Positions 1 through 64,000 of a stretch of DNA of 64,000 nt are shown here, in pieces (within the stretch, counting starts at the first letter, position 1; each line of letters starts with the position of its first letter). Source of the DNA: Candidatus Saccharicenans sp. GTDB taxonomy: Bacteria > Acidobacteriota > Aminicenantia > Aminicenantales > Saccharicenantaceae. The stretch lies in contig JAGOPD010000008.1 of NCBI GenBank assembly GCA_017992175.1, positions 1-64,000 of the forward strand, written 5' to 3'. A program made the position numbers and the translations under genes. The notes beneath the pieces were generated by a model. That model had not been told where the DNA came from. It was given only the letters and a program-made list of their open reading frames with translations, and searched no databases.

Positions 1-2
1 TT

Positions 3-674
3 GATTATCTGGCCCATATTGTCGGACTTCTATCCGGTGTCTATCTGGCCAGCCGGCAAAAAATTCAAGAGGAGGGGATTGAAGATATGCTGGTGGAGAG
101 GGCCACTAACCTCATTGATAATAAAGAGGATTATGCCGAGGCCAGGAAAATGCTGCTGGCAGTCGTCGAACACAATCCAGAAAGAGTGGAGGCCATCGTG
201 GCTCTGGCCCGGCTGCTTAAGCCATCGGAGGAAAGCCGGCAGTTCTATGAGAAAGCGATTAGAAAGCTTCTGAGGGCCAAACCGGAAGAGTCGGCCCGGC
301 TTTTTGCCGAATACTTTGTCATCTACCGGGAGCCATTTGAGCCAGAAACTCAGGACAGATTAACTTCCTGGTTGAAGAATATCGGAAAAACCAATCTGGC
401 CTGCCGGGCGCTGGAAGTTCTGGTTGACCGGCCGGAGACGCCGGCTGAATGGAAGGAAAAATTTTTGGTGCAGGTGGCCATGATGCTGGAAAAACTGGAA
501 CTGTATGAGGCGGCGCTTAACCGTTATCAACAACTGGTGCAGAGTTTCCCGGATTTTTCGCCCAAAGACTTTGTTTTAAGAAAGATGGAGGTGCTAAAAA
601 AGTTGAGTGAGGGACAAGGAGGGGCAGCGGAAGGAGCAGATAAAGAACCAGGTTTTAATCTTTTGCAAACCTGA
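3..674 (+). CDS. Rhomboid-family intramembrane protease, C-terminal part with long cytoplasmic tail (5' truncated)
   Basis: The frame is open to the window edge, so the start is missing. The first visible residues (DYLAHIVGLLSGVYLAS) match the last membrane helix of rhomboid proteases, where the catalytic His is followed by a GxxxG-like packing motif (AHxxGLxxG). Rhomboids cleave membrane proteins inside the bilayer with a Ser-His dyad; the Ser helix would lie upstream. After about 25 residues the chain becomes a soluble, helical, TPR-like region of about 190 residues (aligned A/L/Y positions such as ALNRYQQLVQSFPDF) with a short Gly/Ala-rich end. The tail would face the cytoplasm. An internal ATG at 87 could be called as a start but would discard the membrane helix. 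Confidence is good that this is a C-terminal fragment of a larger gene, moderate for rhomboid, since only one helix is visible. Confidence 0.6.
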   Translation, partial: DYLAHIVGLLSGVYLASRQKIQEEGIEDMLVERATNLIDNKEDYAEARKMLLAVVEHNPERVEAIVALARLLKPSEESRQFYEKAIRKLLRAKPEESARLFAEYFVIYREPFEPETQDRLTSWLKNIGKTNLACRALEVLVDRPETPAEWKEKFLVQVAMMLEKLELYEAALNRYQQLVQSFPDFSPKDFVLRKMEVLKKLSEGQGGAAEGADKEPGFNLLQT

Positions 675-770
675 GTGAATATCCTTATGATGGTCTGGTT
701 AGGCTTGAAGATTGGCTCTGAAAATTAAGCCTGGCGATTAGAAAAGAAGGCAAGGTGAAAGGAAAGGTCA

Positions 771-2246
771 GTGAAAAAAGTATTAAGCTCTATTATGTTA
801 GTTATGTTACTAACGTTAATCCTGCCGCCACTGCGAGGAGCGGTGGAAATCAGAGATTACAAGGCTTCACTTTTTGGCATCAAATCAAATGGCGCGACAC
901 TTAACACCCGCTCGATTCAAAAAGCCATTGATTTTATTCATGACAGAGGCGGAGGCAGACTGGTCTTTGATGTCGGACGCTACCTGACCGGGACCATTTA
1001 TCTTAAATCCGGGGTGACGATTCATCTGCTGGAAGGGGCAGTCCTCGTGGGCTCGCCAAACCCTTTTGATTATGATACCCAGCATAACTGGACGGCTTTG
1101 ATTTTTGCCTTAGAGCAGGAAAAAGTGGGAATAACGGGCGAGGGTGGGGTCATTGATGGCCAGGGATTTACTGTGGCCAATAATCTGGTTGACCTCATCC
1201 ATAAGGGGCTGGTGGAGGATCCACTGCGCAATGACCGGCCTCGTGAAGGGATCCGGCCGCAGAATATTTATTTCTGGCGATGTGCGGGAGTGAGAATCGA
1301 GGGCCTTACTTTGAAGGATCCGGCCAGCTGGAACCAGCAGTATGATCAGTGCCGGAACGTGACCATTAAAAATCTCATTATTGACAGTAAATCCTACTGG
1401 AATAACGACGGGGTGGATATAGTTGATTGTGACACAGTCGAAGTGGCCAATTTATATATTGATGCGGCTGATGATGGTATCTGTTTGAAGTCGCATGACA
1501 AGAATGCTGTCTGCCAGAATGTCTATATCCACGATAATGTGGTGCGAACCAGTGCCAACGGGATAAAGTTCGGGACGGCCTCGCTGGGCGGGTTTAAAAA
1601 TATCAGGATTATTAATAATGTAGTCTATGACACTTACCGGTCAGCGATAACCATGGCGGCGGTGGACGGGGGATTCGTTGAAGATGTGTTGGTTGACGGT
1701 CTTAAGTCCATCAATACCGGCAATGTGATTTTTCTAAGGATAGGCGAGCGCTGGCAGCCGGGGAAAAAAGGGAGGATGAAGAATATTTCAATCAGCAATG
1801 TTTATGCCGAGGTGCCCGAGAAGAAGGCTGATGCTGGCTATAATTATGAGGGACCATGGGAACATCAGCCACGAAATATTTCGCCCTCATCGATCGTTGG
1901 ACTGCCCGGAGCTCCGATAGAAGACGTTACCCTGAAGAATATTGAAATTCATCACCCGGGCGGCGGCGATCCAAATTTTGCCCGGATCGGCCTGGATGAA
2001 CTGGATAAAGTGCCGGAGCTACCGGACAGTTACCCTGAATTCTCGATGTTCAGGGAACTCCCGGCCTGGGGCTTTTATCTCAGACATGTCAAAAACCTGA
2101 CGATGGAGAATATCAAACTGGTGGCTGAAAAGAAAGATTACAGACGGGCCATCGTGATGGATGATGTCGAGGGAGCGAGAATTAAGGGGCTTGAGGTCAA
2201 AGAGCCAGGGCCGAAAAAAGACCCCATCTTCAAAAAGGGGACGTGA
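771..2246 (+). CDS. Secreted glycoside hydrolase family 28-like (polygalacturonase-fold) protein
   Basis: A 491-residue protein with an N-terminal signal peptide (about residues 1-24) followed by a pectate-lyase-type right-handed beta-helix. The GTG start at 771 has a purine-rich RBS (AAAGGAAAGG) just upstream. The GH28 signature region is present: NNDGVDI at 211-217 (canonical NTD), then DD at 234-235 in ADDGICLKS. The usual GHG motif is replaced by NGIKFG at 263-268, and the usual RIK is not evident at RSAITM. It therefore probably acts on a pectin-like or other acidic glycan in the periplasm or outside, but substrate and mode may differ from classical polygalacturonase. It stands alone; its stop codon lies inside a 55-bp repeat shared with position 5155. 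Fold assignment is confident; activity is inferred. Confidence 0.8.
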   Translation: MKKVLSSIMLVMLLTLILPPLRGAVEIRDYKASLFGIKSNGATLNTRSIQKAIDFIHDRGGGRLVFDVGRYLTGTIYLKSGVTIHLLEGAVLVGSPNPFDYDTQHNWTALIFALEQEKVGITGEGGVIDGQGFTVANNLVDLIHKGLVEDPLRNDRPREGIRPQNIYFWRCAGVRIEGLTLKDPASWNQQYDQCRNVTIKNLIIDSKSYWNNDGVDIVDCDTVEVANLYIDAADDGICLKSHDKNAVCQNVYIHDNVVRTSANGIKFGTASLGGFKNIRIINNVVYDTYRSAITMAAVDGGFVEDVLVDGLKSINTGNVIFLRIGERWQPGKKGRMKNISISNVYAEVPEKKADAGYNYEGPWEHQPRNISPSSIVGLPGAPIEDVTLKNIEIHHPGGGDPNFARIGLDELDKVPELPDSYPEFSMFRELPAWGFYLRHVKNLTMENIKLVAEKKDYRRAIVMDDVEGARIKGLEVKEPGPKKDPIFKKGT

Positions 2247-2294
2247 TACTCTGTCCCCAAAAAATTAGGAAATATAGATTGTGTCCCCTGTTTT
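2240..2294 (+). repeat. 55-bp dispersed repeat, copy 1 (REP/MITE-like)
   Basis: Nearly identical (two mismatches) and in the same orientation to 5155-5209. It holds two direct TGTCCCC words about 25 bp apart around an A/T-rich core. It fills the whole gap between two convergent genes and supplies the GH28 stop codon (2244-2246) and part of the stop codon of the gene ending at 2293. TGTCCCC-bearing short repeats are often mobilised in trans by REP-associated tyrosine transposases; none is encoded in this window. Confidence 0.8.
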
Positions 2295-3621
2295 AATAAC
2301 TGATGCTGATGGAGGTCCCTCCGCCGCTCCCGAACCTGGGATTAACCACATTGCTGAAAATGGAGCCAAAGGAGTAACTCAAGCCGACCGAAAAATAGTA
2401 GCTATAGGAGGTGGCCAGCTGCTTTCTCATCAAGAGGACATCCTCCCACGAGGCCCCAGCTTTGGCGATGGAAATCAGGTCATGGAGACGTGAATAGCCG
2501 CCATAGAGGTTGACTGAAAAGCCGCGAAAGAGCCTGATCGACAGGTCATTGTTAAACTCAATTCTGTATTTACTGAAATCATGAAAGTAATTAGAACCGG
2601 CTAAGGAAGTGCTGATTGTCCCCCATTTTTTCTTTAATTCGAGTGTAGCCGATAAGTTTCCTTTGACCAGTAACTGTTTGGTCCGGTCAAAAATTGTTTC
2701 TTCACGATAAAAGGATGGCCCGAGGTCGAGACTGTAGGTAATCCTTAGCTGGCGCTTGGTGGATTCAGAATAGGGGAAAATATTATACTCGATAGCTGGC
2801 GAGATGCTCCCGGCAAATTTCAGGTTCTCGTAGGTGGAACTGCTTAAGCTGACAAAAGCTCCCAATGACCAGTGTTCACCCAGGCTTTTAGCCACCAGTG
2901 CCCGGAAATTTCCGCCATTAGAAGTGCTGACCAGGTTAGTTCCTTCATAGTCGTAAGAATTCCGGTAATAATTGGCGCTGAGCGACAGCCTGATTTTCCA
3001 CTCCGGTGTTACCCGGTTAGCTGAAAAGTTTCCGAAAAGGCTATCAGAAGAATAGCTCTTTTGCCCGTTTAGAAAACTATTGGCGCTGAGACTGAATACC
3101 CAGAAATTCCAGGGATCAACAACGGCGGTTGGCTTGACTTCCTCGGCCAGTTTGATTTTGAGTCTGGATCCCCCTGGGGTTCTGGCGGCGTAGGGGACCA
3201 GACCCAGTTTTATTGTCCTGATCAGTTCTTGCTTTATCAGGTCAGGCGCTGAGTTCAGAGGGAGAACCAGCCGGGTATGATAATTTTTCCCCATGAATTC
3301 CTTTTCTCCAGTAAATTTTATCTCAAAAAAACTTGAGTCTTCTTTTGTTTCCTCGATAATCTCAATCAGGATGTTAGCTGGCAAAGAATCAGAGGCTACC
3401 TCAGCCAGTTCGATGTCTTTTCGCAGAGCTTCTAAGGGACACCAGGGGGAGTTTACATAAATTATCAGCTTGTCGGCCAGGAATTTTTCCTGTTTCTCCT
3501 GGCCTCGAACCGGCAGGTTAAACAGGCTGAGGTTTATAGATATTAGTAACAAGAACAATAAGAATAAGATCAGGGGCCAGGTTTTTGTTTTTTCCACTAT
3601 TTTTTCTTTCAAGCTTTTCAT
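2293..3621 (-). CDS. Predicted outer-membrane beta-barrel protein, paralogue A (unknown function)
   Basis: A 442-residue protein with a hydrophobic N-terminal signal or anchor (about residues 14-34), a mixed alpha/beta region of about 130 residues, then about 280 residues of alternating polar/aromatic beta strands typical of an outer-membrane barrel. It is clearly homologous to the next gene upstream (3657-5021): shared stretches include WNFWVFSLS/WKFWVFNLS, SLGEHWS, SYSFGSIF and NVVNPRFGS. I do not recognise the N-terminal domain. The two genes are on the same strand 35 bp apart and form a tandem duplicate, likely one transcript. The stop codon overlaps the repeat at 2240-2294. Localisation is inferred; function unknown. 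Confidence 0.7.
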   Translation of the reverse strand: MKSLKEKIVEKTKTWPLILFLLFLLLISINLSLFNLPVRGQEKQEKFLADKLIIYVNSPWCPLEALRKDIELAEVASDSLPANILIEIIEETKEDSSFFEIKFTGEKEFMGKNYHTRLVLPLNSAPDLIKQELIRTIKLGLVPYAARTPGGSRLKIKLAEEVKPTAVVDPWNFWVFSLSANSFLNGQKSYSSDSLFGNFSANRVTPEWKIRLSLSANYYRNSYDYEGTNLVSTSNGGNFRALVAKSLGEHWSLGAFVSLSSSTYENLKFAGSISPAIEYNIFPYSESTKRQLRITYSLDLGPSFYREETIFDRTKQLLVKGNLSATLELKKKWGTISTSLAGSNYFHDFSKYRIEFNNDLSIRLFRGFSVNLYGGYSRLHDLISIAKAGASWEDVLLMRKQLATSYSYYFSVGLSYSFGSIFSNVVNPRFGSGGGTSISISY

Positions 3622-3656
3622 TGGTTATTCTCCGCTTTCTATAAGCTGATTAATCA

Positions 3657-5021
3657 CTAATCAGTGCTAATCATGACCCCGCCGCTGGTCACTGAGCCAA
3701 AGCGTGGATTGACCACATTAGTAAAAATGGAACCAAAGCTGTAGCTAAAGCCGACGGCGACAAAATAATCATAACTGGTAGCCAGCATTTTGCGCTGCAG
3801 AAGCACTTCTTCCCAGGTAGCTCCACCCTTAGGCAGTGACAGCTGATCATGAATCAGGGAAGCTCCGCCAAAGACATAAGCATTTAAACCTTTTATCAGG
3901 TTAAGGGAAACTGTGCTGAAAATCGAAACGTCGTGTTTGCTTAAATCATGAAAATAATGGGAACCTTCCACCGAGGTACTGATGCTGCCCCATTTCTCTC
4001 TCAGGTCAAGAGTGATGGAAAGGGATTCAGATAGCAAGGCTTCTCTCGTCTTGTTGTAAAGGGTTTCTTCAAAATAATTGGCGTAGCTTGGTCCTATCTT
4101 ATATAAAAAACGAAGCTGCTTTCTGGTTGATTGGGAGTAAGGGAAAAGGTCGAATTCAATTGCTGGTGAGATATTAATCTTTAACCGGTAATTGCTGTAA
4201 GTAGAGGAAGAGACCGAATAGAAAAAACCGGCTGACCAGTGCTCACCCAGGCTGGTGACCAGGAGCCCGCTGACACCATAGCTGTGGCTGTTCGATTCAA
4301 GGCTCTGGTCTTCATAAGTGTAATCATCATGATTATAGGAAGCGCTGAGCGAAAGATTAAACTTGATGTCCTTGGTGACTTTGTTGGCCGAAAATGAACC
4401 ATGGACTGATTGGGAAGAATGAGCCTGCTCCCCATTAAAATAACCACTGGTGCTTAGATTAAAAACCCAGAATTTCCATTTATCCACGGCTGGTCCGGCC
4501 GGGGTGGTCGGCTTTTGATATTCAAGGCTGATTTTCCGGCTGATAGGGGTCTGGTTGACATAGGACATCAGCCCGATCTTTAAAACATCAGTTAAACCTG
4601 ATCTGATTTCCTCTTCAGAATCTGTCTTATGTGAAAAATATTTAAGCAGGTCGTCCTGTCCCTGGAATCCATTCTGACCGATAAAGGTTAAGGTGTATTC
4701 CCGGCCTCCGCTGCCAGTACTGAGGGTGGTGATAAGTACATGAACGTCAGCTTCTTTTCGCTCGCGGACATAGTTAACAAACGGGATCTCGGTCTTTATA
4801 TAATCGAGGTCGCAGGAACCACAGTCGATGAAAACCCGGGGAGCAGTTTTCTTTAGCTCTTCAATTGACTGTCCGCCGGCTTGATCACTGGCTTGAGCCA
4901 GGAGCGGAGATTGTCCCTGGATCAACGGCAGACACAACAGGAAAATAAAGCCAGCCAGTCTCCAAAAAGAATGGCCCCAGCGGCCTGACCTGAATTCTCC
5001 TTTTGATTTGACTATCGGCAT
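3657..5021 (-). CDS. Predicted outer-membrane beta-barrel protein, paralogue B (unknown function)
   Basis: A 454-residue protein, first gene of the tandem pair. A basic N-terminus and hydrophobic segment (about 18-42) form a signal peptide. Then comes a periplasmic alpha/beta domain with a CxxC-like pair (DCGSCDLDYI) and a motif resembling a conserved uncharacterised family (EADVHVLITT). The C-terminal ~280 residues look like a barrel with repeated S-x-S-x-S/Y strands. The first domain is better conserved in residue pattern here than in paralogue A, which keeps only one Cys, so this may be the ancestral copy. An RBS (AGGAGAAG) precedes ATG at 5021. An extended -10 promoter lies about 65 bp upstream. 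Function unknown. Confidence 0.7.
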   Translation of the reverse strand: MPIVKSKGEFRSGRWGHSFWRLAGFIFLLCLPLIQGQSPLLAQASDQAGGQSIEELKKTAPRVFIDCGSCDLDYIKTEIPFVNYVRERKEADVHVLITTLSTGSGGREYTLTFIGQNGFQGQDDLLKYFSHKTDSEEEIRSGLTDVLKIGLMSYVNQTPISRKISLEYQKPTTPAGPAVDKWKFWVFNLSTSGYFNGEQAHSSQSVHGSFSANKVTKDIKFNLSLSASYNHDDYTYEDQSLESNSHSYGVSGLLVTSLGEHWSAGFFYSVSSSTYSNYRLKINISPAIEFDLFPYSQSTRKQLRFLYKIGPSYANYFEETLYNKTREALLSESLSITLDLREKWGSISTSVEGSHYFHDLSKHDVSIFSTVSLNLIKGLNAYVFGGASLIHDQLSLPKGGATWEEVLLQRKMLATSYDYFVAVGFSYSFGSIFTNVVNPRFGSVTSGGVMISTD

Positions 5022-5085
5022 CAGCTTCTCCTAAAAAGAGTCGAGTCTTGCTCTGTATTTCCTCTTAATCTCAATAATGTCAACC

Positions 5086-5094
5086 ATTATAACA
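5086..5094 (-). promoter_or_regulatory. Extended -10 promoter (TGTTATAAT) for the tandem barrel genes
   Basis: On the minus strand the sequence reads TGTTATAAT, a consensus -10 with a TGn extension and no good -35. It lies about 65 bp upstream of the ATG at 5021, giving a plausible leader. The rest of the 5022-5386 gap holds repeat copy 2 and the upstream region of the divergent sigma-54 activator gene; no other gene is seen. Confidence 0.4.
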
Positions 5095-5154
5095 GACTCT
5101 ATCACCATATATACGAACTGGTTGGCCAAAACGTTAATAAGAATGTAAAACGGT

Positions 5155-5209
5155 GACGTAACACTCTGTCCCCAAAAAATTAGGAAATATAGATTGTGTC
5201 CCCTGTTTT
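5155..5209 (+). repeat. 55-bp dispersed repeat, copy 2 (REP/MITE-like)
   Basis: Direct copy of 2240-2294 with two mismatches. It is followed by a further TTGTCCCC word and then CTGGGGA (5217-5234), so TGTCCCC/GGGGA words extend past the core. With copy 1 it brackets the two barrel paralogues as direct repeats about 2.9 kb apart. Confidence 0.8.
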
Positions 5210-5386
5210 CCCACTTTGTCCCCGTTTCTGGGGAGGAGATGAGAAAAAGTTGAGGCCATCAATCGTCTAAGTATTGAAATATTGAATGCCTGTTAAAAGG
5301 CTACTGGTCACGCGCTTTACTTATTTTTTCTAATCTAACACTCCACTTACCTTTATTGAATTGCTTTAACGGGTGAAGGTTCAAAG

Positions 5387-6748
5387 ATGTCCCGGCCAGA
5401 AATTATGTCAAAAATCTTTGAGGTCATCATCGAAGCTATTCAGCCTGACTGCTTTGAGCTGGTCGCTTTCGATTACCGGCAACAACCCTTTTTCAGTCAG
5501 TCGAAAGGCCGCCAGCCAGCCGCCGAAGAGCAAGAGATTTCGGAGGTGATCAACCAGGCTTTAAATTCAGGTGAACCGGTCATTTGCCGCCTCGACCACG
5601 GGCAAAATATGCTGATCGCCTGCCACCCTTATTCCTACCACGGTAAATTGTATGGTTATGCTTATCTTGAAAAATCACAACCGGGAAATTCTTTAACTCA
5701 ACAGGACATGGAGATTCTGTCTTCTGCCTTGCCGGCCGTTAGACTGCTCAGTCAGGAGGCCTTCCCGCCCGCCGACACCCAGATTGAGCCCGCCAAAAAC
5801 GAACCACGGTTTCTGGGCATCAGTCAGCCCTACCGCCTGATCCGCGAGCTCATTGATAAAGTCAAAAACGTTGATTCTCCGGTCCTCATCAGTGGTGAAA
5901 GCGGGACAGGTAAAGAGCTGGTGGCCAGACTCATTCATCAGACGGGCCGCCGTCATCGCGGCCAGTTTGTAGCCATCAACTGCAATGCCATTCCGGACAG
6001 CCTTCTCGAGTCAGAGCTTTTTGGCTATGTTCGCGGGTCATTCACCGGTGCTATCCGGGATAAATCTGGCTTAATTGAAGAAGCTAACGGGGGGACATTC
6101 TTTCTGGATGAAATTGGCGATCTGAGCCTGCCTCTTCAGGCCAAACTCCTCAGAGTCCTTCAGGAAAAAGAGATAAGGCGGCTGGGCGAAAACCGTTCCC
6201 GCCGGGTTGACGTCCGTTTCATCAGTGCCACCAATCGTCAGCTTGAGGCTGAGGTCAATGCCGGCCGTTTCCGTCAGGATCTTTATTACCGCCTGAAAAT
6301 AATGTCCATAGATATTCCGCCCCTGCGGCGCCGCCCGGAAGACATCCTGGTCCTCATCAATCATTTCCTCGATCTATATGCGAAGGAAATGAATAAGCCC
6401 CGGGCTTTTTATTCACCTGAAGCCTTAGAGCTTTTGCTCAAATATGATTGGCCGGGGAATGTCCGGGAGCTTCAAAATGAAATTCAGCGAAATCTGATTA
6501 TGGCCAGCGGGGAGAAAGTCATCCGGCCAGACTGGCTGTCGGCCCCAGTTAGAGGGGCTAAAGACAAAATTCTAGCCGACCGCTGGGATTATTCCCAGGC
6601 CAAAGCCGACTTTGAAAAAAAGTTCCTGGGTGAAGCTTTGCGCCATTTTAATTACCACCGGGCCAGGACGGCGGCCGCTATCGGCCTGACCAGGCAGGGG
6701 CTTTTCCGGCTGCTAAAAAAGCACGGGCTCGATCAGCTGAAGAATTAG
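5387..6748 (+). CDS. Sigma-54-dependent transcriptional activator (GAF-like sensor, AAA+, Fis HTH)
   Basis: A 453-residue bacterial enhancer-binding protein. Residues ~1-135 form a GAF-like input domain, not a phosphoreceiver, so it probably senses a small molecule or partner rather than a kinase. The AAA+ domain (~145-370) has Walker A GESGTGKE, the sigma-54 contact loop as GSFTGA (consensus GAFTGA), Walker B FFLDEIGD and the arginine finger region. The C-terminal Fis-type helix-turn-helix (~405-450) ends with AAAIGLTRQGLFRLLKKHGL. It stands alone, divergent from the barrel genes. It would drive sigma-54 promoters such as those at 27397, 32773 and 47383, though nothing in the sequence proves the pairing. 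The GAF-for-GSF loop change is tolerated in some family members. Confidence 0.92.
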   Translation: MSRPEIMSKIFEVIIEAIQPDCFELVAFDYRQQPFFSQSKGRQPAAEEQEISEVINQALNSGEPVICRLDHGQNMLIACHPYSYHGKLYGYAYLEKSQPGNSLTQQDMEILSSALPAVRLLSQEAFPPADTQIEPAKNEPRFLGISQPYRLIRELIDKVKNVDSPVLISGESGTGKELVARLIHQTGRRHRGQFVAINCNAIPDSLLESELFGYVRGSFTGAIRDKSGLIEEANGGTFFLDEIGDLSLPLQAKLLRVLQEKEIRRLGENRSRRVDVRFISATNRQLEAEVNAGRFRQDLYYRLKIMSIDIPPLRRRPEDILVLINHFLDLYAKEMNKPRAFYSPEALELLLKYDWPGNVRELQNEIQRNLIMASGEKVIRPDWLSAPVRGAKDKILADRWDYSQAKADFEKKFLGEALRHFNYHRARTAAAIGLTRQGLFRLLKKHGLDQLKN

Positions 6749-6796
6749 AACGAGTTAAGTTGAACTGGCCAGCCTTTTTTGTTAAATTTCTATCTG

Positions 6797-7123
6797 ATGG
6801 AAGAAAAAGCAAAAACCGGGAAAAAAGAAAAAGTCTTTGAGTTAATTTGCCCTCACTGCGGCGCCAGACTATGGGTGGACTCGGACCTCCAGGCAGTAAT
6901 CCAGTCGCAAAAAGGCGAAAAGAAAAAAGCTTCTTTTGATGATCTGCTGCTCAAGGAAAAGAAAAAATCGGAGGAACTGGGGCAGAAATTTGAGTCAACC
7001 GTTGAACTCCGCAAAAAGAAACTCGAACAGGCCGAGCAGGAGTTTAAAAAAGCCTTAAGCCACTTAGATGATCTCGAAGATGATAAAGATCAAGACGGCC
7101 AGGAAGGGAAAGAGAAGAATTGA
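6797..7123 (+). CDS. Small zinc-ribbon/coiled-coil protein of unknown function
   Basis: A 108-residue cytoplasmic protein using ATG at 6797; a TTG at 6779 would add six residues without a better RBS. Near the N-terminus is one CPHCGA knuckle followed by ARLWVDSDL, like the MJ0042/zinc-ribbon family that often sits on helical proteins. The rest is a highly charged Lys/Glu-rich coiled coil. Only one Cys pair is present, so metal binding would need a dimer. It follows the sigma-54 activator gene by 48 bp and may be co-transcribed. Function unknown. Confidence 0.6.
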   Translation: MEEKAKTGKKEKVFELICPHCGARLWVDSDLQAVIQSQKGEKKKASFDDLLLKEKKKSEELGQKFESTVELRKKKLEQAEQEFKKALSHLDDLEDDKDQDGQEGKEKN

Positions 7124-7167
7124 TTTTTTGATCTCTCCCCGGTCTCAAGTTTTTAGTTCTAAAAAGC

Positions 7168-8613
7168 TCAGCTTCCAGCCTGGGTTTCGTCTTCCCGCTT
7201 TTTTCTGGCCATGGTTATTCCGGTCAGGCCGAAAATAGCCAGAATGACCATCGACAGATAATTGGAGAAGGCCCAGGGCAAATAAGACAGGACGGGAACC
7301 CCTATTGTCCCGGTAATATAAACTCCGGCCATGCTCCAGGGAATCAAGGGAACAATAATCCCGCCGGCTTCATCTATAATCCGTGACAGATTTTTGGCGG
7401 CCAGCCCTTTTTTCTTGTAGGCCTCACCTAAGAGTTCAGCCGGGATGATCATGGCCAGGTAGGAACTACCGGTAATCAGAGCCGACAGGATGGCTGTTCC
7501 AATGGTAGTCAAAACCAGGCTCCAGACCTGACTGGCAAATTTCATTATTTTTTCCAGAATAGCAGCCAGCATTCCGGTCTTTTGCATGATACCGCCAAAA
7601 CAAAAAGCGGTAAAAGCCACTAACTGGGTCTCCATCATGCTCATCAAACCGCCCCGTGAAATTAACCGGTCAACCAGGTCCACGCCAGTCTTAGCGGCAT
7701 AACCGGAATTCATAGCCTGAGCCACGCTGACTAAGGAGGTCTTTTGAAAGATAATGGCCAGGACGGTGGCCACTAACGAAGAGACCATCATGCCTGGAAT
7801 AGTTGGTTTTTTGGCAAAGGCATAATAAAAAACAATAAGGATAGGCAAAAGCAACAGAAAATTAAAATTAAAGTTTTTTTCTAAGGTCGAAGAGATTAAC
7901 TGAACATTTTGCTGATTGAATTCCCGGTCGCCATACTGCAGTCCCATAAAAAAATAAATAACCAGGCCAATCAGCCAGGCTGGCCCGCCTGACCAGAGCG
8001 TATGTTTAATATGATCAAAAAGATTTGAGCCGGCGGTGACGGAAGCCAGGTTGGGTATATCAGACAGAGGGGATAATTTATCACCAAAATAGGCTCCGGC
8101 CACGATGGCTCCGGCTGCCGGTCCAAGAGGAATCCCCAGGCCAGCGGCAATGCTGATAAAAGCTACGCCCAGCGAGCCGATCGTTCCCCAGGATGTCCCG
8201 CAAGCTAAGGAGGTTATGGAACAAACCAGGCAGGCGGCGACCAGAAAATATTTAGGCGAAATGAGTTTAAGCCCGTAATAAATAATCATTGGTATTGTTC
8301 CGCTGGCCATCCAGGTAGCCACCAGGACACCAACCGCTAGCATAATCAGAATAGCTGGCAGAGCCTTTCTGATGCTCTCGACGATGCCGGTTTCCATTTC
8401 TTTCCAGGAGAATTTGAGCAGTGCTCCGAGGCAAGCAGTGAGGAAAGCAGCTGCCACTAACAGCACCTGAGCTTTAAGGTGATAAACGCCATAACCAATG
8501 CCGAGAAGCAGGGCCATGGCTATAACCGGAATAAGGGCTAAGCCAAAACCTGGTTTCTTTGTTCCAGGAGGCAGGCTCTGCCCGTTCTTGTTTTCCCGAG
8601 GATTTTCTTCCAT
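7168..8613 (-). CDS. nhaC: Na+/H+ antiporter, NhaC family
   Basis: A 481-residue integral membrane protein with about 11-12 hydrophobic helices. The family hallmark GDKLSPLSD is present around residue 175-185, preceded by CGTSWGTIG, another conserved NhaC segment. These transporters exchange sodium for protons, or malate/lactate in related members. The N-terminus is a short polar cytoplasmic extension. The gene lies 90 bp downstream of iadA on the same strand. An exchanger next to a peptide-degrading enzyme could be a malate/lactate-type or amino-acid-linked exchanger; the sequence alone does not decide. Confidence 0.85.
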   Translation of the reverse strand: MEENPRENKNGQSLPPGTKKPGFGLALIPVIAMALLLGIGYGVYHLKAQVLLVAAAFLTACLGALLKFSWKEMETGIVESIRKALPAILIMLAVGVLVATWMASGTIPMIIYYGLKLISPKYFLVAACLVCSITSLACGTSWGTIGSLGVAFISIAAGLGIPLGPAAGAIVAGAYFGDKLSPLSDIPNLASVTAGSNLFDHIKHTLWSGGPAWLIGLVIYFFMGLQYGDREFNQQNVQLISSTLEKNFNFNFLLLLPILIVFYYAFAKKPTIPGMMVSSLVATVLAIIFQKTSLVSVAQAMNSGYAAKTGVDLVDRLISRGGLMSMMETQLVAFTAFCFGGIMQKTGMLAAILEKIMKFASQVWSLVLTTIGTAILSALITGSSYLAMIIPAELLGEAYKKKGLAAKNLSRIIDEAGGIIVPLIPWSMAGVYITGTIGVPVLSYLPWAFSNYLSMVILAIFGLTGITMARKKREDETQAGS

Positions 8614-8703
8614 GTTTTCCTCATCCAGTTTGAAGTGAAGCCTTTCTTTTTACTGACTTCTGCTCCAGATGTCCATTGATATGTTGATCAGACCAGGCCA
8701 GAA

Positions 8704-9876
8704 TCAGTAAGTAGAAGAAAAAGTTCCTCTGACTTTTAACTGCCCTTTTTCCAGGAGGGTTTTACCCCGGCTGAAAACATAGCGAAGCCCGGCTGCCTCA
8801 TTAAGAAGGAGAAGATCAGCTTCAAAACCAGTCTCAACTCTTCCTTTCCCGGGCAGTTTATAAAATCCGGCAGCATTGGTCGAAAAGACCTGGGCAGCTT
8901 CCTCCCTGGTTAAAATTTTCTCCCGCCAGATTTGTTGAAAAGTCCGGAGAAAATCTTTCTGATTGGCGACGGCCAATCCAATGAGCTGACCCTGGCTGTT
9001 AAAGGCGGGCAAGCTGCCATTCGAATCGGAGCTCACCGTGACCCGGGTAAGAGGCAGGTCAGCTGCCTTGATTTGTTTCAAAGCCTCGACCACACTTATT
9101 TCCTCTTTATCCACAGGCTCTGGCCCGGTGGTAAGATCAATAAACCCGCCCAGCTTTAGCCACTCTATCGCCTGTTCAAAAAGATGATGATTGCGGCTGG
9201 TATGGGTCGGGATAACCTGAGTGGCGGGAAGTTCCGTCTCTTTAATCATTCTAAAAAGATAGTCCAGGCCTCGGGTGCCATCACCAAGATGAAAATGAGC
9301 TATGCCGGCTTTCCCGCCGAGCAGGCCACCTACCCGGCACTCGGCTACCAGCTCCAGAAATTCTTCATAGGTTGGTTGCGAAGAGCGATGGTCAGACAGG
9401 GCAATTTCTCCCGCTCCAATGATTTTATCAATCAGGACGAGATCAGACCGGACACTCCCCGTTATGGTCGGAGCTGGCAGGTTATAGGCCCCGGCATAAA
9501 TCCAGGTGCTCAGGCCTTCTATTTCGAGAGCTCGGGCCTTGGCCAGGAGGGAAGATAGATGCCTGGTGATGCTATCTGTTCCCAGGCAGCCGATTACTGT
9601 AGTCACCCCGGCCGAAGCGCAATCTTCAACCCTGATTTCCGGAGCTCTGGTAGCCGGTCCGCCCTCGCCTCCGCCTCCCAGAATATGAACATGAGGATCA
9701 ATGAAGCCCGGCAGAGCCACCAGCCCGGAGCCGTCAATTAATTCGACCTCCAGCCCTTCGATTTTAATCTTACCCGGCTCTTCGACAGCGGCTATTTTTT
9801 CTCCGGCTATCAGGATATCTTTAACTCCCTGGTCTTCAGGAGAAAGGACTTTTACCTGACTGATGAGCTTGAACAT
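8704..9876 (-). CDS. iadA: Isoaspartyl dipeptidase (beta-aspartyl peptidase)
   Basis: An amidohydrolase-superfamily zinc enzyme that cleaves beta-aspartyl dipeptides arising from damaged asparagine/aspartate or from cyanophycin breakdown. Visible ligands: HVH in PGFIDPHVHILGGGGEGG, the IadA-typical glycine stretch; HFHLGDG; HTSRN; and the C-terminal SSDSNGSLP motif. Length (390 aa) is normal. ATG at 9876 is preferred over GTG at 9885 because GAGGTG sits six bases upstream of the ATG. It fits a protein-fermenting lifestyle with the peptide transporters downstream. Confidence 0.9.
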   Translation of the reverse strand: MFKLISQVKVLSPEDQGVKDILIAGEKIAAVEEPGKIKIEGLEVELIDGSGLVALPGFIDPHVHILGGGGEGGPATRAPEIRVEDCASAGVTTVIGCLGTDSITRHLSSLLAKARALEIEGLSTWIYAGAYNLPAPTITGSVRSDLVLIDKIIGAGEIALSDHRSSQPTYEEFLELVAECRVGGLLGGKAGIAHFHLGDGTRGLDYLFRMIKETELPATQVIPTHTSRNHHLFEQAIEWLKLGGFIDLTTGPEPVDKEEISVVEALKQIKAADLPLTRVTVSSDSNGSLPAFNSQGQLIGLAVANQKDFLRTFQQIWREKILTREEAAQVFSTNAAGFYKLPGKGRVETGFEADLLLLNEAAGLRYVFSRGKTLLEKGQLKVRGTFSSTY

Positions 9877-9885
9877 CTTTATCAC

Positions 9886-10210
9886 CTCTCAGGATCTCCA
9901 ATTAAAAACCGTTGCATTTTAATTAACTTAACATTGTTTTGACGGGCTGACAAGCTAATTTCGTGAGCTCGCCTCCGGGCTTTTGGCAGCTTTCAGAGCC
10001 AGCCGCCGGCAGATGGGTAAAGCCAGCTGCAGTTCAGCCGGCTGCCTCTGAGCCTTCCCGGGTGCCTTAAATCCAAAAGTGAGTTAGAATCATAAAGTCA
10101 AAGCCGGAGGGAAATAAACGTTATGGCTATGGCCGGCGTAATATCAGCGAAAGAGGAGAGAGAGTTAGAAATGCAGAAAAAGTGACAGCGCCGCGCTCAG
10201 ACGGACCTCA
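9886..10210. other. Divergent intergenic region with possible 20-codon leader ORF
   Basis: This 325-bp gap separates iadA (minus) from the ECF sigma gene (plus). It contains one small ORF, 10123-10185 (20 residues, MAMAGVISAKEERELEMQKK), with GGAGGG 8-11 bases upstream of its ATG, ending 25 bp before the sigma gene. The sigma gene itself has no evident RBS, so translation might be linked to this ORF or to leader structure. No strong consensus promoter was found. The small ORF is a suggestion, not a firm gene. Confidence 0.25.
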
Positions 10211-10708
10211 ATGGAAGATAAAAAATATTTAGTTGAGTTTCTGGAAAAAGAGGGAGGAAGTCTTATGTCTTTTGCTCTTAGCCTGCTTAAAAACCGGCCT
10301 GAGGCCGAAGATGCCTGCCAGGAGACGATTGTCCAGCTTCTAAAGCACTGGGATAGTTTTGACCGGACTAAGAATTTAAAAGGCTGGGCTCTGACCATTC
10401 TTTACCATAAATGCCTCGACCAGTTGAAAAGACAGCGCCGGTTCGGGCAGTTTTTTAAGCGGGCGGCCGCCAGCTACCGGCCAGCAGAAGAGGAGCCAGG
10501 CGGAGAATATCTCAACCGCTTCTGGAGGGAATCAATAATTGATCAGTTGAAGCCAAAAGAGAGGGCTTGCTTGCTCCTATGGGGAAGGGAGGGGTACCGG
10601 GCCGAAGAGATAGCAGGTATTCTCGGTTGTGCCACCGGGACTGTCCGGGTCCATCTTTTTCAGGCCAGGAAGAAATTAAAAAAATTGATGGAGAAGGGGA
10701 ATGAATAG
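10211..10708 (+). CDS. ECF-type RNA polymerase sigma factor
   Basis: A 165-residue sigma-70 family protein with only regions 2 and 4. Region 2 (~10-80) includes AEDACQETIVQLLKHWDSF and the promoter-melting stretch NLKGWALTILYHKCLDQLKRQ. Region 4 (~105-160) has LKPKERACLLL and the HTH GYRAEEIAGILGCATGTVRVHLFQARKKLK. The next gene starts inside its last codons (8-bp overlap) and looks like its anti-sigma factor, so the pair forms a membrane-signalling switch. The third gene encodes a TonB-like protein, suggesting control of envelope or uptake functions. No SD is seen before ATG 10211 and there is no alternative in-frame start upstream before a stop. Confidence 0.9.
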   Translation: MEDKKYLVEFLEKEGGSLMSFALSLLKNRPEAEDACQETIVQLLKHWDSFDRTKNLKGWALTILYHKCLDQLKRQRRFGQFFKRAAASYRPAEEEPGGEYLNRFWRESIIDQLKPKERACLLLWGREGYRAEEIAGILGCATGTVRVHLFQARKKLKKLMEKGNE

Positions 10709-11216
10709 GAAAATTGCTTGTTTTTGGGTTGACCTGCTCTGGAAGCTGGTCCCTCTGACCGGCTTCCGGTGCTGGCTGCTTGACCGGCACCTAAAGGCCT
10801 GTCCTCATTGCCAGAAAAAGCTGGCCAGCCAGGAGGATTTTCTGACGGTGCTGAAAGGAGTCAGTGGGGTCAAGCTACCCGAAGAAGTCATCAGCCGGGC
10901 CTTCGGCCAGGCCGAACAGGCTGAAGACCGGACGCCGCCACTTTTATCGGGCAGAATCTCTATTCTTTTGACCAGGATTTATGCCGCTGCCATGGCGGTC
11001 ATCATTTTCAGCCTGCTTTTTGGCTCTGGCTGGTATTTCAGCCGGCAGGGGCCGGAGCCCATAGCTTTTTCTTCTGCGGCTAACGAGACGGCCGGTAATT
11101 ATTCAGCTCTATCCCTGGACTATGTCCGGGCCAAAGGACGGCCGGTAGACAACTTGATGATTTATAAAACCATTGACCCCCAGATGACTATTATCTGGGT
11201 CGAAAGCCAGAACTGA
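10701..11216 (+). CDS. Putative anti-sigma factor with zinc-finger-like HxxxCxxC motif
   Basis: A 171-residue single-pass membrane protein. The N-terminal cytoplasmic part carries H-x3-C-P-H-C (LDRHLKACPHCQKKL, residues ~29-43), the core of zinc-associated anti-sigma domains. One helix at ~93-113 (IYAAAMAVIIFSLLFGSGWYF) crosses the membrane, and a short periplasmic tail follows. It overlaps the sigma gene by 8 bp, which couples their synthesis. It would hold the sigma factor inactive until an envelope signal arrives. The periplasmic domain is too short to name a sensor. Confidence 0.75.
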   Translation: MNRKIACFWVDLLWKLVPLTGFRCWLLDRHLKACPHCQKKLASQEDFLTVLKGVSGVKLPEEVISRAFGQAEQAEDRTPPLLSGRISILLTRIYAAAMAVIIFSLLFGSGWYFSRQGPEPIAFSSAANETAGNYSALSLDYVRAKGRPVDNLMIYKTIDPQMTIIWVESQN

Positions 11217-11272
11217 AACCGGCTTAATTTTTAAGATAAAAAAGACCAAAAAAGAGAATAAAGGAGATTAAG

Positions 11273-12403
11273 ATGAAACAAAAAATTAAAACAATTTTAG
11301 CAGGAACTTTCTGCCTTATACTCAGTTTATTTCTGGTGAGTGAAGCTTCAGCTCAGGCTAAAAAAACCCCTTCACCTCCGCCGGCTCCCTCGCCGGCGGT
11401 TGAAATGCAGATTAAAGTTTTTGAAGGCCTGCGCGAAGGAAAAATCGAATCGGTTAAAACCGTGACGTCTTCTTTTTGGCGTTATATGCTTTCAGCCAGT
11501 ATAAAGAGTGAGGATACAGCTGAGAAAGAAGAAAGCCAGATACGCCGGGTTTTTAATCTGAAGGAAGTGAGGCTTCTGACCCAGGATAATTTTAGCTGGG
11601 CTAAAACCGGCACAAAAGACTTCCATGTCTTCAGGCTGGACAGTAAAGAATATGCCATTATGATTACCTGGCTAAGAGCTTTGCCAGCTGGAAGAGTCAC
11701 CTGCCGGGTAGAAGTTTTTGAGCAGGATCAAGACCAAAAGTCCAACCTTTTAGACTCAGAGCTGACTCTGGAGAAAAATTCAATTACGGCTTTTGGCTTC
11801 GAAGATGCTTCAGGTAAACCTTATTTCCTGTCCCTGAAGGTAACGGCCGTTCGATCTCCATCTTCTGGCGGGGTGGTGCCATTTGATTGGGTCATGAAGA
11901 AAAAAGTCGAAGACGTTGTTCAGGGCGAGGTTGAAGGCGTGATCGGTGGCGATCTTAAGGGAGTTGTTAGAGGTGATCTTAAAGGTGTGGTGGGTGGTGT
12001 GGCCGGAGGCGTAGCCGGCGGAGTTGAGGGTGGAGTGGAAGGAGGCGTTGAGGGAGGAGTTGAGGTTATACCACCCGGTAGCGTTAAAGCTGTTGGAGAA
12101 ATCAAACCACCCAAACCGATAAAAAAGGTCCAGCCTGTTTACCCGGAGGAAGCCAAAAAGGCTGGAGTTGAGGGGGTGGTGGTGCTTCAGGTCCAAACCG
12201 ACATCTATGGCCGGGTGGCCGGCGTCAGAGTTCTGAGGTCAATTCCTTTGCTTGATAAGGCCGCCATTGAGGCGGTCAAACAATGGGTCTATGAACCGGT
12301 CATCGTTGATGGTCAACCTAAAAAAGGTATTTTTACAGTGACGGTCAATTTCAAGCTGGAAGAGGAGCAAAAAGAGAAGACAGAAGAAACAAAAACCAGT
12401 TGA
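11273..12403 (+). CDS. Secreted TonB-like protein with Gly/Val/Glu-rich repeats
   Basis: A 376-residue protein starting at ATG 11273 behind AAAGGAGATT. It has a cleavable-looking signal peptide (1-28, ending in SEASAQA) rather than a permanent TonB anchor. Residues ~30-210 are a domain I do not recognise. Residues ~215-265 are a low-complexity run of GGVEGGV-type units. The C-terminus (~280-365) is a TonB C-terminal domain: KPIKKVQPVYPEEAKKAG, GVVVLQVQTD, AAIEAVKQWVYEP. It is the third gene of the ECF cassette and may link sigma signalling to outer-membrane transport. With no membrane anchor, energy coupling would need another partner, or the domain may serve as a structural module. Confidence 0.8.
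   Translation: MKQKIKTILAGTFCLILSLFLVSEASAQAKKTPSPPPAPSPAVEMQIKVFEGLREGKIESVKTVTSSFWRYMLSASIKSEDTAEKEESQIRRVFNLKEVRLLTQDNFSWAKTGTKDFHVFRLDSKEYAIMITWLRALPAGRVTCRVEVFEQDQDQKSNLLDSELTLEKNSITAFGFEDASGKPYFLSLKVTAVRSPSSGGVVPFDWVMKKKVEDVVQGEVEGVIGGDLKGVVRGDLKGVVGGVAGGVAGGVEGGVEGGVEGGVEVIPPGSVKAVGEIKPPKPIKKVQPVYPEEAKKAGVEGVVVLQVQTDIYGRVAGVRVLRSIPLLDKAAIEAVKQWVYEPVIVDGQPKKGIFTVTVNFKLEEEQKEKTEETKTS
11920..12063 (+). repeat. In-frame GGV(E/A)-type tandem repeat within the TonB-like gene
   Basis: About 48 codons encode degenerate GxxxGV units that become regular near the end (GGVAGGV twice, then GGVEGGV several times). The DNA is G-rich and locally repetitive (GGAGGxGTTGA words), so copy number may vary by slippage. 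The reverse strand gives long Thr/Pro shadow frames that are not genes. Confidence 0.7.
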
Positions 12404-12441
12404 TTCGGATTGTTTCCGGGACCGATAAAGTTATGAAGACG

Positions 12442-12487
12442 AACTGCCCCGGGGTGAGCCAGTAACGGTGGTCAGGCAGTTTTTTTT
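12442..12487 (+). terminator. Rho-independent terminator after the TonB-like gene
   Basis: AACTGCC (12442-12448) pairs with GGCAGTT (12475-12481), and seven T residues end the element. The loop of 26 bases has some internal pairing. It lies about 40 bp after the stop codon and closes the ECF sigma/anti-sigma/TonB operon. Confidence 0.65.
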
Positions 12488-12573
12488 AGCAGTGGCTGGC
12501 GCTGGCTGCTCTGATCGGGCTGGCAGTAATAAGGCCAGGGAAAAATGTTGTATTAAGTTAAACTTAAAAAATA

Positions 12574-12579
12574 TATAAT
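12574..12579 (+). promoter_or_regulatory. Consensus -10 box (TATAAT) upstream of the TPR lipoprotein gene
   Basis: A perfect TATAAT in an A/T-rich stretch 21 bp upstream of ATG 12600. No good -35 is seen at standard spacing (TTAAGT at 15 bp or TTGTAT at 20 bp are poor). The transcript would have a very short leader. Confidence 0.4.
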
Positions 12580-12599
12580 GCCTCTCTGGGGTTGAAAGC

Positions 12600-14195
12600 A
12601 TGAGTTCATCGTCTCGATTTCCACAATCAATCGGCAAAAACCGGTTAGTTTCTGCCTGGAAATTTATCACTTTGAGCCTTTTTTTAATAGCGGCGATCTT
12701 AGTACTGGCCAGCTGCCATCAGGAGAAAATAACCACGGCGACTGAACCAGCTTTGCCCCGGGAAACAGCCAGAATCATGGCTGAAGAGCTCTATCAGCAA
12801 GGGCAGAGAGAGCTGGAGAAATTCACTGTTCCTGGCTATAAGGAAGCTATAAAATATTTTGAACAGGTCCTTGCCCGGAAACCAGATTTTTATCAGGCTC
12901 ATGGCCGGCTGGCTGTGGCTTACGGGCTGTGGGCTAAAGAAAGGAAAGATCTGGGACTGGGCAATCTCGATCAGTGGATCAAGGGCAGTTTTTATGCCTC
13001 CCGGGCTGAAGAACTTGGTTTTCATCATGATTATTTAAAGGCTTCATCTCTCCTCGTTAATTCCAGAACTTTCATCACCGACTATGAATATGGAGAAATT
13101 TTCCGGTCCTACGAGCGGTCTTTCAACGGGGACCAGGCCGAAAATATAATTTATCAACTTCGGGATCTTTTTGAGAGTAGCTCTTTTAAAATTAGCACTG
13201 TTTTGCCGGCTTTAAAAAATCTTGACACCATTCTAAAAGATAATCCACAAGAGCCAGAAGCCCTGCTGTTCAAAACTCTGATTGAAATGGTCACAGTTGA
13301 TGATGAGAACCTGAAAAAGGTCATGGCCTTAAAACCTGACTGGTCATTACCTTATTTTGTTCTGGGCCGGTTCCAGAGGTCACGGGGCGACGGGGCTGAA
13401 GCCAGAAAATGGTTTAAGTTGGCCCTGGGAAAAAATCGGCTTCACCCCCGGGCTTTAACCGAACTGGGCGAATTAGCCTTTCTTGAAAAAGATTATGGAT
13501 CAGCTGAAGAGCTTCTAAAACAGGCTCTGTCCCTCGATAACGAGATGCTCAGAGCTCATCTGCTGTCGGGATTTATTAACAGGGAAAAAGGAAACTATGA
13601 GGAAGCTCTGAGCGATTTTAAGACAGTGACCTCGCTCCGGCCCGATCAGGAAGAAGGAACCTACAATCAAGCCCTGAGTCTGATTGAACTGGCGCGTTGG
13701 CCGGAAGCTCTGGACACCCTTAACTCGCTGGTCAAACTCCGCGGCAGTTATGAAATGTATGGCTATGCCTTAAAAGGCCTGTCTTACCTGATGCTTGACA
13801 AACTGACTGAAGCTGAGACTGAATGCCGCCAGGCCCTGACCATCAGTCCGAACTATTACCTGCCTTATTACCTATTAGGACTGATCTATTTTAAAAGGCA
13901 AGACTTTAAAAAAGCCAGTGAACATTTTCTGGAGTCACTTAAAGTGGATAAAACTCTAGCTGACGCCCATTATTACTTAGGGCAGACCTATCTGGAATTA
14001 AAAATAAGCAGCCAGGCTCAAGAAGAAATAAAAAAAGCCAGCGATTTATTCAATTTTGAGTCCGGGCAAATTGCCCGGCAAATAGAGGAGGCCCAAGGCA
14101 GGGGCTGGACTAAGAAAGTGGAGCTGCTGGCCCGGCAAAAGAAAGAACTTGAGACGAAAATAGCCCGCTGCCAGGAGCTTCTGGCCACCAGCTAA
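12600..14195 (+). CDS. TPR-repeat lipoprotein
   Basis: A 531-residue protein with a basic N-terminus, hydrophobic helix (~22-38) and lipobox LASC, so it should be lipid-anchored with its bulk in the periplasm. From ~55 to the end it is built of tetratricopeptide repeats; clear units occur around ALGKNRLHPRALTELGELAF, LSDFKTVTSLRPDQEEG and HFLESLKVDKTLADAHYYLG. A C-terminal coiled segment follows. TPRs bind partner proteins, so this is likely an envelope scaffold; no catalytic motif is visible. It is transcribed alone. Confidence 0.8.
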   Translation: MSSSSRFPQSIGKNRLVSAWKFITLSLFLIAAILVLASCHQEKITTATEPALPRETARIMAEELYQQGQRELEKFTVPGYKEAIKYFEQVLARKPDFYQAHGRLAVAYGLWAKERKDLGLGNLDQWIKGSFYASRAEELGFHHDYLKASSLLVNSRTFITDYEYGEIFRSYERSFNGDQAENIIYQLRDLFESSSFKISTVLPALKNLDTILKDNPQEPEALLFKTLIEMVTVDDENLKKVMALKPDWSLPYFVLGRFQRSRGDGAEARKWFKLALGKNRLHPRALTELGELAFLEKDYGSAEELLKQALSLDNEMLRAHLLSGFINREKGNYEEALSDFKTVTSLRPDQEEGTYNQALSLIELARWPEALDTLNSLVKLRGSYEMYGYALKGLSYLMLDKLTEAETECRQALTISPNYYLPYYLLGLIYFKRQDFKKASEHFLESLKVDKTLADAHYYLGQTYLELKISSQAQEEIKKASDLFNFESGQIARQIEEAQGRGWTKKVELLARQKKELETKIARCQELLATS

Positions 14196-14360
14196 GACTG
14201 GCCTCCCGCGTTAAGATGGTTTATTGAATCGAGTAAGTGGTAACCCTGATCCCGGGAGACAGAATCTTAATCGCTTTTTCCTTGTCCTCTTTAGCGGATG
14301 ATGCGGCTAAAATCATTTAGCCTCGAATCAGTTGGCACCCTAAAAGATTTAAATATTTTT

Positions 14361-14389
14361 TTGAATTTGAGCCTGTTCTAAGTTAAAAT
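14361..14389 (+). promoter_or_regulatory. Sigma-70-type promoter of the acyltransferase gene (near-leaderless)
   Basis: TTGAAT (14361-14366), a 17-bp spacer, then TAAAAT (14384-14389). The expected start of transcription is only about 0-4 bases before the ATG at 14399, and no RBS is visible, so the transcript may be nearly leaderless. Confidence 0.5.
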
Positions 14390-14398
14390 TGAATTCCT

Positions 14399-15163
14399 AT
14401 GCCCAAGAGCTTTGAAGAAGAACTGGTCGTTTTCAACCGTATCATTCAAACCCTGAGCGGCCTGGCTCTGGCTCCCAAGAAACTAATAGTCCAGGGCGCA
14501 GAAAACTTTGTCTTGAAAGGTCCCAATATAATCGTTGGTAATCACGTGGGCAGTTATAAAGATGTGGCCGTCCTTTTTAAGACAGTTCCCAGGCCGATTT
14601 TTTTTACGGCCAATAAAATGATTTTCAACCGGGAAGAGTTTAGTTTTTTAGTTAAGAAACATCTTCACCGCACCATGAAAGATGCAGGTTTGTTTTTGCA
14701 TTTTTTGCTGGCCCCGTTTTTTACGGCTGTAGTTCGTTACATTTCAACCAATATCGCCAAAATCGGGACGATTCCCGTTGATCTCTATACCGGGCGGGCC
14801 GAAGCAGTCAAAAAGTGCCAGGATTACTTAAGACATGGCCGGGCCATCATCGCTCTTCAGGGTCATGGCCATTTCAATGACAACGACCGCAATCCCTATG
14901 TGCCCAGATTCCGGCATGGGGCGGCGGTCATGGCTTACAACCTTTATCGGGACTCAGGACTGGATGTACCAGTTACTCCTATGGCTATCTTTGGAAGCCA
15001 TCTGCCCCTGGGCGTGCCCGGGAAAATATGGGTGGAGGTCGGCCAGCCAATGTTTATCAGCGGTTACTCCTCTGACAAAGGCAGCGAAACCGTTGATAAT
15101 TTCCGCCGGGCTATGGAGAAAAAAGTTAACGAACTATTTCTGGAAATCTTAAGATCAAGATAA
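14399..15163 (+). CDS. PlsC-like 1-acyl-glycerol-3-phosphate acyltransferase family protein
   Basis: A 254-residue acyltransferase. Motif I NHxxxxD is present as GNHVGSYKD (~41-49); the FxN/motif II area is IFFTANKMIFNREEF; the substrate-binding loop is represented by ALQGHGHFNDNDRNP; and VTPMAIFGSH is the motif IV-like segment. The family moves acyl groups onto glycerophospholipid or related alcohols at the inner membrane. It is followed by the POT transporter 49 bp downstream. Whether it makes phosphatidic acid or another acyl lipid cannot be told. Confidence 0.8.
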   Translation: MPKSFEEELVVFNRIIQTLSGLALAPKKLIVQGAENFVLKGPNIIVGNHVGSYKDVAVLFKTVPRPIFFTANKMIFNREEFSFLVKKHLHRTMKDAGLFLHFLLAPFFTAVVRYISTNIAKIGTIPVDLYTGRAEAVKKCQDYLRHGRAIIALQGHGHFNDNDRNPYVPRFRHGAAVMAYNLYRDSGLDVPVTPMAIFGSHLPLGVPGKIWVEVGQPMFISGYSSDKGSETVDNFRRAMEKKVNELFLEILRSR

Positions 15164-15212
15164 ACCGATGATAAATGATCAAGGCTTACTTTGACTAAAG
15201 GAGAAAAATAAG

Positions 15213-16892
15213 ATGTTCAAAGGCCATCCCAAGGGACTGATTGTTGCCTTCTTTGCTAATATGGGCGAGCGCTTTGGCTTTTATACTATGGTCAGCATTT
15301 TTGTTCTCTTCATGCAGGCCAAGTATGGCTTAAGCTCGGCTACCTCCGGTTATATCTACGGGATTTTTATGTTCTGTGTCTATTTTTTCCCGCTGCTCGG
15401 CGGCTACCTGGCTGACCGGGTCTTTGGCTACGGGAAGACCATCAGCCTGGGCCTCATCGTTATGTTTCTGGGTTACCTTCTGCTGGCCATTCCGACCCGT
15501 TTTGAAACTGGTTTTGGACTGGTGCTAACCGCGCTGGCCGTTATCGCTCTGGGCACCGGGCTATTTAAAGGAAATCTTCAAGCCCTGGTCGGCAATCTCT
15601 ATGATGATCCAAAGTACAGTCCGCTGCGCGACCGGGCCTTTAGTATTTTTTACATGGGAATCAATATCGGGGCGATGTTTGCTCCTTCGGCCTCAGAAAA
15701 AGTTTGCAGCTGGATCTTGGCCAAGGGTAATTTTGTTTATGACGCCAGAATTCCTCAGTTAGCCAATGATTTTTTAAAAGGCAAACTGGCCGAGGTCAAC
15801 CAGTTTCTGGATGTGGCTAAAGCCCAGAATCCAGCCGTCACCCTTGAGACCCTCAAACAGTTTGCTGAAAATTATTTAGGAACGCTCAGTAAGTCCTATC
15901 ATTTTGGCTTCGGCGTGGCTTGCCTCAGCTTGATTGTTTCCATGCTGATTTTCTGGGGTTTCCGGAAATACTACCGTCAAGCCGACGTGACGGAGAAGCA
16001 AAAAGCAGCTTCCGTCGAACTGAAATCTCAGGTGGTTGAACTGACTCCAGCCCAGACTAAAGAAAGACTGGTGGCTCTGGGTCTGGTCTTCTTTGTGGTC
16101 ATTTTCTTCTGGATGGCTTTTCAGCAATCAGCGGTCAGCATGACCTTCTTCGCCCGTGATTATACTGTTCCTCATGTAGATAAAGTGACCAATATCTGGT
16201 TTGACCTGATGAGTTTAGTCCCTCTGTTTTTAAGTATCGTTGGGCTGGTTTTTCTCCTGCGCCCCAAAGCCTCCAAAAGTGCCCGGCTGGGCGGCGGCCT
16301 GGCTTTTGTCATCTTTGGCGTTTTGACTTATCTTCGCTACCGGACCTATCCTGAAAGCAATCCCTTCCAGCCTCAGCGTTTCCAGCATTTTAACCCGTTC
16401 TTTATCGTGGCCCTGACACCGCTGGTTATTGCCTTATTTTCCTATTTAAATAAAAAAGGAAAAGAGCCATCGGCCCCGAGAAAAATCGGCTATGGAATGC
16501 TGCTGACCGCGGCCGCTTTCTCTATCCTGGTCATTGGTTCACTCCACTTGCCCAGCCCGGCCCAGCTTGGCGGCCAGGTGGCTCCGCCTCAGCATCAGGT
16601 CTCAGTTTACTGGCTCATCAGCACTTATTTCTTGCTGACGGTGGCTGAGCTTTTCCTCAGCCCGATGGGCATTTCTTTTGTTTCCCGGGTAGCTCCACCG
16701 AAATATAAGGGATTGATGCAGGGCGGCTGGTTTGCGGCTACAGCCATAGGCAATTATCTGGTTGGAGTTATTGGCTGGCTGTGGATGAAAATACCTCTAT
16801 GGGCTCTGTGGTCAATTCTGGTGGTGGCCTGTTTGCTCTCGGCCACTTTTATGTTCAGTATTATGAAAAAACTGGAGAAAGTGACCGCTTAA
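15213..16892 (+). CDS. Proton-dependent oligopeptide transporter (POT/PTR2 family)
   Basis: A 559-residue major-facilitator protein with about 12-14 membrane helices. The POT proton-coupling motif ExxERFxYY appears as MGERFGFYTM in helix 1, and the family stretch GGYLADRVFGYGKTI follows. POT carriers import di- and tripeptides with protons. ATG 15213 has RBS AAAGGAGAAA. A hydrophilic insert at ~175-225 lies between helices. It complements the OPT carrier (34031) and several peptidases, supporting growth on peptides. Confidence 0.9.
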   Translation: MFKGHPKGLIVAFFANMGERFGFYTMVSIFVLFMQAKYGLSSATSGYIYGIFMFCVYFFPLLGGYLADRVFGYGKTISLGLIVMFLGYLLLAIPTRFETGFGLVLTALAVIALGTGLFKGNLQALVGNLYDDPKYSPLRDRAFSIFYMGINIGAMFAPSASEKVCSWILAKGNFVYDARIPQLANDFLKGKLAEVNQFLDVAKAQNPAVTLETLKQFAENYLGTLSKSYHFGFGVACLSLIVSMLIFWGFRKYYRQADVTEKQKAASVELKSQVVELTPAQTKERLVALGLVFFVVIFFWMAFQQSAVSMTFFARDYTVPHVDKVTNIWFDLMSLVPLFLSIVGLVFLLRPKASKSARLGGGLAFVIFGVLTYLRYRTYPESNPFQPQRFQHFNPFFIVALTPLVIALFSYLNKKGKEPSAPRKIGYGMLLTAAAFSILVIGSLHLPSPAQLGGQVAPPQHQVSVYWLISTYFLLTVAELFLSPMGISFVSRVAPPKYKGLMQGGWFAATAIGNYLVGVIGWLWMKIPLWALWSILVVACLLSATFMFSIMKKLEKVTA

Positions 16893-16936
16893 TTTCCATT
16901 TACTAAAATTTAATACAGCCTTTAACTATTATTGCC

Positions 16937-18013
16937 ATGCATCGTCTATCTCGGTTTAAACTGGTTTCTCTGGTTGCCATCTTCTGCCTCTATCCGGCCT
17001 GGCTGCTTTTAGCCGGTCAACCGCCTGAATTCCCGGCCGGGCCAGCCGGCCGGGGCAATTTTGCTTTTAATCTTGAAAATGATGTCTGGCTTAATCAGGA
17101 TGGTGGTTACACTAACGGGCTGGCTTTTAGCTGGGTTTCTCCCCGGCTGAATAAGGAGTCAAAATCGGCCTGGTTTAGATTCTTATACCGGGCCAATACC
17201 AGACTTCTGGGAAATGCGAACAAAACCGAAAACCCGAACCGTCTGAAATCTGAAGATTTAGACCAGAGATGGGCAATAGTTTCCTTGGCTCAGGGCATGT
17301 TTACCCCGACTGATCTGACCGAGGCAGAGTTAATCAGTGACGACCGCCCCTATGCCGGCCTTCTTTATGCTGGTCTGACCTTAGTCCGAAATATGGGGCG
17401 AGAACAGACGATCTGGGGAGCAGGACTGGGTGTGGTCGGGCCACTGTCTTTAGCCGAAGCCACCCAGAAATGGCTGCATGAGACTTATGACTGGACCGAC
17501 CCTCAGGGCTGGCGAAACCAGCTTAAAAATGAGCCGGTGGTGGATATCTGGTTTAATCGTTTCTGGACACTGGTCGGTCCGGAGAGAGGAGAGTGGGGCT
17601 GGCACCCGGCAGTTAAAGCCGGGGTTGGCGGCCAGCTGGGTAACCTGCGGACTTCGGCTGAAACTATTATTGATTTTAGATTTGGCCTCAATCTTCAGCC
17701 GGAAAACGAGGCAGTTTATTCTGCCCCGCTTTTTGGCCAGTCGCCTCTGACTGGAGTTAAAAAAACCTCGGTCTATGGCTTTTGCCGGCTATCAGGCCAG
17801 GCTCTGGCCAGAAATCTTTTAATTGAGGGAAATACTCTGGCTTCCAGCCCTGGTCAGTCGCTACATCACCTCTATGGCCAGTTGACTTCGGGCCTGGTCT
17901 ATCAAAGTGAACAGGCGGCCCTGACTTTTTATGCCGTGGTAAGAACGAAGGAATTTAAAAGCCAGAAATATTTTGATCCATATCTGGGGTTGAGCCTGAG
18001 CATTGCTTTATAG
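16937..18013 (+). CDS. LpxR-family outer-membrane lipid A 3'-O-deacylase
   Basis: A 358-residue outer-membrane barrel with signal peptide (~1-27). The LpxR/DUF2219 pattern is clear: NLENDVWLNQDGGYTNGLAFSW at the N-terminus (the N, D and T residues near the active site in the family), DDRPYAGLLYAGL, then GPLSLAEATQKWLHETYD where the catalytic His lies, and WFNRFW. LpxR removes an acyloxyacyl group from lipid A in the outer leaflet, changing its charge and immune properties. It implies an LPS-bearing outer membrane. The weak inverted repeat GGTAAT/ATTACC at 18019-18042 may end its transcript. Confidence 0.85.
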   Translation: MHRLSRFKLVSLVAIFCLYPAWLLLAGQPPEFPAGPAGRGNFAFNLENDVWLNQDGGYTNGLAFSWVSPRLNKESKSAWFRFLYRANTRLLGNANKTENPNRLKSEDLDQRWAIVSLAQGMFTPTDLTEAELISDDRPYAGLLYAGLTLVRNMGREQTIWGAGLGVVGPLSLAEATQKWLHETYDWTDPQGWRNQLKNEPVVDIWFNRFWTLVGPERGEWGWHPAVKAGVGGQLGNLRTSAETIIDFRFGLNLQPENEAVYSAPLFGQSPLTGVKKTSVYGFCRLSGQALARNLLIEGNTLASSPGQSLHHLYGQLTSGLVYQSEQAALTFYAVVRTKEFKSQKYFDPYLGLSLSIAL

Positions 18014-18063
18014 CCACCGGTAATATTTAGACAGGAATTACCAGGTCTATTTTCTTCTGGTGC

Positions 18064-19431
18064 CTATTTTTCTTCAGGCTTGTCATTTTTGGCCAGACGC
18101 CGCATGACTGAATAAAGTGGAAATCCAAGGCAAACAAAAGCTGTTCCGAGAAGAGCCGACTGCGGCTGGCTGATCAGCACACTGATGGTAACAGTCAAAA
18201 GAAAAAAGATAAAGATAGCGGGCAGGGCCGGATAAAAAGGCAGCTTAAAACCATGGTAGTCCTGGCTGCTTTTTCTGGCCTTGATTCTCAGAACAAAGAT
18301 AGTTGAGGCCACGACGGCAATGCCCAGGCTGTCCAGGAACATGACATAGTTGACAATATTTTCAAAGGTGCGAAGAAAAACCAGACTGAGCAGGATAAAG
18401 AGGCCGAGAAAAATCAACCCGAATTCCTGAACCTGAGTCCTGGGGTTGAATTTTTTGAAGATAGCTGGCAGGGTCCGGTCTTCAGCCATAGCTAAATAGG
18501 TGCGGGGAAGCTGAATCAGAATAGCATTCAAAAAGCCCAGAGCTGAAAGAAAAATTGCCACCGAAACCAGCTTAGCCCCCAGCCGGCCAAAGACGACCCC
18601 AGCCGTCTCGGCAGCCACCAGTTTGGCTGAAGACATACCAGGAATCCCGAGGGTTCGCCAGTAAGCCACATTTAGAAGCAGATAACAACTGATAACCATA
18701 ATCATTCCGGCCAGCACCGACCGGGGGAGATTTTTAGCCGGATTTTTCAGGTCGGCTCCCAGGTTGATGGTCTGTTGATAGCCGCCATAGCTAAAAAAGA
18801 CAGAAATAAAGCCCAGACCCAGAGCTGACCACCAGTGGGTAGGAAGAGGCAGAGCGGCTGCCCTGATGGCCGGCGTGCTGGCCCGGCTGAGAAGGCCGGC
18901 CGCAGCCAGAATAACGATCAGGGCAATCTTGGAGAGGCTCAAAACATTTTGAGTCCAGGCTCCTGACTTTATGCCCAGATAGTTTAATATCACCAGCAAA
19001 ATTATCATGCCGGCGGCCATCAGCATAATATTCTGAGGTGTCCTGGCCTCAGCTGGAAGGAAGATGGGCGCAATGTATTCAGCTCCGATCAAAGCGACAC
19101 CAGCCCCGCTGGCCGTATTGATGATAAAGACATTAGCCCAGTTAAGCAGAAAGGCCAGCAGCGAGCCATAACTCCTGGCTACCACCTGATAATAAGAACC
19201 GGGCCGGGGAAAACGCGAGCCAATTTCAGCAAAAGTCAGGGCCCCCAGCAGGGTGATGAGGCCTCCAGCCAGCCAGGCGGTGAAAAAAAGAACAGGCGTT
19301 CTGGTGGCAGCGGCGACCATAGCTGGCGTCCGGAAAATGCCAATTCCGATGACCAGGCTGACGACAATCATGGTCACATCAAAAGTGTTAAGGCTGGCTT
19401 TAATCGTCTGATTTTCCTGTTTTTCAGCCAT
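18064..19431 (-). CDS. APC-family amino acid permease
   Basis: A 455-residue, 12-helix transporter of the amino acid-polyamine-organocation family. Helix 1 has the unwound glycine motif VIGIGIFRTPAMV, and GSRFPRPGSYY is the conserved loop after helix 2. LAT/SteT-like antiporters have this length and start. Substrate cannot be read from sequence; its place beside peptide-use genes suggests amino acid exchange. ATG at 19431. Confidence 0.88.
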   Translation of the reverse strand: MAEKQENQTIKASLNTFDVTMIVVSLVIGIGIFRTPAMVAAATRTPVLFFTAWLAGGLITLLGALTFAEIGSRFPRPGSYYQVVARSYGSLLAFLLNWANVFIINTASGAGVALIGAEYIAPIFLPAEARTPQNIMLMAAGMIILLVILNYLGIKSGAWTQNVLSLSKIALIVILAAAGLLSRASTPAIRAAALPLPTHWWSALGLGFISVFFSYGGYQQTINLGADLKNPAKNLPRSVLAGMIMVISCYLLLNVAYWRTLGIPGMSSAKLVAAETAGVVFGRLGAKLVSVAIFLSALGFLNAILIQLPRTYLAMAEDRTLPAIFKKFNPRTQVQEFGLIFLGLFILLSLVFLRTFENIVNYVMFLDSLGIAVVASTIFVLRIKARKSSQDYHGFKLPFYPALPAIFIFFLLTVTISVLISQPQSALLGTAFVCLGFPLYSVMRRLAKNDKPEEK

Positions 19432-19601
19432 TGTTCATTTTCCAGTTATCAGGTGTTTTGTGGCCAGGCTGGCACTGAAACTTCTGACAGCTGACCTGAA
19501 TTCCCAGGCAATAGCCTCAATTATCTTTATCCTGGCAGAGAAAGGCAAATATTTTCTTTCCGCTACCGGATCAAACTTAACCAGCGGTTCAGTTCCGGGT
19601 T

Positions 19602-20000
19602 TCAGGCAAAGAGCTCAAAGATCTCCCGTTTTTTCCATAAGTAAAAAATTGACCAGATGCAGAATATCAGACTGGGCAGAACGACCGCCAGCTTAAAAAA
19701 GCCGGTCAGAGCAGTTACCAGCAGAGCATCGAACAGCCACATCCCGCTGCCAATCAGGGCAAAAACATAACCGGTTTTTTTAAAACGGAGAAGTCCAAAT
19801 GAAGCCGTGATCAAAAAGACAGCCAGGATAAGATCAGGCAAAGCAAAGGCGTGATATAGATTATCGGGGACGGGCAGAGTCTTGGGGAAGCGGTTGGACA
19901 GCAGGTGTCCCAGCCAGAAGGAAATGGTCATAACAGCTGCAAACAGGTTGATGACCGCAATAATAACCAGGCCCAGAACAAATCTTTTTTCTTTATCCAT
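19602..20000 (-). CDS. Small four-helix membrane protein of unknown function
   Basis: A 132-residue protein with four hydrophobic segments (~8-30, 50-70, 76-95, 100-122) and a Lys-rich C-terminus facing the cytoplasm. I see no motif that names a family. ATG at 20000 has GAGGTAATT upstream. It lies between the APC permease and the RNA methyltransferase on the same strand. The 19432-19601 stretch after it holds nothing I can name. Confidence 0.6.
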   Translation of the reverse strand: MDKEKRFVLGLVIIAVINLFAAVMTISFWLGHLLSNRFPKTLPVPDNLYHAFALPDLILAVFLITASFGLLRFKKTGYVFALIGSGMWLFDALLVTALTGFFKLAVVLPSLIFCIWSIFYLWKKREIFELFA

Positions 20001-20075
20001 AATTACCTCTACTTGTAAAATACATCAGATTAAAAGGAGAGTAAAAACTAATTCAGATCTAATCCGGAATGAGAG

Positions 20076-20816
20076 TCAGGATCGTTTCTGATTGAGACCC
20101 TTATTGAAAATAGCCGTCAGAAAACGCCTGTCCCGTTCAGAAAGAGTCAACCGGCCAAATAGATCATAGAGCAGATTGGTGGCATGCTGGCGGTTGGTTT
20201 CATGGATGAAGCCATTCTTTTCCAGCTTGGTCAGAATAATTTTCAGACAGTCCTCCTGTTCTTTATGGCAGACTGGCGGCGGCAGCTCGGCCACCATCTC
20301 TGGAGCTGATTGACGGAAAAGAGTGTAAAGAGTTATCAAAACGGCCGCTGCCAGGTTATACGAAGGCTGCCGGCCAACCTGAGGAATAAAATAAACAAAA
20401 TTGGCCTGCCTGAGCTCAACATCGCTCAGCCCTGTCCGTTCATTTCCGAAAACCAGCCCGATCTTGATGCTCGGGGGGAAAAGCTTGATTTTTTCTACGG
20501 CTTCATCAATGGTCACCAGCCGGAAAGCTTTTCTCTGGCGGACAGTTGAAGCCAGAACAAGATTAAGATCAGCTACGGCTTCAGCCAGGTTCGGATAGAA
20601 AACGGCTTTTCTGAGGAGGTCAGTGGAATGAACTGCCGGACGAAAGGCTTCCTGGTCGAATTTTTCAAGGCCGGCAATTCTCAGTTGAGAAAAACCGGTG
20701 TTGCTCATGGCTCTGGCTACTAGCCCGATATTTTCCTGATTCTGCGGATTAACCAGAATGACTGAAAAACGGGAGCGGCCGAGGAGATCAGAAGTGGTTT
20801 TATAGGCTAATTTCAT
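20076..20816 (-). CDS. TrmJ-like SPOUT RNA 2'-O-methyltransferase
   Basis: A 246-residue SpoU/TrmH-superfamily enzyme with a knotted SAM-binding fold. Motif 1 is VNPQNQENIGLVARAMSNTGF; motif 2 is IGLVFGNERTGLSDVEL; motif 3 is QPSYNLAAAVLITLY. The N-terminal methyltransferase domain plus C-terminal extension matches TrmJ, which methylates position 32 of tRNA. The distal ~75 residues form the dimer/tRNA-binding tail. It precedes nothing in an obvious operon except the aminotransferase 17 bp upstream, which is probably co-transcribed. Confidence 0.85.
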   Translation of the reverse strand: MKLAYKTTSDLLGRSRFSVILVNPQNQENIGLVARAMSNTGFSQLRIAGLEKFDQEAFRPAVHSTDLLRKAVFYPNLAEAVADLNLVLASTVRQRKAFRLVTIDEAVEKIKLFPPSIKIGLVFGNERTGLSDVELRQANFVYFIPQVGRQPSYNLAAAVLITLYTLFRQSAPEMVAELPPPVCHKEQEDCLKIILTKLEKNGFIHETNRQHATNLLYDLFGRLTLSERDRRFLTAIFNKGLNQKRS

Positions 20817-20833
20817 AAGTCAATTATAGCTGA

Positions 20834-22024
20834 TTATCTGGTTTTAAGTTCAGCTACTGCTTTTTCTATCCGCTGCAAAGCCTCAGACAATAACTGCCTG
20901 GGACAGGCTAAGTTCATCCGCTCAAAACCAACCAGTTCCTCGCCGAAAATCGGGCCTTCATCAAAATAAACCCGGGCCTTTTTGAGGAAAAAGTCATTGA
21001 GTTCCGGTTGAGACAGCCCAAGTGAGCGGCAATCAAGCAAAGCCAGATAGGTGCCTTCAGGCTTGAGAAATTTTATTAACGGCAGGCGTCCGGCAAAAAA
21101 GTCAGAAGCAAAATTCAGATTGCCTTCAAGATACTCAACCAGCTGGTCTAACCAGGCACCACCCTGAGTATAGGCTGCCTCTAAGGCAGTGAGGCCGAAG
21201 ATGTTACCGGTAGTCAGCCCCAGGTTTTCCAGCTGGATATTGAAAAGGTTAAGCAGCTTCCGGTTGGGAATAATGGCGATGGAGGTGGTCAGGCCAGCCA
21301 CATTAAAGGCTTTGCTGGCTGCCGTCAGGGTAACCGTCCGGTCAGCGATTTCTGGCGAAAGGGAAGCAACTGGCAGATGGTGATGACCACGATAGACCTG
21401 CTCTTCATGGATTTCATCCGAGATAAGAACCAGGTCATTTTCCAAAATGATTTCAGCCAGGGCTTTGAGCTCGCCCCTCTCCCAGACCCGCCCGACCGGA
21501 TTATGTGGGCTGCACAGGATAAGCAGCTTGGTGCGCTCGTCTATTTTGTTTTTTAAATCAGTAAGATCCATCTGCCAGCGGTTATCTCTATAAATAAGAG
21601 GATTTTTCACGATCCGCCGCCCATTGTTTTCTACGGCCGAAAAAAATGGGTAATAAACTGGGCTCTGGACAATGATTTTATCTCCGGGAGCAGTATAAGA
21701 CTGGACGCAAATATTAAGGGAGGGGACAACGCCTGGGGCTCTGGTTAGCCAGTCACGTTTTATCTCCCACCGGTGGCGGCTTTTCATCCAGTTAATGATC
21801 GAAGTCCAGAAGGAATCAGGCACAAGAGGATAACCATAAGCTCCGTGCTCAGCCCTTTTTTTGACAGCTTCTACCACTTCCGGTGGGGCTGGGAAATCCA
21901 TATCGGCTACCCACATCGGAATGACTCCGGGAACTCCCAGAATCTGCTGGCAGAAATCCCACTTTAGAGAACAGGTGTTCTGCCGGTCAAGTAAATGGTC
22001 AAAATCATATTTTTTTTCACTCAC
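20834..22024 (-). CDS. MalY/PatB-type PLP-dependent C-S lyase (cystathionine beta-lyase-like aminotransferase)
   Basis: A 396-residue fold-type I PLP enzyme. Family marks: MWVADMDFPAPPEVVEAV near the N-terminus (typical of MalY/PatB), LLILCSPHNPVGRVW, SDEIHEE with the PLP-pairing Asp, and the Schiff-base lysine in TAASKAFNVAGL. MalY/PatB enzymes split cystathionine or cysteine S-conjugates to thiol, pyruvate and ammonia. Length is normal. Likely supports sulfur amino acid turnover. Confidence 0.88.
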   Translation of the reverse strand: MSEKKYDFDHLLDRQNTCSLKWDFCQQILGVPGVIPMWVADMDFPAPPEVVEAVKKRAEHGAYGYPLVPDSFWTSIINWMKSRHRWEIKRDWLTRAPGVVPSLNICVQSYTAPGDKIIVQSPVYYPFFSAVENNGRRIVKNPLIYRDNRWQMDLTDLKNKIDERTKLLILCSPHNPVGRVWERGELKALAEIILENDLVLISDEIHEEQVYRGHHHLPVASLSPEIADRTVTLTAASKAFNVAGLTTSIAIIPNRKLLNLFNIQLENLGLTTGNIFGLTALEAAYTQGGAWLDQLVEYLEGNLNFASDFFAGRLPLIKFLKPEGTYLALLDCRSLGLSQPELNDFFLKKARVYFDEGPIFGEELVGFERMNLACPRQLLSEALQRIEKAVAELKTR

Positions 22025-22341
22025 TTGTCTGGCTCCAGATATTATTGCCGCTCAAAATTAAACCTAAATTTTAGTTAAGTCAGAGCTAAATAGCAAGCTA
22101 TGGCCAGCTGTTCAGCCTGCCCTGTTGCCTTGACTTATTTCTGAAACTGAATTATATTTTTGAAACCTGGCGGGTTTAGCCTGGTTTTTAATTACTGGTG
22201 GAAAACCAGGATAATTTAATTTGATTTTTTAAGCGGGCCTTCATCCATTAGTTTCTGGCCTTAAAAATAGATAGGTTAATTATTAAAAAGTAATGTTGCC
22301 GGTCAGGCAATTTTTTATGACTTTAAAGCGGAGGAAAGAAA
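22025..22341. other. Divergent intergenic region with terminator-like hairpin before etfB
   Basis: A 317-bp A/T-rich gap with no gene. TTGCC (22296-22300), a 5-base loop, GGCAA (22306-22310) and six T residues form a small terminator-like or attenuator-like hairpin only 25 bp before the etfB start. No clear -35/-10 pair was found for etfB. Confidence 0.35.
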
Positions 22342-23142
22342 GTGCACGCTATTGTCTGCATCAAACAGGTGCCGGATACGACTGAGGTCAAAATCGATCC
22401 GGACCGGGGCACCCTGATCCGGGAGGGAGTGCCAAGTATTATTAATCCTTTTGATACTTATGCGATTGAAGAGGCCCTGAGAACTAAAGAAAAATTCGGG
22501 GGCAAGGTGACGGTCATCACCATGGGCCCTGCCCAGGCCAGCAGTGCTTTGAAAGAAGCCATTGCTATGGGAGCCGATGAAGCTATTCTTTTAAATGACC
22601 GGGAATTTGCCGGGGCCGATACCTGGGCGACAGCTTATACCTTATCTAAGGCCATAAAAAAAATAGGTGAATTTGATTTGATTTTCTGCGGGCGGCAGGC
22701 GATTGACGGCGATACGGGCCAAACCGGGCCGGGAGTGGCTACCCAGCTTCAAATCAATCAGCTAACCTATGTTTGCCGGATAGCCAGTCTTGATTTCGGT
22801 CAGAAGACAGTTGAAGTGGAAAGGCTGGTGGAAGAGGGCCGGGAACTGGTCAGATCCACCCTGCCCTGTTTGATCACCGTCGTCAAGGACATTAACCAGC
22901 CGAGATACCCGACGATTCTCGGCATCAGACGTTCTCAGAAGGCCCAGATCCAGGTCTGGACTTCAAAAGATTTGGAAGTTGAACCTGAGCTCATTGGCTT
23001 AAACGGCTCACCAACCAGGGTGGTGAAAATCTCTACCCCGCCGCCGCGAGCCGGAAAGTGTGAGCTGATCGCCGGGGAATCGGCTGAACAACAGGCTGAG
23101 CTTCTGGCTGAAAAACTGCTGGCTGAAAAAATTATTGTCTGA
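22342..23142 (+). CDS. etfB: Electron transfer flavoprotein, beta subunit
   Basis: A 266-residue EtfB, starting at GTG 22342 behind GGAGGAAAG. Conserved stretches: CIKQVPDTTEVKIDPDRGTLIREGVPSIINPFD, MGPAQASSALKEAIAMGADEAILL, GRQAIDGDTGQTGPGVA, and the C-terminal PTRVVKISTPP. It forms a heterodimer with EtfA and carries AMP or, in bifurcating forms, a second FAD. The version with the T-x-V-x-I-D-P start and long loop resembles ETFs of anaerobes. No acyl-CoA dehydrogenase or lactate dehydrogenase gene is next to it here. Confidence 0.92.
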   Translation: MHAIVCIKQVPDTTEVKIDPDRGTLIREGVPSIINPFDTYAIEEALRTKEKFGGKVTVITMGPAQASSALKEAIAMGADEAILLNDREFAGADTWATAYTLSKAIKKIGEFDLIFCGRQAIDGDTGQTGPGVATQLQINQLTYVCRIASLDFGQKTVEVERLVEEGRELVRSTLPCLITVVKDINQPRYPTILGIRRSQKAQIQVWTSKDLEVEPELIGLNGSPTRVVKISTPPPRAGKCELIAGESAEQQAELLAEKLLAEKIIV

Positions 23143-23153
23143 GGAGAAAACTA

Positions 23154-24356
23154 ATGGCTCTACTGGAAATAAATAGAGAGACCTGTACCGGCTGCGGTTC
23201 CTGCCTTCAGGTCTGCCCCTTCGGGGCTTTGAGCCTGGATGATGAAAATATAGCAGTGGTGAGTGAAGCCTGCACAGGTTGTGGAGCTTGTCTGCCGGAG
23301 TGTCCGGTTGAGGCTTTAAGCTTGCCTCAGACTGAGAAGAAAGAACAGGTGCCAACCGGTGAATATAGCGGAGTCTGGGTCTGGGTCGAGCAATATAATC
23401 ACCAGGCTGGCTCGATTTCCTGGGAGATGATGGGTGAAGGCCGGAAACTGGCTGATAAGAGAGGATCAGCTCTGACCGCCTGTGTCCTCGGTTACCAGGC
23501 AGAAGATATAGCCAGGCAGGCTATTGCCTATGGAGCAGATAGAGTTTTCCTGGTGGACGATCCAACTCTTGAGACTTACCGTACCGACCCCTATGCCCGC
23601 ATCCTGGTTGAACTGGTTAAAAAATATAAGCCAGAAATTTTCCTGCTGGGGGCCAGCACCCGCGGACGGGATCTGGCCGGGGCGGTGGCTACCTATATTC
23701 GAACCGGCCTGACCGCTGATTGCACCGGTCTGGAAATTGAAGAAGGAACAAACCTTTTGCTTCAGATTCGTCCAGCCTTTGGCGGAAATATCATGGCCAC
23801 TATCAAATGCCCTGATTACCGGCCGCAAATGGCGACGGTCAGACATCATGTCTTCGAAACACCGCTGCCCGATGAATCACGCTCCGGGCAGATTATCCGT
23901 GAACCAGCTGTTCTGACCGAAGACCGGATAGCCTCCAAGGTTCTCGACCTGATAGTTGAAAAGAACGAGGTTAATCTAGCTGATGCCAGGATTATCGTTT
24001 CTGGTGGCCGAGGCTTAAAAGGGCCGGAAGGTTTTGTCATTTTGCACGAACTGGCTGGAGTTCTGGGAGGCGCAGTTGGAGCTTCGCGGGCAGCCGTGGA
24101 TGCCGGCTGGATTTCTTATGCCCATCAGGTCGGGCAAACGGGAAGAACAGTCAGGCCAGACCTTTATATTGCCTGCGGAATCAGCGGTGCCATTCAGCAT
24201 CAGGCAGGGATGAGAACCAGCAAAATTATTGTGGCTATCAATAAGGACCAGGAAGCGCCGATTTTCCAGATTGCCGATTACGGGATTGTGGGCGATTTGT
24301 TTACCGTCGTCCCGGCTCTGACCAGAGCCCTCAAGCGGCGCTTGAATAAAGCTTAA
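23154..24356 (+). CDS. etfA: Electron transfer flavoprotein, alpha subunit with N-terminal 2[4Fe-4S] ferredoxin domain
   Basis: A 400-residue EtfA, 11 bp after etfB. Residues ~1-60 hold two CxxCxxCxxxCP clusters (CTGCGSCLQVCPFG and CTGCGACLPECPVE), a bacterial ferredoxin domain absent from aerobic EtfA. The body has the FAD-binding C-terminal region: GGRGLKGPEGF, GASRAAVDAGW, VGQTGRTVRPDLYIACGISGAIQH. Ferredoxin-fused EtfA is known from anaerobic ETFs such as that of caffeyl-CoA reductase, some of which bifurcate electrons. That property is an inference from architecture. Confidence 0.92.
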   Translation: MALLEINRETCTGCGSCLQVCPFGALSLDDENIAVVSEACTGCGACLPECPVEALSLPQTEKKEQVPTGEYSGVWVWVEQYNHQAGSISWEMMGEGRKLADKRGSALTACVLGYQAEDIARQAIAYGADRVFLVDDPTLETYRTDPYARILVELVKKYKPEIFLLGASTRGRDLAGAVATYIRTGLTADCTGLEIEEGTNLLLQIRPAFGGNIMATIKCPDYRPQMATVRHHVFETPLPDESRSGQIIREPAVLTEDRIASKVLDLIVEKNEVNLADARIIVSGGRGLKGPEGFVILHELAGVLGGAVGASRAAVDAGWISYAHQVGQTGRTVRPDLYIACGISGAIQHQAGMRTSKIIVAINKDQEAPIFQIADYGIVGDLFTVVPALTRALKRRLNKA

Positions 24357-24655
24357 AAAGATAGATAAAAAAATAAATATACAGAATAAACAACCTTCAC
24401 TACGGGCTTTTTCCTGGGCAGGGGGGCAGCCGGCCGGTTCTGAGCTGAGGGGCAAGAAGCCGGTGATATTCCTTGACTTTGACCGGGGCAGTTAATTAGA
24501 CTGAACCTGTCCTGAGTTAAATATTTCCCTTAAAGAACTGAGGCCAGGACCGCGGGCCTGCCAGCTAAAGAAGAAAGTGGCCTGAAGCGGATTGAGACCG
24601 GTCTTTCCAGGTCAAAAGGGCTGATAAATCTTTACTCTTTCGGGAGGAGGCTTAA
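24357..24655. other. Intergenic region, nothing recognised
   Basis: About 300 bp with no gene-like frame, no tRNA and no clear promoter pair. A strong RBS (GGGAGGAGG) sits just before the ATG at 24656. Confidence 0.4.
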
Positions 24656-27112
24656 ATGAATATCAAGCAGGAAAGAGGGCTGTGGTTCAGCCTGATTTTC
24701 ATCGTGGCGCTGATTTTTGTTTGCCTGTTGCTTTACTTGCTTTTGTCTCCCCTAAGCAAGACTGACCAGGTTAATATCGTCTGGAACGACCACGATCACA
24801 ATGGCCAGGATTCACCTGGAGACACCATAGAGATTTCCAATGGCCTGATCTATCTCCGGCTTGATTATGTTGATGTCTGGCAGGGGCAGGAAGCTTTAAA
24901 TCCTTTTGAAACGCCGCCAGAAAAGCGCGATCTTGATCCGCGCTGGAACGGTTATTATCTCCAGGAACTCCGCTACCGGAATGAAATCTGTTATCGCTAT
25001 CTGGGCTGGGAAAAAGCTAAAGACATCTATCCGACCCTCAGTTCGAACGATGTTATCGGTCTGGTTGGCCAGCCAGAAAGTTATCCCGATAATCCTTTTC
25101 TGTCCATGTGGAATGCCAAAGAGTCAGAGATTAACCCCTCTTATAAGTGGTATGTTTATTTTGAACGGCATGAAGTAGTCAAAAAGAAGGGGAAAGGTCA
25201 GGTGCTGGTCCTGGCGGCTGATAAGGGTGGCAGGTTGAGCCACAGGCTGGAAATCAGTTTAGAGGGAAGCCAGCTATTTTTTGATCAGCAGGTGATAAAT
25301 AACAGCCAGGAGGAAATCAGCTACATAAATTTACTGGCCTTGCCGGCCAGTAGAATCATTGATACCAGCTTCGGGCCCAAAGAGCTTCTCTCCTGCCGGC
25401 AGATAGAGCCTCTGGGATTTTCAGATCATTTTACTTTTACCGTCAGTGGCGAAGGCCTGGCTGCCTCCGGTCAGCTTCCGTGGAAAATTAAACGCGATAC
25501 AAAAAGTAATTATTTTACTGGCGGCTGGTGGCTGCTTCATCAGCAGGGCTTGTTCGTCTGGAAGGCGGCCAGGATAAAACCACAGGCTGAAGCCGGGTTT
25601 AAACTGGTAGCTACTTTTTCTGATCAGGACATTTATTCCCGCTACGATAGCTATTTGAAACAGAATGGCCTGACTTTTGACCGGGTTAATCTGGCTGAAC
25701 TGGAAGATTATCTGGTAAAAAATGTTTCCAGAACAATTACCAAAGAGGGCTGGGTCTATCATGCTTATGAATGGCCGACTAATGACTGGCACAATGAAAT
25801 GACTGGCAAAGCCTTTATGACCATGTTTTATGCCACCGGCGATAAGACCTGGCTGAACTACACCATCAAGGCTAACCGCTATTACCTGGAGAAAATGCGC
25901 TGGAATTCGCCTGACCATCCTTTTTATGGTTACTTCATGGATCAAACCGTGGAAGGCAAGCAGCGGCAGTGTTTTCTCTGGTCTCAGCCTTATAACGTCG
26001 AGTCACTACTGGCTGAGTATCCGCTGACTGAAGATCAGGCCTTAAAAGAAGCTTTGCTTCTTAACTTTGAAAAGGTCTATTCAGGCTTGATGTGGAATGA
26101 GCCAGGCGGCCGCTGGTACTGGCGGGGAGTGGTTGATCCAAAAACCAAACCACCTCAGCTAATCTGGAAAGATGATCTGAATACTTTTGATGCCTGTGAA
26201 TTTGGCCTGGATGTCATGCTGAATGCCTACGCTTTTACCGGCGATAAAAAATATTTAGATAGAGCGGTCGAAGCCATGAACAATCAACTGCAGGTCCTGG
26301 ACAATTATGGCTTGCTGCTGGAAGATCATGCCGGCGAACCGTCAGTTAATGTCTATGCCTTTGCGGCTAAAGAGCTTTACCGGCTTTTCGATTATACCGG
26401 TGAGGAGAAATGGCGGGAAAACGGCACTAAGATTCTGGAAGCCATGCTGATGTCCTTTATCCATCTGGATAAGTTTGAAGGAGAAAACTCCTGGCTCAAG
26501 GGGGGAGTGGCCCGAAAGGATGGCGACTGGACAGGCCAGTTCGGCGAGCCAACCACCGGGACTGATTCTTCGGTCAGCACGGCTCCGACTTACATTCCCT
26601 GGCTGATGGAAGCTTTAGTCGCCGGTTACAAACACACCGGCAAACAAATGTATCTGGATTACAGCCATCAGCTTCTGTGGCATACGCTTCAAGCTAACCA
26701 GAAAATGAAAGAGGCCACCGGCGGCAAATTTGAATTCTGCGGTCATTATAATACCTACCTAAAAAAGTTTTATGAAGATGATGACGGCCTGGTCATTGTT
26801 TCTAATCTGTTTGAAATTCCTTATCTGAAGGCTTTTGAACAGGGAGTACGGGTTGAGCATTTTGATCTGCAGGAGATCCTGGATGGAGAGGGCCGGCTGA
26901 GGCTGGTCAACCCGACTGGAGCTTCCTGGCCAGCCGTGGTTCATTTACCGGCAGACTGGCAGAGTCTGGAAGTGGTCAAGCTGGGTAAGATCAATAGTTA
27001 TTTTACCGGAGAGAAAACAGCCACTCTCGATCCGGTTCAATTTGAGCTGAAAAATCAGGTAGCCACTTTTCAAGCCGAACCGTATTGTCTTTACCTGCTG
27101 AAAAAGCTTTAA
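24656..27112 (+). CDS. Membrane-anchored large protein with predicted beta-sandwich and alpha/alpha-toroid domains (unknown, possibly glycan-active)
   Basis: An 818-residue protein. One N-terminal helix (~10-32) anchors or exports it. Residues ~37-345 look like a beta-sandwich rich in Trp/Tyr. Residues ~350-730 are helical with repeated YxATGDKxxLxxAxxA-like hairpins (FYATGDKTWLNYTIKA, AFTGDKKYLDRAVEAMNN, YTGEEKWRENGTKILEA, KHTGKQMYLDYSHQLL), the pattern of (alpha/alpha)6 barrels in glycan hydrolases, lyases and epimerases. The last ~80 residues form a small beta domain. I cannot name the family. Catalytic residues are not obvious; acidic/aromatic clusters include HAYEWPTNDWHNEMTGK and DDLNTFDACEFG. 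It converges with a tiny peptide gene 12 bp on. Confidence 0.6.
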   Translation: MNIKQERGLWFSLIFIVALIFVCLLLYLLLSPLSKTDQVNIVWNDHDHNGQDSPGDTIEISNGLIYLRLDYVDVWQGQEALNPFETPPEKRDLDPRWNGYYLQELRYRNEICYRYLGWEKAKDIYPTLSSNDVIGLVGQPESYPDNPFLSMWNAKESEINPSYKWYVYFERHEVVKKKGKGQVLVLAADKGGRLSHRLEISLEGSQLFFDQQVINNSQEEISYINLLALPASRIIDTSFGPKELLSCRQIEPLGFSDHFTFTVSGEGLAASGQLPWKIKRDTKSNYFTGGWWLLHQQGLFVWKAARIKPQAEAGFKLVATFSDQDIYSRYDSYLKQNGLTFDRVNLAELEDYLVKNVSRTITKEGWVYHAYEWPTNDWHNEMTGKAFMTMFYATGDKTWLNYTIKANRYYLEKMRWNSPDHPFYGYFMDQTVEGKQRQCFLWSQPYNVESLLAEYPLTEDQALKEALLLNFEKVYSGLMWNEPGGRWYWRGVVDPKTKPPQLIWKDDLNTFDACEFGLDVMLNAYAFTGDKKYLDRAVEAMNNQLQVLDNYGLLLEDHAGEPSVNVYAFAAKELYRLFDYTGEEKWRENGTKILEAMLMSFIHLDKFEGENSWLKGGVARKDGDWTGQFGEPTTGTDSSVSTAPTYIPWLMEALVAGYKHTGKQMYLDYSHQLLWHTLQANQKMKEATGGKFEFCGHYNTYLKKFYEDDDGLVIVSNLFEIPYLKAFEQGVRVEHFDLQEILDGEGRLRLVNPTGASWPAVVHLPADWQSLEVVKLGKINSYFTGEKTATLDPVQFELKNQVATFQAEPYCLYLLKKL

Positions 27113-27124
27113 AACACTTCTGAT

Positions 27125-27370
27125 CTAAAACCACCAGTAGGTATAATTTACCAGGCAAAGGACCTCATAGCTGGCCTGGCAGACCGCAAGGGCCACGGCC
27201 GTAGCAATTATACTCTGGTCAGCTGCCAGGGCCCGGGCAAGACACGACTCGAGAAACTGGCGATAGGGATCAGTGGCCAGGCTGGCTTCGCCTCGAGCTG
27301 GTTCGAACCAGAAAAAAGAAATAGCCAGAGTCAATAACAGAATGGCGATTAAACTCTTCTTATTTTTCAT
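27125..27370 (-). CDS. Tiny secreted cysteine peptide 1 (sigma-54 controlled, new family with 32522 gene)
   Basis: An 81-residue precursor with a classical signal peptide ending around PARGEA. The mature ~50 residues hold C-x20-C-x7-C and end in aromatic residues (TYWWF). The core aligns with the peptide at 32522: CxxRALxxD-x5-T-x3-LAxC then CLV. ATG 27370 is chosen over 27376 because AAGGAG lies six bases before it and abuts the earlier ATG. The gene has its own sigma-54 promoter at 27397-27412, 27 bp from the start. It sits alone on its transcript. It is not a family I recognise; by size and export it could be a signal, a structural or a redox-folded peptide. Confidence 0.7.
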   Translation of the reverse strand: MKNKKSLIAILLLTLAISFFWFEPARGEASLATDPYRQFLESCLARALAADQSIIATAVALAVCQASYEVLCLVNYTYWWF

Positions 27371-27396
27371 CTCCATCTCCTTTCAACCTGATCTGG

Positions 27397-27412
27397 AGCA
27401 AGTTTCGGGCCA
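27397..27412 (-). promoter_or_regulatory. Sigma-54 promoter (-24/-12) of secreted peptide 1
   Basis: The minus strand reads TGGCCCGAAACTTGCT, matching TGGCNC-N5-TTGCW with exact GG-to-GC spacing. The distance from the -12 side of the element to the preferred ATG is 27 bp, the same as for peptide 2. An activator site would be expected further upstream (27420-27625); the stretch is A/T-rich and I did not identify a clear palindrome. Confidence 0.8.
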
Positions 27413-27625
27413 GGAGATAGACGAAGAACGATAATCGAATGTTTTAAGAAATATAAACTGTTTTTCCCTGAAAACCTATTTCAGGCTTGAAGATTTTAGA
27501 TCAGATAACCTTGGCAGCTGGCCAGTTATAAGTCAAGTAATCTTGGCAAGCGCCAGAAAACCGTCAACAAAAGCTGACCGTAGCTGGCAGAAAAGACCAG
27601 GCAGAAGGTGGCTTGAGCTTGGGAT

Positions 27626-28672
27626 TTACTCCGCCAGCCAGATTTCTTTTATGGCCTTGACCGCCCGGTCCGAGAAAAAATCACCTATGGAGAAGAGAGA
27701 AAAACGGCCGCCATTTTTCTGCCCGCGGTCGCAGATAATCGTCTCCTGGTTATCATTTCTATTAAATATTTCTGAAGCTGAATAAATAGCCCGGTAACCG
27801 TCATCACCAATAATGGCCAGATAAGCTGTTTTAAAGTTCAGTGGTTGGGAGCCAGTGAACTTTTCCAGTATCAGCCGGAGTGGAACCCCTTGAAAATAAT
27901 TAACACCATGGAAGCCCTGGCCACGCCCGAAAAAGACGGCTGGCAGATTTAAAGGGGTAAGGTCCTCAGGCAGTTTGTCCAGACTGCCTTTTTCTTCCCC
28001 TTTAACATAAATATTTATGCCCGGTGAATACAAAGGAGTCTTACCTTTTTCTGTGGCTATGGGCGCAGCAAAAGACTTAACCGTGATTCTAACCGGGCTG
28101 TCCAGGTTCCGTTCGGCGAAAAGATCATTAGCCACCACCAGCTTCGGATTGGCTGGCAAGGGCCAGGTCTCACCGGTCGAAGAAGGAATAATCGGGGCCA
28201 CCTTAACAGCCAGTATTAAACGATGTAGAACTGCTGGATAGAATATTTCTCCCCAGCTGAAGAGAACCTTCTCGCCCTTTTTATTTTCAACTATGACCAT
28301 CAGGTCAATCGGAGAACTAAATTGTTCTTGATTTTTCTTAGCCAGGATCTGGTCTTTAAGGATGTCAAACAGCGAATAGCCCTGGTAAACATAAGCCCCG
28401 ATAAACCTGGTCTGACCGCCCTCTAAGACTGCTTCCCTGACCATAACCTGGTGTAGAGGCAGCCCTTTGAGCTTAAACATTCCTGGTGAGGCTACTTCGC
28501 CAGCTATCTCAATACTGTTCAGAGGCAGCCCGGTCAGGGGAACATTATCATAAAAATCATTGTTTTCTACCGGCTTTTTATTCTGACCGGCTGCCGGGCT
28601 ATAGAAATAAAACCCGAAGAGCAATAGCCCGATCAGGCCACATATCTTAGTCTTAGCTCGAGTCTTTTTCAC
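27626..28672 (-). CDS. Secreted protein with two tandem sulfite-oxidase-fold (molybdopterin-binding-like) domains, cofactor ligand not evident
   Basis: A 348-residue exported protein (signal ~1-29). Two halves share a pattern: IEIAGEVASPGMFKLKGLPL...YVYQGYSLFDILK...FSWGEIF (about residues 53-150) and FHGVNYFQGVPLRLILEKF...AYLAIIGDDGYRAIYSASEIF (about 245-325). This is the GxVxxP...GxxLxxIL...xSxxE arrangement of the oxidoreductase molybdopterin-binding fold. The cysteine that binds the metal cofactor in true sulfite oxidases is not visible at the usual place, so it may be a non-catalytic binding relative. It starts 38 bp after the TonB receptor gene and is likely co-transcribed, which hints at a ligand-handling partner. 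Confidence 0.55.
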   Translation of the reverse strand: MKKTRAKTKICGLIGLLLFGFYFYSPAAGQNKKPVENNDFYDNVPLTGLPLNSIEIAGEVASPGMFKLKGLPLHQVMVREAVLEGGQTRFIGAYVYQGYSLFDILKDQILAKKNQEQFSSPIDLMVIVENKKGEKVLFSWGEIFYPAVLHRLILAVKVAPIIPSSTGETWPLPANPKLVVANDLFAERNLDSPVRITVKSFAAPIATEKGKTPLYSPGINIYVKGEEKGSLDKLPEDLTPLNLPAVFFGRGQGFHGVNYFQGVPLRLILEKFTGSQPLNFKTAYLAIIGDDGYRAIYSASEIFNRNDNQETIICDRGQKNGGRFSLFSIGDFFSDRAVKAIKEIWLAE

Positions 28673-28710
28673 TTAACTCCTCCTTGGCTTTTTTAGACTT
28701 GATGATTGAT

Positions 28711-30651
28711 TCAATCAACCGGACCAACCCGGAAAGTAAATCCGGCTTCAAACCGCCGGCTGGTAGAAGGATAACCGGGCTCGGTGTAATAAGCTTTGTT
28801 AAACAGATTCTCTACTTTAATGAACAATGAACCTCCCCTTAAATATTTTTCCAGGGAAAGGTTAGCGACTGTATAGCCCGGCACGGGAACCGTACTGGAA
28901 CTTATTAATATTTCTGACCTGGAAGCCATCAGAACCCAGAGGGTCAGGCTGAAGTTTTCCGGCATCAGATAACTGGCCAGTAAACTGGCTTCAGACTTTG
29001 GGACCAGGTCAAGCAGCCGGTTATCAGTCAGGTTTTTAGCATCAAGGTAGGTGTAATTGACCTGAAAATTAAAATGTTTGATGCTCTTGGATAGATAAGT
29101 CTCAAAGCCTCTAATCCGGGCTTCCCCGACGTTGATATATTTCTTAGTTCCATCCGGCTGGCGAATAACGTAAATCAGATCCTTATAGTCAGAGGTGAAA
29201 CCGGTTAAACCGCCGGTTAACCAGCCCGAATAGTCAGCTCCAAGCTCGAAGGAAGTGCCTGTTTCGTCTTTAAGATCGGGGTTACCGCTGGTGGTACTGT
29301 AAAGGGAACGCATCGAGGGGAAACGTGATTTCTGGGAAAAGGAAAAATGAAGGTTAGCTTCTTCCGTTAGCTTAAATTTTATCCCGGCGATAGGATTGAC
29401 AGAGGTTTTTTCCTGGCCTTCCTGTTTTTTGAGATAGTCAAAGCTCAGGCCGCCAATCAAGGTCCATCTGGAAGTCAGCCGCCATTCATCCTCTATTCCG
29501 GCCGAATAGACATGGTGCTTATATAATTCCCAGGGTGAGGTAGCTGAACCTTGTTGTTCGACGTGTTCATACCGGCCATTAAGGCTGAAACGTAAATCAT
29601 TATTTTTACTCAGGCTGAAAGCGCCCAGGATAAAAGCCCCGGTTTCGTAATTATCATAAATGGATTCCCAGTTGAGGGCAGTCATGGTCGAATCAGTATA
29701 AGCATCCAGAACATTATAAAATTTTACATAATAAGTTCTGATTTTGATGGTGCCTGTTTTGAACAGGGGAAAAGTCCCACCCAGGCCAATGACCGACCTC
29801 TCCCAATCTTTAAAGCGCCAGTAACGGGGAGAGTAATATTCAGTGGCCGGTGGAATACCATAAGATGAGTCATAATAAGAAGCCTGAAATAGAATTTCGC
29901 TTTTCTGGCTAGGATAAAAATAAAATTTTCCGTTGAAGAAATTATTTTTGTAATCTGAATTGGGGAGAGATAGATCAGCACCTGATTGGCGGTAATCATA
30001 ACCCTGAGATTCATTGTGAAGAGCTGATAGTTTAAAGGCAAATTTCGGACTGTAGTATGAACCTGTTCCCGAAAAATCAAAGGAAGAGTTTTGACTGAAC
30101 CTCGAATTTAGCTCGAGAGAAGTCTTTTCTGGCCGGCGGGTCAGGACTTCCACTATTCCACCCATGGTATTGGCTCCATAGAGAATAGAAGAAGAACCCT
30201 TGGTAATCTGAATAGACTCAATGTCCTCGCTGGGCACGGTCTTTAAATCGTAAAGGTTATAATAGGGCTCGTAAACCGGGATGCCATCAAGCAGGAGGGT
30301 GGATTTATCATTATCCAGGCCTCTTATCTTAATGTGAGATTCGGCTTTAGCCCCAACGGTCACATGTGTTCCGGGAACAAAAGATAGCACTTCAGAAATA
30401 TTTTTAGTTTTAAGCAACTTGATAGTCTGAGGTTCAATAGTCGAAACTGTGGCTAAAGGTTTTTCCTGGGGAGCACTGGCCGTGACCATAATTTCTTCGG
30501 TTTTAATCCTGACCGGTTTCTCTTCTTTTTCCTTCTTCTTTTCCTGGTCAGTATTTTCTTGAGCTAAGGAAAAAACTGTCAGCAGTGACAGGCTCAGTAG
30601 CAAGCCGAAGAAGACCGACCAAAAACGGGGTAATTTTTTTGAGACGCGCAT
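28711..30651 (-). CDS. TonB-dependent outer-membrane receptor
   Basis: About 646 residues. The preferred start is ATG 30651 (AAGGAG seven bases upstream), not 30681. The signal peptide is followed by a TonB-box-like EEIMVTAS, the plug domain (LLKTKNISEVLSFVPGTHV, IRGLDNDKSTLLLDGIPVYEPYYN, SIQITKGSSSILYGANTMGGIVEVLTRRP) and a 22-strand barrel ending in RRFEAGFTFRVG with terminal aromatics. These receptors import scarce ligands such as siderophores, cobalamin, glycans or metals. No ligand can be read directly. Size (~650) is like BtuB/CirA types. It has its own promoter and a structured leader. Confidence 0.92.
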   Translation of the reverse strand: MRVSKKLPRFWSVFFGLLLSLSLLTVFSLAQENTDQEKKKEKEEKPVRIKTEEIMVTASAPQEKPLATVSTIEPQTIKLLKTKNISEVLSFVPGTHVTVGAKAESHIKIRGLDNDKSTLLLDGIPVYEPYYNLYDLKTVPSEDIESIQITKGSSSILYGANTMGGIVEVLTRRPEKTSLELNSRFSQNSSFDFSGTGSYYSPKFAFKLSALHNESQGYDYRQSGADLSLPNSDYKNNFFNGKFYFYPSQKSEILFQASYYDSSYGIPPATEYYSPRYWRFKDWERSVIGLGGTFPLFKTGTIKIRTYYVKFYNVLDAYTDSTMTALNWESIYDNYETGAFILGAFSLSKNNDLRFSLNGRYEHVEQQGSATSPWELYKHHVYSAGIEDEWRLTSRWTLIGGLSFDYLKKQEGQEKTSVNPIAGIKFKLTEEANLHFSFSQKSRFPSMRSLYSTTSGNPDLKDETGTSFELGADYSGWLTGGLTGFTSDYKDLIYVIRQPDGTKKYINVGEARIRGFETYLSKSIKHFNFQVNYTYLDAKNLTDNRLLDLVPKSEASLLASYLMPENFSLTLWVLMASRSEILISSSTVPVPGYTVANLSLEKYLRGGSLFIKVENLFNKAYYTEPGYPSTSRRFEAGFTFRVGPVD

Positions 30652-30674
30652 CTTAATTCTCCTTTCCAATTGGG

Positions 30675-30742
30675 AGGCCACGCCGTTTCCGGCCTGACCC
30701 TAACGGTCGGCCAGCCTGGCTTCAAGCTTTAGCCTGGCCGAC
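30675..30742 (-). promoter_or_regulatory. Structured leader RNA before the TonB receptor gene
   Basis: Two hairpins lie between promoter and start. The first is long: GTCGGCCAGCCT (30706-30717) pairs with AGCCTGGCCGAC (30731-30742) with one mismatch. The second is AGGCC (30675-30679) with GGCCT (30691-30695). The RBS follows directly. I compared by eye with cobalamin, TPP and similar riboswitch consensus elements and saw no match, so this may be an attenuator, protein-binding leader or unrecognised riboswitch. Confidence 0.45.
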
Positions 30743-30756
30743 TCGGAGTAACAATC

Positions 30757-30785
30757 TTTATAATACATCCAGGGGAAAAAATCAA
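30757..30785 (-). promoter_or_regulatory. Sigma-70-type promoter of the TonB receptor gene
   Basis: On the minus strand TTGATT (30785-30780), a 17-bp spacer, then TATAAA (30762-30757). The transcript would start near 30750 and carry a leader of about 100 nt containing the hairpins at 30675-30742. Confidence 0.5.
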
Positions 30786-30949
30786 CCGCCATTTGGCTTT
30801 AAATAAGGCAATTTGAACCGGACTTAAAGCAGGCTATCTTCTGGCCAGCGGCCAGGAGAATTCAAGCCAGCTCAGGCAGTGTATCAACTGGGGCCGCCAG
30901 GTCAGTGGTTTTTCAGCTTTCCAAATGGAAAGTGAATAATACCTTTAAT

Positions 30950-31465
30950 TCAGGGCGAGGTCAGTCTCAGGAGAAAATTCCTGGCTTTTTCTCTTCTTAA
31001 CGAATAATCAAGCAGGTCATCATCCCGGTAGACTGCCTGGTTTTTGACCAGGATTAGACGGTAAGGCTCAAGCCTGACCTGGTATTGCCGGTAGAGTTTT
31101 TTCTCTTCATCCCGGACAATCGGGTACTGGAAAGAATAGCGGGCGGCGAAAGCTTTTAGCTCTTCGCTTTCATCGGTAGAAACTCCTACCAGCAGTACTG
31201 GCAGGGAAAACCTCTCTATAAATTCTTTCATTTCAAACAACTCATCCCAGCAAACATAACAGGCTAAAGAGAAGAAAACCAGCACTACCGGTTGAGATGA
31301 ATTCCCAATCGCTTCTTCCAGGGAAGAATAGATACTGGACGGCGGCTCGGAAAGATGTTGAGCTACCAGCTGCCGTCCACAAATAAAGTCTGGAGATACC
31401 AGTAAACCTACTGACCAGCACAGGATAAGACCCAAAATTAAGAAGCCTGTTATTTTATAGTTCAT
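30950..31465 (-). CDS. TlpA/AhpC-like thioredoxin-fold protein, exported, CxxC
   Basis: A 171-residue protein with an N-terminal export helix (~5-24). The thioredoxin-fold domain (~45-165) has the redox pair C69-Y-V-C72 in FFSLACYVCWDEL, then VGVSTDESEELKAF and YPIVRDEEKKLYRQYQV, typical of peroxiredoxin/TlpA relatives. It probably works as a periplasmic thiol-disulfide enzyme. The start overlaps the stop of the propeller gene (ATGA), so the two are translationally coupled. In the peptide operon it could form or reshuffle disulfides in the cysteine peptides; that is inference. Confidence 0.75.
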   Translation of the reverse strand: MNYKITGFLILGLILCWSVGLLVSPDFICGRQLVAQHLSEPPSSIYSSLEEAIGNSSQPVVLVFFSLACYVCWDELFEMKEFIERFSLPVLLVGVSTDESEELKAFAARYSFQYPIVRDEEKKLYRQYQVRLEPYRLILVKNQAVYRDDDLLDYSLRREKARNFLLRLTSP

Positions 31466-32445
31466 TTTGGATTAAGCTTGAATAGATGAAGTTCGTCTTC
31501 AGTATCAAGAGCATAAATTAGATCTTCGCTGACCACCAGTTTTTTGATAACCAGGGGGAAATCAATTATCCCGGTTAATTTTCCCTCTTCATTTATGATC
31601 AGGACTTTTTTCCCAGGTCCTACATCCTTATTTTCCATTTCTTCCAGGGCGATCAAATAAAAGTTCTGATTAAAATAGCCGGCGTTCCAGCAGATTCCTT
31701 CCAGCACTCTTTTTTCTTTTCCGGGCAGATTAATCGTTTTAACCGGATAATCTGAACTTAAATTAATTTTCTTTAAAATCTGTCCTTGCCGGTCAATTTT
31801 TAGAATGTATTTGGTATTGGCCTTCCAGATAACATAAAAAATACCGGGCTGCCCTCTCCTTAAGAATATCTGATTACAGAAAGTATCATAAATCCGGTCA
31901 CCAGAAGCCTGAGAGTCAACGATGGCCCACAGCCTGGTGCCGTCAGTTTTATAACCATAGATCATTTTTTCCGGGCCATTTAAATTGCTGACTAAAGACG
32001 AAATGGCCAGGACTTCGTCATCAAGCCAGACAAGGTTATCGGGGAAAAAGAGAACTTTAAAAGCCGAGGTGTTTTGACTGTTTTTATTGAATATTTGAAT
32101 CCGGCTGTTAAATGTATCGGCCACATAAATTTGCTGACCGGAGGCATCCAGGCCGGAAGGGGAATCAAACTCTCCCGGACCTTTACCTTTCCTGCCAATA
32201 TTTCTCAGCCACCTGCCATCCAGGCTGAAGACCTGGATTCTGTTGTCTCCACTCTCCAGCAAATATAGTTCTTGCCCATCAAGAACCATTGACACCGGCC
32301 GGTAAAAGAAGGGAGGTTCAGTTGCTCCCTTTAATTCTAATTCCGTGGCCGTGTAGTGAGATATGGTTTGAGCTTCCAGCCAGTTATAGCCCGCGCTCAT
32401 CAACAGACACACTACCATTAAAAGCAACCCGATTAACTTTTTCAT
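31462..32445 (-). CDS. Exported six-bladed beta-propeller (NHL-type) protein
   Basis: A 327-residue protein with signal peptide (~1-25). NHL blades are clear: GDNRIQVFSLDGRWLRNIG, then GKGPGEFDSPSGLDASGQQIYVADTFNSRIQIFN, with weaker blades to the end (KVLIINEEGKLTGII, LIYALDTEDELHLF). The fold binds peptides, proteins or glycans. Related 6-bladed propellers in Bacteroidota often sit beside tiny secreted peptides of the NVEALA group, which resembles the arrangement here (peptide gene 76 bp upstream, thioredoxin-fold gene downstream). RBS GGGAGGTAAATTC precedes ATG 32445. Confidence 0.75.
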   Translation of the reverse strand: MKKLIGLLLMVVCLLMSAGYNWLEAQTISHYTATELELKGATEPPFFYRPVSMVLDGQELYLLESGDNRIQVFSLDGRWLRNIGRKGKGPGEFDSPSGLDASGQQIYVADTFNSRIQIFNKNSQNTSAFKVLFFPDNLVWLDDEVLAISSLVSNLNGPEKMIYGYKTDGTRLWAIVDSQASGDRIYDTFCNQIFLRRGQPGIFYVIWKANTKYILKIDRQGQILKKINLSSDYPVKTINLPGKEKRVLEGICWNAGYFNQNFYLIALEEMENKDVGPGKKVLIINEEGKLTGIIDFPLVIKKLVVSEDLIYALDTEDELHLFKLNPK

Positions 32446-32482
32446 TGAATTTACCTCCCCATCTTATTTGATTTGATTAACC

Positions 32483-32513
32483 GGAGCCCCGGCCGCCAGA
32501 GAACCGGGGCTCC
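32483..32513 (-). terminator. Strong hairpin between secreted peptide 2 and the propeller gene
   Basis: A perfect 10-bp stem (GGAGCCCCGG, 32483-32492, with CCGGGGCTCC, 32504-32513) and an 11-base loop. On the transcribed strand no T-run follows, so it is better seen as a partial terminator or 3'-end stabiliser. Such elements let a leading peptide gene be expressed far above the genes behind it. Confidence 0.6.
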
Positions 32514-32521
32514 AGCTGTCT

Positions 32522-32746
32522 TCAGTTAAAAAATACCAGGCACCTGACATGGTCGAGATCGCAGGCAGCCAGGGATAAAGTTGTTTTGACAAACCCATCA
32601 TCAGACTGCAAGGCTCTGGACCGGCATTTCTGCCAGTTCTCGTCACAATTACCAAAAGAAATACTGGCCTGAGAAGCTGGGGGGAGAAAGAGGAAAATAG
32701 ACAGGATAAAAATAAAGGACAGTGTTAGCGAAGTGAATCTTTTCAT
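32522..32746 (-). CDS. Tiny secreted cysteine peptide 2 (sigma-54 controlled, leads peptide-propeller-thioredoxin operon)
   Basis: A 74-residue precursor; signal peptide about 1-26 ending in ASQA. The mature ~47 residues have four cysteines spaced C-x6-C-x20-C-x6-C, suggesting a helical hairpin tied by two disulfides. The core CxxRALxxD-x5-T-x3-LAxC...CLV aligns with the peptide at 27125. ATG 32746 is preferred to 32752 for RBS spacing, as in the sister gene. The sigma-54 promoter at 32773-32788 lies 27 bp away. Downstream, past a strong hairpin, are the propeller and thioredoxin-fold genes. Function unknown; the arrangement suggests an exported peptide with dedicated handling proteins. Confidence 0.72.
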   Translation of the reverse strand: MKRFTSLTLSFIFILSIFLFLPPASQASISFGNCDENWQKCRSRALQSDDGFVKTTLSLAACDLDHVRCLVFFN

Positions 32747-32772
32747 GGCCATCTCCTTTCAACTCTTGAATC

Positions 32773-32788
32773 AGCAAGAATCGGGCCA
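32773..32788 (-). promoter_or_regulatory. Sigma-54 promoter (-24/-12) of secreted peptide 2 operon
   Basis: The minus strand reads TGGCCCGATTCTTGCT, matching TGGCNC-N5-TTGCW. It differs from the peptide 1 promoter only inside the spacer. The stretch from here to 33061 is otherwise non-coding. Confidence 0.82.
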
Positions 32789-33061
32789 AAAGGCCGGGCC
32801 CCAGGCCAGCCGCCAGCCGAGAGAAATCATAGACAGATAAAAAAGTAACAACTGGGGTTTATAAATGGTGATCATCAATCTAGAAAGACGGAGATGGCGG
32901 ATAAATTTCTCACCGGGCTAAAGGCGGCTTTTTTCTGGTAGCCAAAGGCAAGGATGATAGAAAAATATTCCGGTCTGGGCCGGGTGTCCTCTGCCGGCGG
33001 TAACCGCCTGGTTAACACCCGTTGACCCCGGTCAAAACGGGCGGAAACAAATATTTACTTT
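32789..33061. other. Intergenic region with hairpin downstream of the M29 peptidase gene
   Basis: No gene seen. CCCGTTGACC (33018-33027) pairs with GGTCAAAACGGG (33030-33041) with one bulge, forming a hairpin about 20 bp after the M29 stop codon. There is no T-run after it on the minus strand. It may be a 3'-end structure or a regulator site for the upstream-activating region of peptide 2. Confidence 0.35.
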
Positions 33062-34009
33062 TTAGATCAGATATTTCCCGTTTTTGGCGATGTATTTGCC
33101 TTTGGCGATAATCGTAGCTTTATCTATTAAAGCATCATAGTGGTGTTGACTTGTATTCCGGCCAATCCCATAAGAGTCGCCAATAGCAAAATGAACGGTT
33201 CCAAAGGCTTTTTCAGCTTCCAGCATATTGGGACAGATCCGGGCTCCAGGATTGGTGCCAATCCCGAATTCGCCGATCATCAGGCCAGTTTGATCAGAGC
33301 CAATATTTTTGACTATAGCTTCAATTCCTTTGCCCTTATAGCGGACGAGCCGGCCTTCTTTAAATTCCATTTCACCCCGGCCAACTTTGTCATCAATCAA
33401 ACTGCTGACCAGTTTTCCGCTGAAGGTCTCTTCCACCGGGCAGGTAAAGGCTTCGCCGGCGGGCAGGTTTCCGTGCTGGCCCTTTTTACTGATATCGCCA
33501 TTATCGTTATCCCATCTGCGCCCCTTGACGCTGAAACTGATGTGGGTCCCGTCTTCGTTCTCAATTATTACCCGGTCCGCATCTTTCATGGCCCGGATAA
33601 CTTTATTGGTAAAGGCATTCATTTTGGTAAAGTCAATATTGACCAGCCTTTCCATCATGTCCCTGGTAATACCGGGCATCATACATATCCGGCCGTATTT
33701 TCTCCCCTGGCTGACCATAAAACTCCGGAACGGTTTTTCCTCAATTCTGCTCTCAAGCAGATAGACGATGACCTGAGCTTTTTCAGTTAAAAGTTTGAAG
33801 AGTTTGGTTGGGCCGGTAATGGGCCGCAGACTCTCGGTCATCAGGTAGGTGGTTGTTTCGGCTCCGGTTTTTTTGGCGTAAAAAGCCAGAGCTTCGGCTA
33901 TTTCCATTTTTTGCCGGTCAGTGACCAGCAGAAAATTTTCTCCAGCCTTTATTTTAAGTGATTGGATAATGGCCCTTTCGGCTGCCTGATAAAGTTTATT
34001 GACTTTCAT
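33062..34009 (-). CDS. M29-like aminopeptidase (AmpS/thermophilic aminopeptidase family)
   Basis: A 315-residue metallopeptidase-fold protein. Family blocks: GNLPAGEAFTCPVE (metal ligand Glu), GEFGIGTNPGARIC, EKAFGTVHFAIGDSYGIG (ligand Glu and His) and HHYDALIDKATI (His/Asp ligands). M29 enzymes release N-terminal residues from peptides in the cytoplasm using two metal ions. At 315 aa it is shorter than the ~410-residue classical enzymes, like a compact subgroup, so substrate may differ. It lies 21 bp after the OPT transporter gene, so imported peptides may be trimmed by it. Confidence 0.8.
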   Translation of the reverse strand: MKVNKLYQAAERAIIQSLKIKAGENFLLVTDRQKMEIAEALAFYAKKTGAETTTYLMTESLRPITGPTKLFKLLTEKAQVIVYLLESRIEEKPFRSFMVSQGRKYGRICMMPGITRDMMERLVNIDFTKMNAFTNKVIRAMKDADRVIIENEDGTHISFSVKGRRWDNDNGDISKKGQHGNLPAGEAFTCPVEETFSGKLVSSLIDDKVGRGEMEFKEGRLVRYKGKGIEAIVKNIGSDQTGLMIGEFGIGTNPGARICPNMLEAEKAFGTVHFAIGDSYGIGRNTSQHHYDALIDKATIIAKGKYIAKNGKYLI

Positions 34010-34030
34010 CTTAACTTTCCTTTCTGTTAA

Positions 34031-36037
34031 TTATTTTTCTTTCTTTGCTTCCCGGTAGACGAAAGCTATCAGCAAAATGAAGACCGCCAGGCTGATAAGC
34101 TCGCCATACTGGGCAAACCAGCCGGCTGGCTGGCCATCAACCCATTTACCATTTTCCAGCACCATCGGGATACCCAGGCTGATATAATGGTCAAGTTTTG
34201 TCAGCTTGAGAACAGCCAGAACGATGCCCATCAGGGCTCCTCCGGCAATGAAACCAGAGGAAATTAAAGTGCCCCGGTTATGTCTTCTTTCAGCCAGTTC
34301 TTTATCCCTGGTCGAATGCTTAACCAGGTGTGATAGAAAACCGCCAACCAGCAAAGGAGTGGTCAAATGGAGCGGCAAATACATACCCAGGGCCAGAGGC
34401 AGCGGCGGAATTGCAGATAATTCAGCCACCAGGGCCACCGCCACCCCCACCCCGTAAAGCAGCCAGGTAACCGGTTCTCTGGACATCATGGATTTAATAA
34501 CTGCGGCCATCAGATTAGCCTGGGGGGCGGCTAAGGTTCCACTCTGGAAAGAAAAAGCCTGATCCAGAATAAAAATGGCAATCCCAACGGTCAGGGCCGA
34601 GACCAGAATACCGGCGAATTTGAACCTTTCCTGATTTCGGGGAGTAGACCCAATCCAGTAGCCAATCTTCAGATCAGTAATAAAGCTGCCCGATACTGAT
34701 AAGGCCGTGCAAACCACCGCCCCGATGAGTAAGGCTACGGCCATTCCTTCCGGTCCTGATAGTCCAGCCCCGATTAAAAGCACGCTGGACAGGATGATGG
34801 TGATCAGGGTCATGCCTGAAACCGGGTTGGTCCCGACAATGGCAATGGCATTAGCGGCCACGGTAGTAAAGAGAAAAGATAGCAGAAAGCAAATAACCAC
34901 CCCAATCAGGGCAAATTTTAGATTGGATATCCAGAGGAAGTAGAAAAAGAGAGCAACTGCCGTCAGCCCCAGGCCAATGATAATTGTTGACATTTTCAGA
35001 TCACGGTCAGTCCTGGGGCGTTCACTGGCTTCTCCTGACTTTCTGCCTTTGAGAATTTCTTTAAAGCCTAAGGAAAAGGACTTGACCATAATTGGCATTG
35101 ATTTGATAATGCTGATCACCCCGGCCATAAAAATGGCCCCGATGCCAATATTCCGGACATAAGTATTAAAGATCTGGACTTCGGACATCTGACCGATAGG
35201 AAGGGTGCCAGGATAGATTGCCTGCGGGAAATGCTGGCCCAGAAACCAGATAACTGGAATGAAGGCAAAATGAGACAACAGGCCACCGGCGACGATGATG
35301 GCATTGTAACGGAAGCCGATAACATAGCCAAGGCCCAGAAAAGCGGACAGGGCATCTACCTTCAGAACCATTCTGGTTTTATCAGCCAGCCTGTCCATAA
35401 AGGGAATAAACCGGAAAGTTATAACTTCATTCCACAGCCTGACCCCGATGGCCAGGAATTCATACAGGCTGGCCACTACCACGCCCAGGATCAAAGGCTT
35501 AGCCTGGTCTTTACCGCCCTCGCTCGAGACCAGAATCTCAGTTGTAGCAGTAGCTTCAGGGAAGGGGAGTTTCCCGTGTTGTTCAACACAGAAATAACGC
35601 CGGAGGGGAATGAGGAACAAAATTCCCAGGCAGCCGCCCAGGAAAGTCGACAGGAAAATCTTAAAAATATTAATGGGCAAACCAATGATAAACAGGGCTG
35701 GAATGGTAAAAATAGCTCCGGCCACCAGGGCCCCGGAAGCTGCTCCAATCGACTGAATAATAACATTTTCCAGGATGGTATTTTTTCTGGAATAAGTGTA
35801 GCCGAGGCCGACGGCTAAGATGGCAATAGGAATAGCCGCTTCCGGCACCGTGCCAACTTTGAGGCCAAGATAGGCCATGGAAAAAGTAAAGAACAGAGCC
35901 ATTACCAGGCCCCAGAGAACGGACCGGGTGGTAACTTCAGGAATTATCTTTTCGGGGGGAACCAGCGGCCGGTATTTTTCTCCAGGAGCCAGCTGACGAT
36001 AAGCCTCAGGCGGCAGGGTTTCTCTTCTCTGCTCCAT
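34031..36037 (-). CDS. OPT-family oligopeptide transporter
   Basis: A 668-residue protein with about 14-16 membrane helices. Typical OPT stretches: SVLWGLVMALFFTFSMAYLGLKVG near the N-terminus, NVIIQSIGAASGALVAGAIF, FCVEQHGKLPFPEATATTEIL, and IGTNPVSGMTL-like segments (VGTNPVSGMTLITI). OPT carriers import oligopeptides or metal chelates with protons. First gene of a two-gene unit with the M29 peptidase; RBS AAGGAGGGCC before ATG 36037. Confidence 0.9.
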   Translation of the reverse strand: MEQRRETLPPEAYRQLAPGEKYRPLVPPEKIIPEVTTRSVLWGLVMALFFTFSMAYLGLKVGTVPEAAIPIAILAVGLGYTYSRKNTILENVIIQSIGAASGALVAGAIFTIPALFIIGLPINIFKIFLSTFLGGCLGILFLIPLRRYFCVEQHGKLPFPEATATTEILVSSEGGKDQAKPLILGVVVASLYEFLAIGVRLWNEVITFRFIPFMDRLADKTRMVLKVDALSAFLGLGYVIGFRYNAIIVAGGLLSHFAFIPVIWFLGQHFPQAIYPGTLPIGQMSEVQIFNTYVRNIGIGAIFMAGVISIIKSMPIMVKSFSLGFKEILKGRKSGEASERPRTDRDLKMSTIIIGLGLTAVALFFYFLWISNLKFALIGVVICFLLSFLFTTVAANAIAIVGTNPVSGMTLITIILSSVLLIGAGLSGPEGMAVALLIGAVVCTALSVSGSFITDLKIGYWIGSTPRNQERFKFAGILVSALTVGIAIFILDQAFSFQSGTLAAPQANLMAAVIKSMMSREPVTWLLYGVGVAVALVAELSAIPPLPLALGMYLPLHLTTPLLVGGFLSHLVKHSTRDKELAERRHNRGTLISSGFIAGGALMGIVLAVLKLTKLDHYISLGIPMVLENGKWVDGQPAGWFAQYGELISLAVFILLIAFVYREAKKEK

Positions 36038-36098
36038 TGGCCCTCCTTTTTTGCCAAATTTTCAGTCTATTGACAGATGGAATTGAATCTTTCTGTTT

Positions 36099-38021
36099 TT
36101 ACTCGCCAAAGCGGTTCAAGACTTCATCAGCTGTTTGACTGAACAATTGGTAATTTACCTGGATCTTCCTTTCCTGGATAGCCTTTTGGAGGTAGCTATA
36201 AATAAACATTTCCTGGGCATCGCTCAAAGCTTTGGCCATTTCCTCGCCCTTCACTTTTTCAAAATCCTCTCTGGTGACTTCTTTCCTTTCGAGGGTTCTG
36301 ACCACTGCATAACCATTGCCGACAGCTACCGGCTCGCTGGCCTGATTGACCGGTAAAGAGAAAACCAGACGCTCAACTTCAGCCGGCTCATCTATCAGGC
36401 TGAGATACTGTCCGTGCTTATAGGTTTCTACTCTTTTATATTCAAGACCATCTTTTTTGGCCAGCTCTTCCCAGTTAGCCTCTTGAGAAAAACGGATAGA
36501 ATTGAGTTTGGCTTTGGCCAGCTCCACCTTTTTCTCCTTAATTAAATCCTCACTAACCTGACCTTTAACCTCATCCAGACTGGCCTGATGCTCTGGATCT
36601 TTCTGGGTAAATTGAACTACGGCCACGCCTTCATAGGTAAAAACAGGCGATGAGATTTCGCCTTCCTTGAGTTCAAAGAGGACCTGGCTGATGGCTCCGG
36701 ATGAATCAACAGCTGCCAGCGGGTCGCCATTTTTAAGCCAGCCGGTGTCCTGAAGGCTTAATCCTTCTCTTCTGGCTGCCTCCTCCAGCTTTTTGGCTTT
36801 TTTAGCCACCTTAGCCAGGTTGTCCATCCGCTGCGAAGCCTTGTCCCGGGCTTTGTCTTCCATGAGTTGATTCTGGATCATGGCCTTGACTTCGGCCAGA
36901 GATCTGGTAATTTCAGGCATTTTTTCAGTGACTTTAAGGATAGCCACCGCCTGCCCTAAGTCAATTACCTGGGAGAGTTGCCCAGGTTCGAGCTGGTTAG
37001 CGGCCTGAATCTCAGCCGGTGACAGGTTTTGCCAGTCATAGTAACCCCAATCGCCGCCATTACTGGCTTTGTCGTCCTTGGAGTAAGTCCGGGCTAATTG
37101 GCCGAAATCTTCGCCAGCGTCAAGCCTGGTTTTTAGCTGTTCGCCCTGGTTCAAAATCTGCTGCCTGTCGGCCTCAGCATAAGGCAGGTAAATCCGGCTA
37201 ACCTTGATCTTAGCCGGTTCTTTGAACTGATTTATGTTATCTTTGTAATATTTTTCAAGCTCAGCATCTGAAATAGTCATCTCTTTTTTCAGATCATCTG
37301 TCTTCAGAAAGACATATTTGCCCTGGCGCCTTTCGGGTACCCGGTATTTCTGTTTATTTTTCTCGAAGTAACTCAGGAGCTCTGGTTCAGAAGGAGTGGA
37401 GTCTAACTGGATTTTGTCAATGGTCGCTACCAGATATTCAATCTTGGCACTGTCGTTTTGATTTTTATAATTTTCCCAGACCTCGGTTTCACTGACAGCG
37501 CACCCGGCAGTCAGCAGCCTGGTAACTTTTTCCAGGAGAATTTCTTCAGCCAGGCTCTGCTCAAACCTGTCAACAGCAATATGATTCCAGTCAAGAATTT
37601 GCTGGTATTCTTTAAAGCCGACGAATTGTCCCTCCCGCTGGAAGACTGGATAGGAGACAATCTTCTGCCGGATTTCCTCATCGCTGGCTTTAAGCCCCAT
37701 TTGCCTGGCAATATCAAGCAGAAGATATTGTTGAACTAATTGCTGCAACATTTGCTGGGGCAGGTTTAATTGACGGATCAGATCAGCTTTGAGATCAGGA
37801 TACTGGTTTTTCATACCGGTAATCCGCTGCTGAAGAATCTGGGCGAATTCCTGGGCAGTCAATTCATGGCTCCCAACCTTAATTATAGAATTAGCTTGTT
37901 TTGATTCTCCCAAACGTCCGGCGCCTCCCCAGACAGCAAAAATAGCTATGACAAAAGTGGCGATAATAATCCAGAGGATAGGGCTCAGGGATTTTAGATT
38001 CTTTCGCATAGTCTTGAGCAT
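36099..38021 (-). CDS. ppiD: Membrane-anchored periplasmic peptidyl-prolyl isomerase/chaperone, PpiD/SurA type
   Basis: A 640-residue protein. One N-terminal anchor (~12-32, SPILWIIIATFVIAIFAVWG) is followed by a SurA-like N-terminal domain (~45-200) with the typical VGSHELTAQEFAQILQQRI start, a parvulin domain (~260-370; IKVSRIYLP...FGQLARTYSKDDKASNGGDWGY), and a second, weaker parvulin-like region (~405-520). It helps envelope proteins fold after export. It is the last gene of the ispH-S1-HU-HIT block, 3 bp after the HIT gene. Confidence 0.88.
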   Translation of the reverse strand: MLKTMRKNLKSLSPILWIIIATFVIAIFAVWGGAGRLGESKQANSIIKVGSHELTAQEFAQILQQRITGMKNQYPDLKADLIRQLNLPQQMLQQLVQQYLLLDIARQMGLKASDEEIRQKIVSYPVFQREGQFVGFKEYQQILDWNHIAVDRFEQSLAEEILLEKVTRLLTAGCAVSETEVWENYKNQNDSAKIEYLVATIDKIQLDSTPSEPELLSYFEKNKQKYRVPERRQGKYVFLKTDDLKKEMTISDAELEKYYKDNINQFKEPAKIKVSRIYLPYAEADRQQILNQGEQLKTRLDAGEDFGQLARTYSKDDKASNGGDWGYYDWQNLSPAEIQAANQLEPGQLSQVIDLGQAVAILKVTEKMPEITRSLAEVKAMIQNQLMEDKARDKASQRMDNLAKVAKKAKKLEEAARREGLSLQDTGWLKNGDPLAAVDSSGAISQVLFELKEGEISSPVFTYEGVAVVQFTQKDPEHQASLDEVKGQVSEDLIKEKKVELAKAKLNSIRFSQEANWEELAKKDGLEYKRVETYKHGQYLSLIDEPAEVERLVFSLPVNQASEPVAVGNGYAVVRTLERKEVTREDFEKVKGEEMAKALSDAQEMFIYSYLQKAIQERKIQVNYQLFSQTADEVLNRFGE

Positions 38022-38024
38022 GGT

Positions 38025-38534
38025 TTATTTCTCCTGTTTCTTTTCTTCACGGGCAAAATAAGGTTTTAGACGATGGTAAATAGTCTGCAGATCTTCACAA
38101 AAGACCCGGGTTTCTCCAATAATTGGCATGAAATTGGAATCCCCTGGCCAGCGAGGAACAAGATGGAGATGAAAATGACCGGTCACACCCGCTCCGGCGC
38201 TCTGGCCGAGATTCATCCCGAGGTTAAAGCCCTGGGGCCGGTAAGCCTTTTTTAAGATCTGGAGTGCCACTGGCACCAGCCGGGCAGCTTCTTCCAGAAT
38301 TTCAGCTGGAGCCCTGTCCAGACTGGCCAGATGACGGTAAGGGGCAATCATCAGGTGCCCGGTGGTGTAAGGGAAACGGTTAACCAGAACAAAATTGTAT
38401 TTGCCGCGGTAAAGAATCAGGGCTTGCTCGTCATCTTTTTGCTTTAACGCCTGACAGAAGACGCAACCCTTCATCTTGATTGTCTTTTGGACATAAGCCT
38501 GTCTCCAGGGAGCGGTACAGTATTTCATAACCAT
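38025..38534 (-). CDS. HIT-family nucleotide hydrolase/transferase
   Basis: A 169-residue HIT protein with the histidine triad HFHLHLVP (H-x-H-x-H) near residue 125 and the zinc-binding CVFC knuckle near residue 24. The N-terminus YCTAPWRQAYV matches the longer HIT branch (AP4A phosphorylase/hydrolase-like). It acts on nucleotides linked at the phosphate. ATG 38534 overlaps the stop of the HU/IHF gene; ATG 38528 is equally possible. Confidence 0.88.
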   Translation of the reverse strand: MVMKYCTAPWRQAYVQKTIKMKGCVFCQALKQKDDEQALILYRGKYNFVLVNRFPYTTGHLMIAPYRHLASLDRAPAEILEEAARLVPVALQILKKAYRPQGFNLGMNLGQSAGAGVTGHFHLHLVPRWPGDSNFMPIIGETRVFCEDLQTIYHRLKPYFAREEKKQEK

Positions 38535-38818
38535 TATTTTTTCAGGCGGTTCAGAGCTTCCCTTAGAAGTTTCGAAGGTTTAAAATACAGGACTTTTTTC
38601 GGCGGGACTTTAACCAGTTCACCTGTTCTCGGATTTCTACCAGCTCTGGGAGCCCGCTGCCTGAAACGGAAACTGCCAAAACCGCGGATTTCGATTTCTT
38701 CGCCCTGCAGGATGGCCTCCTTGATCACGTCAAAAAAAAGATTGACGCCCGCTTCAGCTTCCTGCTTGGAAATATTAAGTTCACGGGCAACGGAATCAAC
38801 CAGGTCGGCCTTAATCAT
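38534..38818 (-). CDS. HU/IHF-family DNA-bending protein
   Basis: A 94-residue protein with the full HU/IHF fold: MIKADLVDSVARELNISKQEA start, EIEIRGFGSFRFRQRAPRAGRNPRTGE (the DNA-intercalating arm with its Pro at N-P-R) and the C-terminal helix. The sequence around the arm looks more like IHF-alpha than HU. It compacts DNA and can assist sigma-54 promoters by bending DNA between activator and polymerase. It overlaps the S1 gene stop by 4 bp. Confidence 0.92.
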   Translation of the reverse strand: MIKADLVDSVARELNISKQEAEAGVNLFFDVIKEAILQGEEIEIRGFGSFRFRQRAPRAGRNPRTGELVKVPPKKVLYFKPSKLLREALNRLKK

Positions 38819-40557
38819 GATTCGCCCTCCTTTTTGCGGTTATCCTTGGTAGACAGATTCTTGAGCTGCTCTTTTAACAGATCGCCGAGAGTCAACCGGT
38901 CACTCTGTCCTTCCATATATTTTTGAAATTCTTTCTTTTGTTGTTCCATCTGGGCCTGGCGGAAACTCAAACTGATCTTTCTGCCCTGAGGATTGAGCTT
39001 AATGATCTTAGCCATTCTTTCCTCGCCGATCTGGAAAACCTCAGCCGGGTTTTCAATCCGGTTATCGTCCAGCTCAGAATTAAAGACCACCCCTTCAATT
39101 CCAGGGACTATTTCAGCAAACAGACCGAAATTAGTAATTCTGACAATTTTCACTTTGACCAGATCTCCAACCTTTTGCCTGCAGAAAAAGTCCTCCCAGA
39201 TATCGCCTGCCAGCTGTTTTAGGCCCAGGGAAACTTTTTGTTTTTCGAGATCAACGTTAAGTAAAACAACTTCAATTTCTTCACCTGCTTTTAGTTTTTC
39301 AGATGGGTGTTTTATTTTTTCCCAGCTAATATCAGAGATATGAACGAGGCCTTCGATATCCTTGTCAACCTGGACAAAGGCTCCGAAATCAGTCAGACTG
39401 GTGATTTTTCCTTTGAGCCTGGCTCCCGGGTTGTGTTTTTGAGCAAAAAGTTCAAGGGGGTGAGGTGATGCCTGTTTCAGTCCGAGAGAAATCCGGTGCG
39501 TTTGGGGATTGACCTCCAGCACTTGAACTGTCACCTGCTGGCCAACGGTCAGGACTTTTTTGGGGTGGACCATTTTTTTGGACCAGGTGAGATCAGAGAT
39601 ATGAACCAGTCCTTCCACTCCCTTTTCCAGCTCGACAAAAGCCCCAAAATCAGTCAGGCTGACCACCCGGCCGGTCACTCTGGTTCCTGGCCCGTATTTT
39701 TTTTCAACACTCAACCAGGGATCAGGAGTCAGCTGCTTATAGCCTAAGGATATTTTTTCCTCGTTCTCATTAAAATCGAGGACAACCACTTCTACTTCCT
39801 GGCCAATCTCAAACAGTTCGGAGGGCCGGTTGATTTTTCCCCAGCTCATATCTGAGATGTGCAGCAAGCCTTCTATTCCACCCAGATCAATAAAAGCCCC
39901 GAAACTGGTCAATGATCTGACCACGCCTTTTACTTTTTCCCCTTTGACCAGATGGCTGAAGACCCGACGTTTTTTTCTTTCCCTTTCGTCCTGCAACAAG
40001 AGTTTCCGGGATAAAACTACGTCTTCATCATTCCCGTTATATTTCATGATTTTAAATTTAAGAGTCTGACCGAGAAGTGAATCGGGGTCTTTGAGCGGTC
40101 TAAGATCGGCATGGGCCAGAGGTAAGAAAGCCGGCAGGCCAACATCAACCATATAGCCATTTTTGGTTTTAGCTATGACCTGGCCGGTCACCCAGTTGCC
40201 AGTCCGGTAAGCTGTTTCGAGGTGTTCCAGAGCCCGTTGAATATCAGCTTTCTTTTTAGACAGGAGGTAATAACCATCCTGGGGTCTTGATTTTTCCAGC
40301 AAGGCTTCAATTTCGCTGCCAACCTTAATTTCTTCAAATTCTTTTGGATTGCGGAAATCCTCAACAGGAATCGCCCCTTCTGTTTTATGCCCGATGTCCA
40401 GCAGTAAATAGCCAGGAGCCTTTTTGACTACCCGGCCCTTAACGACTGTTCCGGCACTTAGCTCCTGATCAGACAGGTGGTACTGATCAAGCAGCCGTTC
40501 ATAATCTTCATCAGTCATTTGATCATCGGCTTTGGTGTTCTTTTTGGTCTCAGTCAT
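38815..40557 (-). CDS. rpsA: 30S ribosomal protein S1, six S1 domains
   Basis: A 580-residue protein with six S1 (OB-fold) RNA-binding repeats starting near residues 36, 118, 208, 292, 378 and 466 (for example GVVRSLTSFGAFIDLGGIEGLLHISD and GRVVSLTDFGAFVELEKG). Domains 1-2 are divergent and would bind the ribosome; 3-6 bind mRNA. A charged tail ends the chain. The ispH-rpsA order with 19 bp between is common in many bacteria. Confidence 0.93.
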   Translation of the reverse strand: MTETKKNTKADDQMTDEDYERLLDQYHLSDQELSAGTVVKGRVVKKAPGYLLLDIGHKTEGAIPVEDFRNPKEFEEIKVGSEIEALLEKSRPQDGYYLLSKKKADIQRALEHLETAYRTGNWVTGQVIAKTKNGYMVDVGLPAFLPLAHADLRPLKDPDSLLGQTLKFKIMKYNGNDEDVVLSRKLLLQDERERKKRRVFSHLVKGEKVKGVVRSLTSFGAFIDLGGIEGLLHISDMSWGKINRPSELFEIGQEVEVVVLDFNENEEKISLGYKQLTPDPWLSVEKKYGPGTRVTGRVVSLTDFGAFVELEKGVEGLVHISDLTWSKKMVHPKKVLTVGQQVTVQVLEVNPQTHRISLGLKQASPHPLELFAQKHNPGARLKGKITSLTDFGAFVQVDKDIEGLVHISDISWEKIKHPSEKLKAGEEIEVVLLNVDLEKQKVSLGLKQLAGDIWEDFFCRQKVGDLVKVKIVRITNFGLFAEIVPGIEGVVFNSELDDNRIENPAEVFQIGEERMAKIIKLNPQGRKISLSFRQAQMEQQKKEFQKYMEGQSDRLTLGDLLKEQLKNLSTKDNRKKEGES

Positions 40558-40576
40558 GGGTCACTTTCTCCTGATG

Positions 40577-41425
40577 TTAATTCTGCTGGCAGCTATTATT
40601 GATAGCCAGAACAGTTTTTCTGATGACCTCAGGCGGAGTGGAAGCCCCTCCTGAGATCCCTATTATTTTTGCTTCCCGAGTCATGTCGGGAGTTAATTCT
40701 TCGGGTGATTCAATAAAATAAGTCCTGATCTGTTTCCGGCGGGAAATCTCATATAGCCGGTTGGTATTAGAACTATTTTTCCCGCCAACAATAATCAGAG
40801 CTTCAACCTGGCTGGCCAGTTCAGCAGTAGCTTCCTGCCGGACCCTGGTTGACTGGCAGATAGTGTTATAAACTGAAAGTTCTTCGGTTTTTTCAGTCAG
40901 AATGGCCACAATTTTCCCGAAAAGCTGCATATCCTGTGTAGATTGGGCCAGAACAGCTCTTTTTTTCTTGAAAGGCAGGGCTTTAGCCTGCTCTTCATTT
41001 TCTACGACCACAGCCTGATGTTGACCGTAACCGAGCAATCCCTGGATCTCAGGATGATGACGGTTGCCGACTATTATGATTTCACTTTTGGCCCGGCTGA
41101 GCTGTTCAACTTTTTTCTGGATGTCTTTGACTTTGGGACAGGTGGCATCCACCAGGTTTATTTTCTTTTTCTGGAGAGCCCGGTAAACTGCGGGTGAAAT
41201 GCCATGGCTGCGGATAATGACGGTATCACCTGGCTTGAGCCTGGACAGGGAAGTAGTAATTTTAATGCCTCTTTTTTTCAGGTCAGAAATAACCTCAGGA
41301 TTATGAATAAGCTCACCCCAGGTAAAAATTCTTGATTGATTTTTCTTGGCAGTTTCGCTGGTCAGCCGCAAAGCTCTTTTCACTCCATAACAAAAACCGC
41401 TATTTCTGGCGATAATGATTTCCAT
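40577..41425 (-). CDS. ispH: 4-hydroxy-3-methylbut-2-enyl diphosphate reductase
   Basis: A 282-residue iron-sulfur enzyme, the last step of the MEP isoprenoid pathway, making IPP and DMAPP. The three cluster cysteines are in GFCYGVKRAL, DATCPKVKD and NTICQSTRVRQ; catalytic Glu is in the STQ/TEE region; SGGASTPPEVI is the conserved C-terminal motif. First gene of the operon; its promoter is at 41455-41483. Confidence 0.95.
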   Translation of the reverse strand: MEIIIARNSGFCYGVKRALRLTSETAKKNQSRIFTWGELIHNPEVISDLKKRGIKITTSLSRLKPGDTVIIRSHGISPAVYRALQKKKINLVDATCPKVKDIQKKVEQLSRAKSEIIIVGNRHHPEIQGLLGYGQHQAVVVENEEQAKALPFKKKRAVLAQSTQDMQLFGKIVAILTEKTEELSVYNTICQSTRVRQEATAELASQVEALIIVGGKNSSNTNRLYEISRRKQIRTYFIESPEELTPDMTREAKIIGISGGASTPPEVIRKTVLAINNSCQQN

Positions 41426-41454
41426 TGAATACTATAACTGAAGAATAGCCTCTA

Positions 41455-41483
41455 ATACTATAAAAGTAAGAACCCTTTGTCAA
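41455..41483 (-). promoter_or_regulatory. Sigma-70-type promoter of the ispH-rpsA operon
   Basis: On the minus strand TTGACA (41483-41478), a 17-bp spacer, then TAGTAT (41460-41455), 30 bp before the ATG. It sits between scpB and ispH, separating the two operons. No clear SD precedes ATG 41425. Confidence 0.55.
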
Positions 41484-41514
41484 CCCTAAATACCGGTAAT
41501 ATCTTTAGTTAGAG

Positions 41515-42075
41515 CTAAGAAATGGTTTGTTTTTCCTCTTCTAAAATTTTAGCGATTTCTTCTTCCTTAGGCAAGTCATCCAGGCTGTTCAGGCCAAAAT
41601 ATTCCAGGAACTTTTCACTGGTCCGGTAAACCAGCGGATTGCCCGGGGCTTTTTTCCGGCCAACGATTTTAATTAACTTTTTTTGCAGCAGGCTTTTAAT
41701 CGAATAAGTCGAATCTACCCCGCGGATAGCCGAGACTTCAGCCTGGGTCACCGGCTGGTGATAGGCAATAACACTCAGCGTCTCGAGCCCGGCCATGGAC
41801 AGCCTGGTTTTCTTTTCTATCTGTAATAACCTTCTGACCCACTGATCATGCTCCGGTTTAGTGGTAAACAGATAGCCGCCGCCGGCCTGGACAATCTGAA
41901 TTCCGTGTCCGGCCTGCTCAAAGTCAGCCGACAAGGCCTGGAGAGCGGCCTGAAATTCTTCCTCCGGCACTTCTCCCAGAACTTCCTTAATTTTGTCCGG
42001 GGTTAATGGTTCCTGAGACAGGAAAATGAGAACTTCCAGAATAGCTTTCAATTGATCATTCATGACTTGGTCCAT
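41515..42075 (-). CDS. scpB: Segregation and condensation protein B
   Basis: A 186-residue winged-helix protein, kleisin partner of SMC-ScpA in chromosome segregation. Conserved blocks: ILEVLIFLSQEPLTPDKIKEVL, LSMAGLETLSVIAYHQPVTQAEVSAIRGVDS, LIKIVGRKKAPGNPLVYRTSEKFLEYFGL. It overlaps the end of scpA by 20 bp. Confidence 0.93.
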   Translation of the reverse strand: MDQVMNDQLKAILEVLIFLSQEPLTPDKIKEVLGEVPEEEFQAALQALSADFEQAGHGIQIVQAGGGYLFTTKPEHDQWVRRLLQIEKKTRLSMAGLETLSVIAYHQPVTQAEVSAIRGVDSTYSIKSLLQKKLIKIVGRKKAPGNPLVYRTSEKFLEYFGLNSLDDLPKEEEIAKILEEEKQTIS

Positions 42076-42865
42076 GAAGCTGGTGATGAGTTTTATCTTT
42101 TCTTAACCAGACTCTGATCGTCTGGAAAAGCTCTTCCTGAACAGCTACTACCAGATGATTCTTGACCAGCTCCAGCAGACAGAAAAAAGAAACCAGCGCT
42201 TCTTCCAGGCTGTCCTGAGAAGAAAAATAATCAAGAAAATCCATGGAGCCGTTTTTTCCCAGGTAATCAGTTATTTCTTTAAGCTTTTCTTCAACTGAAA
42301 CATCTTTTCCTTTAATTATCCTGAGATTTTCCCTCTCTCTTCTTTTCATGATCAGGAAGAAAGTCTCGGCCAGATCGAACAGGCTAACCTCCAGCAGTTC
42401 CAGCTCGTCTGGTTTTTCCAGCGGCGGGCGGAAAGTCCTTTTCCAGCGCTGGAGTTCGACCTCTTCCTTTTCTCTCAGCAGGGAAGAGGCTACCTTGATT
42501 TTTTGAAATTCAAGCAGCCGGTCAACCAGCTGCTGCCTGGGATCATCCTCAGCTAAAGCCTCCTGTTCGCGGGGCAAAAGCATCTGAGATTTAATATAAA
42601 TCAGCAGAGAGGCAATAAACAAAAATTCGGCTTCGCGGTCGAGGTTAATCTGATCCTTCTTTTCCAGGTAATCCAGATAATCTCTGGTAATGACTGCCAT
42701 CGGAATATCGTTTATATCAATTTTCTTTTTGCGGATTAAAAATAATAAGAGATCCAGCGGGCCTTCAAAAAATTCGAGTTTGACCTGGTAATTATCGCCC
42801 GCTGCTGGCTGGCTGTCTTCAACTTCTTCGGCCCTAAGGGGCCAATCGCGGTTTTCTTGCTCCAT
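42056..42865 (-). CDS. scpA: Segregation and condensation protein A (kleisin)
   Basis: About 269 residues from ATG 42865 (AAGGAAAACAGG before it). The longer frame back to 43039 runs inside trpS and is not likely used. Family blocks: VKLEFFEGPLDLLLFLIRKKKIDINDIPMAVITRDYL and EFLFIASLLIYIKSQMLLP. The C-terminal winged helix (AETFFLIMKRRERENLRIIK... VSFFCLLELVKNH) binds SMC. It lies 13 bp after trpS. Confidence 0.9.
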   Translation of the reverse strand: MEQENRDWPLRAEEVEDSQPAAGDNYQVKLEFFEGPLDLLLFLIRKKKIDINDIPMAVITRDYLDYLEKKDQINLDREAEFLFIASLLIYIKSQMLLPREQEALAEDDPRQQLVDRLLEFQKIKVASSLLREKEEVELQRWKRTFRPPLEKPDELELLEVSLFDLAETFFLIMKRRERENLRIIKGKDVSVEEKLKEITDYLGKNGSMDFLDYFSSQDSLEEALVSFFCLLELVKNHLVVAVQEELFQTIRVWLRKDKTHHQLHGPSHE

Positions 42866-42878
42866 CCTGTTTTCCTTA

Positions 42879-43883
42879 CTATTGGCGGCCGGTTGGAAAA
42901 TCCAGGCCCAGAACCTGCCTGACTTCTTCCATCGTCTGCCGGGCGACTTCTCTGGCCCTGTCGCTACCTTCATCAAAGATAGTCCAGACCTCGTCCGGGT
43001 GTTTATTAAAATAATGTCTTTTTTGTCTGAAAGTTTCAAAGTCGTTGATCAGAGCTTCGATCACGACTTTTTTGCATTCCAGACAGCCGATAGAAGCTGT
43101 CCGGCAGCCAGCAGCTAATTCCTGGCGTTTAGCTTCTGTGACAAAAGCCTTGTGGAGAGTAAAAACCGGGCAATCATCAGGTTCGCCTGGGTCTGTCCGC
43201 CGTTTTCTCCTGGTATCAGTTACCATCGGCGAAATCTTTTTTTTGATGGTTTCGGGGGAATCTTTAAGATAAATAGCATTGCCATAGGATTTACTCATCT
43301 TCCGCCCGTCAGTTCCGGCTAATTTTGGCACTTCGGTCAGCAGGATCTGGGGTTCGGGGAAAACTTCGCCATATAAACGGTTAAAACGCCGGACGACCTC
43401 TCTGGCCAGCTCGATATGGAAAGCCTGATCTTCTCCGACCGGAACGACCTCGGCTTTGTAGAGGATAATATCAGCCGTCTGCAACATGGGATAACCCAGA
43501 AAACCATAAGTATTCAAATCCCTATCCTGAAGCTCCTGTTGTTGCTCTTTAAAGGTTGGAACTCTTTCCAGCCAGGGTAGGGGTGTGATCATTGACAGCA
43601 GAAGATGAAGTTCGGCGTGCTCTTTAACTTCCGATTGGATCAGGAGAACTGATTTTTGAGGATCCAGGCCAGCGGCCAGCCAGTCAAGAGCGACCTCAAA
43701 AGTATAGTCCTTTATTATTTTTGGATTCAGATATTCGGAACTCAAGGCATGCCAGGGAACAATGCCAAAAAAGCAATGATGGGTGTCCTGCAGCCTGACC
43801 CAGTTTCTGAGGGCACCAACATAGTTGCCGAGATGAAGCGCTCCGGTCGGCCTCATCCCGCTGAAGACTATTTTTTTCTTCAT
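42879..43883 (-). CDS. trpS: Tryptophanyl-tRNA synthetase
   Basis: About 334 residues, class I aminoacyl-tRNA synthetase. SGMRPTGALHLGNYVGAL is the signature HIGH region (HLGN) and GRKMSKSYGNAI the KMSKS loop. TADIILYKAEVVPVGEDQAFHIELAREVVRRFN is the tryptophan-binding part. ATG 43883 is preferred; GTG 43892 would add three residues. Operon M50-trpS-scpA-scpB. Confidence 0.95.
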   Translation of the reverse strand: MKKKIVFSGMRPTGALHLGNYVGALRNWVRLQDTHHCFFGIVPWHALSSEYLNPKIIKDYTFEVALDWLAAGLDPQKSVLLIQSEVKEHAELHLLLSMITPLPWLERVPTFKEQQQELQDRDLNTYGFLGYPMLQTADIILYKAEVVPVGEDQAFHIELAREVVRRFNRLYGEVFPEPQILLTEVPKLAGTDGRKMSKSYGNAIYLKDSPETIKKKISPMVTDTRRKRRTDPGEPDDCPVFTLHKAFVTEAKRQELAAGCRTASIGCLECKKVVIEALINDFETFRQKRHYFNKHPDEVWTIFDEGSDRAREVARQTMEEVRQVLGLDFPTGRQ

Positions 43884-43905
43884 CTGACCCACTCTATCAT
43901 CCTGT

Positions 43906-44580
43906 TTAAAAAAAGATTAAACCGAGAATAAAGATTTGTAAAGGTCTGATAACCAGGTCGAGGAAACCGACTGAAATCAGGATAATCACGATAAAAAAGC
44001 CAAAAGGTTGAAGGCGGGAATACTGGTCAGCCAGCCGGTCTGGCAGTAAGCCTTCCAGAACCCCGCTACCGTCCAGGGGATAGATCGGAATAAGGTTAAA
44101 AACAGCCAGATAAGTGTTAATCAAAACCAGATAGAACAGGATGATTAACAAGCCCTGCAACGGTTGCAGGCCGTGCGGCAGGCTCTGGCTTGAAGTTAGA
44201 AAATCGTACAGGGCGGCCGTGGTAACCGGACTGATAACTTTAAGGAGGAGGATTAATAACAACGAAACAATCGCGGCCAGGAGGTTAGCTGCCGGTCCGG
44301 CCAGCGAAATCCAGAAGCCGTCTCGCCTGGGATTTTTGAGAAAGCGGGGGTTGACCGGCACCGGTTTAGCCCAGCCAAAGACTGGAGCCCGAAAGAGAGC
44401 CAGTAGCAAGGGTAGGATAATTGTCCCGAACAAATCGATATGAGCTACCGGGTTCAAGGTTACCCGGCCAGCCGCCATGGCGGTTGGATCACCAAGTTTA
44501 TTGGCCGCCCAGCCGTGGGAAGCCTCGTGAATGGTGATACAAAAAAGCAAAATAACAAAACTGACGATACTGATTATCAT
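43906..44580 (-). CDS. Site-2-protease-type M50 membrane metallopeptidase
   Basis: A 224-residue protein with about six helices. The zinc motif is HEASH (HExxH) in helix 1 (TIHEASHGWAANKLGDPTA), and the third ligand is in NLIPIYPLDGSGVLEGLLP (NPxDG-type). The compact group matches the small RseP-like/YwhC family that cleaves membrane substrates; the cellular target is unknown. First gene of the trpS operon. Confidence 0.88.
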   Translation of the reverse strand: MIISIVSFVILLFCITIHEASHGWAANKLGDPTAMAAGRVTLNPVAHIDLFGTIILPLLLALFRAPVFGWAKPVPVNPRFLKNPRRDGFWISLAGPAANLLAAIVSLLLILLLKVISPVTTAALYDFLTSSQSLPHGLQPLQGLLIILFYLVLINTYLAVFNLIPIYPLDGSGVLEGLLPDRLADQYSRLQPFGFFIVIILISVGFLDLVIRPLQIFILGLIFF

Positions 44581-44714
44581 TTTATATTCTTAATTAACTT
44601 TCTATGTTTCTATTCTTATACCATAACCGCCGGCCCAAAGTCTATGAAATGAATCAGCCGGGACGGTAAATTTTGCTAGAAAGCCAGAGATTTTTCAGCC
44701 AGTAACCGGATAGC

Positions 44715-46112
44715 TCAGAGCATGGGCAGATATCTTTTTATTTCGTAAGGACTGACCTGCCGGTCATATTCTTCAGGCACATTCTTTTGATAATCGTCAA
44801 TTTCCTTCTGTTTGTTGGCCAGAAATTTCTCAAAAAGGTGCTCACCCAGGGTTTCCTTAGCCAGCTGGCTTTTTTCAACCAGCTTCAGGCCTTCCTGTAA
44901 ATTCCTGGGCAGGACCTGGATACCTGCTTTCTTCTGTTTGCTGGCACTCAACCGATAAATGTTTTCTTCTACCGGTAAAGGCAGCTGGATTTTATTTTTG
45001 AGGCCATCCAGGCCGGCAGCCAGCATCATCGCCATGGCCAGATAGACATTACAGCCGGGGTCAGGGGAGCGCAGTTCAATTCTGGTCGCTTTTTCTTTTC
45101 CCGGCTGGTATTCAGGCACGCGGATATAGGCTGACCGGTTTTTCTGCCCCCAGGCTATATAAACCGGGGCTTCGTAGCCTTCAATTAATCTTTTATAGGA
45201 ATTGACCCACTGGCTGAAAACCGGGCAGATTTCCCTGGCATGAAACATGATACCGGCTATATAATGCTGGGCTTCAACTGAAAGATGATATTTTGAGTCT
45301 TGATCAAAGAAAGCATTATGTCCATGGCGCCACAGGGATTGGTGAACATGCATTCCGCTTCCATTCTGGCCATTAACCGGTTTCGGCATAAAAGTGGCAT
45401 AAAGATTGTGCATTCTGGCCACTTTTTTGGTCATATAGCGGAAAATCATGACTTTATCGGCTATATCCAGGGCGCTATCATAACGAAGGTCAATTTCATG
45501 CTGCCCGTGAGCAACTTCATGATGGTCATATTCTGATTCAATGCCCATTTTTTTGAGGAGAAGCTGGATCTCCTTTCTGATCTCGCCGTGGCGGCCAGCA
45601 AAGAAATACTCGCCGGCATCAGTTGGAACTGGCTGCTGGTCATCAGGGAAAATAAAAAATTCCATTTCCGGCCCGCATTTAAAATCTTCAAAGTCAAAAT
45701 CCTCTCTGGCCTTGGAAAGCATCTTCTTGAGGATGAACCGGCTATCCCCGCTGTAATGGTTGTGATCGGGTGTGTAAATATCCCCGAACATAATGGCTTC
45801 TCGCCAGCTGGTCTGACCATCAAAGCCACTATAAGTCCAGGGGAAAAGACGGAAGGTTCTGGCTTCTGGCACGATGACCAGGTCACTTTCTTCAATCCGG
45901 ACGAAACCTTCGACGGAAGAGCCGTCAAAGCCTTTTCCCTCTGAAAAGGCCCGCTCCAATTCCGAGCTGGGTATGGAAAAATCCATTGGCCGGCCAAGAA
46001 TGTCAGGAAACATGATTCTGACAAATTCGATCTTCTGAGCTGGATTATTTATTACCTCCAGCACTTCCTGTTCAGTGGTCAGCCCATAAGGCTCAGCTTG
46101 TTTTCCTGTCAT
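44715..46112 (-). CDS. glnA: Glutamine synthetase, type I (GSI-alpha-like)
   Basis: A 465-residue ammonia-assimilating enzyme. Blocks: MFPDILGRPMDFSIPSSELERAF, GFDGSSVEGFVRIEESD (with the family's GSS), GPEMEFFIFP (metal ligands), NGSGMHVHQSLW, NRSAYIRVPEY. The NIYRLS segment replaces the NLYDLP adenylylation site, as in the GSI-alpha group that is usually not adenylylated. It is divergent from an Lrp-type regulator and has a consensus promoter at 46188-46215. Confidence 0.95.
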   Translation of the reverse strand: MTGKQAEPYGLTTEQEVLEVINNPAQKIEFVRIMFPDILGRPMDFSIPSSELERAFSEGKGFDGSSVEGFVRIEESDLVIVPEARTFRLFPWTYSGFDGQTSWREAIMFGDIYTPDHNHYSGDSRFILKKMLSKAREDFDFEDFKCGPEMEFFIFPDDQQPVPTDAGEYFFAGRHGEIRKEIQLLLKKMGIESEYDHHEVAHGQHEIDLRYDSALDIADKVMIFRYMTKKVARMHNLYATFMPKPVNGQNGSGMHVHQSLWRHGHNAFFDQDSKYHLSVEAQHYIAGIMFHAREICPVFSQWVNSYKRLIEGYEAPVYIAWGQKNRSAYIRVPEYQPGKEKATRIELRSPDPGCNVYLAMAMMLAAGLDGLKNKIQLPLPVEENIYRLSASKQKKAGIQVLPRNLQEGLKLVEKSQLAKETLGEHLFEKFLANKQKEIDDYQKNVPEEYDRQVSPYEIKRYLPML

Positions 46113-46187
46113 TTCCCTTTTCCTTTCTTCCTAATATTTAGTATAATAATAATAAAAATGGCGAAAATAGGATAAATATTTAAACTT

Positions 46188-46215
46188 ATTTTAGATAAAA
46201 AATGACGTTTGTCAA
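46188..46215 (-). promoter_or_regulatory. Promoter of glnA with palindromic TGAC-N4-GTCA element
   Basis: On the minus strand TTGACA (46215-46210), 16-bp spacer, TAAAAT (46193-46188). TGACGTTTGTCA (46203-46214) is a perfect inverted TGAC/GTCA site over the -35. The sequence ATGACxTTTGTCAACT recurs at 57619-57634 before the XRE regulator gene with one change. It is a possible operator, perhaps for the divergent Lrp-type protein. Confidence 0.55.
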
Positions 46216-46250
46216 CTACAGAAGTTTAAACCCAGGCTGGAGGGAAAATA

Positions 46251-46691
46251 ATGAATAAGACCGAGCTTCAAATTGTCAGCAGTCTTAACCAGAAGGCCAG
46301 GCAGAGCTACCGGGAAATAGCCAGGGAAACTGGCTTATCAGTTACGGCCGTCATTAAAACCATTAAAAGGCTGGAAAAGAACGGGGTGATCAAAGGCTAT
46401 ATCCCTCTTCTTAACCCCGAATATTTTGGTTTTAGCCTGATGGCTGTTATCAATCTCCGCATCTCTCAGGGCAAATTACTGGAAACGCAAAAAAAAATTG
46501 CCCTGGACCGGCGGGTCATGGCTGTCTTTGATGTCACCGGTGACTGGGATTCGGTTTTGATCGGTTGCTTTGCTAACCGGGAGGATTTGAATCAATTTGT
46601 CAAAAAGATTCTATCTCTTAAATACATCGACCGGACCGATACCCATCTGGTTCTGAATGTGGTCAAAAATGAGCCAAGATTGCCGCTTTAA
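46251..46691 (+). CDS. Lrp/AsnC-family transcriptional regulator
   Basis: A 146-residue protein: N-terminal winged HTH (IVSSLNQKARQSYREIARETGLSVTAVIKTIKRLEKNGVIKGYIPLL) and C-terminal RAM ligand domain (FGFSLMAVINLRISQGKLLET, VMAVFDVTGDWDSVLIG). It senses amino acids and forms dimers/octamers. Divergent placement from glnA, 138 bp apart, suggests it controls nitrogen assimilation and itself. SD GGAGGG lies nine bases before the ATG. Confidence 0.9.
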   Translation: MNKTELQIVSSLNQKARQSYREIARETGLSVTAVIKTIKRLEKNGVIKGYIPLLNPEYFGFSLMAVINLRISQGKLLETQKKIALDRRVMAVFDVTGDWDSVLIGCFANREDLNQFVKKILSLKYIDRTDTHLVLNVVKNEPRLPL

Positions 46692-46709
46692 CCCGGCCAG
46701 TGAAAATTG

Positions 46710-46737
46710 TTGACAGGAAAAACAGATGTGCCATAAT
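46710..46737 (+). promoter_or_regulatory. Sigma-70-type promoter of speH
   Basis: TTGACA (46710-46715), 16-bp spacer, CATAAT (46732-46737), about 30 bp before the ATG; GGATGGAGG follows as RBS. Confidence 0.6.
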
Positions 46738-46767
46738 CAGGGTGTCAATTTAGGATGGAGGAATTGA

Positions 46768-47229
46768 ATGACCAAAGAGTTACATTCCACCATTGGCCAT
46801 CATTATATTGTTGAAGCCTCAGGCTGCGATCCAAAAATAATCGGCAGTGTCGAAAAAGTTCAGCAGATTCTGGTCAAGGCAGCTGAAATTGCCGGTTCGC
46901 AGGTCTGGGCGATTTCTTTCAGCAAATTTCCACCCAATGGGGTAAGCGGCGTGGTGGTGATTTCCGAATCTCATATTTCTACCCATACCTGGCCGGAAAT
47001 GAGATATGGAGCGCTTGATATATATACCTGCGGCAATAATAGTGACCCCGAGAAAGCAGTCATTTATGCCGTCGAAGCCTTCGGGGCCACCACTTCCCAT
47101 ATTACTGAAATTACCCGGGGAATTGATGAAGGGGATGCTATTTTCTATCACAGCTTTGTCACCTGGGAAGAATACCTGAAAAAAGAGAAAAGAGAGAAAG
47201 AAGGATCGAAATCTCAATCTGGCCTGTAA
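46768..47229 (+). CDS. speH: S-adenosylmethionine decarboxylase proenzyme
   Basis: A 153-residue pyruvoyl enzyme for polyamine synthesis. The self-cleavage site is the Glu67-Ser68 bond in VVVISESHISTHTWPE; Ser68 becomes the pyruvoyl group, and the His-Trp-Pro-Glu stretch lines the active site. The C-terminal ~23 residues are a charged tail, longer than in minimal relatives. It stands on its own promoter. Confidence 0.93.
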   Translation: MTKELHSTIGHHYIVEASGCDPKIIGSVEKVQQILVKAAEIAGSQVWAISFSKFPPNGVSGVVVISESHISTHTWPEMRYGALDIYTCGNNSDPEKAVIYAVEAFGATTSHITEITRGIDEGDAIFYHSFVTWEEYLKKEKREKEGSKSQSGL

Positions 47230-47382
47230 ACATTTTTTGCCACTTGTAAAGTTTTTAATCATTTAAGCCGTCTAATCTTAACTGATGGCCAGTTGAGCGG
47301 GCTGAGAGGGAAGATTGGAAATCAGGTTCCCCTGGCCGGTCTCTAACTTTATTTTCTATTAACCCCGCTACTACCTGCTGAT

Positions 47383-47398
47383 TGGCATAAAAATTGCT
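47383..47398 (+). promoter_or_regulatory. Sigma-54 promoter (-24/-12) of the M1 peptidase gene
   Basis: TGGCAT, AAAAA, TTGCT: matches TGGCAC-N5-TTGCW with exact spacing. Transcription would start near 47409, giving a ~45-nt leader to the ATT start at 47456 with GAGGAGG (47445-47451) as RBS. A sigma-54 activator with its kinase is encoded just downstream on the other strand. Confidence 0.72.
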
Positions 47399-47455
47399 TT
47401 AGGGATAGTGTGTTAACCGGTCTTCCTCAGCTATACTATTAATAGAGGAGGTCCT

Positions 47456-50083
47456 ATTGGGGTAAAAAAGGCTATCGGCACCCTGAGTTTAATAGCCGGC
47501 CTGATTTTTTTATTCCAGACAGGTTCTACTTCAGTCCAGCCTGATTTCCCGGCCTATCTTAAACCAATCAAGATCTATCTTGAGAACCGCCAGTTTGAAG
47601 ATTATTTAAATCTATTCAGTCTGGAACTTCGCCCGCAGGAAAGGGAAAAGCTGATAGAACGTTTCGAAACAGATGGCCTTGATTCGGTTTCAATTTTCTT
47701 TGCTGGCCAGAGTTTGGAAGCCGGTAATCAAAGCCGGGCTTTTTTCCAGGCGGTCTTTCAGAACGAATATTCAGCTCTGATTGAGGTCTGGCAGGTAACT
47801 TACCGGCTGGAGGCTTCCGGCCTGATAATTACTGACAAGAGAGTCAGCCGGAGCAGTTCGAGGCTTTATCGCTTGCGCTTTCCGGGGAAGGGTAATTTTC
47901 TGGTTAAGGACCTTAGCTTGACTCAAAAAGACCTGATGATTAATTTCAGTCAGGCCCATGTTTTTCTTGATAACCTGCCAGAAACTAATACTGCCCTGAT
48001 CATCATCGGTCGCGGCCAGGTAAAATTTGAACCTTCAGATGAAATTGAAAAGAATCAACTCCGGAAAAGATTTAAGAAACCTTTTTTTGAAGCTGAAATA
48101 TCTTCGCTTTATGCCCGGGGTTCGCCCGGTTTCTTTCAGGCTAATTTGAAATATGAAATTGTCGCCCGGTCTCAAAAGCCGGCCGAGCGTCAGGCTGAGA
48201 CTGATCTGGCTGCTTCCATCTTTGCCCGGAATTATCCCAGGTCTTTTACTGTTGAGAATTCCATCACCGGAGACTTGCTGACCTTTTTGCCTCAATCAGA
48301 TGAAACAGTCATAGAAATGCAGGCTGGCCGGAAAGGCGAATTTACCTATGTTTATTCTCCTTTTTCTGAGGAAGAAATTATTTTTCTGGATCGAAAGCAG
48401 AACCGGCTGCTGAACAGCTATTCTCCGGCGAAGGAAGAGCCAGGGTTGAAAAGAATGTTTGTCAGGTTTGAAGAAAAATACAAAATCGAAAGTTATCAGC
48501 TTGAAGCCAGCTATGGGCCAGCTAATCATCTGATGTCGGCCCGGGCTAGCTTGACCTTGCTTTCAGTTATTGATGAACTGGATGGCCTGCAGTTGAGACT
48601 CAATCCTGAACTTCAAGTCAAGCAGATTGTTGATGATCAGAATAGGCAGCTTTATTACACCCGCGACCGGTTGAGAAAATTCCTTTATATCTATCTGGCC
48701 GAAAAATCAGCTAAAGGCCAGAGAGTTAATCTCCATATATTTTATGAAGGTCAGATTGTGCCTCCTCCGCCTCAGACTGATATTATAACTTCTCAAGGGT
48801 TAGGTCAGTATTATGCTGAGCCCCAGGACATCAGGGACAGTTATTTGTTTACCTCTTCCGCAGACTGGTACCCGGCTCCGGCCACCGAAAAGTATTTTAC
48901 TTTTAATTTGAAACTTTATGTTCCTGATGATTATTATGCCCTGGCTTCCGGTCAGCTGGTAGCCAAACAGCTGTTAACCGGTCAGCCTGGCTGGTCAGGC
49001 CAGGCCTGGCCTGGCAGTTATGTTTATATTTATGAAAGCCGGAGGCCGGTAAAATATCTAAGCTTTTTGGCTGGGCATTTCAAACCAGAGCGAAAAATAA
49101 CCGGCCGGATCGGACTTGAATATTTGGCTGCCAAAGACGGGCCAGCTAAAAATGGGGCTTTGCTGGAAGAGGCCGGGAAAATTCTTGAATTTTATCAAAA
49201 CTTGTTTGGTGATTTCCCCTATGAACAACTATCAATCGTTCAGAGATTCTGGCTAACTGGCGGGGGAGTCTCTCCGCCTGGCTATGTCGTTTTGAATGAA
49301 GAACCTGACAGCCGGGGGCCGGGTAAGTTAAGGGTTCGGGCGGACAATCCGGTCGATCTGTCCTATTGGCCAGGCTATTATCTGGCCCATGAGATAGCTC
49401 ATCAGTGGTGGGGTCACGGCCTGACCTATGGCACTTATCGCGATAACTGGCTGACTGAAGGGCTGTCGCAATTTTCAGCTATCCTCTATCTCCAGCAAAA
49501 ATACGGTCAAAAAGCCGGTGAGGAGATGCAGAAGAAAATATCAAAGTGGGTAAGCAAAAAATCAGGTCTTGGCCCGGTAACTCTCGGCCTGAGATTAAGC
49601 CACCTTGATTTCACCGGTTATCAGGCGATTGTTTACGATAAGGCCGCCCTGGCTCTGTTCATGCTCAAAGATCTGCTGGGCGAGGAACTTTTCTATCAAA
49701 GCTTAAAAACTTTTTATCAACAAAATCTTTTTAAGCCTGTCCGGACGTCGGATTTTCGCTTAGCTCTGGAGAGGACTTCCGGTCAGGATTGGGGACAGTT
49801 CTTTCATGACTGGTTTGATTCAGAAGCTTTGCCTGAGGTTGAAATTAAGAAAAAAATATCGAAAGACAAGGATCAAACCAGGCTGGAGCTATCAGTCAGA
49901 CAGATCACAAGACCGGTTCTTTTCCCTCTGGTCATTATTCTCAAAACGGATCAAGACAGCCTGGTTAGAATACTAAGAATTGAAAATCAGGAACAGGTCT
50001 TTGAACTCCAGATTCCCGATCAGCTAAAAGGAATAGAAATTAATCCCGGTCACCGTATCCCGGGACATTTTAAAATAAAATAG
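47456..50083 (+). CDS. Secreted M1-family metallopeptidase with rare ATT start codon
   Basis: Reading-frame analysis shows the gene extends 86 codons upstream of the first TTG (47714), to a stop at 47414-47416, and no ATG, GTG or TTG occurs between. The only good site is ATT at 47456, directly behind GAGGAGGTCCT, and it gives a signal peptide (IGVKKAIGTLSLIAGLIFLF). With it the protein has 875 residues. The zinc motif HEIAH-QWWG begins at residue ~645, with the Glu ligand in NWLTEGLSQ 18 residues on. The usual GAMEN exopeptidase motif is replaced by GGGVSPPGY, so N-terminal amine recognition may differ. The C-terminal part has a small beta domain. Probably degrades peptides in the periplasm. 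Confidence 0.85.
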   Translation: MGVKKAIGTLSLIAGLIFLFQTGSTSVQPDFPAYLKPIKIYLENRQFEDYLNLFSLELRPQEREKLIERFETDGLDSVSIFFAGQSLEAGNQSRAFFQAVFQNEYSALIEVWQVTYRLEASGLIITDKRVSRSSSRLYRLRFPGKGNFLVKDLSLTQKDLMINFSQAHVFLDNLPETNTALIIIGRGQVKFEPSDEIEKNQLRKRFKKPFFEAEISSLYARGSPGFFQANLKYEIVARSQKPAERQAETDLAASIFARNYPRSFTVENSITGDLLTFLPQSDETVIEMQAGRKGEFTYVYSPFSEEEIIFLDRKQNRLLNSYSPAKEEPGLKRMFVRFEEKYKIESYQLEASYGPANHLMSARASLTLLSVIDELDGLQLRLNPELQVKQIVDDQNRQLYYTRDRLRKFLYIYLAEKSAKGQRVNLHIFYEGQIVPPPPQTDIITSQGLGQYYAEPQDIRDSYLFTSSADWYPAPATEKYFTFNLKLYVPDDYYALASGQLVAKQLLTGQPGWSGQAWPGSYVYIYESRRPVKYLSFLAGHFKPERKITGRIGLEYLAAKDGPAKNGALLEEAGKILEFYQNLFGDFPYEQLSIVQRFWLTGGGVSPPGYVVLNEEPDSRGPGKLRVRADNPVDLSYWPGYYLAHEIAHQWWGHGLTYGTYRDNWLTEGLSQFSAILYLQQKYGQKAGEEMQKKISKWVSKKSGLGPVTLGLRLSHLDFTGYQAIVYDKAALALFMLKDLLGEELFYQSLKTFYQQNLFKPVRTSDFRLALERTSGQDWGQFFHDWFDSEALPEVEIKKKISKDKDQTRLELSVRQITRPVLFPLVIILKTDQDSLVRILRIENQEQVFELQIPDQLKGIEINPGHRIPGHFKIK

Positions 50084-50101
50084 ATATTGTCCCGCCCGTT
50101 T

Positions 50102-51487
50102 TCAGGCTGATTCGATATCAATTTTCAGGCGCTTGATCATTTCATTCAGGGTGGTCGGTTTTAAGCCGAGCAGGCTGGCTGCTTGTTTCTGGATGCCATT
50201 TGATTTTTTCAGAGCCGTTAAAATAAGCTGTTTCTGATAGTCGAGTGTCCGTTGCTTAAAATTCAGGCTATCCTCTCCCAGTTCCTTGAAAGCTGACCGG
50301 CTGCCATCAGTCAAAAAAGCTGGCAAGGCTTCTCTGGTTATTATCTTTGACTGGTTCAAAACCACCGCCCGCTCCAGCACATTTTCCAGCTCGCGGACAT
50401 TTCCCGGCCAGTTATAATCCATCAGGATTTTCATCACTTCTTCGCTGACCCCTTCAATTTCTTTATTATTTTCCTGTTTGTAGATGTCTATGAAATGCCT
50501 GACCAGAAGGGGAATGTCTTCTTTTCTGGCCCGGAGCGGAGGCAGTTCAATTTTGATGACATTCAGCCGGTAATAAAGATCCTTACGAAAAGCCTTTTGT
50601 TCGATCAGTTCTTCCAGGTCGGTGTTGGTGGCGGCAATAATTCTAACATCAACTTTGATGGTTTTGGTTCCGCCCAGGCGCATAAACTCCCTGTCCTGCA
50701 TGACCCGCAGCAACTTGACCTGAGTTTCAAGGCTGATAGAAGAGATTTCGTCAAAGAATATTGTTCCGCGGTCAGCAGCTTCAAATAGCCCCTTTTTGTC
50801 AGCCACAGCTCCGGTGAAAGCTCCCTTGACATGACCAAAAAGATGGCTTTCCAGAAGATCGGGCGGGAGCGATCCGCTGTTGACCACGACAAACGGATGG
50901 CCAGCCCGGTCTGAATTGGTATGGATAGCTCTGGCTACCAATTCTTTTCCCGTCCCGCTTTCACCTTGAATTAGCAGGGTCGAGCGGGTCGGAGCAGCCG
51001 CCTTAATAAGTTCAAAAACATTTAACATCGGCCGGCTCTTACCGATGATATTTTCAAAGCTGAATTTCTTTTTCAGTTCATCCTGCAGCCTGAGATTCTC
51101 GAGTTGTAAGCGGCGATGCTCCAGAGCCCGGGAAATAGTCATCAGGAGTTCGTCATTCTTAAACGGCTTCTGAATATAATCATAGGCTCCCATTTTCATG
51201 GCGGTCAAAGCTGATTCGACTGAGGCATAAGCGGTGATGATTATCACCAGAGCCTCCGGGTCAATTCTTTTTATCTGCTTTAAGACCTCCAGGCCATCGA
51301 GGCCAGGCATTAACAGATCAAGAAGCGTCAGATCAAATTTCTGGTGCTGAAGCTTGGGCAGGGCTTCTTCTCCGGAAGCAGAAATTTCGGTCTGGTAGCC
51401 CTCAGACTGAAGAAGCTGGCCAAGAACATCGTGAATTATGGGCTCATCATCGATGACATGAATAGTGATTTTAGTATTTTCATTCAT
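50102..51487 (-). CDS. Sigma-54-dependent response regulator (NtrC family)
   Basis: About 461 residues from ATG 51487, with AGGAGG eight bases upstream; the longer frame to 51574 lies inside the kinase gene. Receiver domain (~1-120: VIDDEPIIHD, phosphoacceptor Asp in TLLDLLMPG, TAYASVES, Lys in IQKPFKNDE), AAA+ domain (~145-380: GESGTGKE, GAFTGAV, FFDEISS), and Fis HTH (KQAASLLGLKPTTLNEMIKRL). It starts within the last codons of the kinase gene (overlap ATGAATGA), so both are co-translated. It converges with the M1 peptidase gene, whose promoter is sigma-54 type. Confidence 0.93.
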   Translation of the reverse strand: MNENTKITIHVIDDEPIIHDVLGQLLQSEGYQTEISASGEEALPKLQHQKFDLTLLDLLMPGLDGLEVLKQIKRIDPEALVIIITAYASVESALTAMKMGAYDYIQKPFKNDELLMTISRALEHRRLQLENLRLQDELKKKFSFENIIGKSRPMLNVFELIKAAAPTRSTLLIQGESGTGKELVARAIHTNSDRAGHPFVVVNSGSLPPDLLESHLFGHVKGAFTGAVADKKGLFEAADRGTIFFDEISSISLETQVKLLRVMQDREFMRLGGTKTIKVDVRIIAATNTDLEELIEQKAFRKDLYYRLNVIKIELPPLRARKEDIPLLVRHFIDIYKQENNKEIEGVSEEVMKILMDYNWPGNVRELENVLERAVVLNQSKIITREALPAFLTDGSRSAFKELGEDSLNFKQRTLDYQKQLILTALKKSNGIQKQAASLLGLKPTTLNEMIKRLKIDIESA

Positions 51488-54329
51488 GACCAATTCCTCC
51501 TGGATTAGCCGGCCTTGAGTTTTTTTCAGACAGGTTGGCCGGCAAAATGATGGTAAAAGTTGTCCCCTGACCAACCTGGCTGTCTACCAGGATTTGTCCT
51601 TCGTGTTCTTTGACAATGGCAAAGCTGATGGACAGACCCAGGCCTGTCCCTTTGCCTATTCCTTTGGTAGTAAAAAACGGGTCAAAAATTCTGGGCAAAT
51701 GTTCAGGCTTGATGCCCAGGCCGGTATCGGTTATTTTGATTATGGCCCGGGACTCCTGCTGTCTGGTCTGGATGGTTAGCTGCCCGCCGCCCGGCATAGC
51801 ATCCAGAGCATTAAGAATAATATTAATAAAAACCTGTTGAAGCCTTTCTCTCTGGGCGTAAATGATGACTGGCTTTAAGTCCAGGGAGAGGTTAATATTC
51901 AAGCTTTTCAGCCGGTAGTCAATGAGAGAAATAATTTCTTCGAGGCTCTCTTTGAGGTCAATCCGGTGGAAGGCCAGGTCGGCTGGATTGCGGGAAAAAC
52001 TCAGCAGGTTTTTGACTATCTTGCTTACCCGGTCAGTTTGATCTTCTATCTTTTTCAGGATCTGGAGATAGTTAGCTTCAGTCAGTTTTTTTTGAAGTAT
52101 CTGGACATAGCTGGAAATACCGGTTAGCGGGGTGTTTATCTCATGAGCGACGCCGGCCGAGAGCAAGCCGATAGAAGCCAGTTTTTCGGAGGTCACCATT
52201 TGCTGCTGCAGCCCGATTTTCTCGGTTATATCTTCAAAAACGATAATGGTTCCATAGGCCTGGAAATGGTTATCAAGCAAAGGTGTTCTGGCCACATCAA
52301 AGATTTTTTTCTGGCCGGGGGCGGTGGTTAGGGTAATTTCGCTCAGCAGCTGGTATTCTGCCTGGGTTTCTGGAGGGAAAATAGCCTGGAAGTTCTCTAA
52401 ACCAATAACCTCAGACAGATGGCGGTTCAAAGCCTGGGAACGGCTCAGGCCAAATTGCTGTTCCAGAACCCGGTTCCAGCCGGTGACCAGCCCACTCTCA
52501 TCAATAACAGCCACGCCCACGGTCAGGCTCTCGATAATGTTATCGCTATAATCTTTAAGACGTTGCAGCTCCTGGGAGCGGATAATTTCCTGGTTATAGA
52601 GATAGGCATTTTCGAGGGCTAAAGTAACCGAAGGCGAAATTGTCCGGAGAAGTTCCCGGTCTTCACCTGAAAGAAAAGAACCGTCAATCTTATCCCCGAG
52701 AGCCAGAAAACCAATTATTCTGTTCTCCAGCTTGAGGGGCAAGAAGTTATTGAACCCTTTATCCTTAAGAGAAGTAAAAATACCAGCCGGGGCCGGCGTT
52801 TCGGTTCCAGGCAAGAAAGATATAAATTCCGTCTTTTGCAGCTCCTGACTTTCGGCCGGGCTTAACTGCACAACAGGCAAAGCTAAATAAGGTTCGCCTG
52901 CCGCCCGAAGAAGGTAAAACTCGTCTGGCCGATCTTCTCGCGCCAGAAAAAGCCCCAGGCTTTTCAGGGAAAGCGCCTTCGATATGGTTTCAACCAGATA
53001 GCTGACCAGGCGGTTAAGATCTCTTTCCCGGTTTAGCTGGCTCGAAATAAGCAGCAAAGTCCGTCGGTATTCATAACTTCGCCTGTAAATTACCCGATCA
53101 ACCAGAGTCTGAACCATTTCTGATAGAGGAGTGAAAAGAGTTGCCCCCAGGATGATAGCCAGCAAACCAAGTAAAATGGCATTTAGCCTGTTTTCTGAGA
53201 ACAACTCAGTTTGAGAGCTGACCAGAAAATAGACCAGGGCGATCAAAGTGAAGGAAATAATCAAAGTCAGGCCCTTTTTAACCAGGACCTCAAAGTCCAT
53301 CAACCGGTAACGGGAAATTGAATAAGCCAGAGTGACCGGCACAAAAATCTGAAAAACCACACTGAGCTGGCCGGCTGATGACGGCAGGGCATTTCGCAGG
53401 AAAGGGAGAATATAAAAGATAGAAAAAGGCAGGGCTCCCAGCCCCAGGCCTCCAGCTATCCACTTAAGCTGGTTTTTGATATAAAGGTTCCTGGTACTGA
53501 TGGCATCGTAAATGATCATGAGCAGGGCCATCAGGCTATAAGCGGCTAAATGAAATAACTCACCCTTTTCCAGAATTCTCTGGTAATTCAGTATCTGGGC
53601 GTCACCCAGTTTTGACTGAAAGACGGCTGCCAGGCAGATATTAGCCAGAAGCAAGATAGAACCGGGTAGATAGAGCAGAGCCAGAACCCCGGGATGAGCA
53701 ATGACCTCTTTTTTCTGGGGAAAGATAAAAAAGAAATTTAAAAGAAGAGGAGGGAAAGCAATAATGGCTATTTTATCCAGCCAGAAAAATATCTGGTCAA
53801 GCAAATCCATCTGGCCAGTTGGAGAAAAGACATAGAATGAATATAAAGATAGCAAAACCAGATAAAAAAACAGATAGGGACTGGAAAATTTCCTTCGGGA
53901 ATTGATGAAAACTATCAGGCTGATGGCCAGAGTGGTTAGCCCGAGAAGCATCAGATAAACATAGGTTGAACTAACTCCTTTTTTTTCTAAATAGAATGAA
54001 GGAGCCAGGATGGTTCCTTCTCTTCCTATCTGATAGAGTGCCTTCTGCTCTAAGCGGTCCAGCACCCAGAGCATTTTAACGTATTCAATCCGGTTTCTGA
54101 TCGGAGTGCTATTTATGGAGAACAGAATATCGCCAGGCTTGATGCCCGACAGATAGGCCGGGCTGTTTTCTGAGACCTTTTCAGCAATCAGGCCATTCGG
54201 TCCCTCTGCCCAGATAACTCCGTCATATGGTTCTTTCCAGGCCAGTTTGCGGGAGATATTGATGAAGCCAAGAACAGTCAGGAGAGTCACGCTTAACAGG
54301 AAAAAATAAAAACCCGAAGATCTCTTCAT
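51480..54329 (-). CDS. Sensor histidine kinase with PDZ and multi-helix membrane domain, GAF and PAS
   Basis: A 949-residue kinase. Order: one helix (~8-26); a periplasmic PDZ-like domain (~45-110; GLIAEKVSENSPAYLSGIKPGDILFSIN); about eight membrane helices (~120-360); GAF (~440-580); PAS (~600-710; ESLTVGVAVIDESGLVTGWNRVLEQQFGL); HisKA with His ~729 in GVAHEINTPLTGIS; HATPase (DTGLGIKPEHLPRIFDPFFTTK, GTGLGLS). PDZ domains bind exposed C-termini of proteins, so it may sense misfolded or processed peptides in the envelope. It partners the NtrC-type regulator downstream. Confidence 0.9.
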   Translation of the reverse strand: MKRSSGFYFFLLSVTLLTVLGFINISRKLAWKEPYDGVIWAEGPNGLIAEKVSENSPAYLSGIKPGDILFSINSTPIRNRIEYVKMLWVLDRLEQKALYQIGREGTILAPSFYLEKKGVSSTYVYLMLLGLTTLAISLIVFINSRRKFSSPYLFFYLVLLSLYSFYVFSPTGQMDLLDQIFFWLDKIAIIAFPPLLLNFFFIFPQKKEVIAHPGVLALLYLPGSILLLANICLAAVFQSKLGDAQILNYQRILEKGELFHLAAYSLMALLMIIYDAISTRNLYIKNQLKWIAGGLGLGALPFSIFYILPFLRNALPSSAGQLSVVFQIFVPVTLAYSISRYRLMDFEVLVKKGLTLIISFTLIALVYFLVSSQTELFSENRLNAILLGLLAIILGATLFTPLSEMVQTLVDRVIYRRSYEYRRTLLLISSQLNRERDLNRLVSYLVETISKALSLKSLGLFLAREDRPDEFYLLRAAGEPYLALPVVQLSPAESQELQKTEFISFLPGTETPAPAGIFTSLKDKGFNNFLPLKLENRIIGFLALGDKIDGSFLSGEDRELLRTISPSVTLALENAYLYNQEIIRSQELQRLKDYSDNIIESLTVGVAVIDESGLVTGWNRVLEQQFGLSRSQALNRHLSEVIGLENFQAIFPPETQAEYQLLSEITLTTAPGQKKIFDVARTPLLDNHFQAYGTIIVFEDITEKIGLQQQMVTSEKLASIGLLSAGVAHEINTPLTGISSYVQILQKKLTEANYLQILKKIEDQTDRVSKIVKNLLSFSRNPADLAFHRIDLKESLEEIISLIDYRLKSLNINLSLDLKPVIIYAQRERLQQVFINIILNALDAMPGGGQLTIQTRQQESRAIIKITDTGLGIKPEHLPRIFDPFFTTKGIGKGTGLGLSISFAIVKEHEGQILVDSQVGQGTTFTIILPANLSEKNSRPANPGGIGHE

Positions 54330-54394
54330 GAGTCTGCTGTCTTATAAGGATAATATAGTAAATCCAAAAAAATGAATCAAGAATCCAAAAAAAT

Positions 54395-54700
54395 TTAGTT
54401 CAGGATATATCTTACCCCGGCTCTTACCATCCATTTTGAACGAGACTGCTTCAAAAGCTGGCGAATTTCCTGGTCTTCCTTCAAGCCCAGCGGTGTAGTG
54501 TCACGTGACAGAAAAGTGCTCATATAGTCAAGTTTCGGTTTTTGAACTTCCTGGGGCGGGGTTTGGGGGGGCGTGGTTGCGGACGGCACGTCTGGCTTTT
54601 CTTGTTTTTCTACCTCCTGGCCAAAAACTAACCAGGCTGACAGCATAAAAAGCAAGCCTGTAACCACAATTGAAGTGACCTTTAGCCTTCTTCCCTTCAT
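54395..54700 (-). CDS. Small exported Pro-rich protein of unknown function
   Basis: A 101-residue protein: signal peptide (~1-28, ending FGQ), a Pro/Thr/Gln-rich linker (PPQTPPQEVQKPK) and a charged C-terminal part. No cysteines, no recognised domain. It has a near-consensus promoter. It lies 65 bp downstream of the kinase gene's start side on the same strand, as an independent unit. Confidence 0.55.
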   Translation of the reverse strand: MKGRRLKVTSIVVTGLLFMLSAWLVFGQEVEKQEKPDVPSATTPPQTPPQEVQKPKLDYMSTFLSRDTTPLGLKEDQEIRQLLKQSRSKWMVRAGVRYILN

Positions 54701-54709
54701 AACAATATT

Positions 54710-54738
54710 TAAATATGACTAATATCAGCTCTTGTCAA
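54710..54738 (-). promoter_or_regulatory. Sigma-70-type promoter of the small exported protein gene
   Basis: On the minus strand TTGACA (54738-54733), 17-bp spacer, TATTTA (54715-54710), only about 10 bp before ATG 54700, so the transcript may be leaderless or nearly so. Confidence 0.55.
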
Positions 54739-55073
54739 CTCCTTTCCCCGACGACAGGTGTTTTAAGATGTCCCTGCCGGATTTCCTTCTTTCCTTACCT
54801 TTTTTAGTTCACTTCTGGCTGAACAGGGTTCTTTCCCCCTCTGACCTTTTTCCCCGGATAGTTCAGTTGATCAGGTGAATTTTTCTTTTCGACTGGTACC
54901 GGCTGCTATAGAAAAACTGGTTGAGGCTGATCAGATAAAAAATGGAGTAGGCGATTTGAGCCTGTTCATTGGCTGGAAAAGATTTGAGTGATGGCCCGTC
55001 AAGGCAGGAAAAGTTCGGCGATTGACCCGGTCTTTCCGGGCTTTGGCTTACAGCCGGCCCATCTCTCAGGTTT
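54739..55073. other. Intergenic region, no supported gene
   Basis: A 335-bp stretch after the ARPP-1 family gene. A 74-residue minus-strand frame (ATG at 55087) begins inside the upstream stop region with a weak SD, but its composition is poor and it has no recognised motif. No strong terminator is seen. Confidence 0.35.
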
Positions 55074-56150
55074 TTATTCAAGGTCATCTCCACCTCTGGA
55101 AAAGAAGGCTTCCCGGTCCCTTAATCCCGAGAAATTTTCTCTGTTCCGGTAATTTCTGGACCGCCAACCTTTTTGGGTGGCTAAAAAAACAAAATGGGGA
55201 ATGGAATTGTCTATTTCCAGTGAAGCCCCGGCTAAGTCCTGATGGTAATAGCGGCAGGCTTGACCTGAGCCGGTAGCTTTATATCTTTTCTCTTCGGCTT
55301 GATCCGCTTTGGACAGGAAGTTTCTGGCTTTTTTTATTCCGGGAACAGCCGTTTTCTGCCTGGCTGGCCGGTTAAGTTTCTGGCTTTTCCCTTCCTGGGT
55401 TCTGGTTCCTCTATCCTGACTGGCCATTATGACTTCGAGCAAGTAGCTTTTAAGCAGCTTTTGAAACAAACTGGTAAAAGCTTTTTCTCTGGAAATAAAA
55501 TCACAGCCCAGGGGTTTTCCAGCCCAAAAAACCAGCAAACCTTGCTGACCGGGAACGGGCTGGATAGCCTTTAAGTAGTTTTCGAGTTCAGCCTTCCGCC
55601 CTTCATAAATATCTTTCATGGCGGCGGTAGGTGAATTCACCTTAAGTAGATAACAAGCTCTGTCCACTTGCTGCCAGACCTCATGCTGATCACTCCTGAA
55701 GCCAGCCTTTTTCTCTAAATTCTTAGTGACACTTTGAACTTTTTTAAGCCTCATGGAATGAACCATCAGATTGTCTGATTTCTCCATAGGCTGGTGAAGA
55801 CCGGACCAGCGGTTTCTTTCCACACAGCTAACTGGAATAATCAGGCTGGCTCCTGGCGCCACCCAGATGGTGGTGTTGAGGACCCGGTTTTGCTTGGCCC
55901 CAACCAGTTCTTCGCCATCCAGCATCAATACTGCTTTTTCCCCTTGATTTACCGCTTTTAACTCCGGGACAGAGCCCCCGTGGCTGACTTCGGTGACCGT
56001 TAATTGGCCGCTGTCCAGAGCTTCAGTCAGGGTCGTATACTCGGGACCAGGATTCTGGCTGGATTTAAGAGGGAAAACGGCTACCTCACCGGCTACCTGA
56101 GGCTGGCCAATTTCCATTTCTAAAAGATAAGAATCAATAAGTTTTGTCAT
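55074..56150 (-). CDS. ARPP-1 (DUF6569) family protein
   Basis: A 358-residue cytoplasmic protein. The family core is plain: the N-terminal VAGEVAVFPLKSS, then SGQLTVTEVSHGGSVPELKAVNQGEKAVLMLDGEELVGAKQNRVLNTTIWVAPGASLIIPVSCVE and RNRWSGL. The biochemical role of this domain is not established; it was named for association with ADP-ribose/phosphatase-type genes. The last ~110 residues (from ~250) are a basic, low-similarity extension (KLNRPARQKTAVPGIKKARNFLSK). ATG at 56150. Confidence 0.75.
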   Translation of the reverse strand: MTKLIDSYLLEMEIGQPQVAGEVAVFPLKSSQNPGPEYTTLTEALDSGQLTVTEVSHGGSVPELKAVNQGEKAVLMLDGEELVGAKQNRVLNTTIWVAPGASLIIPVSCVERNRWSGLHQPMEKSDNLMVHSMRLKKVQSVTKNLEKKAGFRSDQHEVWQQVDRACYLLKVNSPTAAMKDIYEGRKAELENYLKAIQPVPGQQGLLVFWAGKPLGCDFISREKAFTSLFQKLLKSYLLEVIMASQDRGTRTQEGKSQKLNRPARQKTAVPGIKKARNFLSKADQAEEKRYKATGSGQACRYYHQDLAGASLEIDNSIPHFVFLATQKGWRSRNYRNRENFSGLRDREAFFSRGGDDLE

Positions 56151-56300
56151 AATAGACTCCTTCTTTCCAAAAAAAGACCTGAGAAATTAAGTCAATTTCC
56201 CCTGTTTCTGTCTCTTTCGCTAAGGTGGAATGTTCAAAATGAAATCCATCATCAACTCCCCTCTAACCTGACCGCCAGGGTAATCAGGGCCCCGGCCAGG

Positions 56301-57569
56301 TTAAAAAATGTCTCCAATCTCCTGGCTCAAATCTTCAGGCGTGATTCCTGCTAAGGAAGCAGCCGTTTTAAGGTCAAGGATTTCGGAGGAGATAGCATAA
56401 TGAATCAGTCTTTTAAATCGCTGAGGGAACTCTTCGCCCCGGTAAGCAACTGGTTCTTTAGTCAGCCAGCCTTTTTGATTGAGCAATTCTCTAAAGGCTC
56501 TTAACCGCCGCTCGGTTATCAGGCCAAGATCATAAGCCCGGTACATAATGGCCTGCAAAGAAATTCCATAGCGCAATTTTATTTCGGCCAGCTCACTCAG
56601 GGCAATTTTCCGGCCGGCCGGCAAAAAATATTCTTCGAGCTTCCTGGCCGGCATTAAAAAAGCCGCTGCCCAGCGGTTATAAAGTTTCGACATCTCTGGA
56701 TCTTCAGAGAAACCAAATAAAATCTGAGCCAGCTCAGTTGAGGTCTTAAATCTTAGTCGGTCAACCGGCAGGTTGTCATTGACGGCAATAAAAGGTGAGT
56801 CAAGATAGAAGCCGGAACAGCTTTCAAAGCCTTCTGGACCGGCTAACTTAAAAATTTTTATTCCCCGGTCCTCAAGAAAAGTTAGAATATTGACCACCGG
56901 ACCGGTTCCCAGATCCCAGAGCTGGCGTAATTCCCCCGAAGCCTGTTCCGCCTGATCAGAATTGGCAAGAGAAGAGCACTCCAGTTTGACCGTGAACTTG
57001 AGTTCAGCCTTGAGCAGCGCTTCCAGGCGGAGATATTTTTCCATTTTTTCGGCAATCAGGATTCTCAGAGCAGTTAATTGTTTAGAGCTCAGCTTCAGGC
57101 CGCAGCGGAAGATAAATAATTCATTTCCTTTATCCTTTTGAATATTTGCCGGCTGAAAGTCCTGTTTATTAAGGCAAAAATAAACATGAGTTGGTTCCAC
57201 CCACTCTAACTTTTTGCCTTCTCCTGGCTGGCTGCCGGTCACAGGTTTATTTGAGCCGGGCTCAGGACTGACCGCCTTACCTTTTCTTTTATAAGAAACA
57301 TTTTGAGCTCTAAAATTATCGACAAAACAGTTTAAAGAAGTGGCGTCTGCAGGTGGAGCCGGGATCTCGAGGACCTGGAGGAGGTGTTCGAGGACTTCGG
57401 GAGATGGGGCAGCCAGGCCTTTTTCATACTTGGCGATGGCCTGGCGGCTGACTATTCCCCCGAGCCTGCAGGCCAGGTCCTCGAGACTGAGTCCGGCCTT
57501 CAAACGGGCTGCTCTCAACCTTAACGGGAAGGTCGCATCCACCTTTGATCTGTCGTTAGCTGTTCCCAT
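56301..57569 (-). CDS. XRE-family regulator fused to a degenerate M78 (ImmA/IrrE-like) peptidase domain
   Basis: About 422 residues from ATG 57569 (AAGGAAGCATGG before it); the longer TTG frame to 57632 would cross the promoter. HTH_XRE domain at ~15-68 (RLRAARLKAGLSLEDLACRLG...SRQAIAKYEKG). Then a basic linker, a helical middle and a C-terminal M78-like domain (~255-340) with ERxG-like layout and the AAAFLMP motif. The zinc site HELGH reads TELAQ (278-282), so both His are lost and protease activity is unlikely; the domain may sense or bind instead. Has its own promoter overlapped by an inverted-repeat operator. Confidence 0.82.
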   Translation of the reverse strand: MGTANDRSKVDATFPLRLRAARLKAGLSLEDLACRLGGIVSRQAIAKYEKGLAAPSPEVLEHLLQVLEIPAPPADATSLNCFVDNFRAQNVSYKRKGKAVSPEPGSNKPVTGSQPGEGKKLEWVEPTHVYFCLNKQDFQPANIQKDKGNELFIFRCGLKLSSKQLTALRILIAEKMEKYLRLEALLKAELKFTVKLECSSLANSDQAEQASGELRQLWDLGTGPVVNILTFLEDRGIKIFKLAGPEGFESCSGFYLDSPFIAVNDNLPVDRLRFKTSTELAQILFGFSEDPEMSKLYNRWAAAFLMPARKLEEYFLPAGRKIALSELAEIKLRYGISLQAIMYRAYDLGLITERRLRAFRELLNQKGWLTKEPVAYRGEEFPQRFKRLIHYAISSEILDLKTAASLAGITPEDLSQEIGDIF

Positions 57570-57597
57570 CCATGCTTCCTTTTCGGACCCTCTTCTG

Positions 57598-57633
57598 GTT
57601 GACAATATAACTCTCTTTATGACATTTGTCAAC
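57598..57633 (-). promoter_or_regulatory. Consensus promoter with inverted-repeat operator before the XRE regulator gene
   Basis: On the minus strand TTGACA (57632-57627), 17-bp spacer, TATATT (57609-57604), a near-perfect sigma-70 promoter. GTTGACAA (57598-57605) and TTGTCAAC (57626-57633) form an inverted repeat with 20 bp between, one arm over the -35 and the other at the -10 edge: a good site for autorepression by the HTH protein. Confidence 0.7.
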
Positions 57634-57790
57634 TCTTTTTAAAAAATTTATTTTTTGAAACCCTTATCGCCTTAGCGACCTTAAGTCACTGAGTGAATAT
57701 CTATTGATAGCAGAGTCTGGCCAGCCCGATGGTTTATATTAACTTAGCTTGTCAGGCTAAGGGCACTTGAGTTAAACCAGGACCAGACAG

Positions 57791-57826
57791 TTGTCAATTG
57801 ACAATGGTTTCAGGCTATCTTAAGAT
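57791..57826 (+). promoter_or_regulatory. Promoter of the secretion/pilus operon with perfect TTGTCAATTGACAA palindrome
   Basis: A 14-bp perfect palindrome (57791-57804) contains the -35 TTGACA (57798-57803). A 17-bp spacer leads to TAAGAT (57821-57826), 37 bp before the ATG at 57864. The palindrome uses the same half-site as the operator at 57598-57633, so the divergent XRE-type protein may also control this operon. Confidence 0.6.
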
Positions 57827-57863
57827 AACAGCAGAAAAGGCAAGGATCGAGAGAAGAGATTAA

Positions 57864-59066
57864 ATGCCTGGTTATTTCTGCCGGCTTATAACTCCTGAGG
57901 GGCGAATTATCAGGGAAACAATCAGGGCCGCCTCGCCAGCTGAATGCCGTAAACATCTGGAAGCGGAGGGTTTATATGTCCTGTCTATCCGGAAAGAAAT
58001 AAGTCTTGGCCGCCTTCGTTTATCCCGCCGCAAAATCAAGCAGCAGGAGTTTATTCTTTTTAATCAGGAACTGGTGGCCATGCTCAGGGCTGGCTATCCG
58101 GTGCTCAAGAGCCTGGAACTGATGGAAAAAAGAATCGAAAATCCCTATCTGAGGGAAATTGTCGGCCAGGTAGAAGAGGAAATCAGAAAAGGCCGGACGC
58201 TGTCGGAAGCTTTTGCTCCCTATGAAAACCTGTTTTCTAAGGTTTATACAGCTTCTCTCCTGGCCGGGGAAAGAAGCGGCAACCTTCCCGGGTCGATCAA
58301 GCGCTATATCGACTATGCTCAAGTTATAAATCAGACCCGCACCAGGGTCAGATCAGCACTTCTCTATCCGACCCTGCTGATCATTTTTTCGCTAATCCTG
58401 ATTGGTATTCTGGTCGTTTTGGTTTTGCCCCGATTTGCTTCTTTTTATGCTGATTTTGGCGCTCAACTGCCGGCTATAACCAGAGGCTTGATTGCCCTGG
58501 CCACGTTTTTGCAGAAAAACCTGCTCTGGCTGGTGCTGTTGGTGATAGTAATCGTCCTGGCCATAATTAGTTTGCGCCGCCGGCCGGAGTTTATGATTTT
58601 GAATGACCGGTTGAAACTTCATCTGCCTTACTCTCGTTATTTAGTTCAGGATTCAGCTGTATCACTTTATAGCCGGACTCTCGGTCTGCTGCTGGAGGCC
58701 GGCATTACTCTGGTCCCCTCGGTCAAGGTGGCCAGGCTGGCCGTGACTAACCGCTATATTTCCTCGAAGCTCGAGACGGTGGCCGAAAAACTGACCAGCG
58801 GGCAGAGTCTTTATGATTCTCTGGCCGGGGCCGGAATTTTTCCTCCTCTGGCCACTGATATGATCCGGATTGGAGAAAGCTCGGCTAATTTGCCTGGTAT
58901 GTTAAGTGAGGTGGCTGACTTTTATGATCAGGCTTTACGCGATAAAATACAGACGCTGGTTTCTCTGATCGAGCCGGTGATCATCATTTTTATCGGCTTA
59001 GTGGCAGCGGTAATGATTCTTTCGATTTATCTGCCAATTTTTAATATTGTCAGGATAACCAGATAG
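57864..59066 (+). CDS. gspF: Type II secretion/type IV pilus inner-membrane platform protein F
   Basis: A 400-residue GspF/PilC protein. Two homologous T2SSF domains (~70-195, QEFILFNQELVAMLRAGYPVLKSLELM and ~270-395, SRTLGLLLEAGITLVPSVKVARLAV) and three membrane helices (~170-190, 215-240, 370-395). It is the platform on which the ATPase turns the pseudopilus. First gene of the operon, so the regulator's promoter drives all seven genes. Confidence 0.93.
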   Translation: MPGYFCRLITPEGRIIRETIRAASPAECRKHLEAEGLYVLSIRKEISLGRLRLSRRKIKQQEFILFNQELVAMLRAGYPVLKSLELMEKRIENPYLREIVGQVEEEIRKGRTLSEAFAPYENLFSKVYTASLLAGERSGNLPGSIKRYIDYAQVINQTRTRVRSALLYPTLLIIFSLILIGILVVLVLPRFASFYADFGAQLPAITRGLIALATFLQKNLLWLVLLVIVIVLAIISLRRRPEFMILNDRLKLHLPYSRYLVQDSAVSLYSRTLGLLLEAGITLVPSVKVARLAVTNRYISSKLETVAEKLTSGQSLYDSLAGAGIFPPLATDMIRIGESSANLPGMLSEVADFYDQALRDKIQTLVSLIEPVIIIFIGLVAAVMILSIYLPIFNIVRITR

Positions 59067-59083
59067 CAGAAAAGGAGAGAGCC

Positions 59084-60694
59084 GTGACCAAAGGCGAAAT
59101 TGACGGGTTGCTTCAGGCCGAAGAAAATGAAGCCAAGCGCCTGGCCGAAAAATATCATGTTAATTACCTTGACCTGGGGAGTTTTGAACTGAACCGGGAG
59201 CTGGTTCAATCTTTTCCAGTTGATTTTTTGTATCACTATAATTTTGTGCCTCTGGAGGATGATGGCCGGGTGTTAAAGATAGCCATGGCCGATCCCTCCG
59301 ACCTGGCAGCCATTGACAGCATTGAGACTTTTTTCAGCCGGAAGGCGGAGGTTTATGCCGCCAGCCTGAGAGCTGTCCAGGAAGCTCTGCGGCGCAGCGA
59401 GACGGCTTCTCAGGTTCTCAAAGAAGCGACGGAGGGCTTTATTCACCAGGTAGTGGAAAAGGAGAGCGGTGAAGAAGAGGACGTTATTACCATTGAGAAA
59501 CTCACCGAACAGGATGGCTCGATTATCAAACTGGTCAATACTATCATTTTTACCGCTGTTCAAAAAAGAGCCAGTGATATCCATATCGAATCGAAAGAAA
59601 ACGTCGTCCGGATAAAGTTCAGAATTGACGGTGTGTTGACTGAAGCCATGGAACCTATTGACCGGCGATTTCAATCGCTGATTATTTCCAGGATAAAAAT
59701 TATGTCTGACCTGGACATTTCCGAGCGGCGGGTGCCTCAGGATGGCCGGTTCAGGCTCAAAATTAAGGATAAAACGATTGATTTCCGGGTTTCTATTATG
59801 CCCTGTATTTATGGCGAAGATGCCGTCATCAGAATCCTCGATAAGGAAATGATTACCGAGGCTTTTGCCGAGTTGAGGCTTGATTTGCTTGGCTTTTCTG
59901 ACGAAATTCTAAGAAAATTCAGGCGGTATATCGTCCAGCCTTATGGGATGATCCTGGTCACCGGCCCGACCGGCAGCGGGAAAACCACCACTCTCTATGC
60001 AGCTTTAACCGAAATCAAATCGCCTGAAGATAAGATCGTCACCATTGAAGATCCAGTTGAATATCAAATTGAGGGTATCACTCAGATTCAGGTCAATGAG
60101 AAGAAAGGCCTGACTTTCGAGCGCGGCTTAAGATCAATTCTCCGCCATGACCCGGACAAAATCATGGTTGGCGAAATTCGCGACCCGGAAACGGCTCAGA
60201 TTGCTATTCAGTCAGCCCTGACCGGGCATCTGGTCTTTACCACTGTTCACGCCAATAATGTTTTTGATGTCATTGGCCGGTTCTTACATATGCATGTTGA
60301 TCCCTATAGCTTTATTTCGTCTCTTAACTGCATTCTGGCTCAACGGCTGGTCCGGGTTTTATGTCCCAGGTGCAAGGCTCCTGTTCAGTATGATGATTTA
60401 ACACTGGAGCTCTCCGGCCTGTCACCTGAAAAATACAGACACCAGGTCTTTTATGAGCCCCGGGGCTGTCCGGAATGCCACCAGACCGGCTACCGGGGAA
60501 GAACGGCCATTGCCGAATTGCTGGAACTGTCGGACGAAATCCGGGAAATGATCCTGGCCCGGAAACCGCTGTCTGAAGTGAAGAAACTGGCTGAGTCAGA
60601 AGGTATGGTTCCTATCCGCCATTCAGGGCTGGAGAAGCTTTTTTCTGGTGTGACCGGCCTGAAGGATTTGAATAAGGTGACCTTTGTTGAGTAA
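59084..60694 (+). CDS. gspE: Type II secretion/pilus assembly ATPase E
   Basis: A 536-residue GspE/PilB ATPase starting at GTG 59084 behind AAAAGGAGAG. N-terminal MshEN-like domain (~1-110), N2 domain, Walker A GPTGSGKTTT, Asp box, Walker B and His box (AQIAIQSALTGHLVFTTVHANN), and the four-Cys zinc site CPRC...CPEC (two CxxC pairs). It powers pseudopilus assembly or pilus extension. Confidence 0.95.
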   Translation: MTKGEIDGLLQAEENEAKRLAEKYHVNYLDLGSFELNRELVQSFPVDFLYHYNFVPLEDDGRVLKIAMADPSDLAAIDSIETFFSRKAEVYAASLRAVQEALRRSETASQVLKEATEGFIHQVVEKESGEEEDVITIEKLTEQDGSIIKLVNTIIFTAVQKRASDIHIESKENVVRIKFRIDGVLTEAMEPIDRRFQSLIISRIKIMSDLDISERRVPQDGRFRLKIKDKTIDFRVSIMPCIYGEDAVIRILDKEMITEAFAELRLDLLGFSDEILRKFRRYIVQPYGMILVTGPTGSGKTTTLYAALTEIKSPEDKIVTIEDPVEYQIEGITQIQVNEKKGLTFERGLRSILRHDPDKIMVGEIRDPETAQIAIQSALTGHLVFTTVHANNVFDVIGRFLHMHVDPYSFISSLNCILAQRLVRVLCPRCKAPVQYDDLTLELSGLSPEKYRHQVFYEPRGCPECHQTGYRGRTAIAELLELSDEIREMILARKPLSEVKKLAESEGMVPIRHSGLEKLFSGVTGLKDLNKVTFVE

Positions 60695-60697
60695 AAA

Positions 60698-61585
60698 ATG
60701 AGCATTTTTAGCCGCTGGCAAAAATTTTTCTTCGAAGCCCCGGCCCCTTCGGCTGTTTTCCAGCTTTCCCCGTCATTTTTTGCCTGCTTCCGTCCGGGAA
60801 CCACAGCCAGGGAAAGTGAAAAATCATATTTCGAGTCTCGCCTGCCTGAAGGAGTGATTGAAGCCAACTGGTTACAACCGAATATCAAACAACCGGCAGT
60901 AATTGAAGAGCTTATTGATCAGGCCCTGAAGCAGCTGAAACCGGCTGGGAATTCAATTTCAATAGTTTTACCGGAAATAAGTGCCAGGGCTTTAATTTTT
61001 TCTGTGGAAAATGGCTCGTTGTCTGGGAATGACCTGACAAAATTTATTGAGTGGCGTCTGGAAAAAGCTCTGGCTCAACCCTTAGCCGGTCTTCGTTATT
61101 CCTATCAAACATTTGATTCCCAGGACGGGAAGAAAGTTTTGGCGGTTTGTTCCGGGCTGGCTGTCATTAGAGATTATGAAGAAATTTTCCGCCGGAAGAA
61201 ACTGCAGCCCGGCAAGGTGACTATTCCTTCTATTTCACTTCTGAGTTTGCTGAATGGGAAAGAAGCCGCGGATTATCTTATGATCGATGCTGACTATGAT
61301 TATCTCAGTCTGGTGGGGGTAGCCGGTCAGGTGTTGTCTATTTATCGCCAGAAGCCCCTCTGGCCGGAAGCGGCCTTACTGGATAGCCAGATTCTTAATG
61401 AGGTTGAAAATACTATTCAATTTATTGAGAGTAAAAATAAAAGAAAACCACAGGTAATTTTTCTCAGATCGGGCTTACCTGAAACAACCAGCTTAATCGG
61501 GACCATTGAACAGGCTACCGGGGTTGAAATTGCCGAATTATATCCTGAGTATCCCAGGTTGGCGCCGCTCCTTGGGGGACAGTAA
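60698..61585 (+). CDS. PilM/GspL-like actin-fold assembly protein
   Basis: A 295-residue protein with an actin-like (FtsA/PilM) fold: LPSFFAC-like start, SIVLPEISARALIF, IEWRLEKALAQPLAGLRYSYQ, VIFLRSGL. It has no transmembrane helix, so it is the cytoplasmic half of a split GspL. Overlaps the next gene by one base (TAATG). Confidence 0.75.
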   Translation: MSIFSRWQKFFFEAPAPSAVFQLSPSFFACFRPGTTARESEKSYFESRLPEGVIEANWLQPNIKQPAVIEELIDQALKQLKPAGNSISIVLPEISARALIFSVENGSLSGNDLTKFIEWRLEKALAQPLAGLRYSYQTFDSQDGKKVLAVCSGLAVIRDYEEIFRRKKLQPGKVTIPSISLLSLLNGKEAADYLMIDADYDYLSLVGVAGQVLSIYRQKPLWPEAALLDSQILNEVENTIQFIESKNKRKPQVIFLRSGLPETTSLIGTIEQATGVEIAELYPEYPRLAPLLGGQ

Positions 61586-62160
61586 TGCTGGCTAAAGAAA
61601 ATCAGGCCGGCTGGGATCTTATTATTAATCTGGCCAGCCAGCCCCGCCGGAATTTAAGGGCTTTCCGGTTTCTGAGTGTTGGAGGGGGAGTGCTGACCGG
61701 GATCTTATTGATTTTATTGATCCTGTTAAATATTAAGAATTTTTCCCTTGACCGGGTAGTGGAGGCCAGCTACCAGCGCCTGGCTGATGAAAAGTCAGTT
61801 ATCTCTTCTCAACACAATCAGCTGACCCGGGAAACGGATAATCTAAAAAAGCAGCTGAAAACAGCAGTGGATGAAGTCAATACTTTGCTGGCCAGGAAAT
61901 CTTTTTCCTGGACCATCTTTTTTGATAACCTGGAACAGGCTTTGCCGGCCGGTGCCTATCTGATCAATTTAAATCCGAGCCGGAATGAAGCTGGTTTTGA
62001 ATTTAGAATAAAAGCCGGGCTGTCCTCCAGAGCTGATCTGAGCCAGCTCATCAAAAATCTTGATAGCCGGGGATTCAGCCAGATCAGAGTTTTGAGCGAG
62101 AGCCTCGGGTCGGGGCAATTTCAGGTTGAAATGGATTTTCAATATGCCGAGACTAAGTGA
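61585..62160 (+). CDS. PilN/GspL-C-terminal-like single-pass protein
   Basis: A 191-residue protein: one membrane helix (~35-55), coiled coil (~60-105) and a ferredoxin-like periplasmic domain (LEQALPAGAYLINLNPSRNEAGFEFRIKA). Typical of PilN. Pairs with PilM upstream; gene overlap with the next ORF is 17 bp. Confidence 0.8.
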   Translation: MLAKENQAGWDLIINLASQPRRNLRAFRFLSVGGGVLTGILLILLILLNIKNFSLDRVVEASYQRLADEKSVISSQHNQLTRETDNLKKQLKTAVDEVNTLLARKSFSWTIFFDNLEQALPAGAYLINLNPSRNEAGFEFRIKAGLSSRADLSQLIKNLDSRGFSQIRVLSESLGSGQFQVEMDFQYAETK

Positions 62161-62707
62161 ACAGTTAACTGCCAAGGAAAGGAAGTCCCTCAAGAGGATT
62201 GGCCTGACCGGTTTAGTGTTGTTCGGCTTATTGATCATAACCCTTTTCTTCTGGGCCAGAAGGCTGGACGGACTGAGAGAACAGGCCCTGACTCTTCAGT
62301 CAGAAGTGGATAAGCTGGCAGCCAGAACAGAGGAAACACTGGCTGAATTGAAATCCTGGCAGGAGACGCAAACCGACCTGGCTGAACTTAAAAAAACCTG
62401 GTTTTATGCCGGACAGGGGGGAATGGATACCTTTCGTCAGGATTTGACCCAGCTTTTTCAAAAAGCAGGTAGGCCTGTGCCGGCTATAAGCTATCAATAT
62501 GAGGAAGATCAAAAAAAGGAATTCCGCCGGCTACAGGCTTCTTTCGGGCTGTCGCTTTCTTACCCCATGTTAAAGAAATTTTTGTATCAACTGGAGAGCT
62601 GGCCGAGAATCTGGCTGCTTGACCAGATCAATTTTCAGAAAATAGATAACCTGTCAGGATTGGTTGATTTAAGGCTGACCGTGGCGGGGTATTATTATGA
62701 AAAATAA
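62144..62707 (+). CDS. PilO/GspM-like single-pass protein
   Basis: About 187 residues from ATG 62144; the 62126 start inside the previous gene is less likely. A helix at ~22-40 (GLVLFGLLIITLFFWA), coiled coil and a periplasmic ferredoxin-like domain (LQASFGLSLSYPMLKKFLYQLESWPRIW), as in PilO. It partners PilN. Confidence 0.8.
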   Translation: MPRLSEQLTAKERKSLKRIGLTGLVLFGLLIITLFFWARRLDGLREQALTLQSEVDKLAARTEETLAELKSWQETQTDLAELKKTWFYAGQGGMDTFRQDLTQLFQKAGRPVPAISYQYEEDQKKEFRRLQASFGLSLSYPMLKKFLYQLESWPRIWLLDQINFQKIDNLSGLVDLRLTVAGYYYEK

Positions 62708-63314
62708 AGCTGATGGCGGCAGGCTGAAGGTAGTGAGGCCCTGGCGGCTTAAGCTCGCAGTGCTGATTTCTATTGGTCTAAGCATTCTGATCATAATGTC
62801 CTGTTCAGGCTCAGCCGGGCAGTCAGGTCAGAAGCAGGAAAGTCAGGAGCCTGCCCGGGCAGAAAAGGCGGCGGCTAAAGAAGCCTCTTCGCTGGTCAAA
62901 AAAAATCAATTGCCCCAATTAAGTCCGGCCTTGTCTGTAGCCAGAAGAGATCTTTTTCGCCCCTCCTCGCTTAATGCTGCCCAGGACAGATCGGCCATCG
63001 AGGGAGGAGAGATGGCCGGAGAAGAGGTTATGGATAAAAGGCCAGAGTTTCAAATATCAGATAATGAGCTTCTGGCCGGACAACAAAATACTTCGCTTCT
63101 CGAAAGCTTAAATTTTATTTATAGCGGCCTTATTTTTTCCGGGCAGAAGGCTCTGGCCCTGATTTTGATTGATGGCCAGGCCTTGGCTCTGGCTGAGGGA
63201 GAAGAAATTATTCCAGGCCTCAAACTGGTTAAAATCACTCCCGGGGAGATATTGATTAAGGACAGCCAGGGCAACTCCAGGAAGATTAAGGTAAAGGAGA
63301 ACACCGATGACTAA
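62697..63314 (+). CDS. PilP/GspC-like periplasmic protein
   Basis: A 205-residue protein with an N-terminal membrane segment near residue 19-36 and a possible lipobox IIMSCS. The low-complexity linker leads to a small beta domain (~140-205; LNFIYSGLIFSGQKALALILIDGQALALAEGEEIIPGLKLVKITPGEILIKDSQGN), the homology region that docks on the secretin. It overlaps pilO-like by 11 bp and the next gene by 8 bp. Confidence 0.8.
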   Translation: MKNKADGGRLKVVRPWRLKLAVLISIGLSILIIMSCSGSAGQSGQKQESQEPARAEKAAAKEASSLVKKNQLPQLSPALSVARRDLFRPSSLNAAQDRSAIEGGEMAGEEVMDKRPEFQISDNELLAGQQNTSLLESLNFIYSGLIFSGQKALALILIDGQALALAEGEEIIPGLKLVKITPGEILIKDSQGNSRKIKVKENTDD

Positions 63315-64000
63315 AATCAGACCGGGAAAAATCAGCTGGCTTTTTCTTGGTTTCTTAATCATAAATATCCTGGGCTGTTCTACTTTTACCCAGTCCTATA
63401 AGCTCGGTTATCAGGCCGAGATCAATAAGAATTATGATGAGGCCATTAAATACTATGAGCAGGCGATGCTGGAAAATCCTAAAGAGTCAGTTTACCGGCT
63501 GGCTCTCTTCCGGACGAAGGCAGTGGCGGCGCTGGATGCGGCTGAAAAAGCCAGGCGCCTGGCGGCGGGAGGAATGAAGGATGAGGCCCTTAATCAATAT
63601 AAAAAGGCTCTGTTTTATGATCCAACCAACAGGATGATTCTGGCTGAGTATAAAGAATTGGCCGGTGTCAAGCCAGCCGTTGAAGTCAAGCCCAAAGAAC
63701 TGGTGATTGAAGCTCCAGTAAAATTAAAATACCCGCCTGAATTATTGAAACTGAAATTTACCGATGCTTCTTTGCGGGCGATTTTCCAGGCTCTGGGCAA
63801 GTTCAGCGGGATCAACTTTTTGTTTGACGAGCAGTTTCGTGATCTGCCTGTTTCGATTGATCTGACTGATCTGACAGTCGAACAGGCTATTAACTCACTC
63901 TGCCTGACCGGGCGGGCTTTCTACCGGATAATTGATGAACGGACAGCCATTATTATTCCAGATAATGCGCAAAAGCGAAATCAATACGAGGTCAATGCTA
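63307..64000 (+). CDS. Secretin (GspD/PilQ-like) with N-terminal TPR, 3' truncated by window end
   Basis: The frame starts at ATG 63307 and is open to the last base (231 residues seen). Lipobox at NILGCS (~21-26) marks a lipoprotein. Residues ~30-125 are TPR-like (YDEAIKYYEQAMLENPKESV, ALNQYKKALFYDPTNRMILAEY). From ~145 comes the secretin N0/STN-like domain (LKLKFTDASLRAIFQALGKFSGINFLFDEQF...VSIDLTDLTVEQAINSLCLTGRAFYRI). The channel domain lies beyond the window. It forms the outer-membrane pore of the system. Confidence 0.85.
   Translation, partial: MTKIRPGKISWLFLGFLIINILGCSTFTQSYKLGYQAEINKNYDEAIKYYEQAMLENPKESVYRLALFRTKAVAALDAAEKARRLAAGGMKDEALNQYKKALFYDPTNRMILAEYKELAGVKPAVEVKPKELVIEAPVKLKYPPELLKLKFTDASLRAIFQALGKFSGINFLFDEQFRDLPVSIDLTDLTVEQAINSLCLTGRAFYRIIDERTAIIIPDNAQKRNQYEVNA

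What the first reader, a model, noticed from the sequence alone, without database searches (positions are those of the whole stretch)
27125..32788. A new pair of tiny secreted cysteine peptides under identical sigma-54 promoters
Two precursors (81 and 74 residues, 5 kb apart, same strand) share a signal peptide, a core CxxRALxxD-x5-T-x3-LAxC and a following CLV motif. Both have C-x20-C spacing. Their promoters are TGGCCC-N5-TTGCT, the promoter-to-ATG distance is 27 bp in both, and both have the leader GAAAGGAGATGG-NN-ATGAAA, so conservation spans promoter, leader and coding region. Peptide 2 has C-x6-C-x20-C-x6-C, a plausible disulfide-linked helical hairpin. I know of no named family with this pattern. 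Sigma-54 control suggests inducible, high-level output, such as a signal, envelope component or toxin-like peptide.
Basis: partly seen in the sequence, partly recalled or inferred. Interest (0 to 1): 0.85.

Follow-up and report, generated by a model that had tools for sequence, protein, structure and literature searches.

The report
Sigma-54-driven secreted cysteine hairpin peptides
A little-studied group of bacteria (Aminicenantes) carries an unnamed family of tiny exported peptides, probably helical hairpins pinned by two disulfide bonds, switched on from near-identical sigma-54 promoters and usually encoded next to a propeller protein and a thiol-redox protein, which makes a previously unseen secreted-peptide system testable.

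Summary
Both peptide genes lie where stated, each 27 nt downstream of a consensus sigma-54 (-24/-12) promoter. Neither matches any Pfam or NCBIfam family. The window comes from a Ca. Saccharicenans-like genome (Aminicenantia). A profile built from the family finds relatives in 37 of 142 Aminicenantia genomes and in no sampled Acidobacteriota outside that class. Four cysteines (C-x6-C-x20-C-x6-C) are near-invariant. Both peptides evolve under purifying selection (dN/dS about 0.15-0.4). In most loci a sigma-54 promoter sits 24-29 nt before the first peptide gene, against 3 of 699 other genes in the same loci. Peptide 2 heads a conserved operon: peptide, 6-bladed NHL beta-propeller, exported thioredoxin-like CxxC protein, and often an ABC-2 exporter. 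The window has only the first three; the TonB receptor downstream is a separate, Moco-riboswitch-controlled unit. Peptide 1 is a solo, cysteine-depleted paralogue; its 'CLV' cysteine is tyrosine in relatives. AlphaFold2 predicts a helical hairpin. Best reading: an inducible Sec-exported disulfide hairpin peptide whose folding or delivery is handled by a propeller/thioredoxin pair resembling a split NHLRC2/SOQ1. Bioactivity (bacteriocin, signal or envelope component) is unproven. New peptide family; new variant of a secreted disulfide-peptide operon.

The parts
32522..32746 (-). Peptide 2 gene, 74 aa: signal peptide plus C-x6-C-x20-C-x6-C mature peptide of about 47 aa
   Evidence: orthologues; dN/dS 0.2-0.4; AF2 hairpin
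32773..32788 (-). Sigma-54 promoter of the peptide 2 operon, TGGCCCGATTCTTGCT, 27 nt from TTGC to ATG
   Evidence: same position in orthologues
32747..32765 (-). Leader and ribosome-binding site TTGAAAGGAGATGGCC before the peptide 2 ATG
   Evidence: conserved GAAAGGAG in relatives
31462..32445 (-). Exported 6-bladed NHL beta-propeller, 327 aa, second gene of the operon
   Evidence: NHL 2.6e-10 and PF17170 6.7e-9 over cut-off; AF2 pLDDT 92.5; Foldseek NHL propellers E 8e-13
30950..31465 (-). Exported thioredoxin-like AhpC/TSA protein with CYVC motif, 171 aa, third gene (overlaps the propeller gene by 4 nt)
   Evidence: PF00578 7.5e-15; CxxC present in every member complete at the motif
27125..27370 (-). 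Peptide 1 gene, 81 aa, solo paralogue, first family cysteine replaced by Tyr
   Evidence: orthologues in G016, G028, G029
27397..27412 (-). Sigma-54 promoter of peptide 1, TGGCCCGAAACTTGCT
   Evidence: identical in G016, one mismatch in G028 and G029
28711..30651 (-). TonB-dependent receptor; NOT part of the peptide operon (own riboswitch), lies between the two peptides
   Evidence: absent from most relatives' loci
30643..30760 (-). Molybdenum/tungsten (Moco) riboswitch, leader of the TonB receptor unit; separates it from the peptide operon
   Evidence: RF01055, 67.2 bits, gathering 36

Best explanation
A sigma-54/enhancer-switched operon makes a Sec-exported peptide of about 45 residues. Once outside the cytoplasm the peptide folds into two antiparallel helices pinned by nested disulfides (C1-C4 and C2-C3). 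The co-encoded exported thioredoxin-like CxxC protein and 6-bladed NHL propeller act together, as their counterparts do within one polypeptide in NHLRC2/SOQ1, to hold the peptide and form or correct its disulfides. An ABC-2 exporter present in many members moves or neutralises the product. The mature peptide most likely acts at or beyond the cell surface (antagonistic peptide or signal). Shown: the genes, family conservation, conserved operon, promoters and purifying selection. Predicted: hairpin, disulfide pairing, periplasmic location. Inferred: propeller/thioredoxin processing, exporter role, bioactivity.
For: Orthologous peptide immediately upstream of an orthologous propeller and thioredoxin-like gene across several families of the order. 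HMM hits in 37/142 class genomes. Sigma-54 site 24-29 nt upstream of most first peptide genes, 49-52 nt in a second subfamily, versus 3/699 other genes. rpoN in 135/142 genomes; PF00158 activators in all 8 genomes checked, two of them inside this window. dN/dS about 0.15-0.4. AF2 helical hairpin H32-47/H51-73, pLDDT 80-89. In the peptide-1 lineage C1 and C4 are lost together while C2 and C3 stay, consistent with nested disulfides. CxxC in every complete thioredoxin-like neighbour. VKOR-DsbA-like fusion gene beside a divergent peptide in G072, with a closely similar gene beside the peptide in G073. Propeller profile matches NHLRC2 and SOQ1, where a Trx-like domain and NHL propeller are fused and form a common cleft (PMC6107167). 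ABC permease and ATPase follow in many loci. Radical-SAM peptide loci in the same genus also carry propellers and, in G022, a sigma-54 promoter and activator.
Against: No transcript, peptide or disulfide data exist. The window's own operon and several relatives lack the ABC pair, so an exporter is not essential. Mean pLDDT of the peptide model is only 77 (signal peptide included), the alignment holds 30 sequences, and Foldseek gives no significant match (best E 2.4). f2-family relatives (G067, G068) show no recognisable sigma-54 site. The joint loss of C1 and C4 is one lineage, possibly one event. Sigma-54 promoters in this class serve many exported proteins, so they give no functional specificity.
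Confidence: 0.45

Rival explanations
1. Peptide, propeller and thioredoxin-like protein form a stable envelope complex or enzyme: the peptide is a small structural or redox subunit, not a released product (in the way of methylamine dehydrogenase, with propeller MauB, small cysteine-rich MauA and thioredoxin-like MauD).
For: One peptide per propeller and a fixed gene order in most loci; high conservation of the peptide across families, unusual for antagonistic peptides; the minimal unit is just these three genes (window, G026).
Against: No invariant Trp, so no TTQ or CTQ quinone cofactor; tandem extra peptides and solo peptides without propeller exist, which a fixed-stoichiometry subunit does not explain; propeller similarity is to NHL/PF17170 proteins, not to MauB, in the PDB sequence search.
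Confidence: 0.25
2. The peptide is a secreted bacteriocin-like antagonist, with the ABC-2 pair as self-protection and the propeller as immunity or receptor.
For: Sec signal, two-disulfide helical hairpin prediction, tandem duplicated peptides, ABC-2 exporter in many loci; the weak Foldseek list includes two-disulfide plant helical hairpins such as Luffin P1 and vicilin-buried peptides (not significant).
Against: Strong sequence conservation over families and presence in most genomes of one family rather than strain-specific variation; ABC pair missing in the window; no assay.
Confidence: 0.2
3. The two ORFs are chance open frames next to coincidental sigma-54-like sites.
For: The peptides are short and have no database family.
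Against: Orthologues in 37 genomes, protein-level purifying selection, near-invariant cysteines, promoter spacing kept while flanks diverge.
Confidence: 0.01

Closest known systems
NHLRC2 / SOQ1 (thioredoxin-like domain fused to a six-bladed NHL propeller; PMC6107167)
   Same: Same two domains, extracytoplasmic (thylakoid lumen) in SOQ1; the propeller profile matches both by sequence
   Different: Here they are separate adjacent genes, the motif is CxxC (CYVC, CHVC, CPVC) not CCINC, and a small cysteine peptide is encoded with them
6-bladed beta-propeller PF17170/DUF5128 exported proteins of Bacteroidota (e.g. BF0058, PDB 4raa)
   Same: Family match over cut-off, same fold, GxxGxGPGEF motif
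   Different: Partner peptide is not NVEALA (no Pfam match). That NVEALA peptides accompany such propellers in Bacteroides is recalled from memory and was not tested
Plant alpha-hairpinins (Luffin P1, vicilin-buried peptides)
   Same: Predicted helix-turn-helix, two nested disulfides, similar mature size
   Different: C-x3-C pairs there (recalled), C-x6-C pairs here; no significant structural score; no homology
Sigma-54 regulons of the bacterial exterior (Francke et al. 2011, PMC3162934)
   Same: Sigma-54 controlling exported and envelope products
   Different: No peptide-propeller operon was found described; small hairpin peptides are a new target type
Methylamine dehydrogenase cluster (MauB propeller, MauA small disulfide subunit, MauD thioredoxin-like), from memory
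   Same: Analogous trio of parts
   Different: No invariant Trp for a quinone cofactor; unrelated sequences; no MauE/MauG genes seen in the loci

Membership tests
Sigma-54-dependent promoter | TGGC-N7-TTGC with GG at -24 and GC at -12 | tested here: met
Sigma-54-dependent promoter | rpoN in the genome | tested here: met
   PF04552 2.2e-60 in G000, 135/142 class genomes
Sigma-54-dependent promoter | AAA+ enhancer-binding protein encoded | tested here: met
   4 in G000, two inside the window at 5822-6310 + and 50546-51049 -
Sigma-54-dependent promoter | Upstream activator-binding dyad | tested here: inconclusive
   GTAAA-N6-TTTAC 82-85 or 41 nt upstream of -24 in seven loci of other subfamilies, not in the window
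Sigma-54-dependent promoter | Transcript starting about 12 nt after -12, rpoN dependent | not testable with these tools
   No RNA data
NVEALA peptides (PF14055) or any Pfam/NCBIfam peptide family | Profile match | tested here: not met
   No match over cut-off for any of 30 members in either library
Alpha-hairpinin | C-x3-C ... C-x3-C motif | tested here: not met
   C-x6-C ... C-x6-C
Alpha-hairpinin | Helix-turn-helix fold | tested here: inconclusive
   Predicted hairpin, no significant PDB match
CHCH / twin CX9C | C-x9-C pairs | tested here: not met
   Spacing is x6
RiPP | Leader peptide plus modifying enzyme in the locus | tested here: not met
   Sec-type signal and no maturase in the peptide operon
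TTQ/CTQ amine dehydrogenase small subunit | Invariant Trp for the quinone cofactor | tested here: not met
   No invariant Trp; invariants are C41, D49, L59, C62, C69
NHLRC2/SOQ1-type protein | Trx-like domain and NHL propeller in one chain | tested here: not met
   Adjacent separate genes
6-bladed beta-propeller PF17170 | Score above curated cut-off | tested here: met
   35.8 bits against 22.9
AhpC/TSA thioredoxin-like PF00578 | Score above cut-off and CxxC | tested here: met
   55.4 bits against 26; CYVC in the window copy

The most novel reading that the evidence does not exclude
Aminicenantia possess a general class of sigma-54-switched peptide-propeller systems in which exported NHL/6-bladed propellers, with thiol-redox partners, are the dedicated receptors, chaperones or processors of diverse small cysteine peptides (disulfide hairpins, radical-SAM-linked peptides and other cysteine-rich peptides). 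This would be an undescribed mode of peptide maturation and delivery.
Probability: 0.3. Interest if true: 0.85.

Novelty: new variant of a known kind. Interest (0 to 1): 0.64.

Why it matters
It gives a named-nowhere peptide family with a clear operon, promoter and predicted fold in a largely uncultivated class, and a direct hypothesis for what some of the many 6-bladed propellers do. It also links the NHL-propeller/thioredoxin pairing, whose function is unknown in human NHLRC2, to a small defined disulfide substrate that can be made and tested in vitro.

Tried and rejected
Rejected: chance ORFs (orthologues, dN/dS). Rejected: the two peptides as an equal two-peptide pair (peptide 1 is a solo, cysteine-depleted paralogue). 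Rejected: TonB receptor and neighbour as part of the operon (own Moco riboswitch, absent from most relatives' loci). Rejected: amine-dehydrogenase small subunit (no invariant Trp); CHCH and alpha-hairpinin membership (spacing). Rejected: neighbouring GGDEF/PilZ-like and HD-GYP-like genes as the sigma-54 activators (judged by reading their sequences only). Led nowhere: genome-contig scan with the full alignment (no conserved stretch), Pfam, NCBIfam and PDB searches for the peptide, literature search for Aminicenantes with sigma-54 and peptide and for NVEALA, and a shared enhancer dyad for the window's own promoters. One Pfam call and one alignment failed on wrong coordinates.

Full report
Observation. 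Both ORFs, promoters and leaders are as described. Peptide 2 is 32746-32522 (-), peptide 1 is 27370-27125 (-); promoters TGGCCCGATTCTTGCT and TGGCCCGAAACTTGCT lie 27 nt (TTGC to ATG) upstream. They are the only perfect TGGCMC-N5-TTGCW sites in the window. Whole-genome: 9 sites against 1 reversed-control site.

Source. A named-genome scan with peptide relatives returns Candidatus Saccharicenans and other Candidatus Aminicenantes records. The window's genome is a 63%-complete, 1.38-Mb assembly.

Conservation of the peptide. All 34 genomes of the family encode relatives of the propeller, and beside most of the best-matching ones sits a 70-74-residue precursor with a signal peptide and C-x6-C-x20-C-x6-C. 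A profile (A2) matches 37 of 142 Aminicenantia genomes, in five families of one order, and 16 of 396 genomes sampled over the phylum, all of them in that same order. A sixth family has a diverged but syntenic case, G078: C-x6-C-x22-C-x6-C peptide, propeller, CGAC protein (the propeller is just below the PF17170 cut-off and the CGAC protein has no Pfam match). Invariant columns are C41, D49, L59, C62 and C69, with C34 and D63 nearly so. dN/dS between orthologues is about 0.15-0.4 for both peptides.

Promoters. Of 55 distinct peptide precursors collected, most first-in-operon ones carry TGG[CTA]-N7-T[TA]GC 24-29 nt from the start codon; a second subfamily (C-x6-C-x17-C-x6-C, present in this genome on contig C14) carries it at 49-52 nt. 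Those without a site are mostly second genes in tandem, or have one mismatch on inspection; the f2-family copies are true exceptions. Among 699 other genes in the same loci only 3 have such a site at 22-32 nt. rpoN is in 135/142 genomes. Activators (PF00158) are in all 8 genomes checked, two of them within this window. The same pattern with a downstream SD and ATG is found in all 142 genomes with almost no reversed-control hits. The other targets read are largely exported or envelope proteins, including ComEA-like secreted HhH proteins and a recurring outer-membrane-like protein. This agrees with the proposal that sigma-54 controls the bacterial exterior (PMC3162934). So sigma-54 control is well supported, but it does not by itself specify a toxin or signal.

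Operon. The recurring order is peptide (one or two), NHL/6-bladed propeller, AhpC/TSA-type thioredoxin-like protein with CxxC, then in many loci an ABC-2-like permease (no Pfam match, assigned by reading) and an ABC ATPase. In the window the operon is the first three genes only. The TonB receptor that follows has its own Moco riboswitch (RF01055, 67.2 bits), so it is a separate unit. Peptide 1 stands alone behind its own promoter.

Peptide 1. Its orthologues in G016, G028 and G029 have Tyr for C1 and Tyr where the window copy has its last Cys, keeping C2 and C3. The 'CLV' shared by the two window peptides is therefore not a family feature of peptide 1. The joint loss of C1 and C4 with retention of C2 and C3 is what nested C1-C4/C2-C3 disulfides would predict, though it may be one event.

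Structure. AlphaFold2 on the 30-row alignment gives a signal helix and a hairpin, H32-47 and H51-73, at pLDDT 80-89. Foldseek finds no significant PDB match; the weak list includes plant two-disulfide helical hairpins. The propeller model is confident (pLDDT 92.5), matching NHL propellers (E 8e-13) and the Bacteroides exported propeller 4raa. By sequence the propeller profile also reaches NHLRC2 and SOQ1, in which a Trx-like domain and an NHL propeller share a chain and form a cleft lined by the cysteine motif (PMC6107167). Gene fusion elsewhere and gene adjacency here together suggest that propeller and thioredoxin-like protein work as a unit. A VKOR-DsbA-like gene beside a divergent peptide in G072, and a similar gene in G073, points the same way.

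Mechanism. Shown: genes, family, operon, promoters, selection. Predicted: export, hairpin, disulfides. Inferred: the thioredoxin-like/propeller pair forms or corrects the disulfides and holds the peptide; the ABC pair, where present, exports or protects. Whether the mature peptide is antagonist, signal or envelope subunit cannot be decided from sequence. Strong conservation argues somewhat against a fast-evolving bacteriocin; tandem and solo copies argue somewhat against a fixed-stoichiometry subunit.

Wider context. Other propeller genes in these genomes also have small cysteine-rich exported ORFs next to them (G016 C5, G027 C100). Two loci in the genus pair propellers with radical-SAM or SPASM-domain enzymes and short cysteine peptides, one of them with its own sigma-54 activator and promoter (G022 C25, G027 C61). 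This is the basis of the novel case.

Verdict.

Noticed in passing
window 28711-30760 (-): A Moco (molybdenum/tungsten) riboswitch, RF01055 67 bits, sits directly before a TonB-dependent receptor that is followed by a 348-aa exported protein without a significant Pfam match, suggesting an outer-membrane Mo/W or cofactor uptake unit.
   Followed up: partly
L235 (G022 C25:133001-150000), 11571-6548 and 5353-268 (-): Candidate radical-SAM peptide cluster: sigma-54 activator, 60-aa precursor ending ...WCNCSCTECTGCIDW... with its own sigma-54 promoter, two radical SAM enzymes, ABC-like permease, then two propellers.
   Followed up: partly
L236 (G027 C61), 8671-18811 (+): 60-aa peptide ...CPTEYCWRGCYGNYDWYVDTYYWHY..., SPASM-domain protein, two propellers and ABC genes, flanked by two near-identical methyltransferase-like ORFs in direct repeat.
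   Followed up: no
L066, L067, L069, L070, L071, L050, L135 upstream regions: GTAAA-N6-TTTAC inverted repeat 82-85 nt (or 41 nt) upstream of the -24 element in seven peptide promoters; only 14 copies in 1.7 Mb of overlapping loci. Candidate enhancer site.
   Followed up: partly
L229:4294-4515 (-), L232:5729-6007 (+): Other small signal-peptide ORFs with 7 and 8 cysteines immediately next to further propeller-like genes.
   Followed up: no
L208, L211, L188, L189, L217, L218, L220: Sigma-54-type promoters with the same compact leader precede secreted ComEA-like helix-hairpin-helix proteins across the class, hinting at sigma-54 control of DNA uptake.
   Followed up: partly
L137, L138 (G072, G073): Divergent cysteine peptide encoded next to a VKOR-DsbA-like disulfide-forming fusion (Pfam-confirmed in L137, similar by sequence in L138).
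   Followed up: partly
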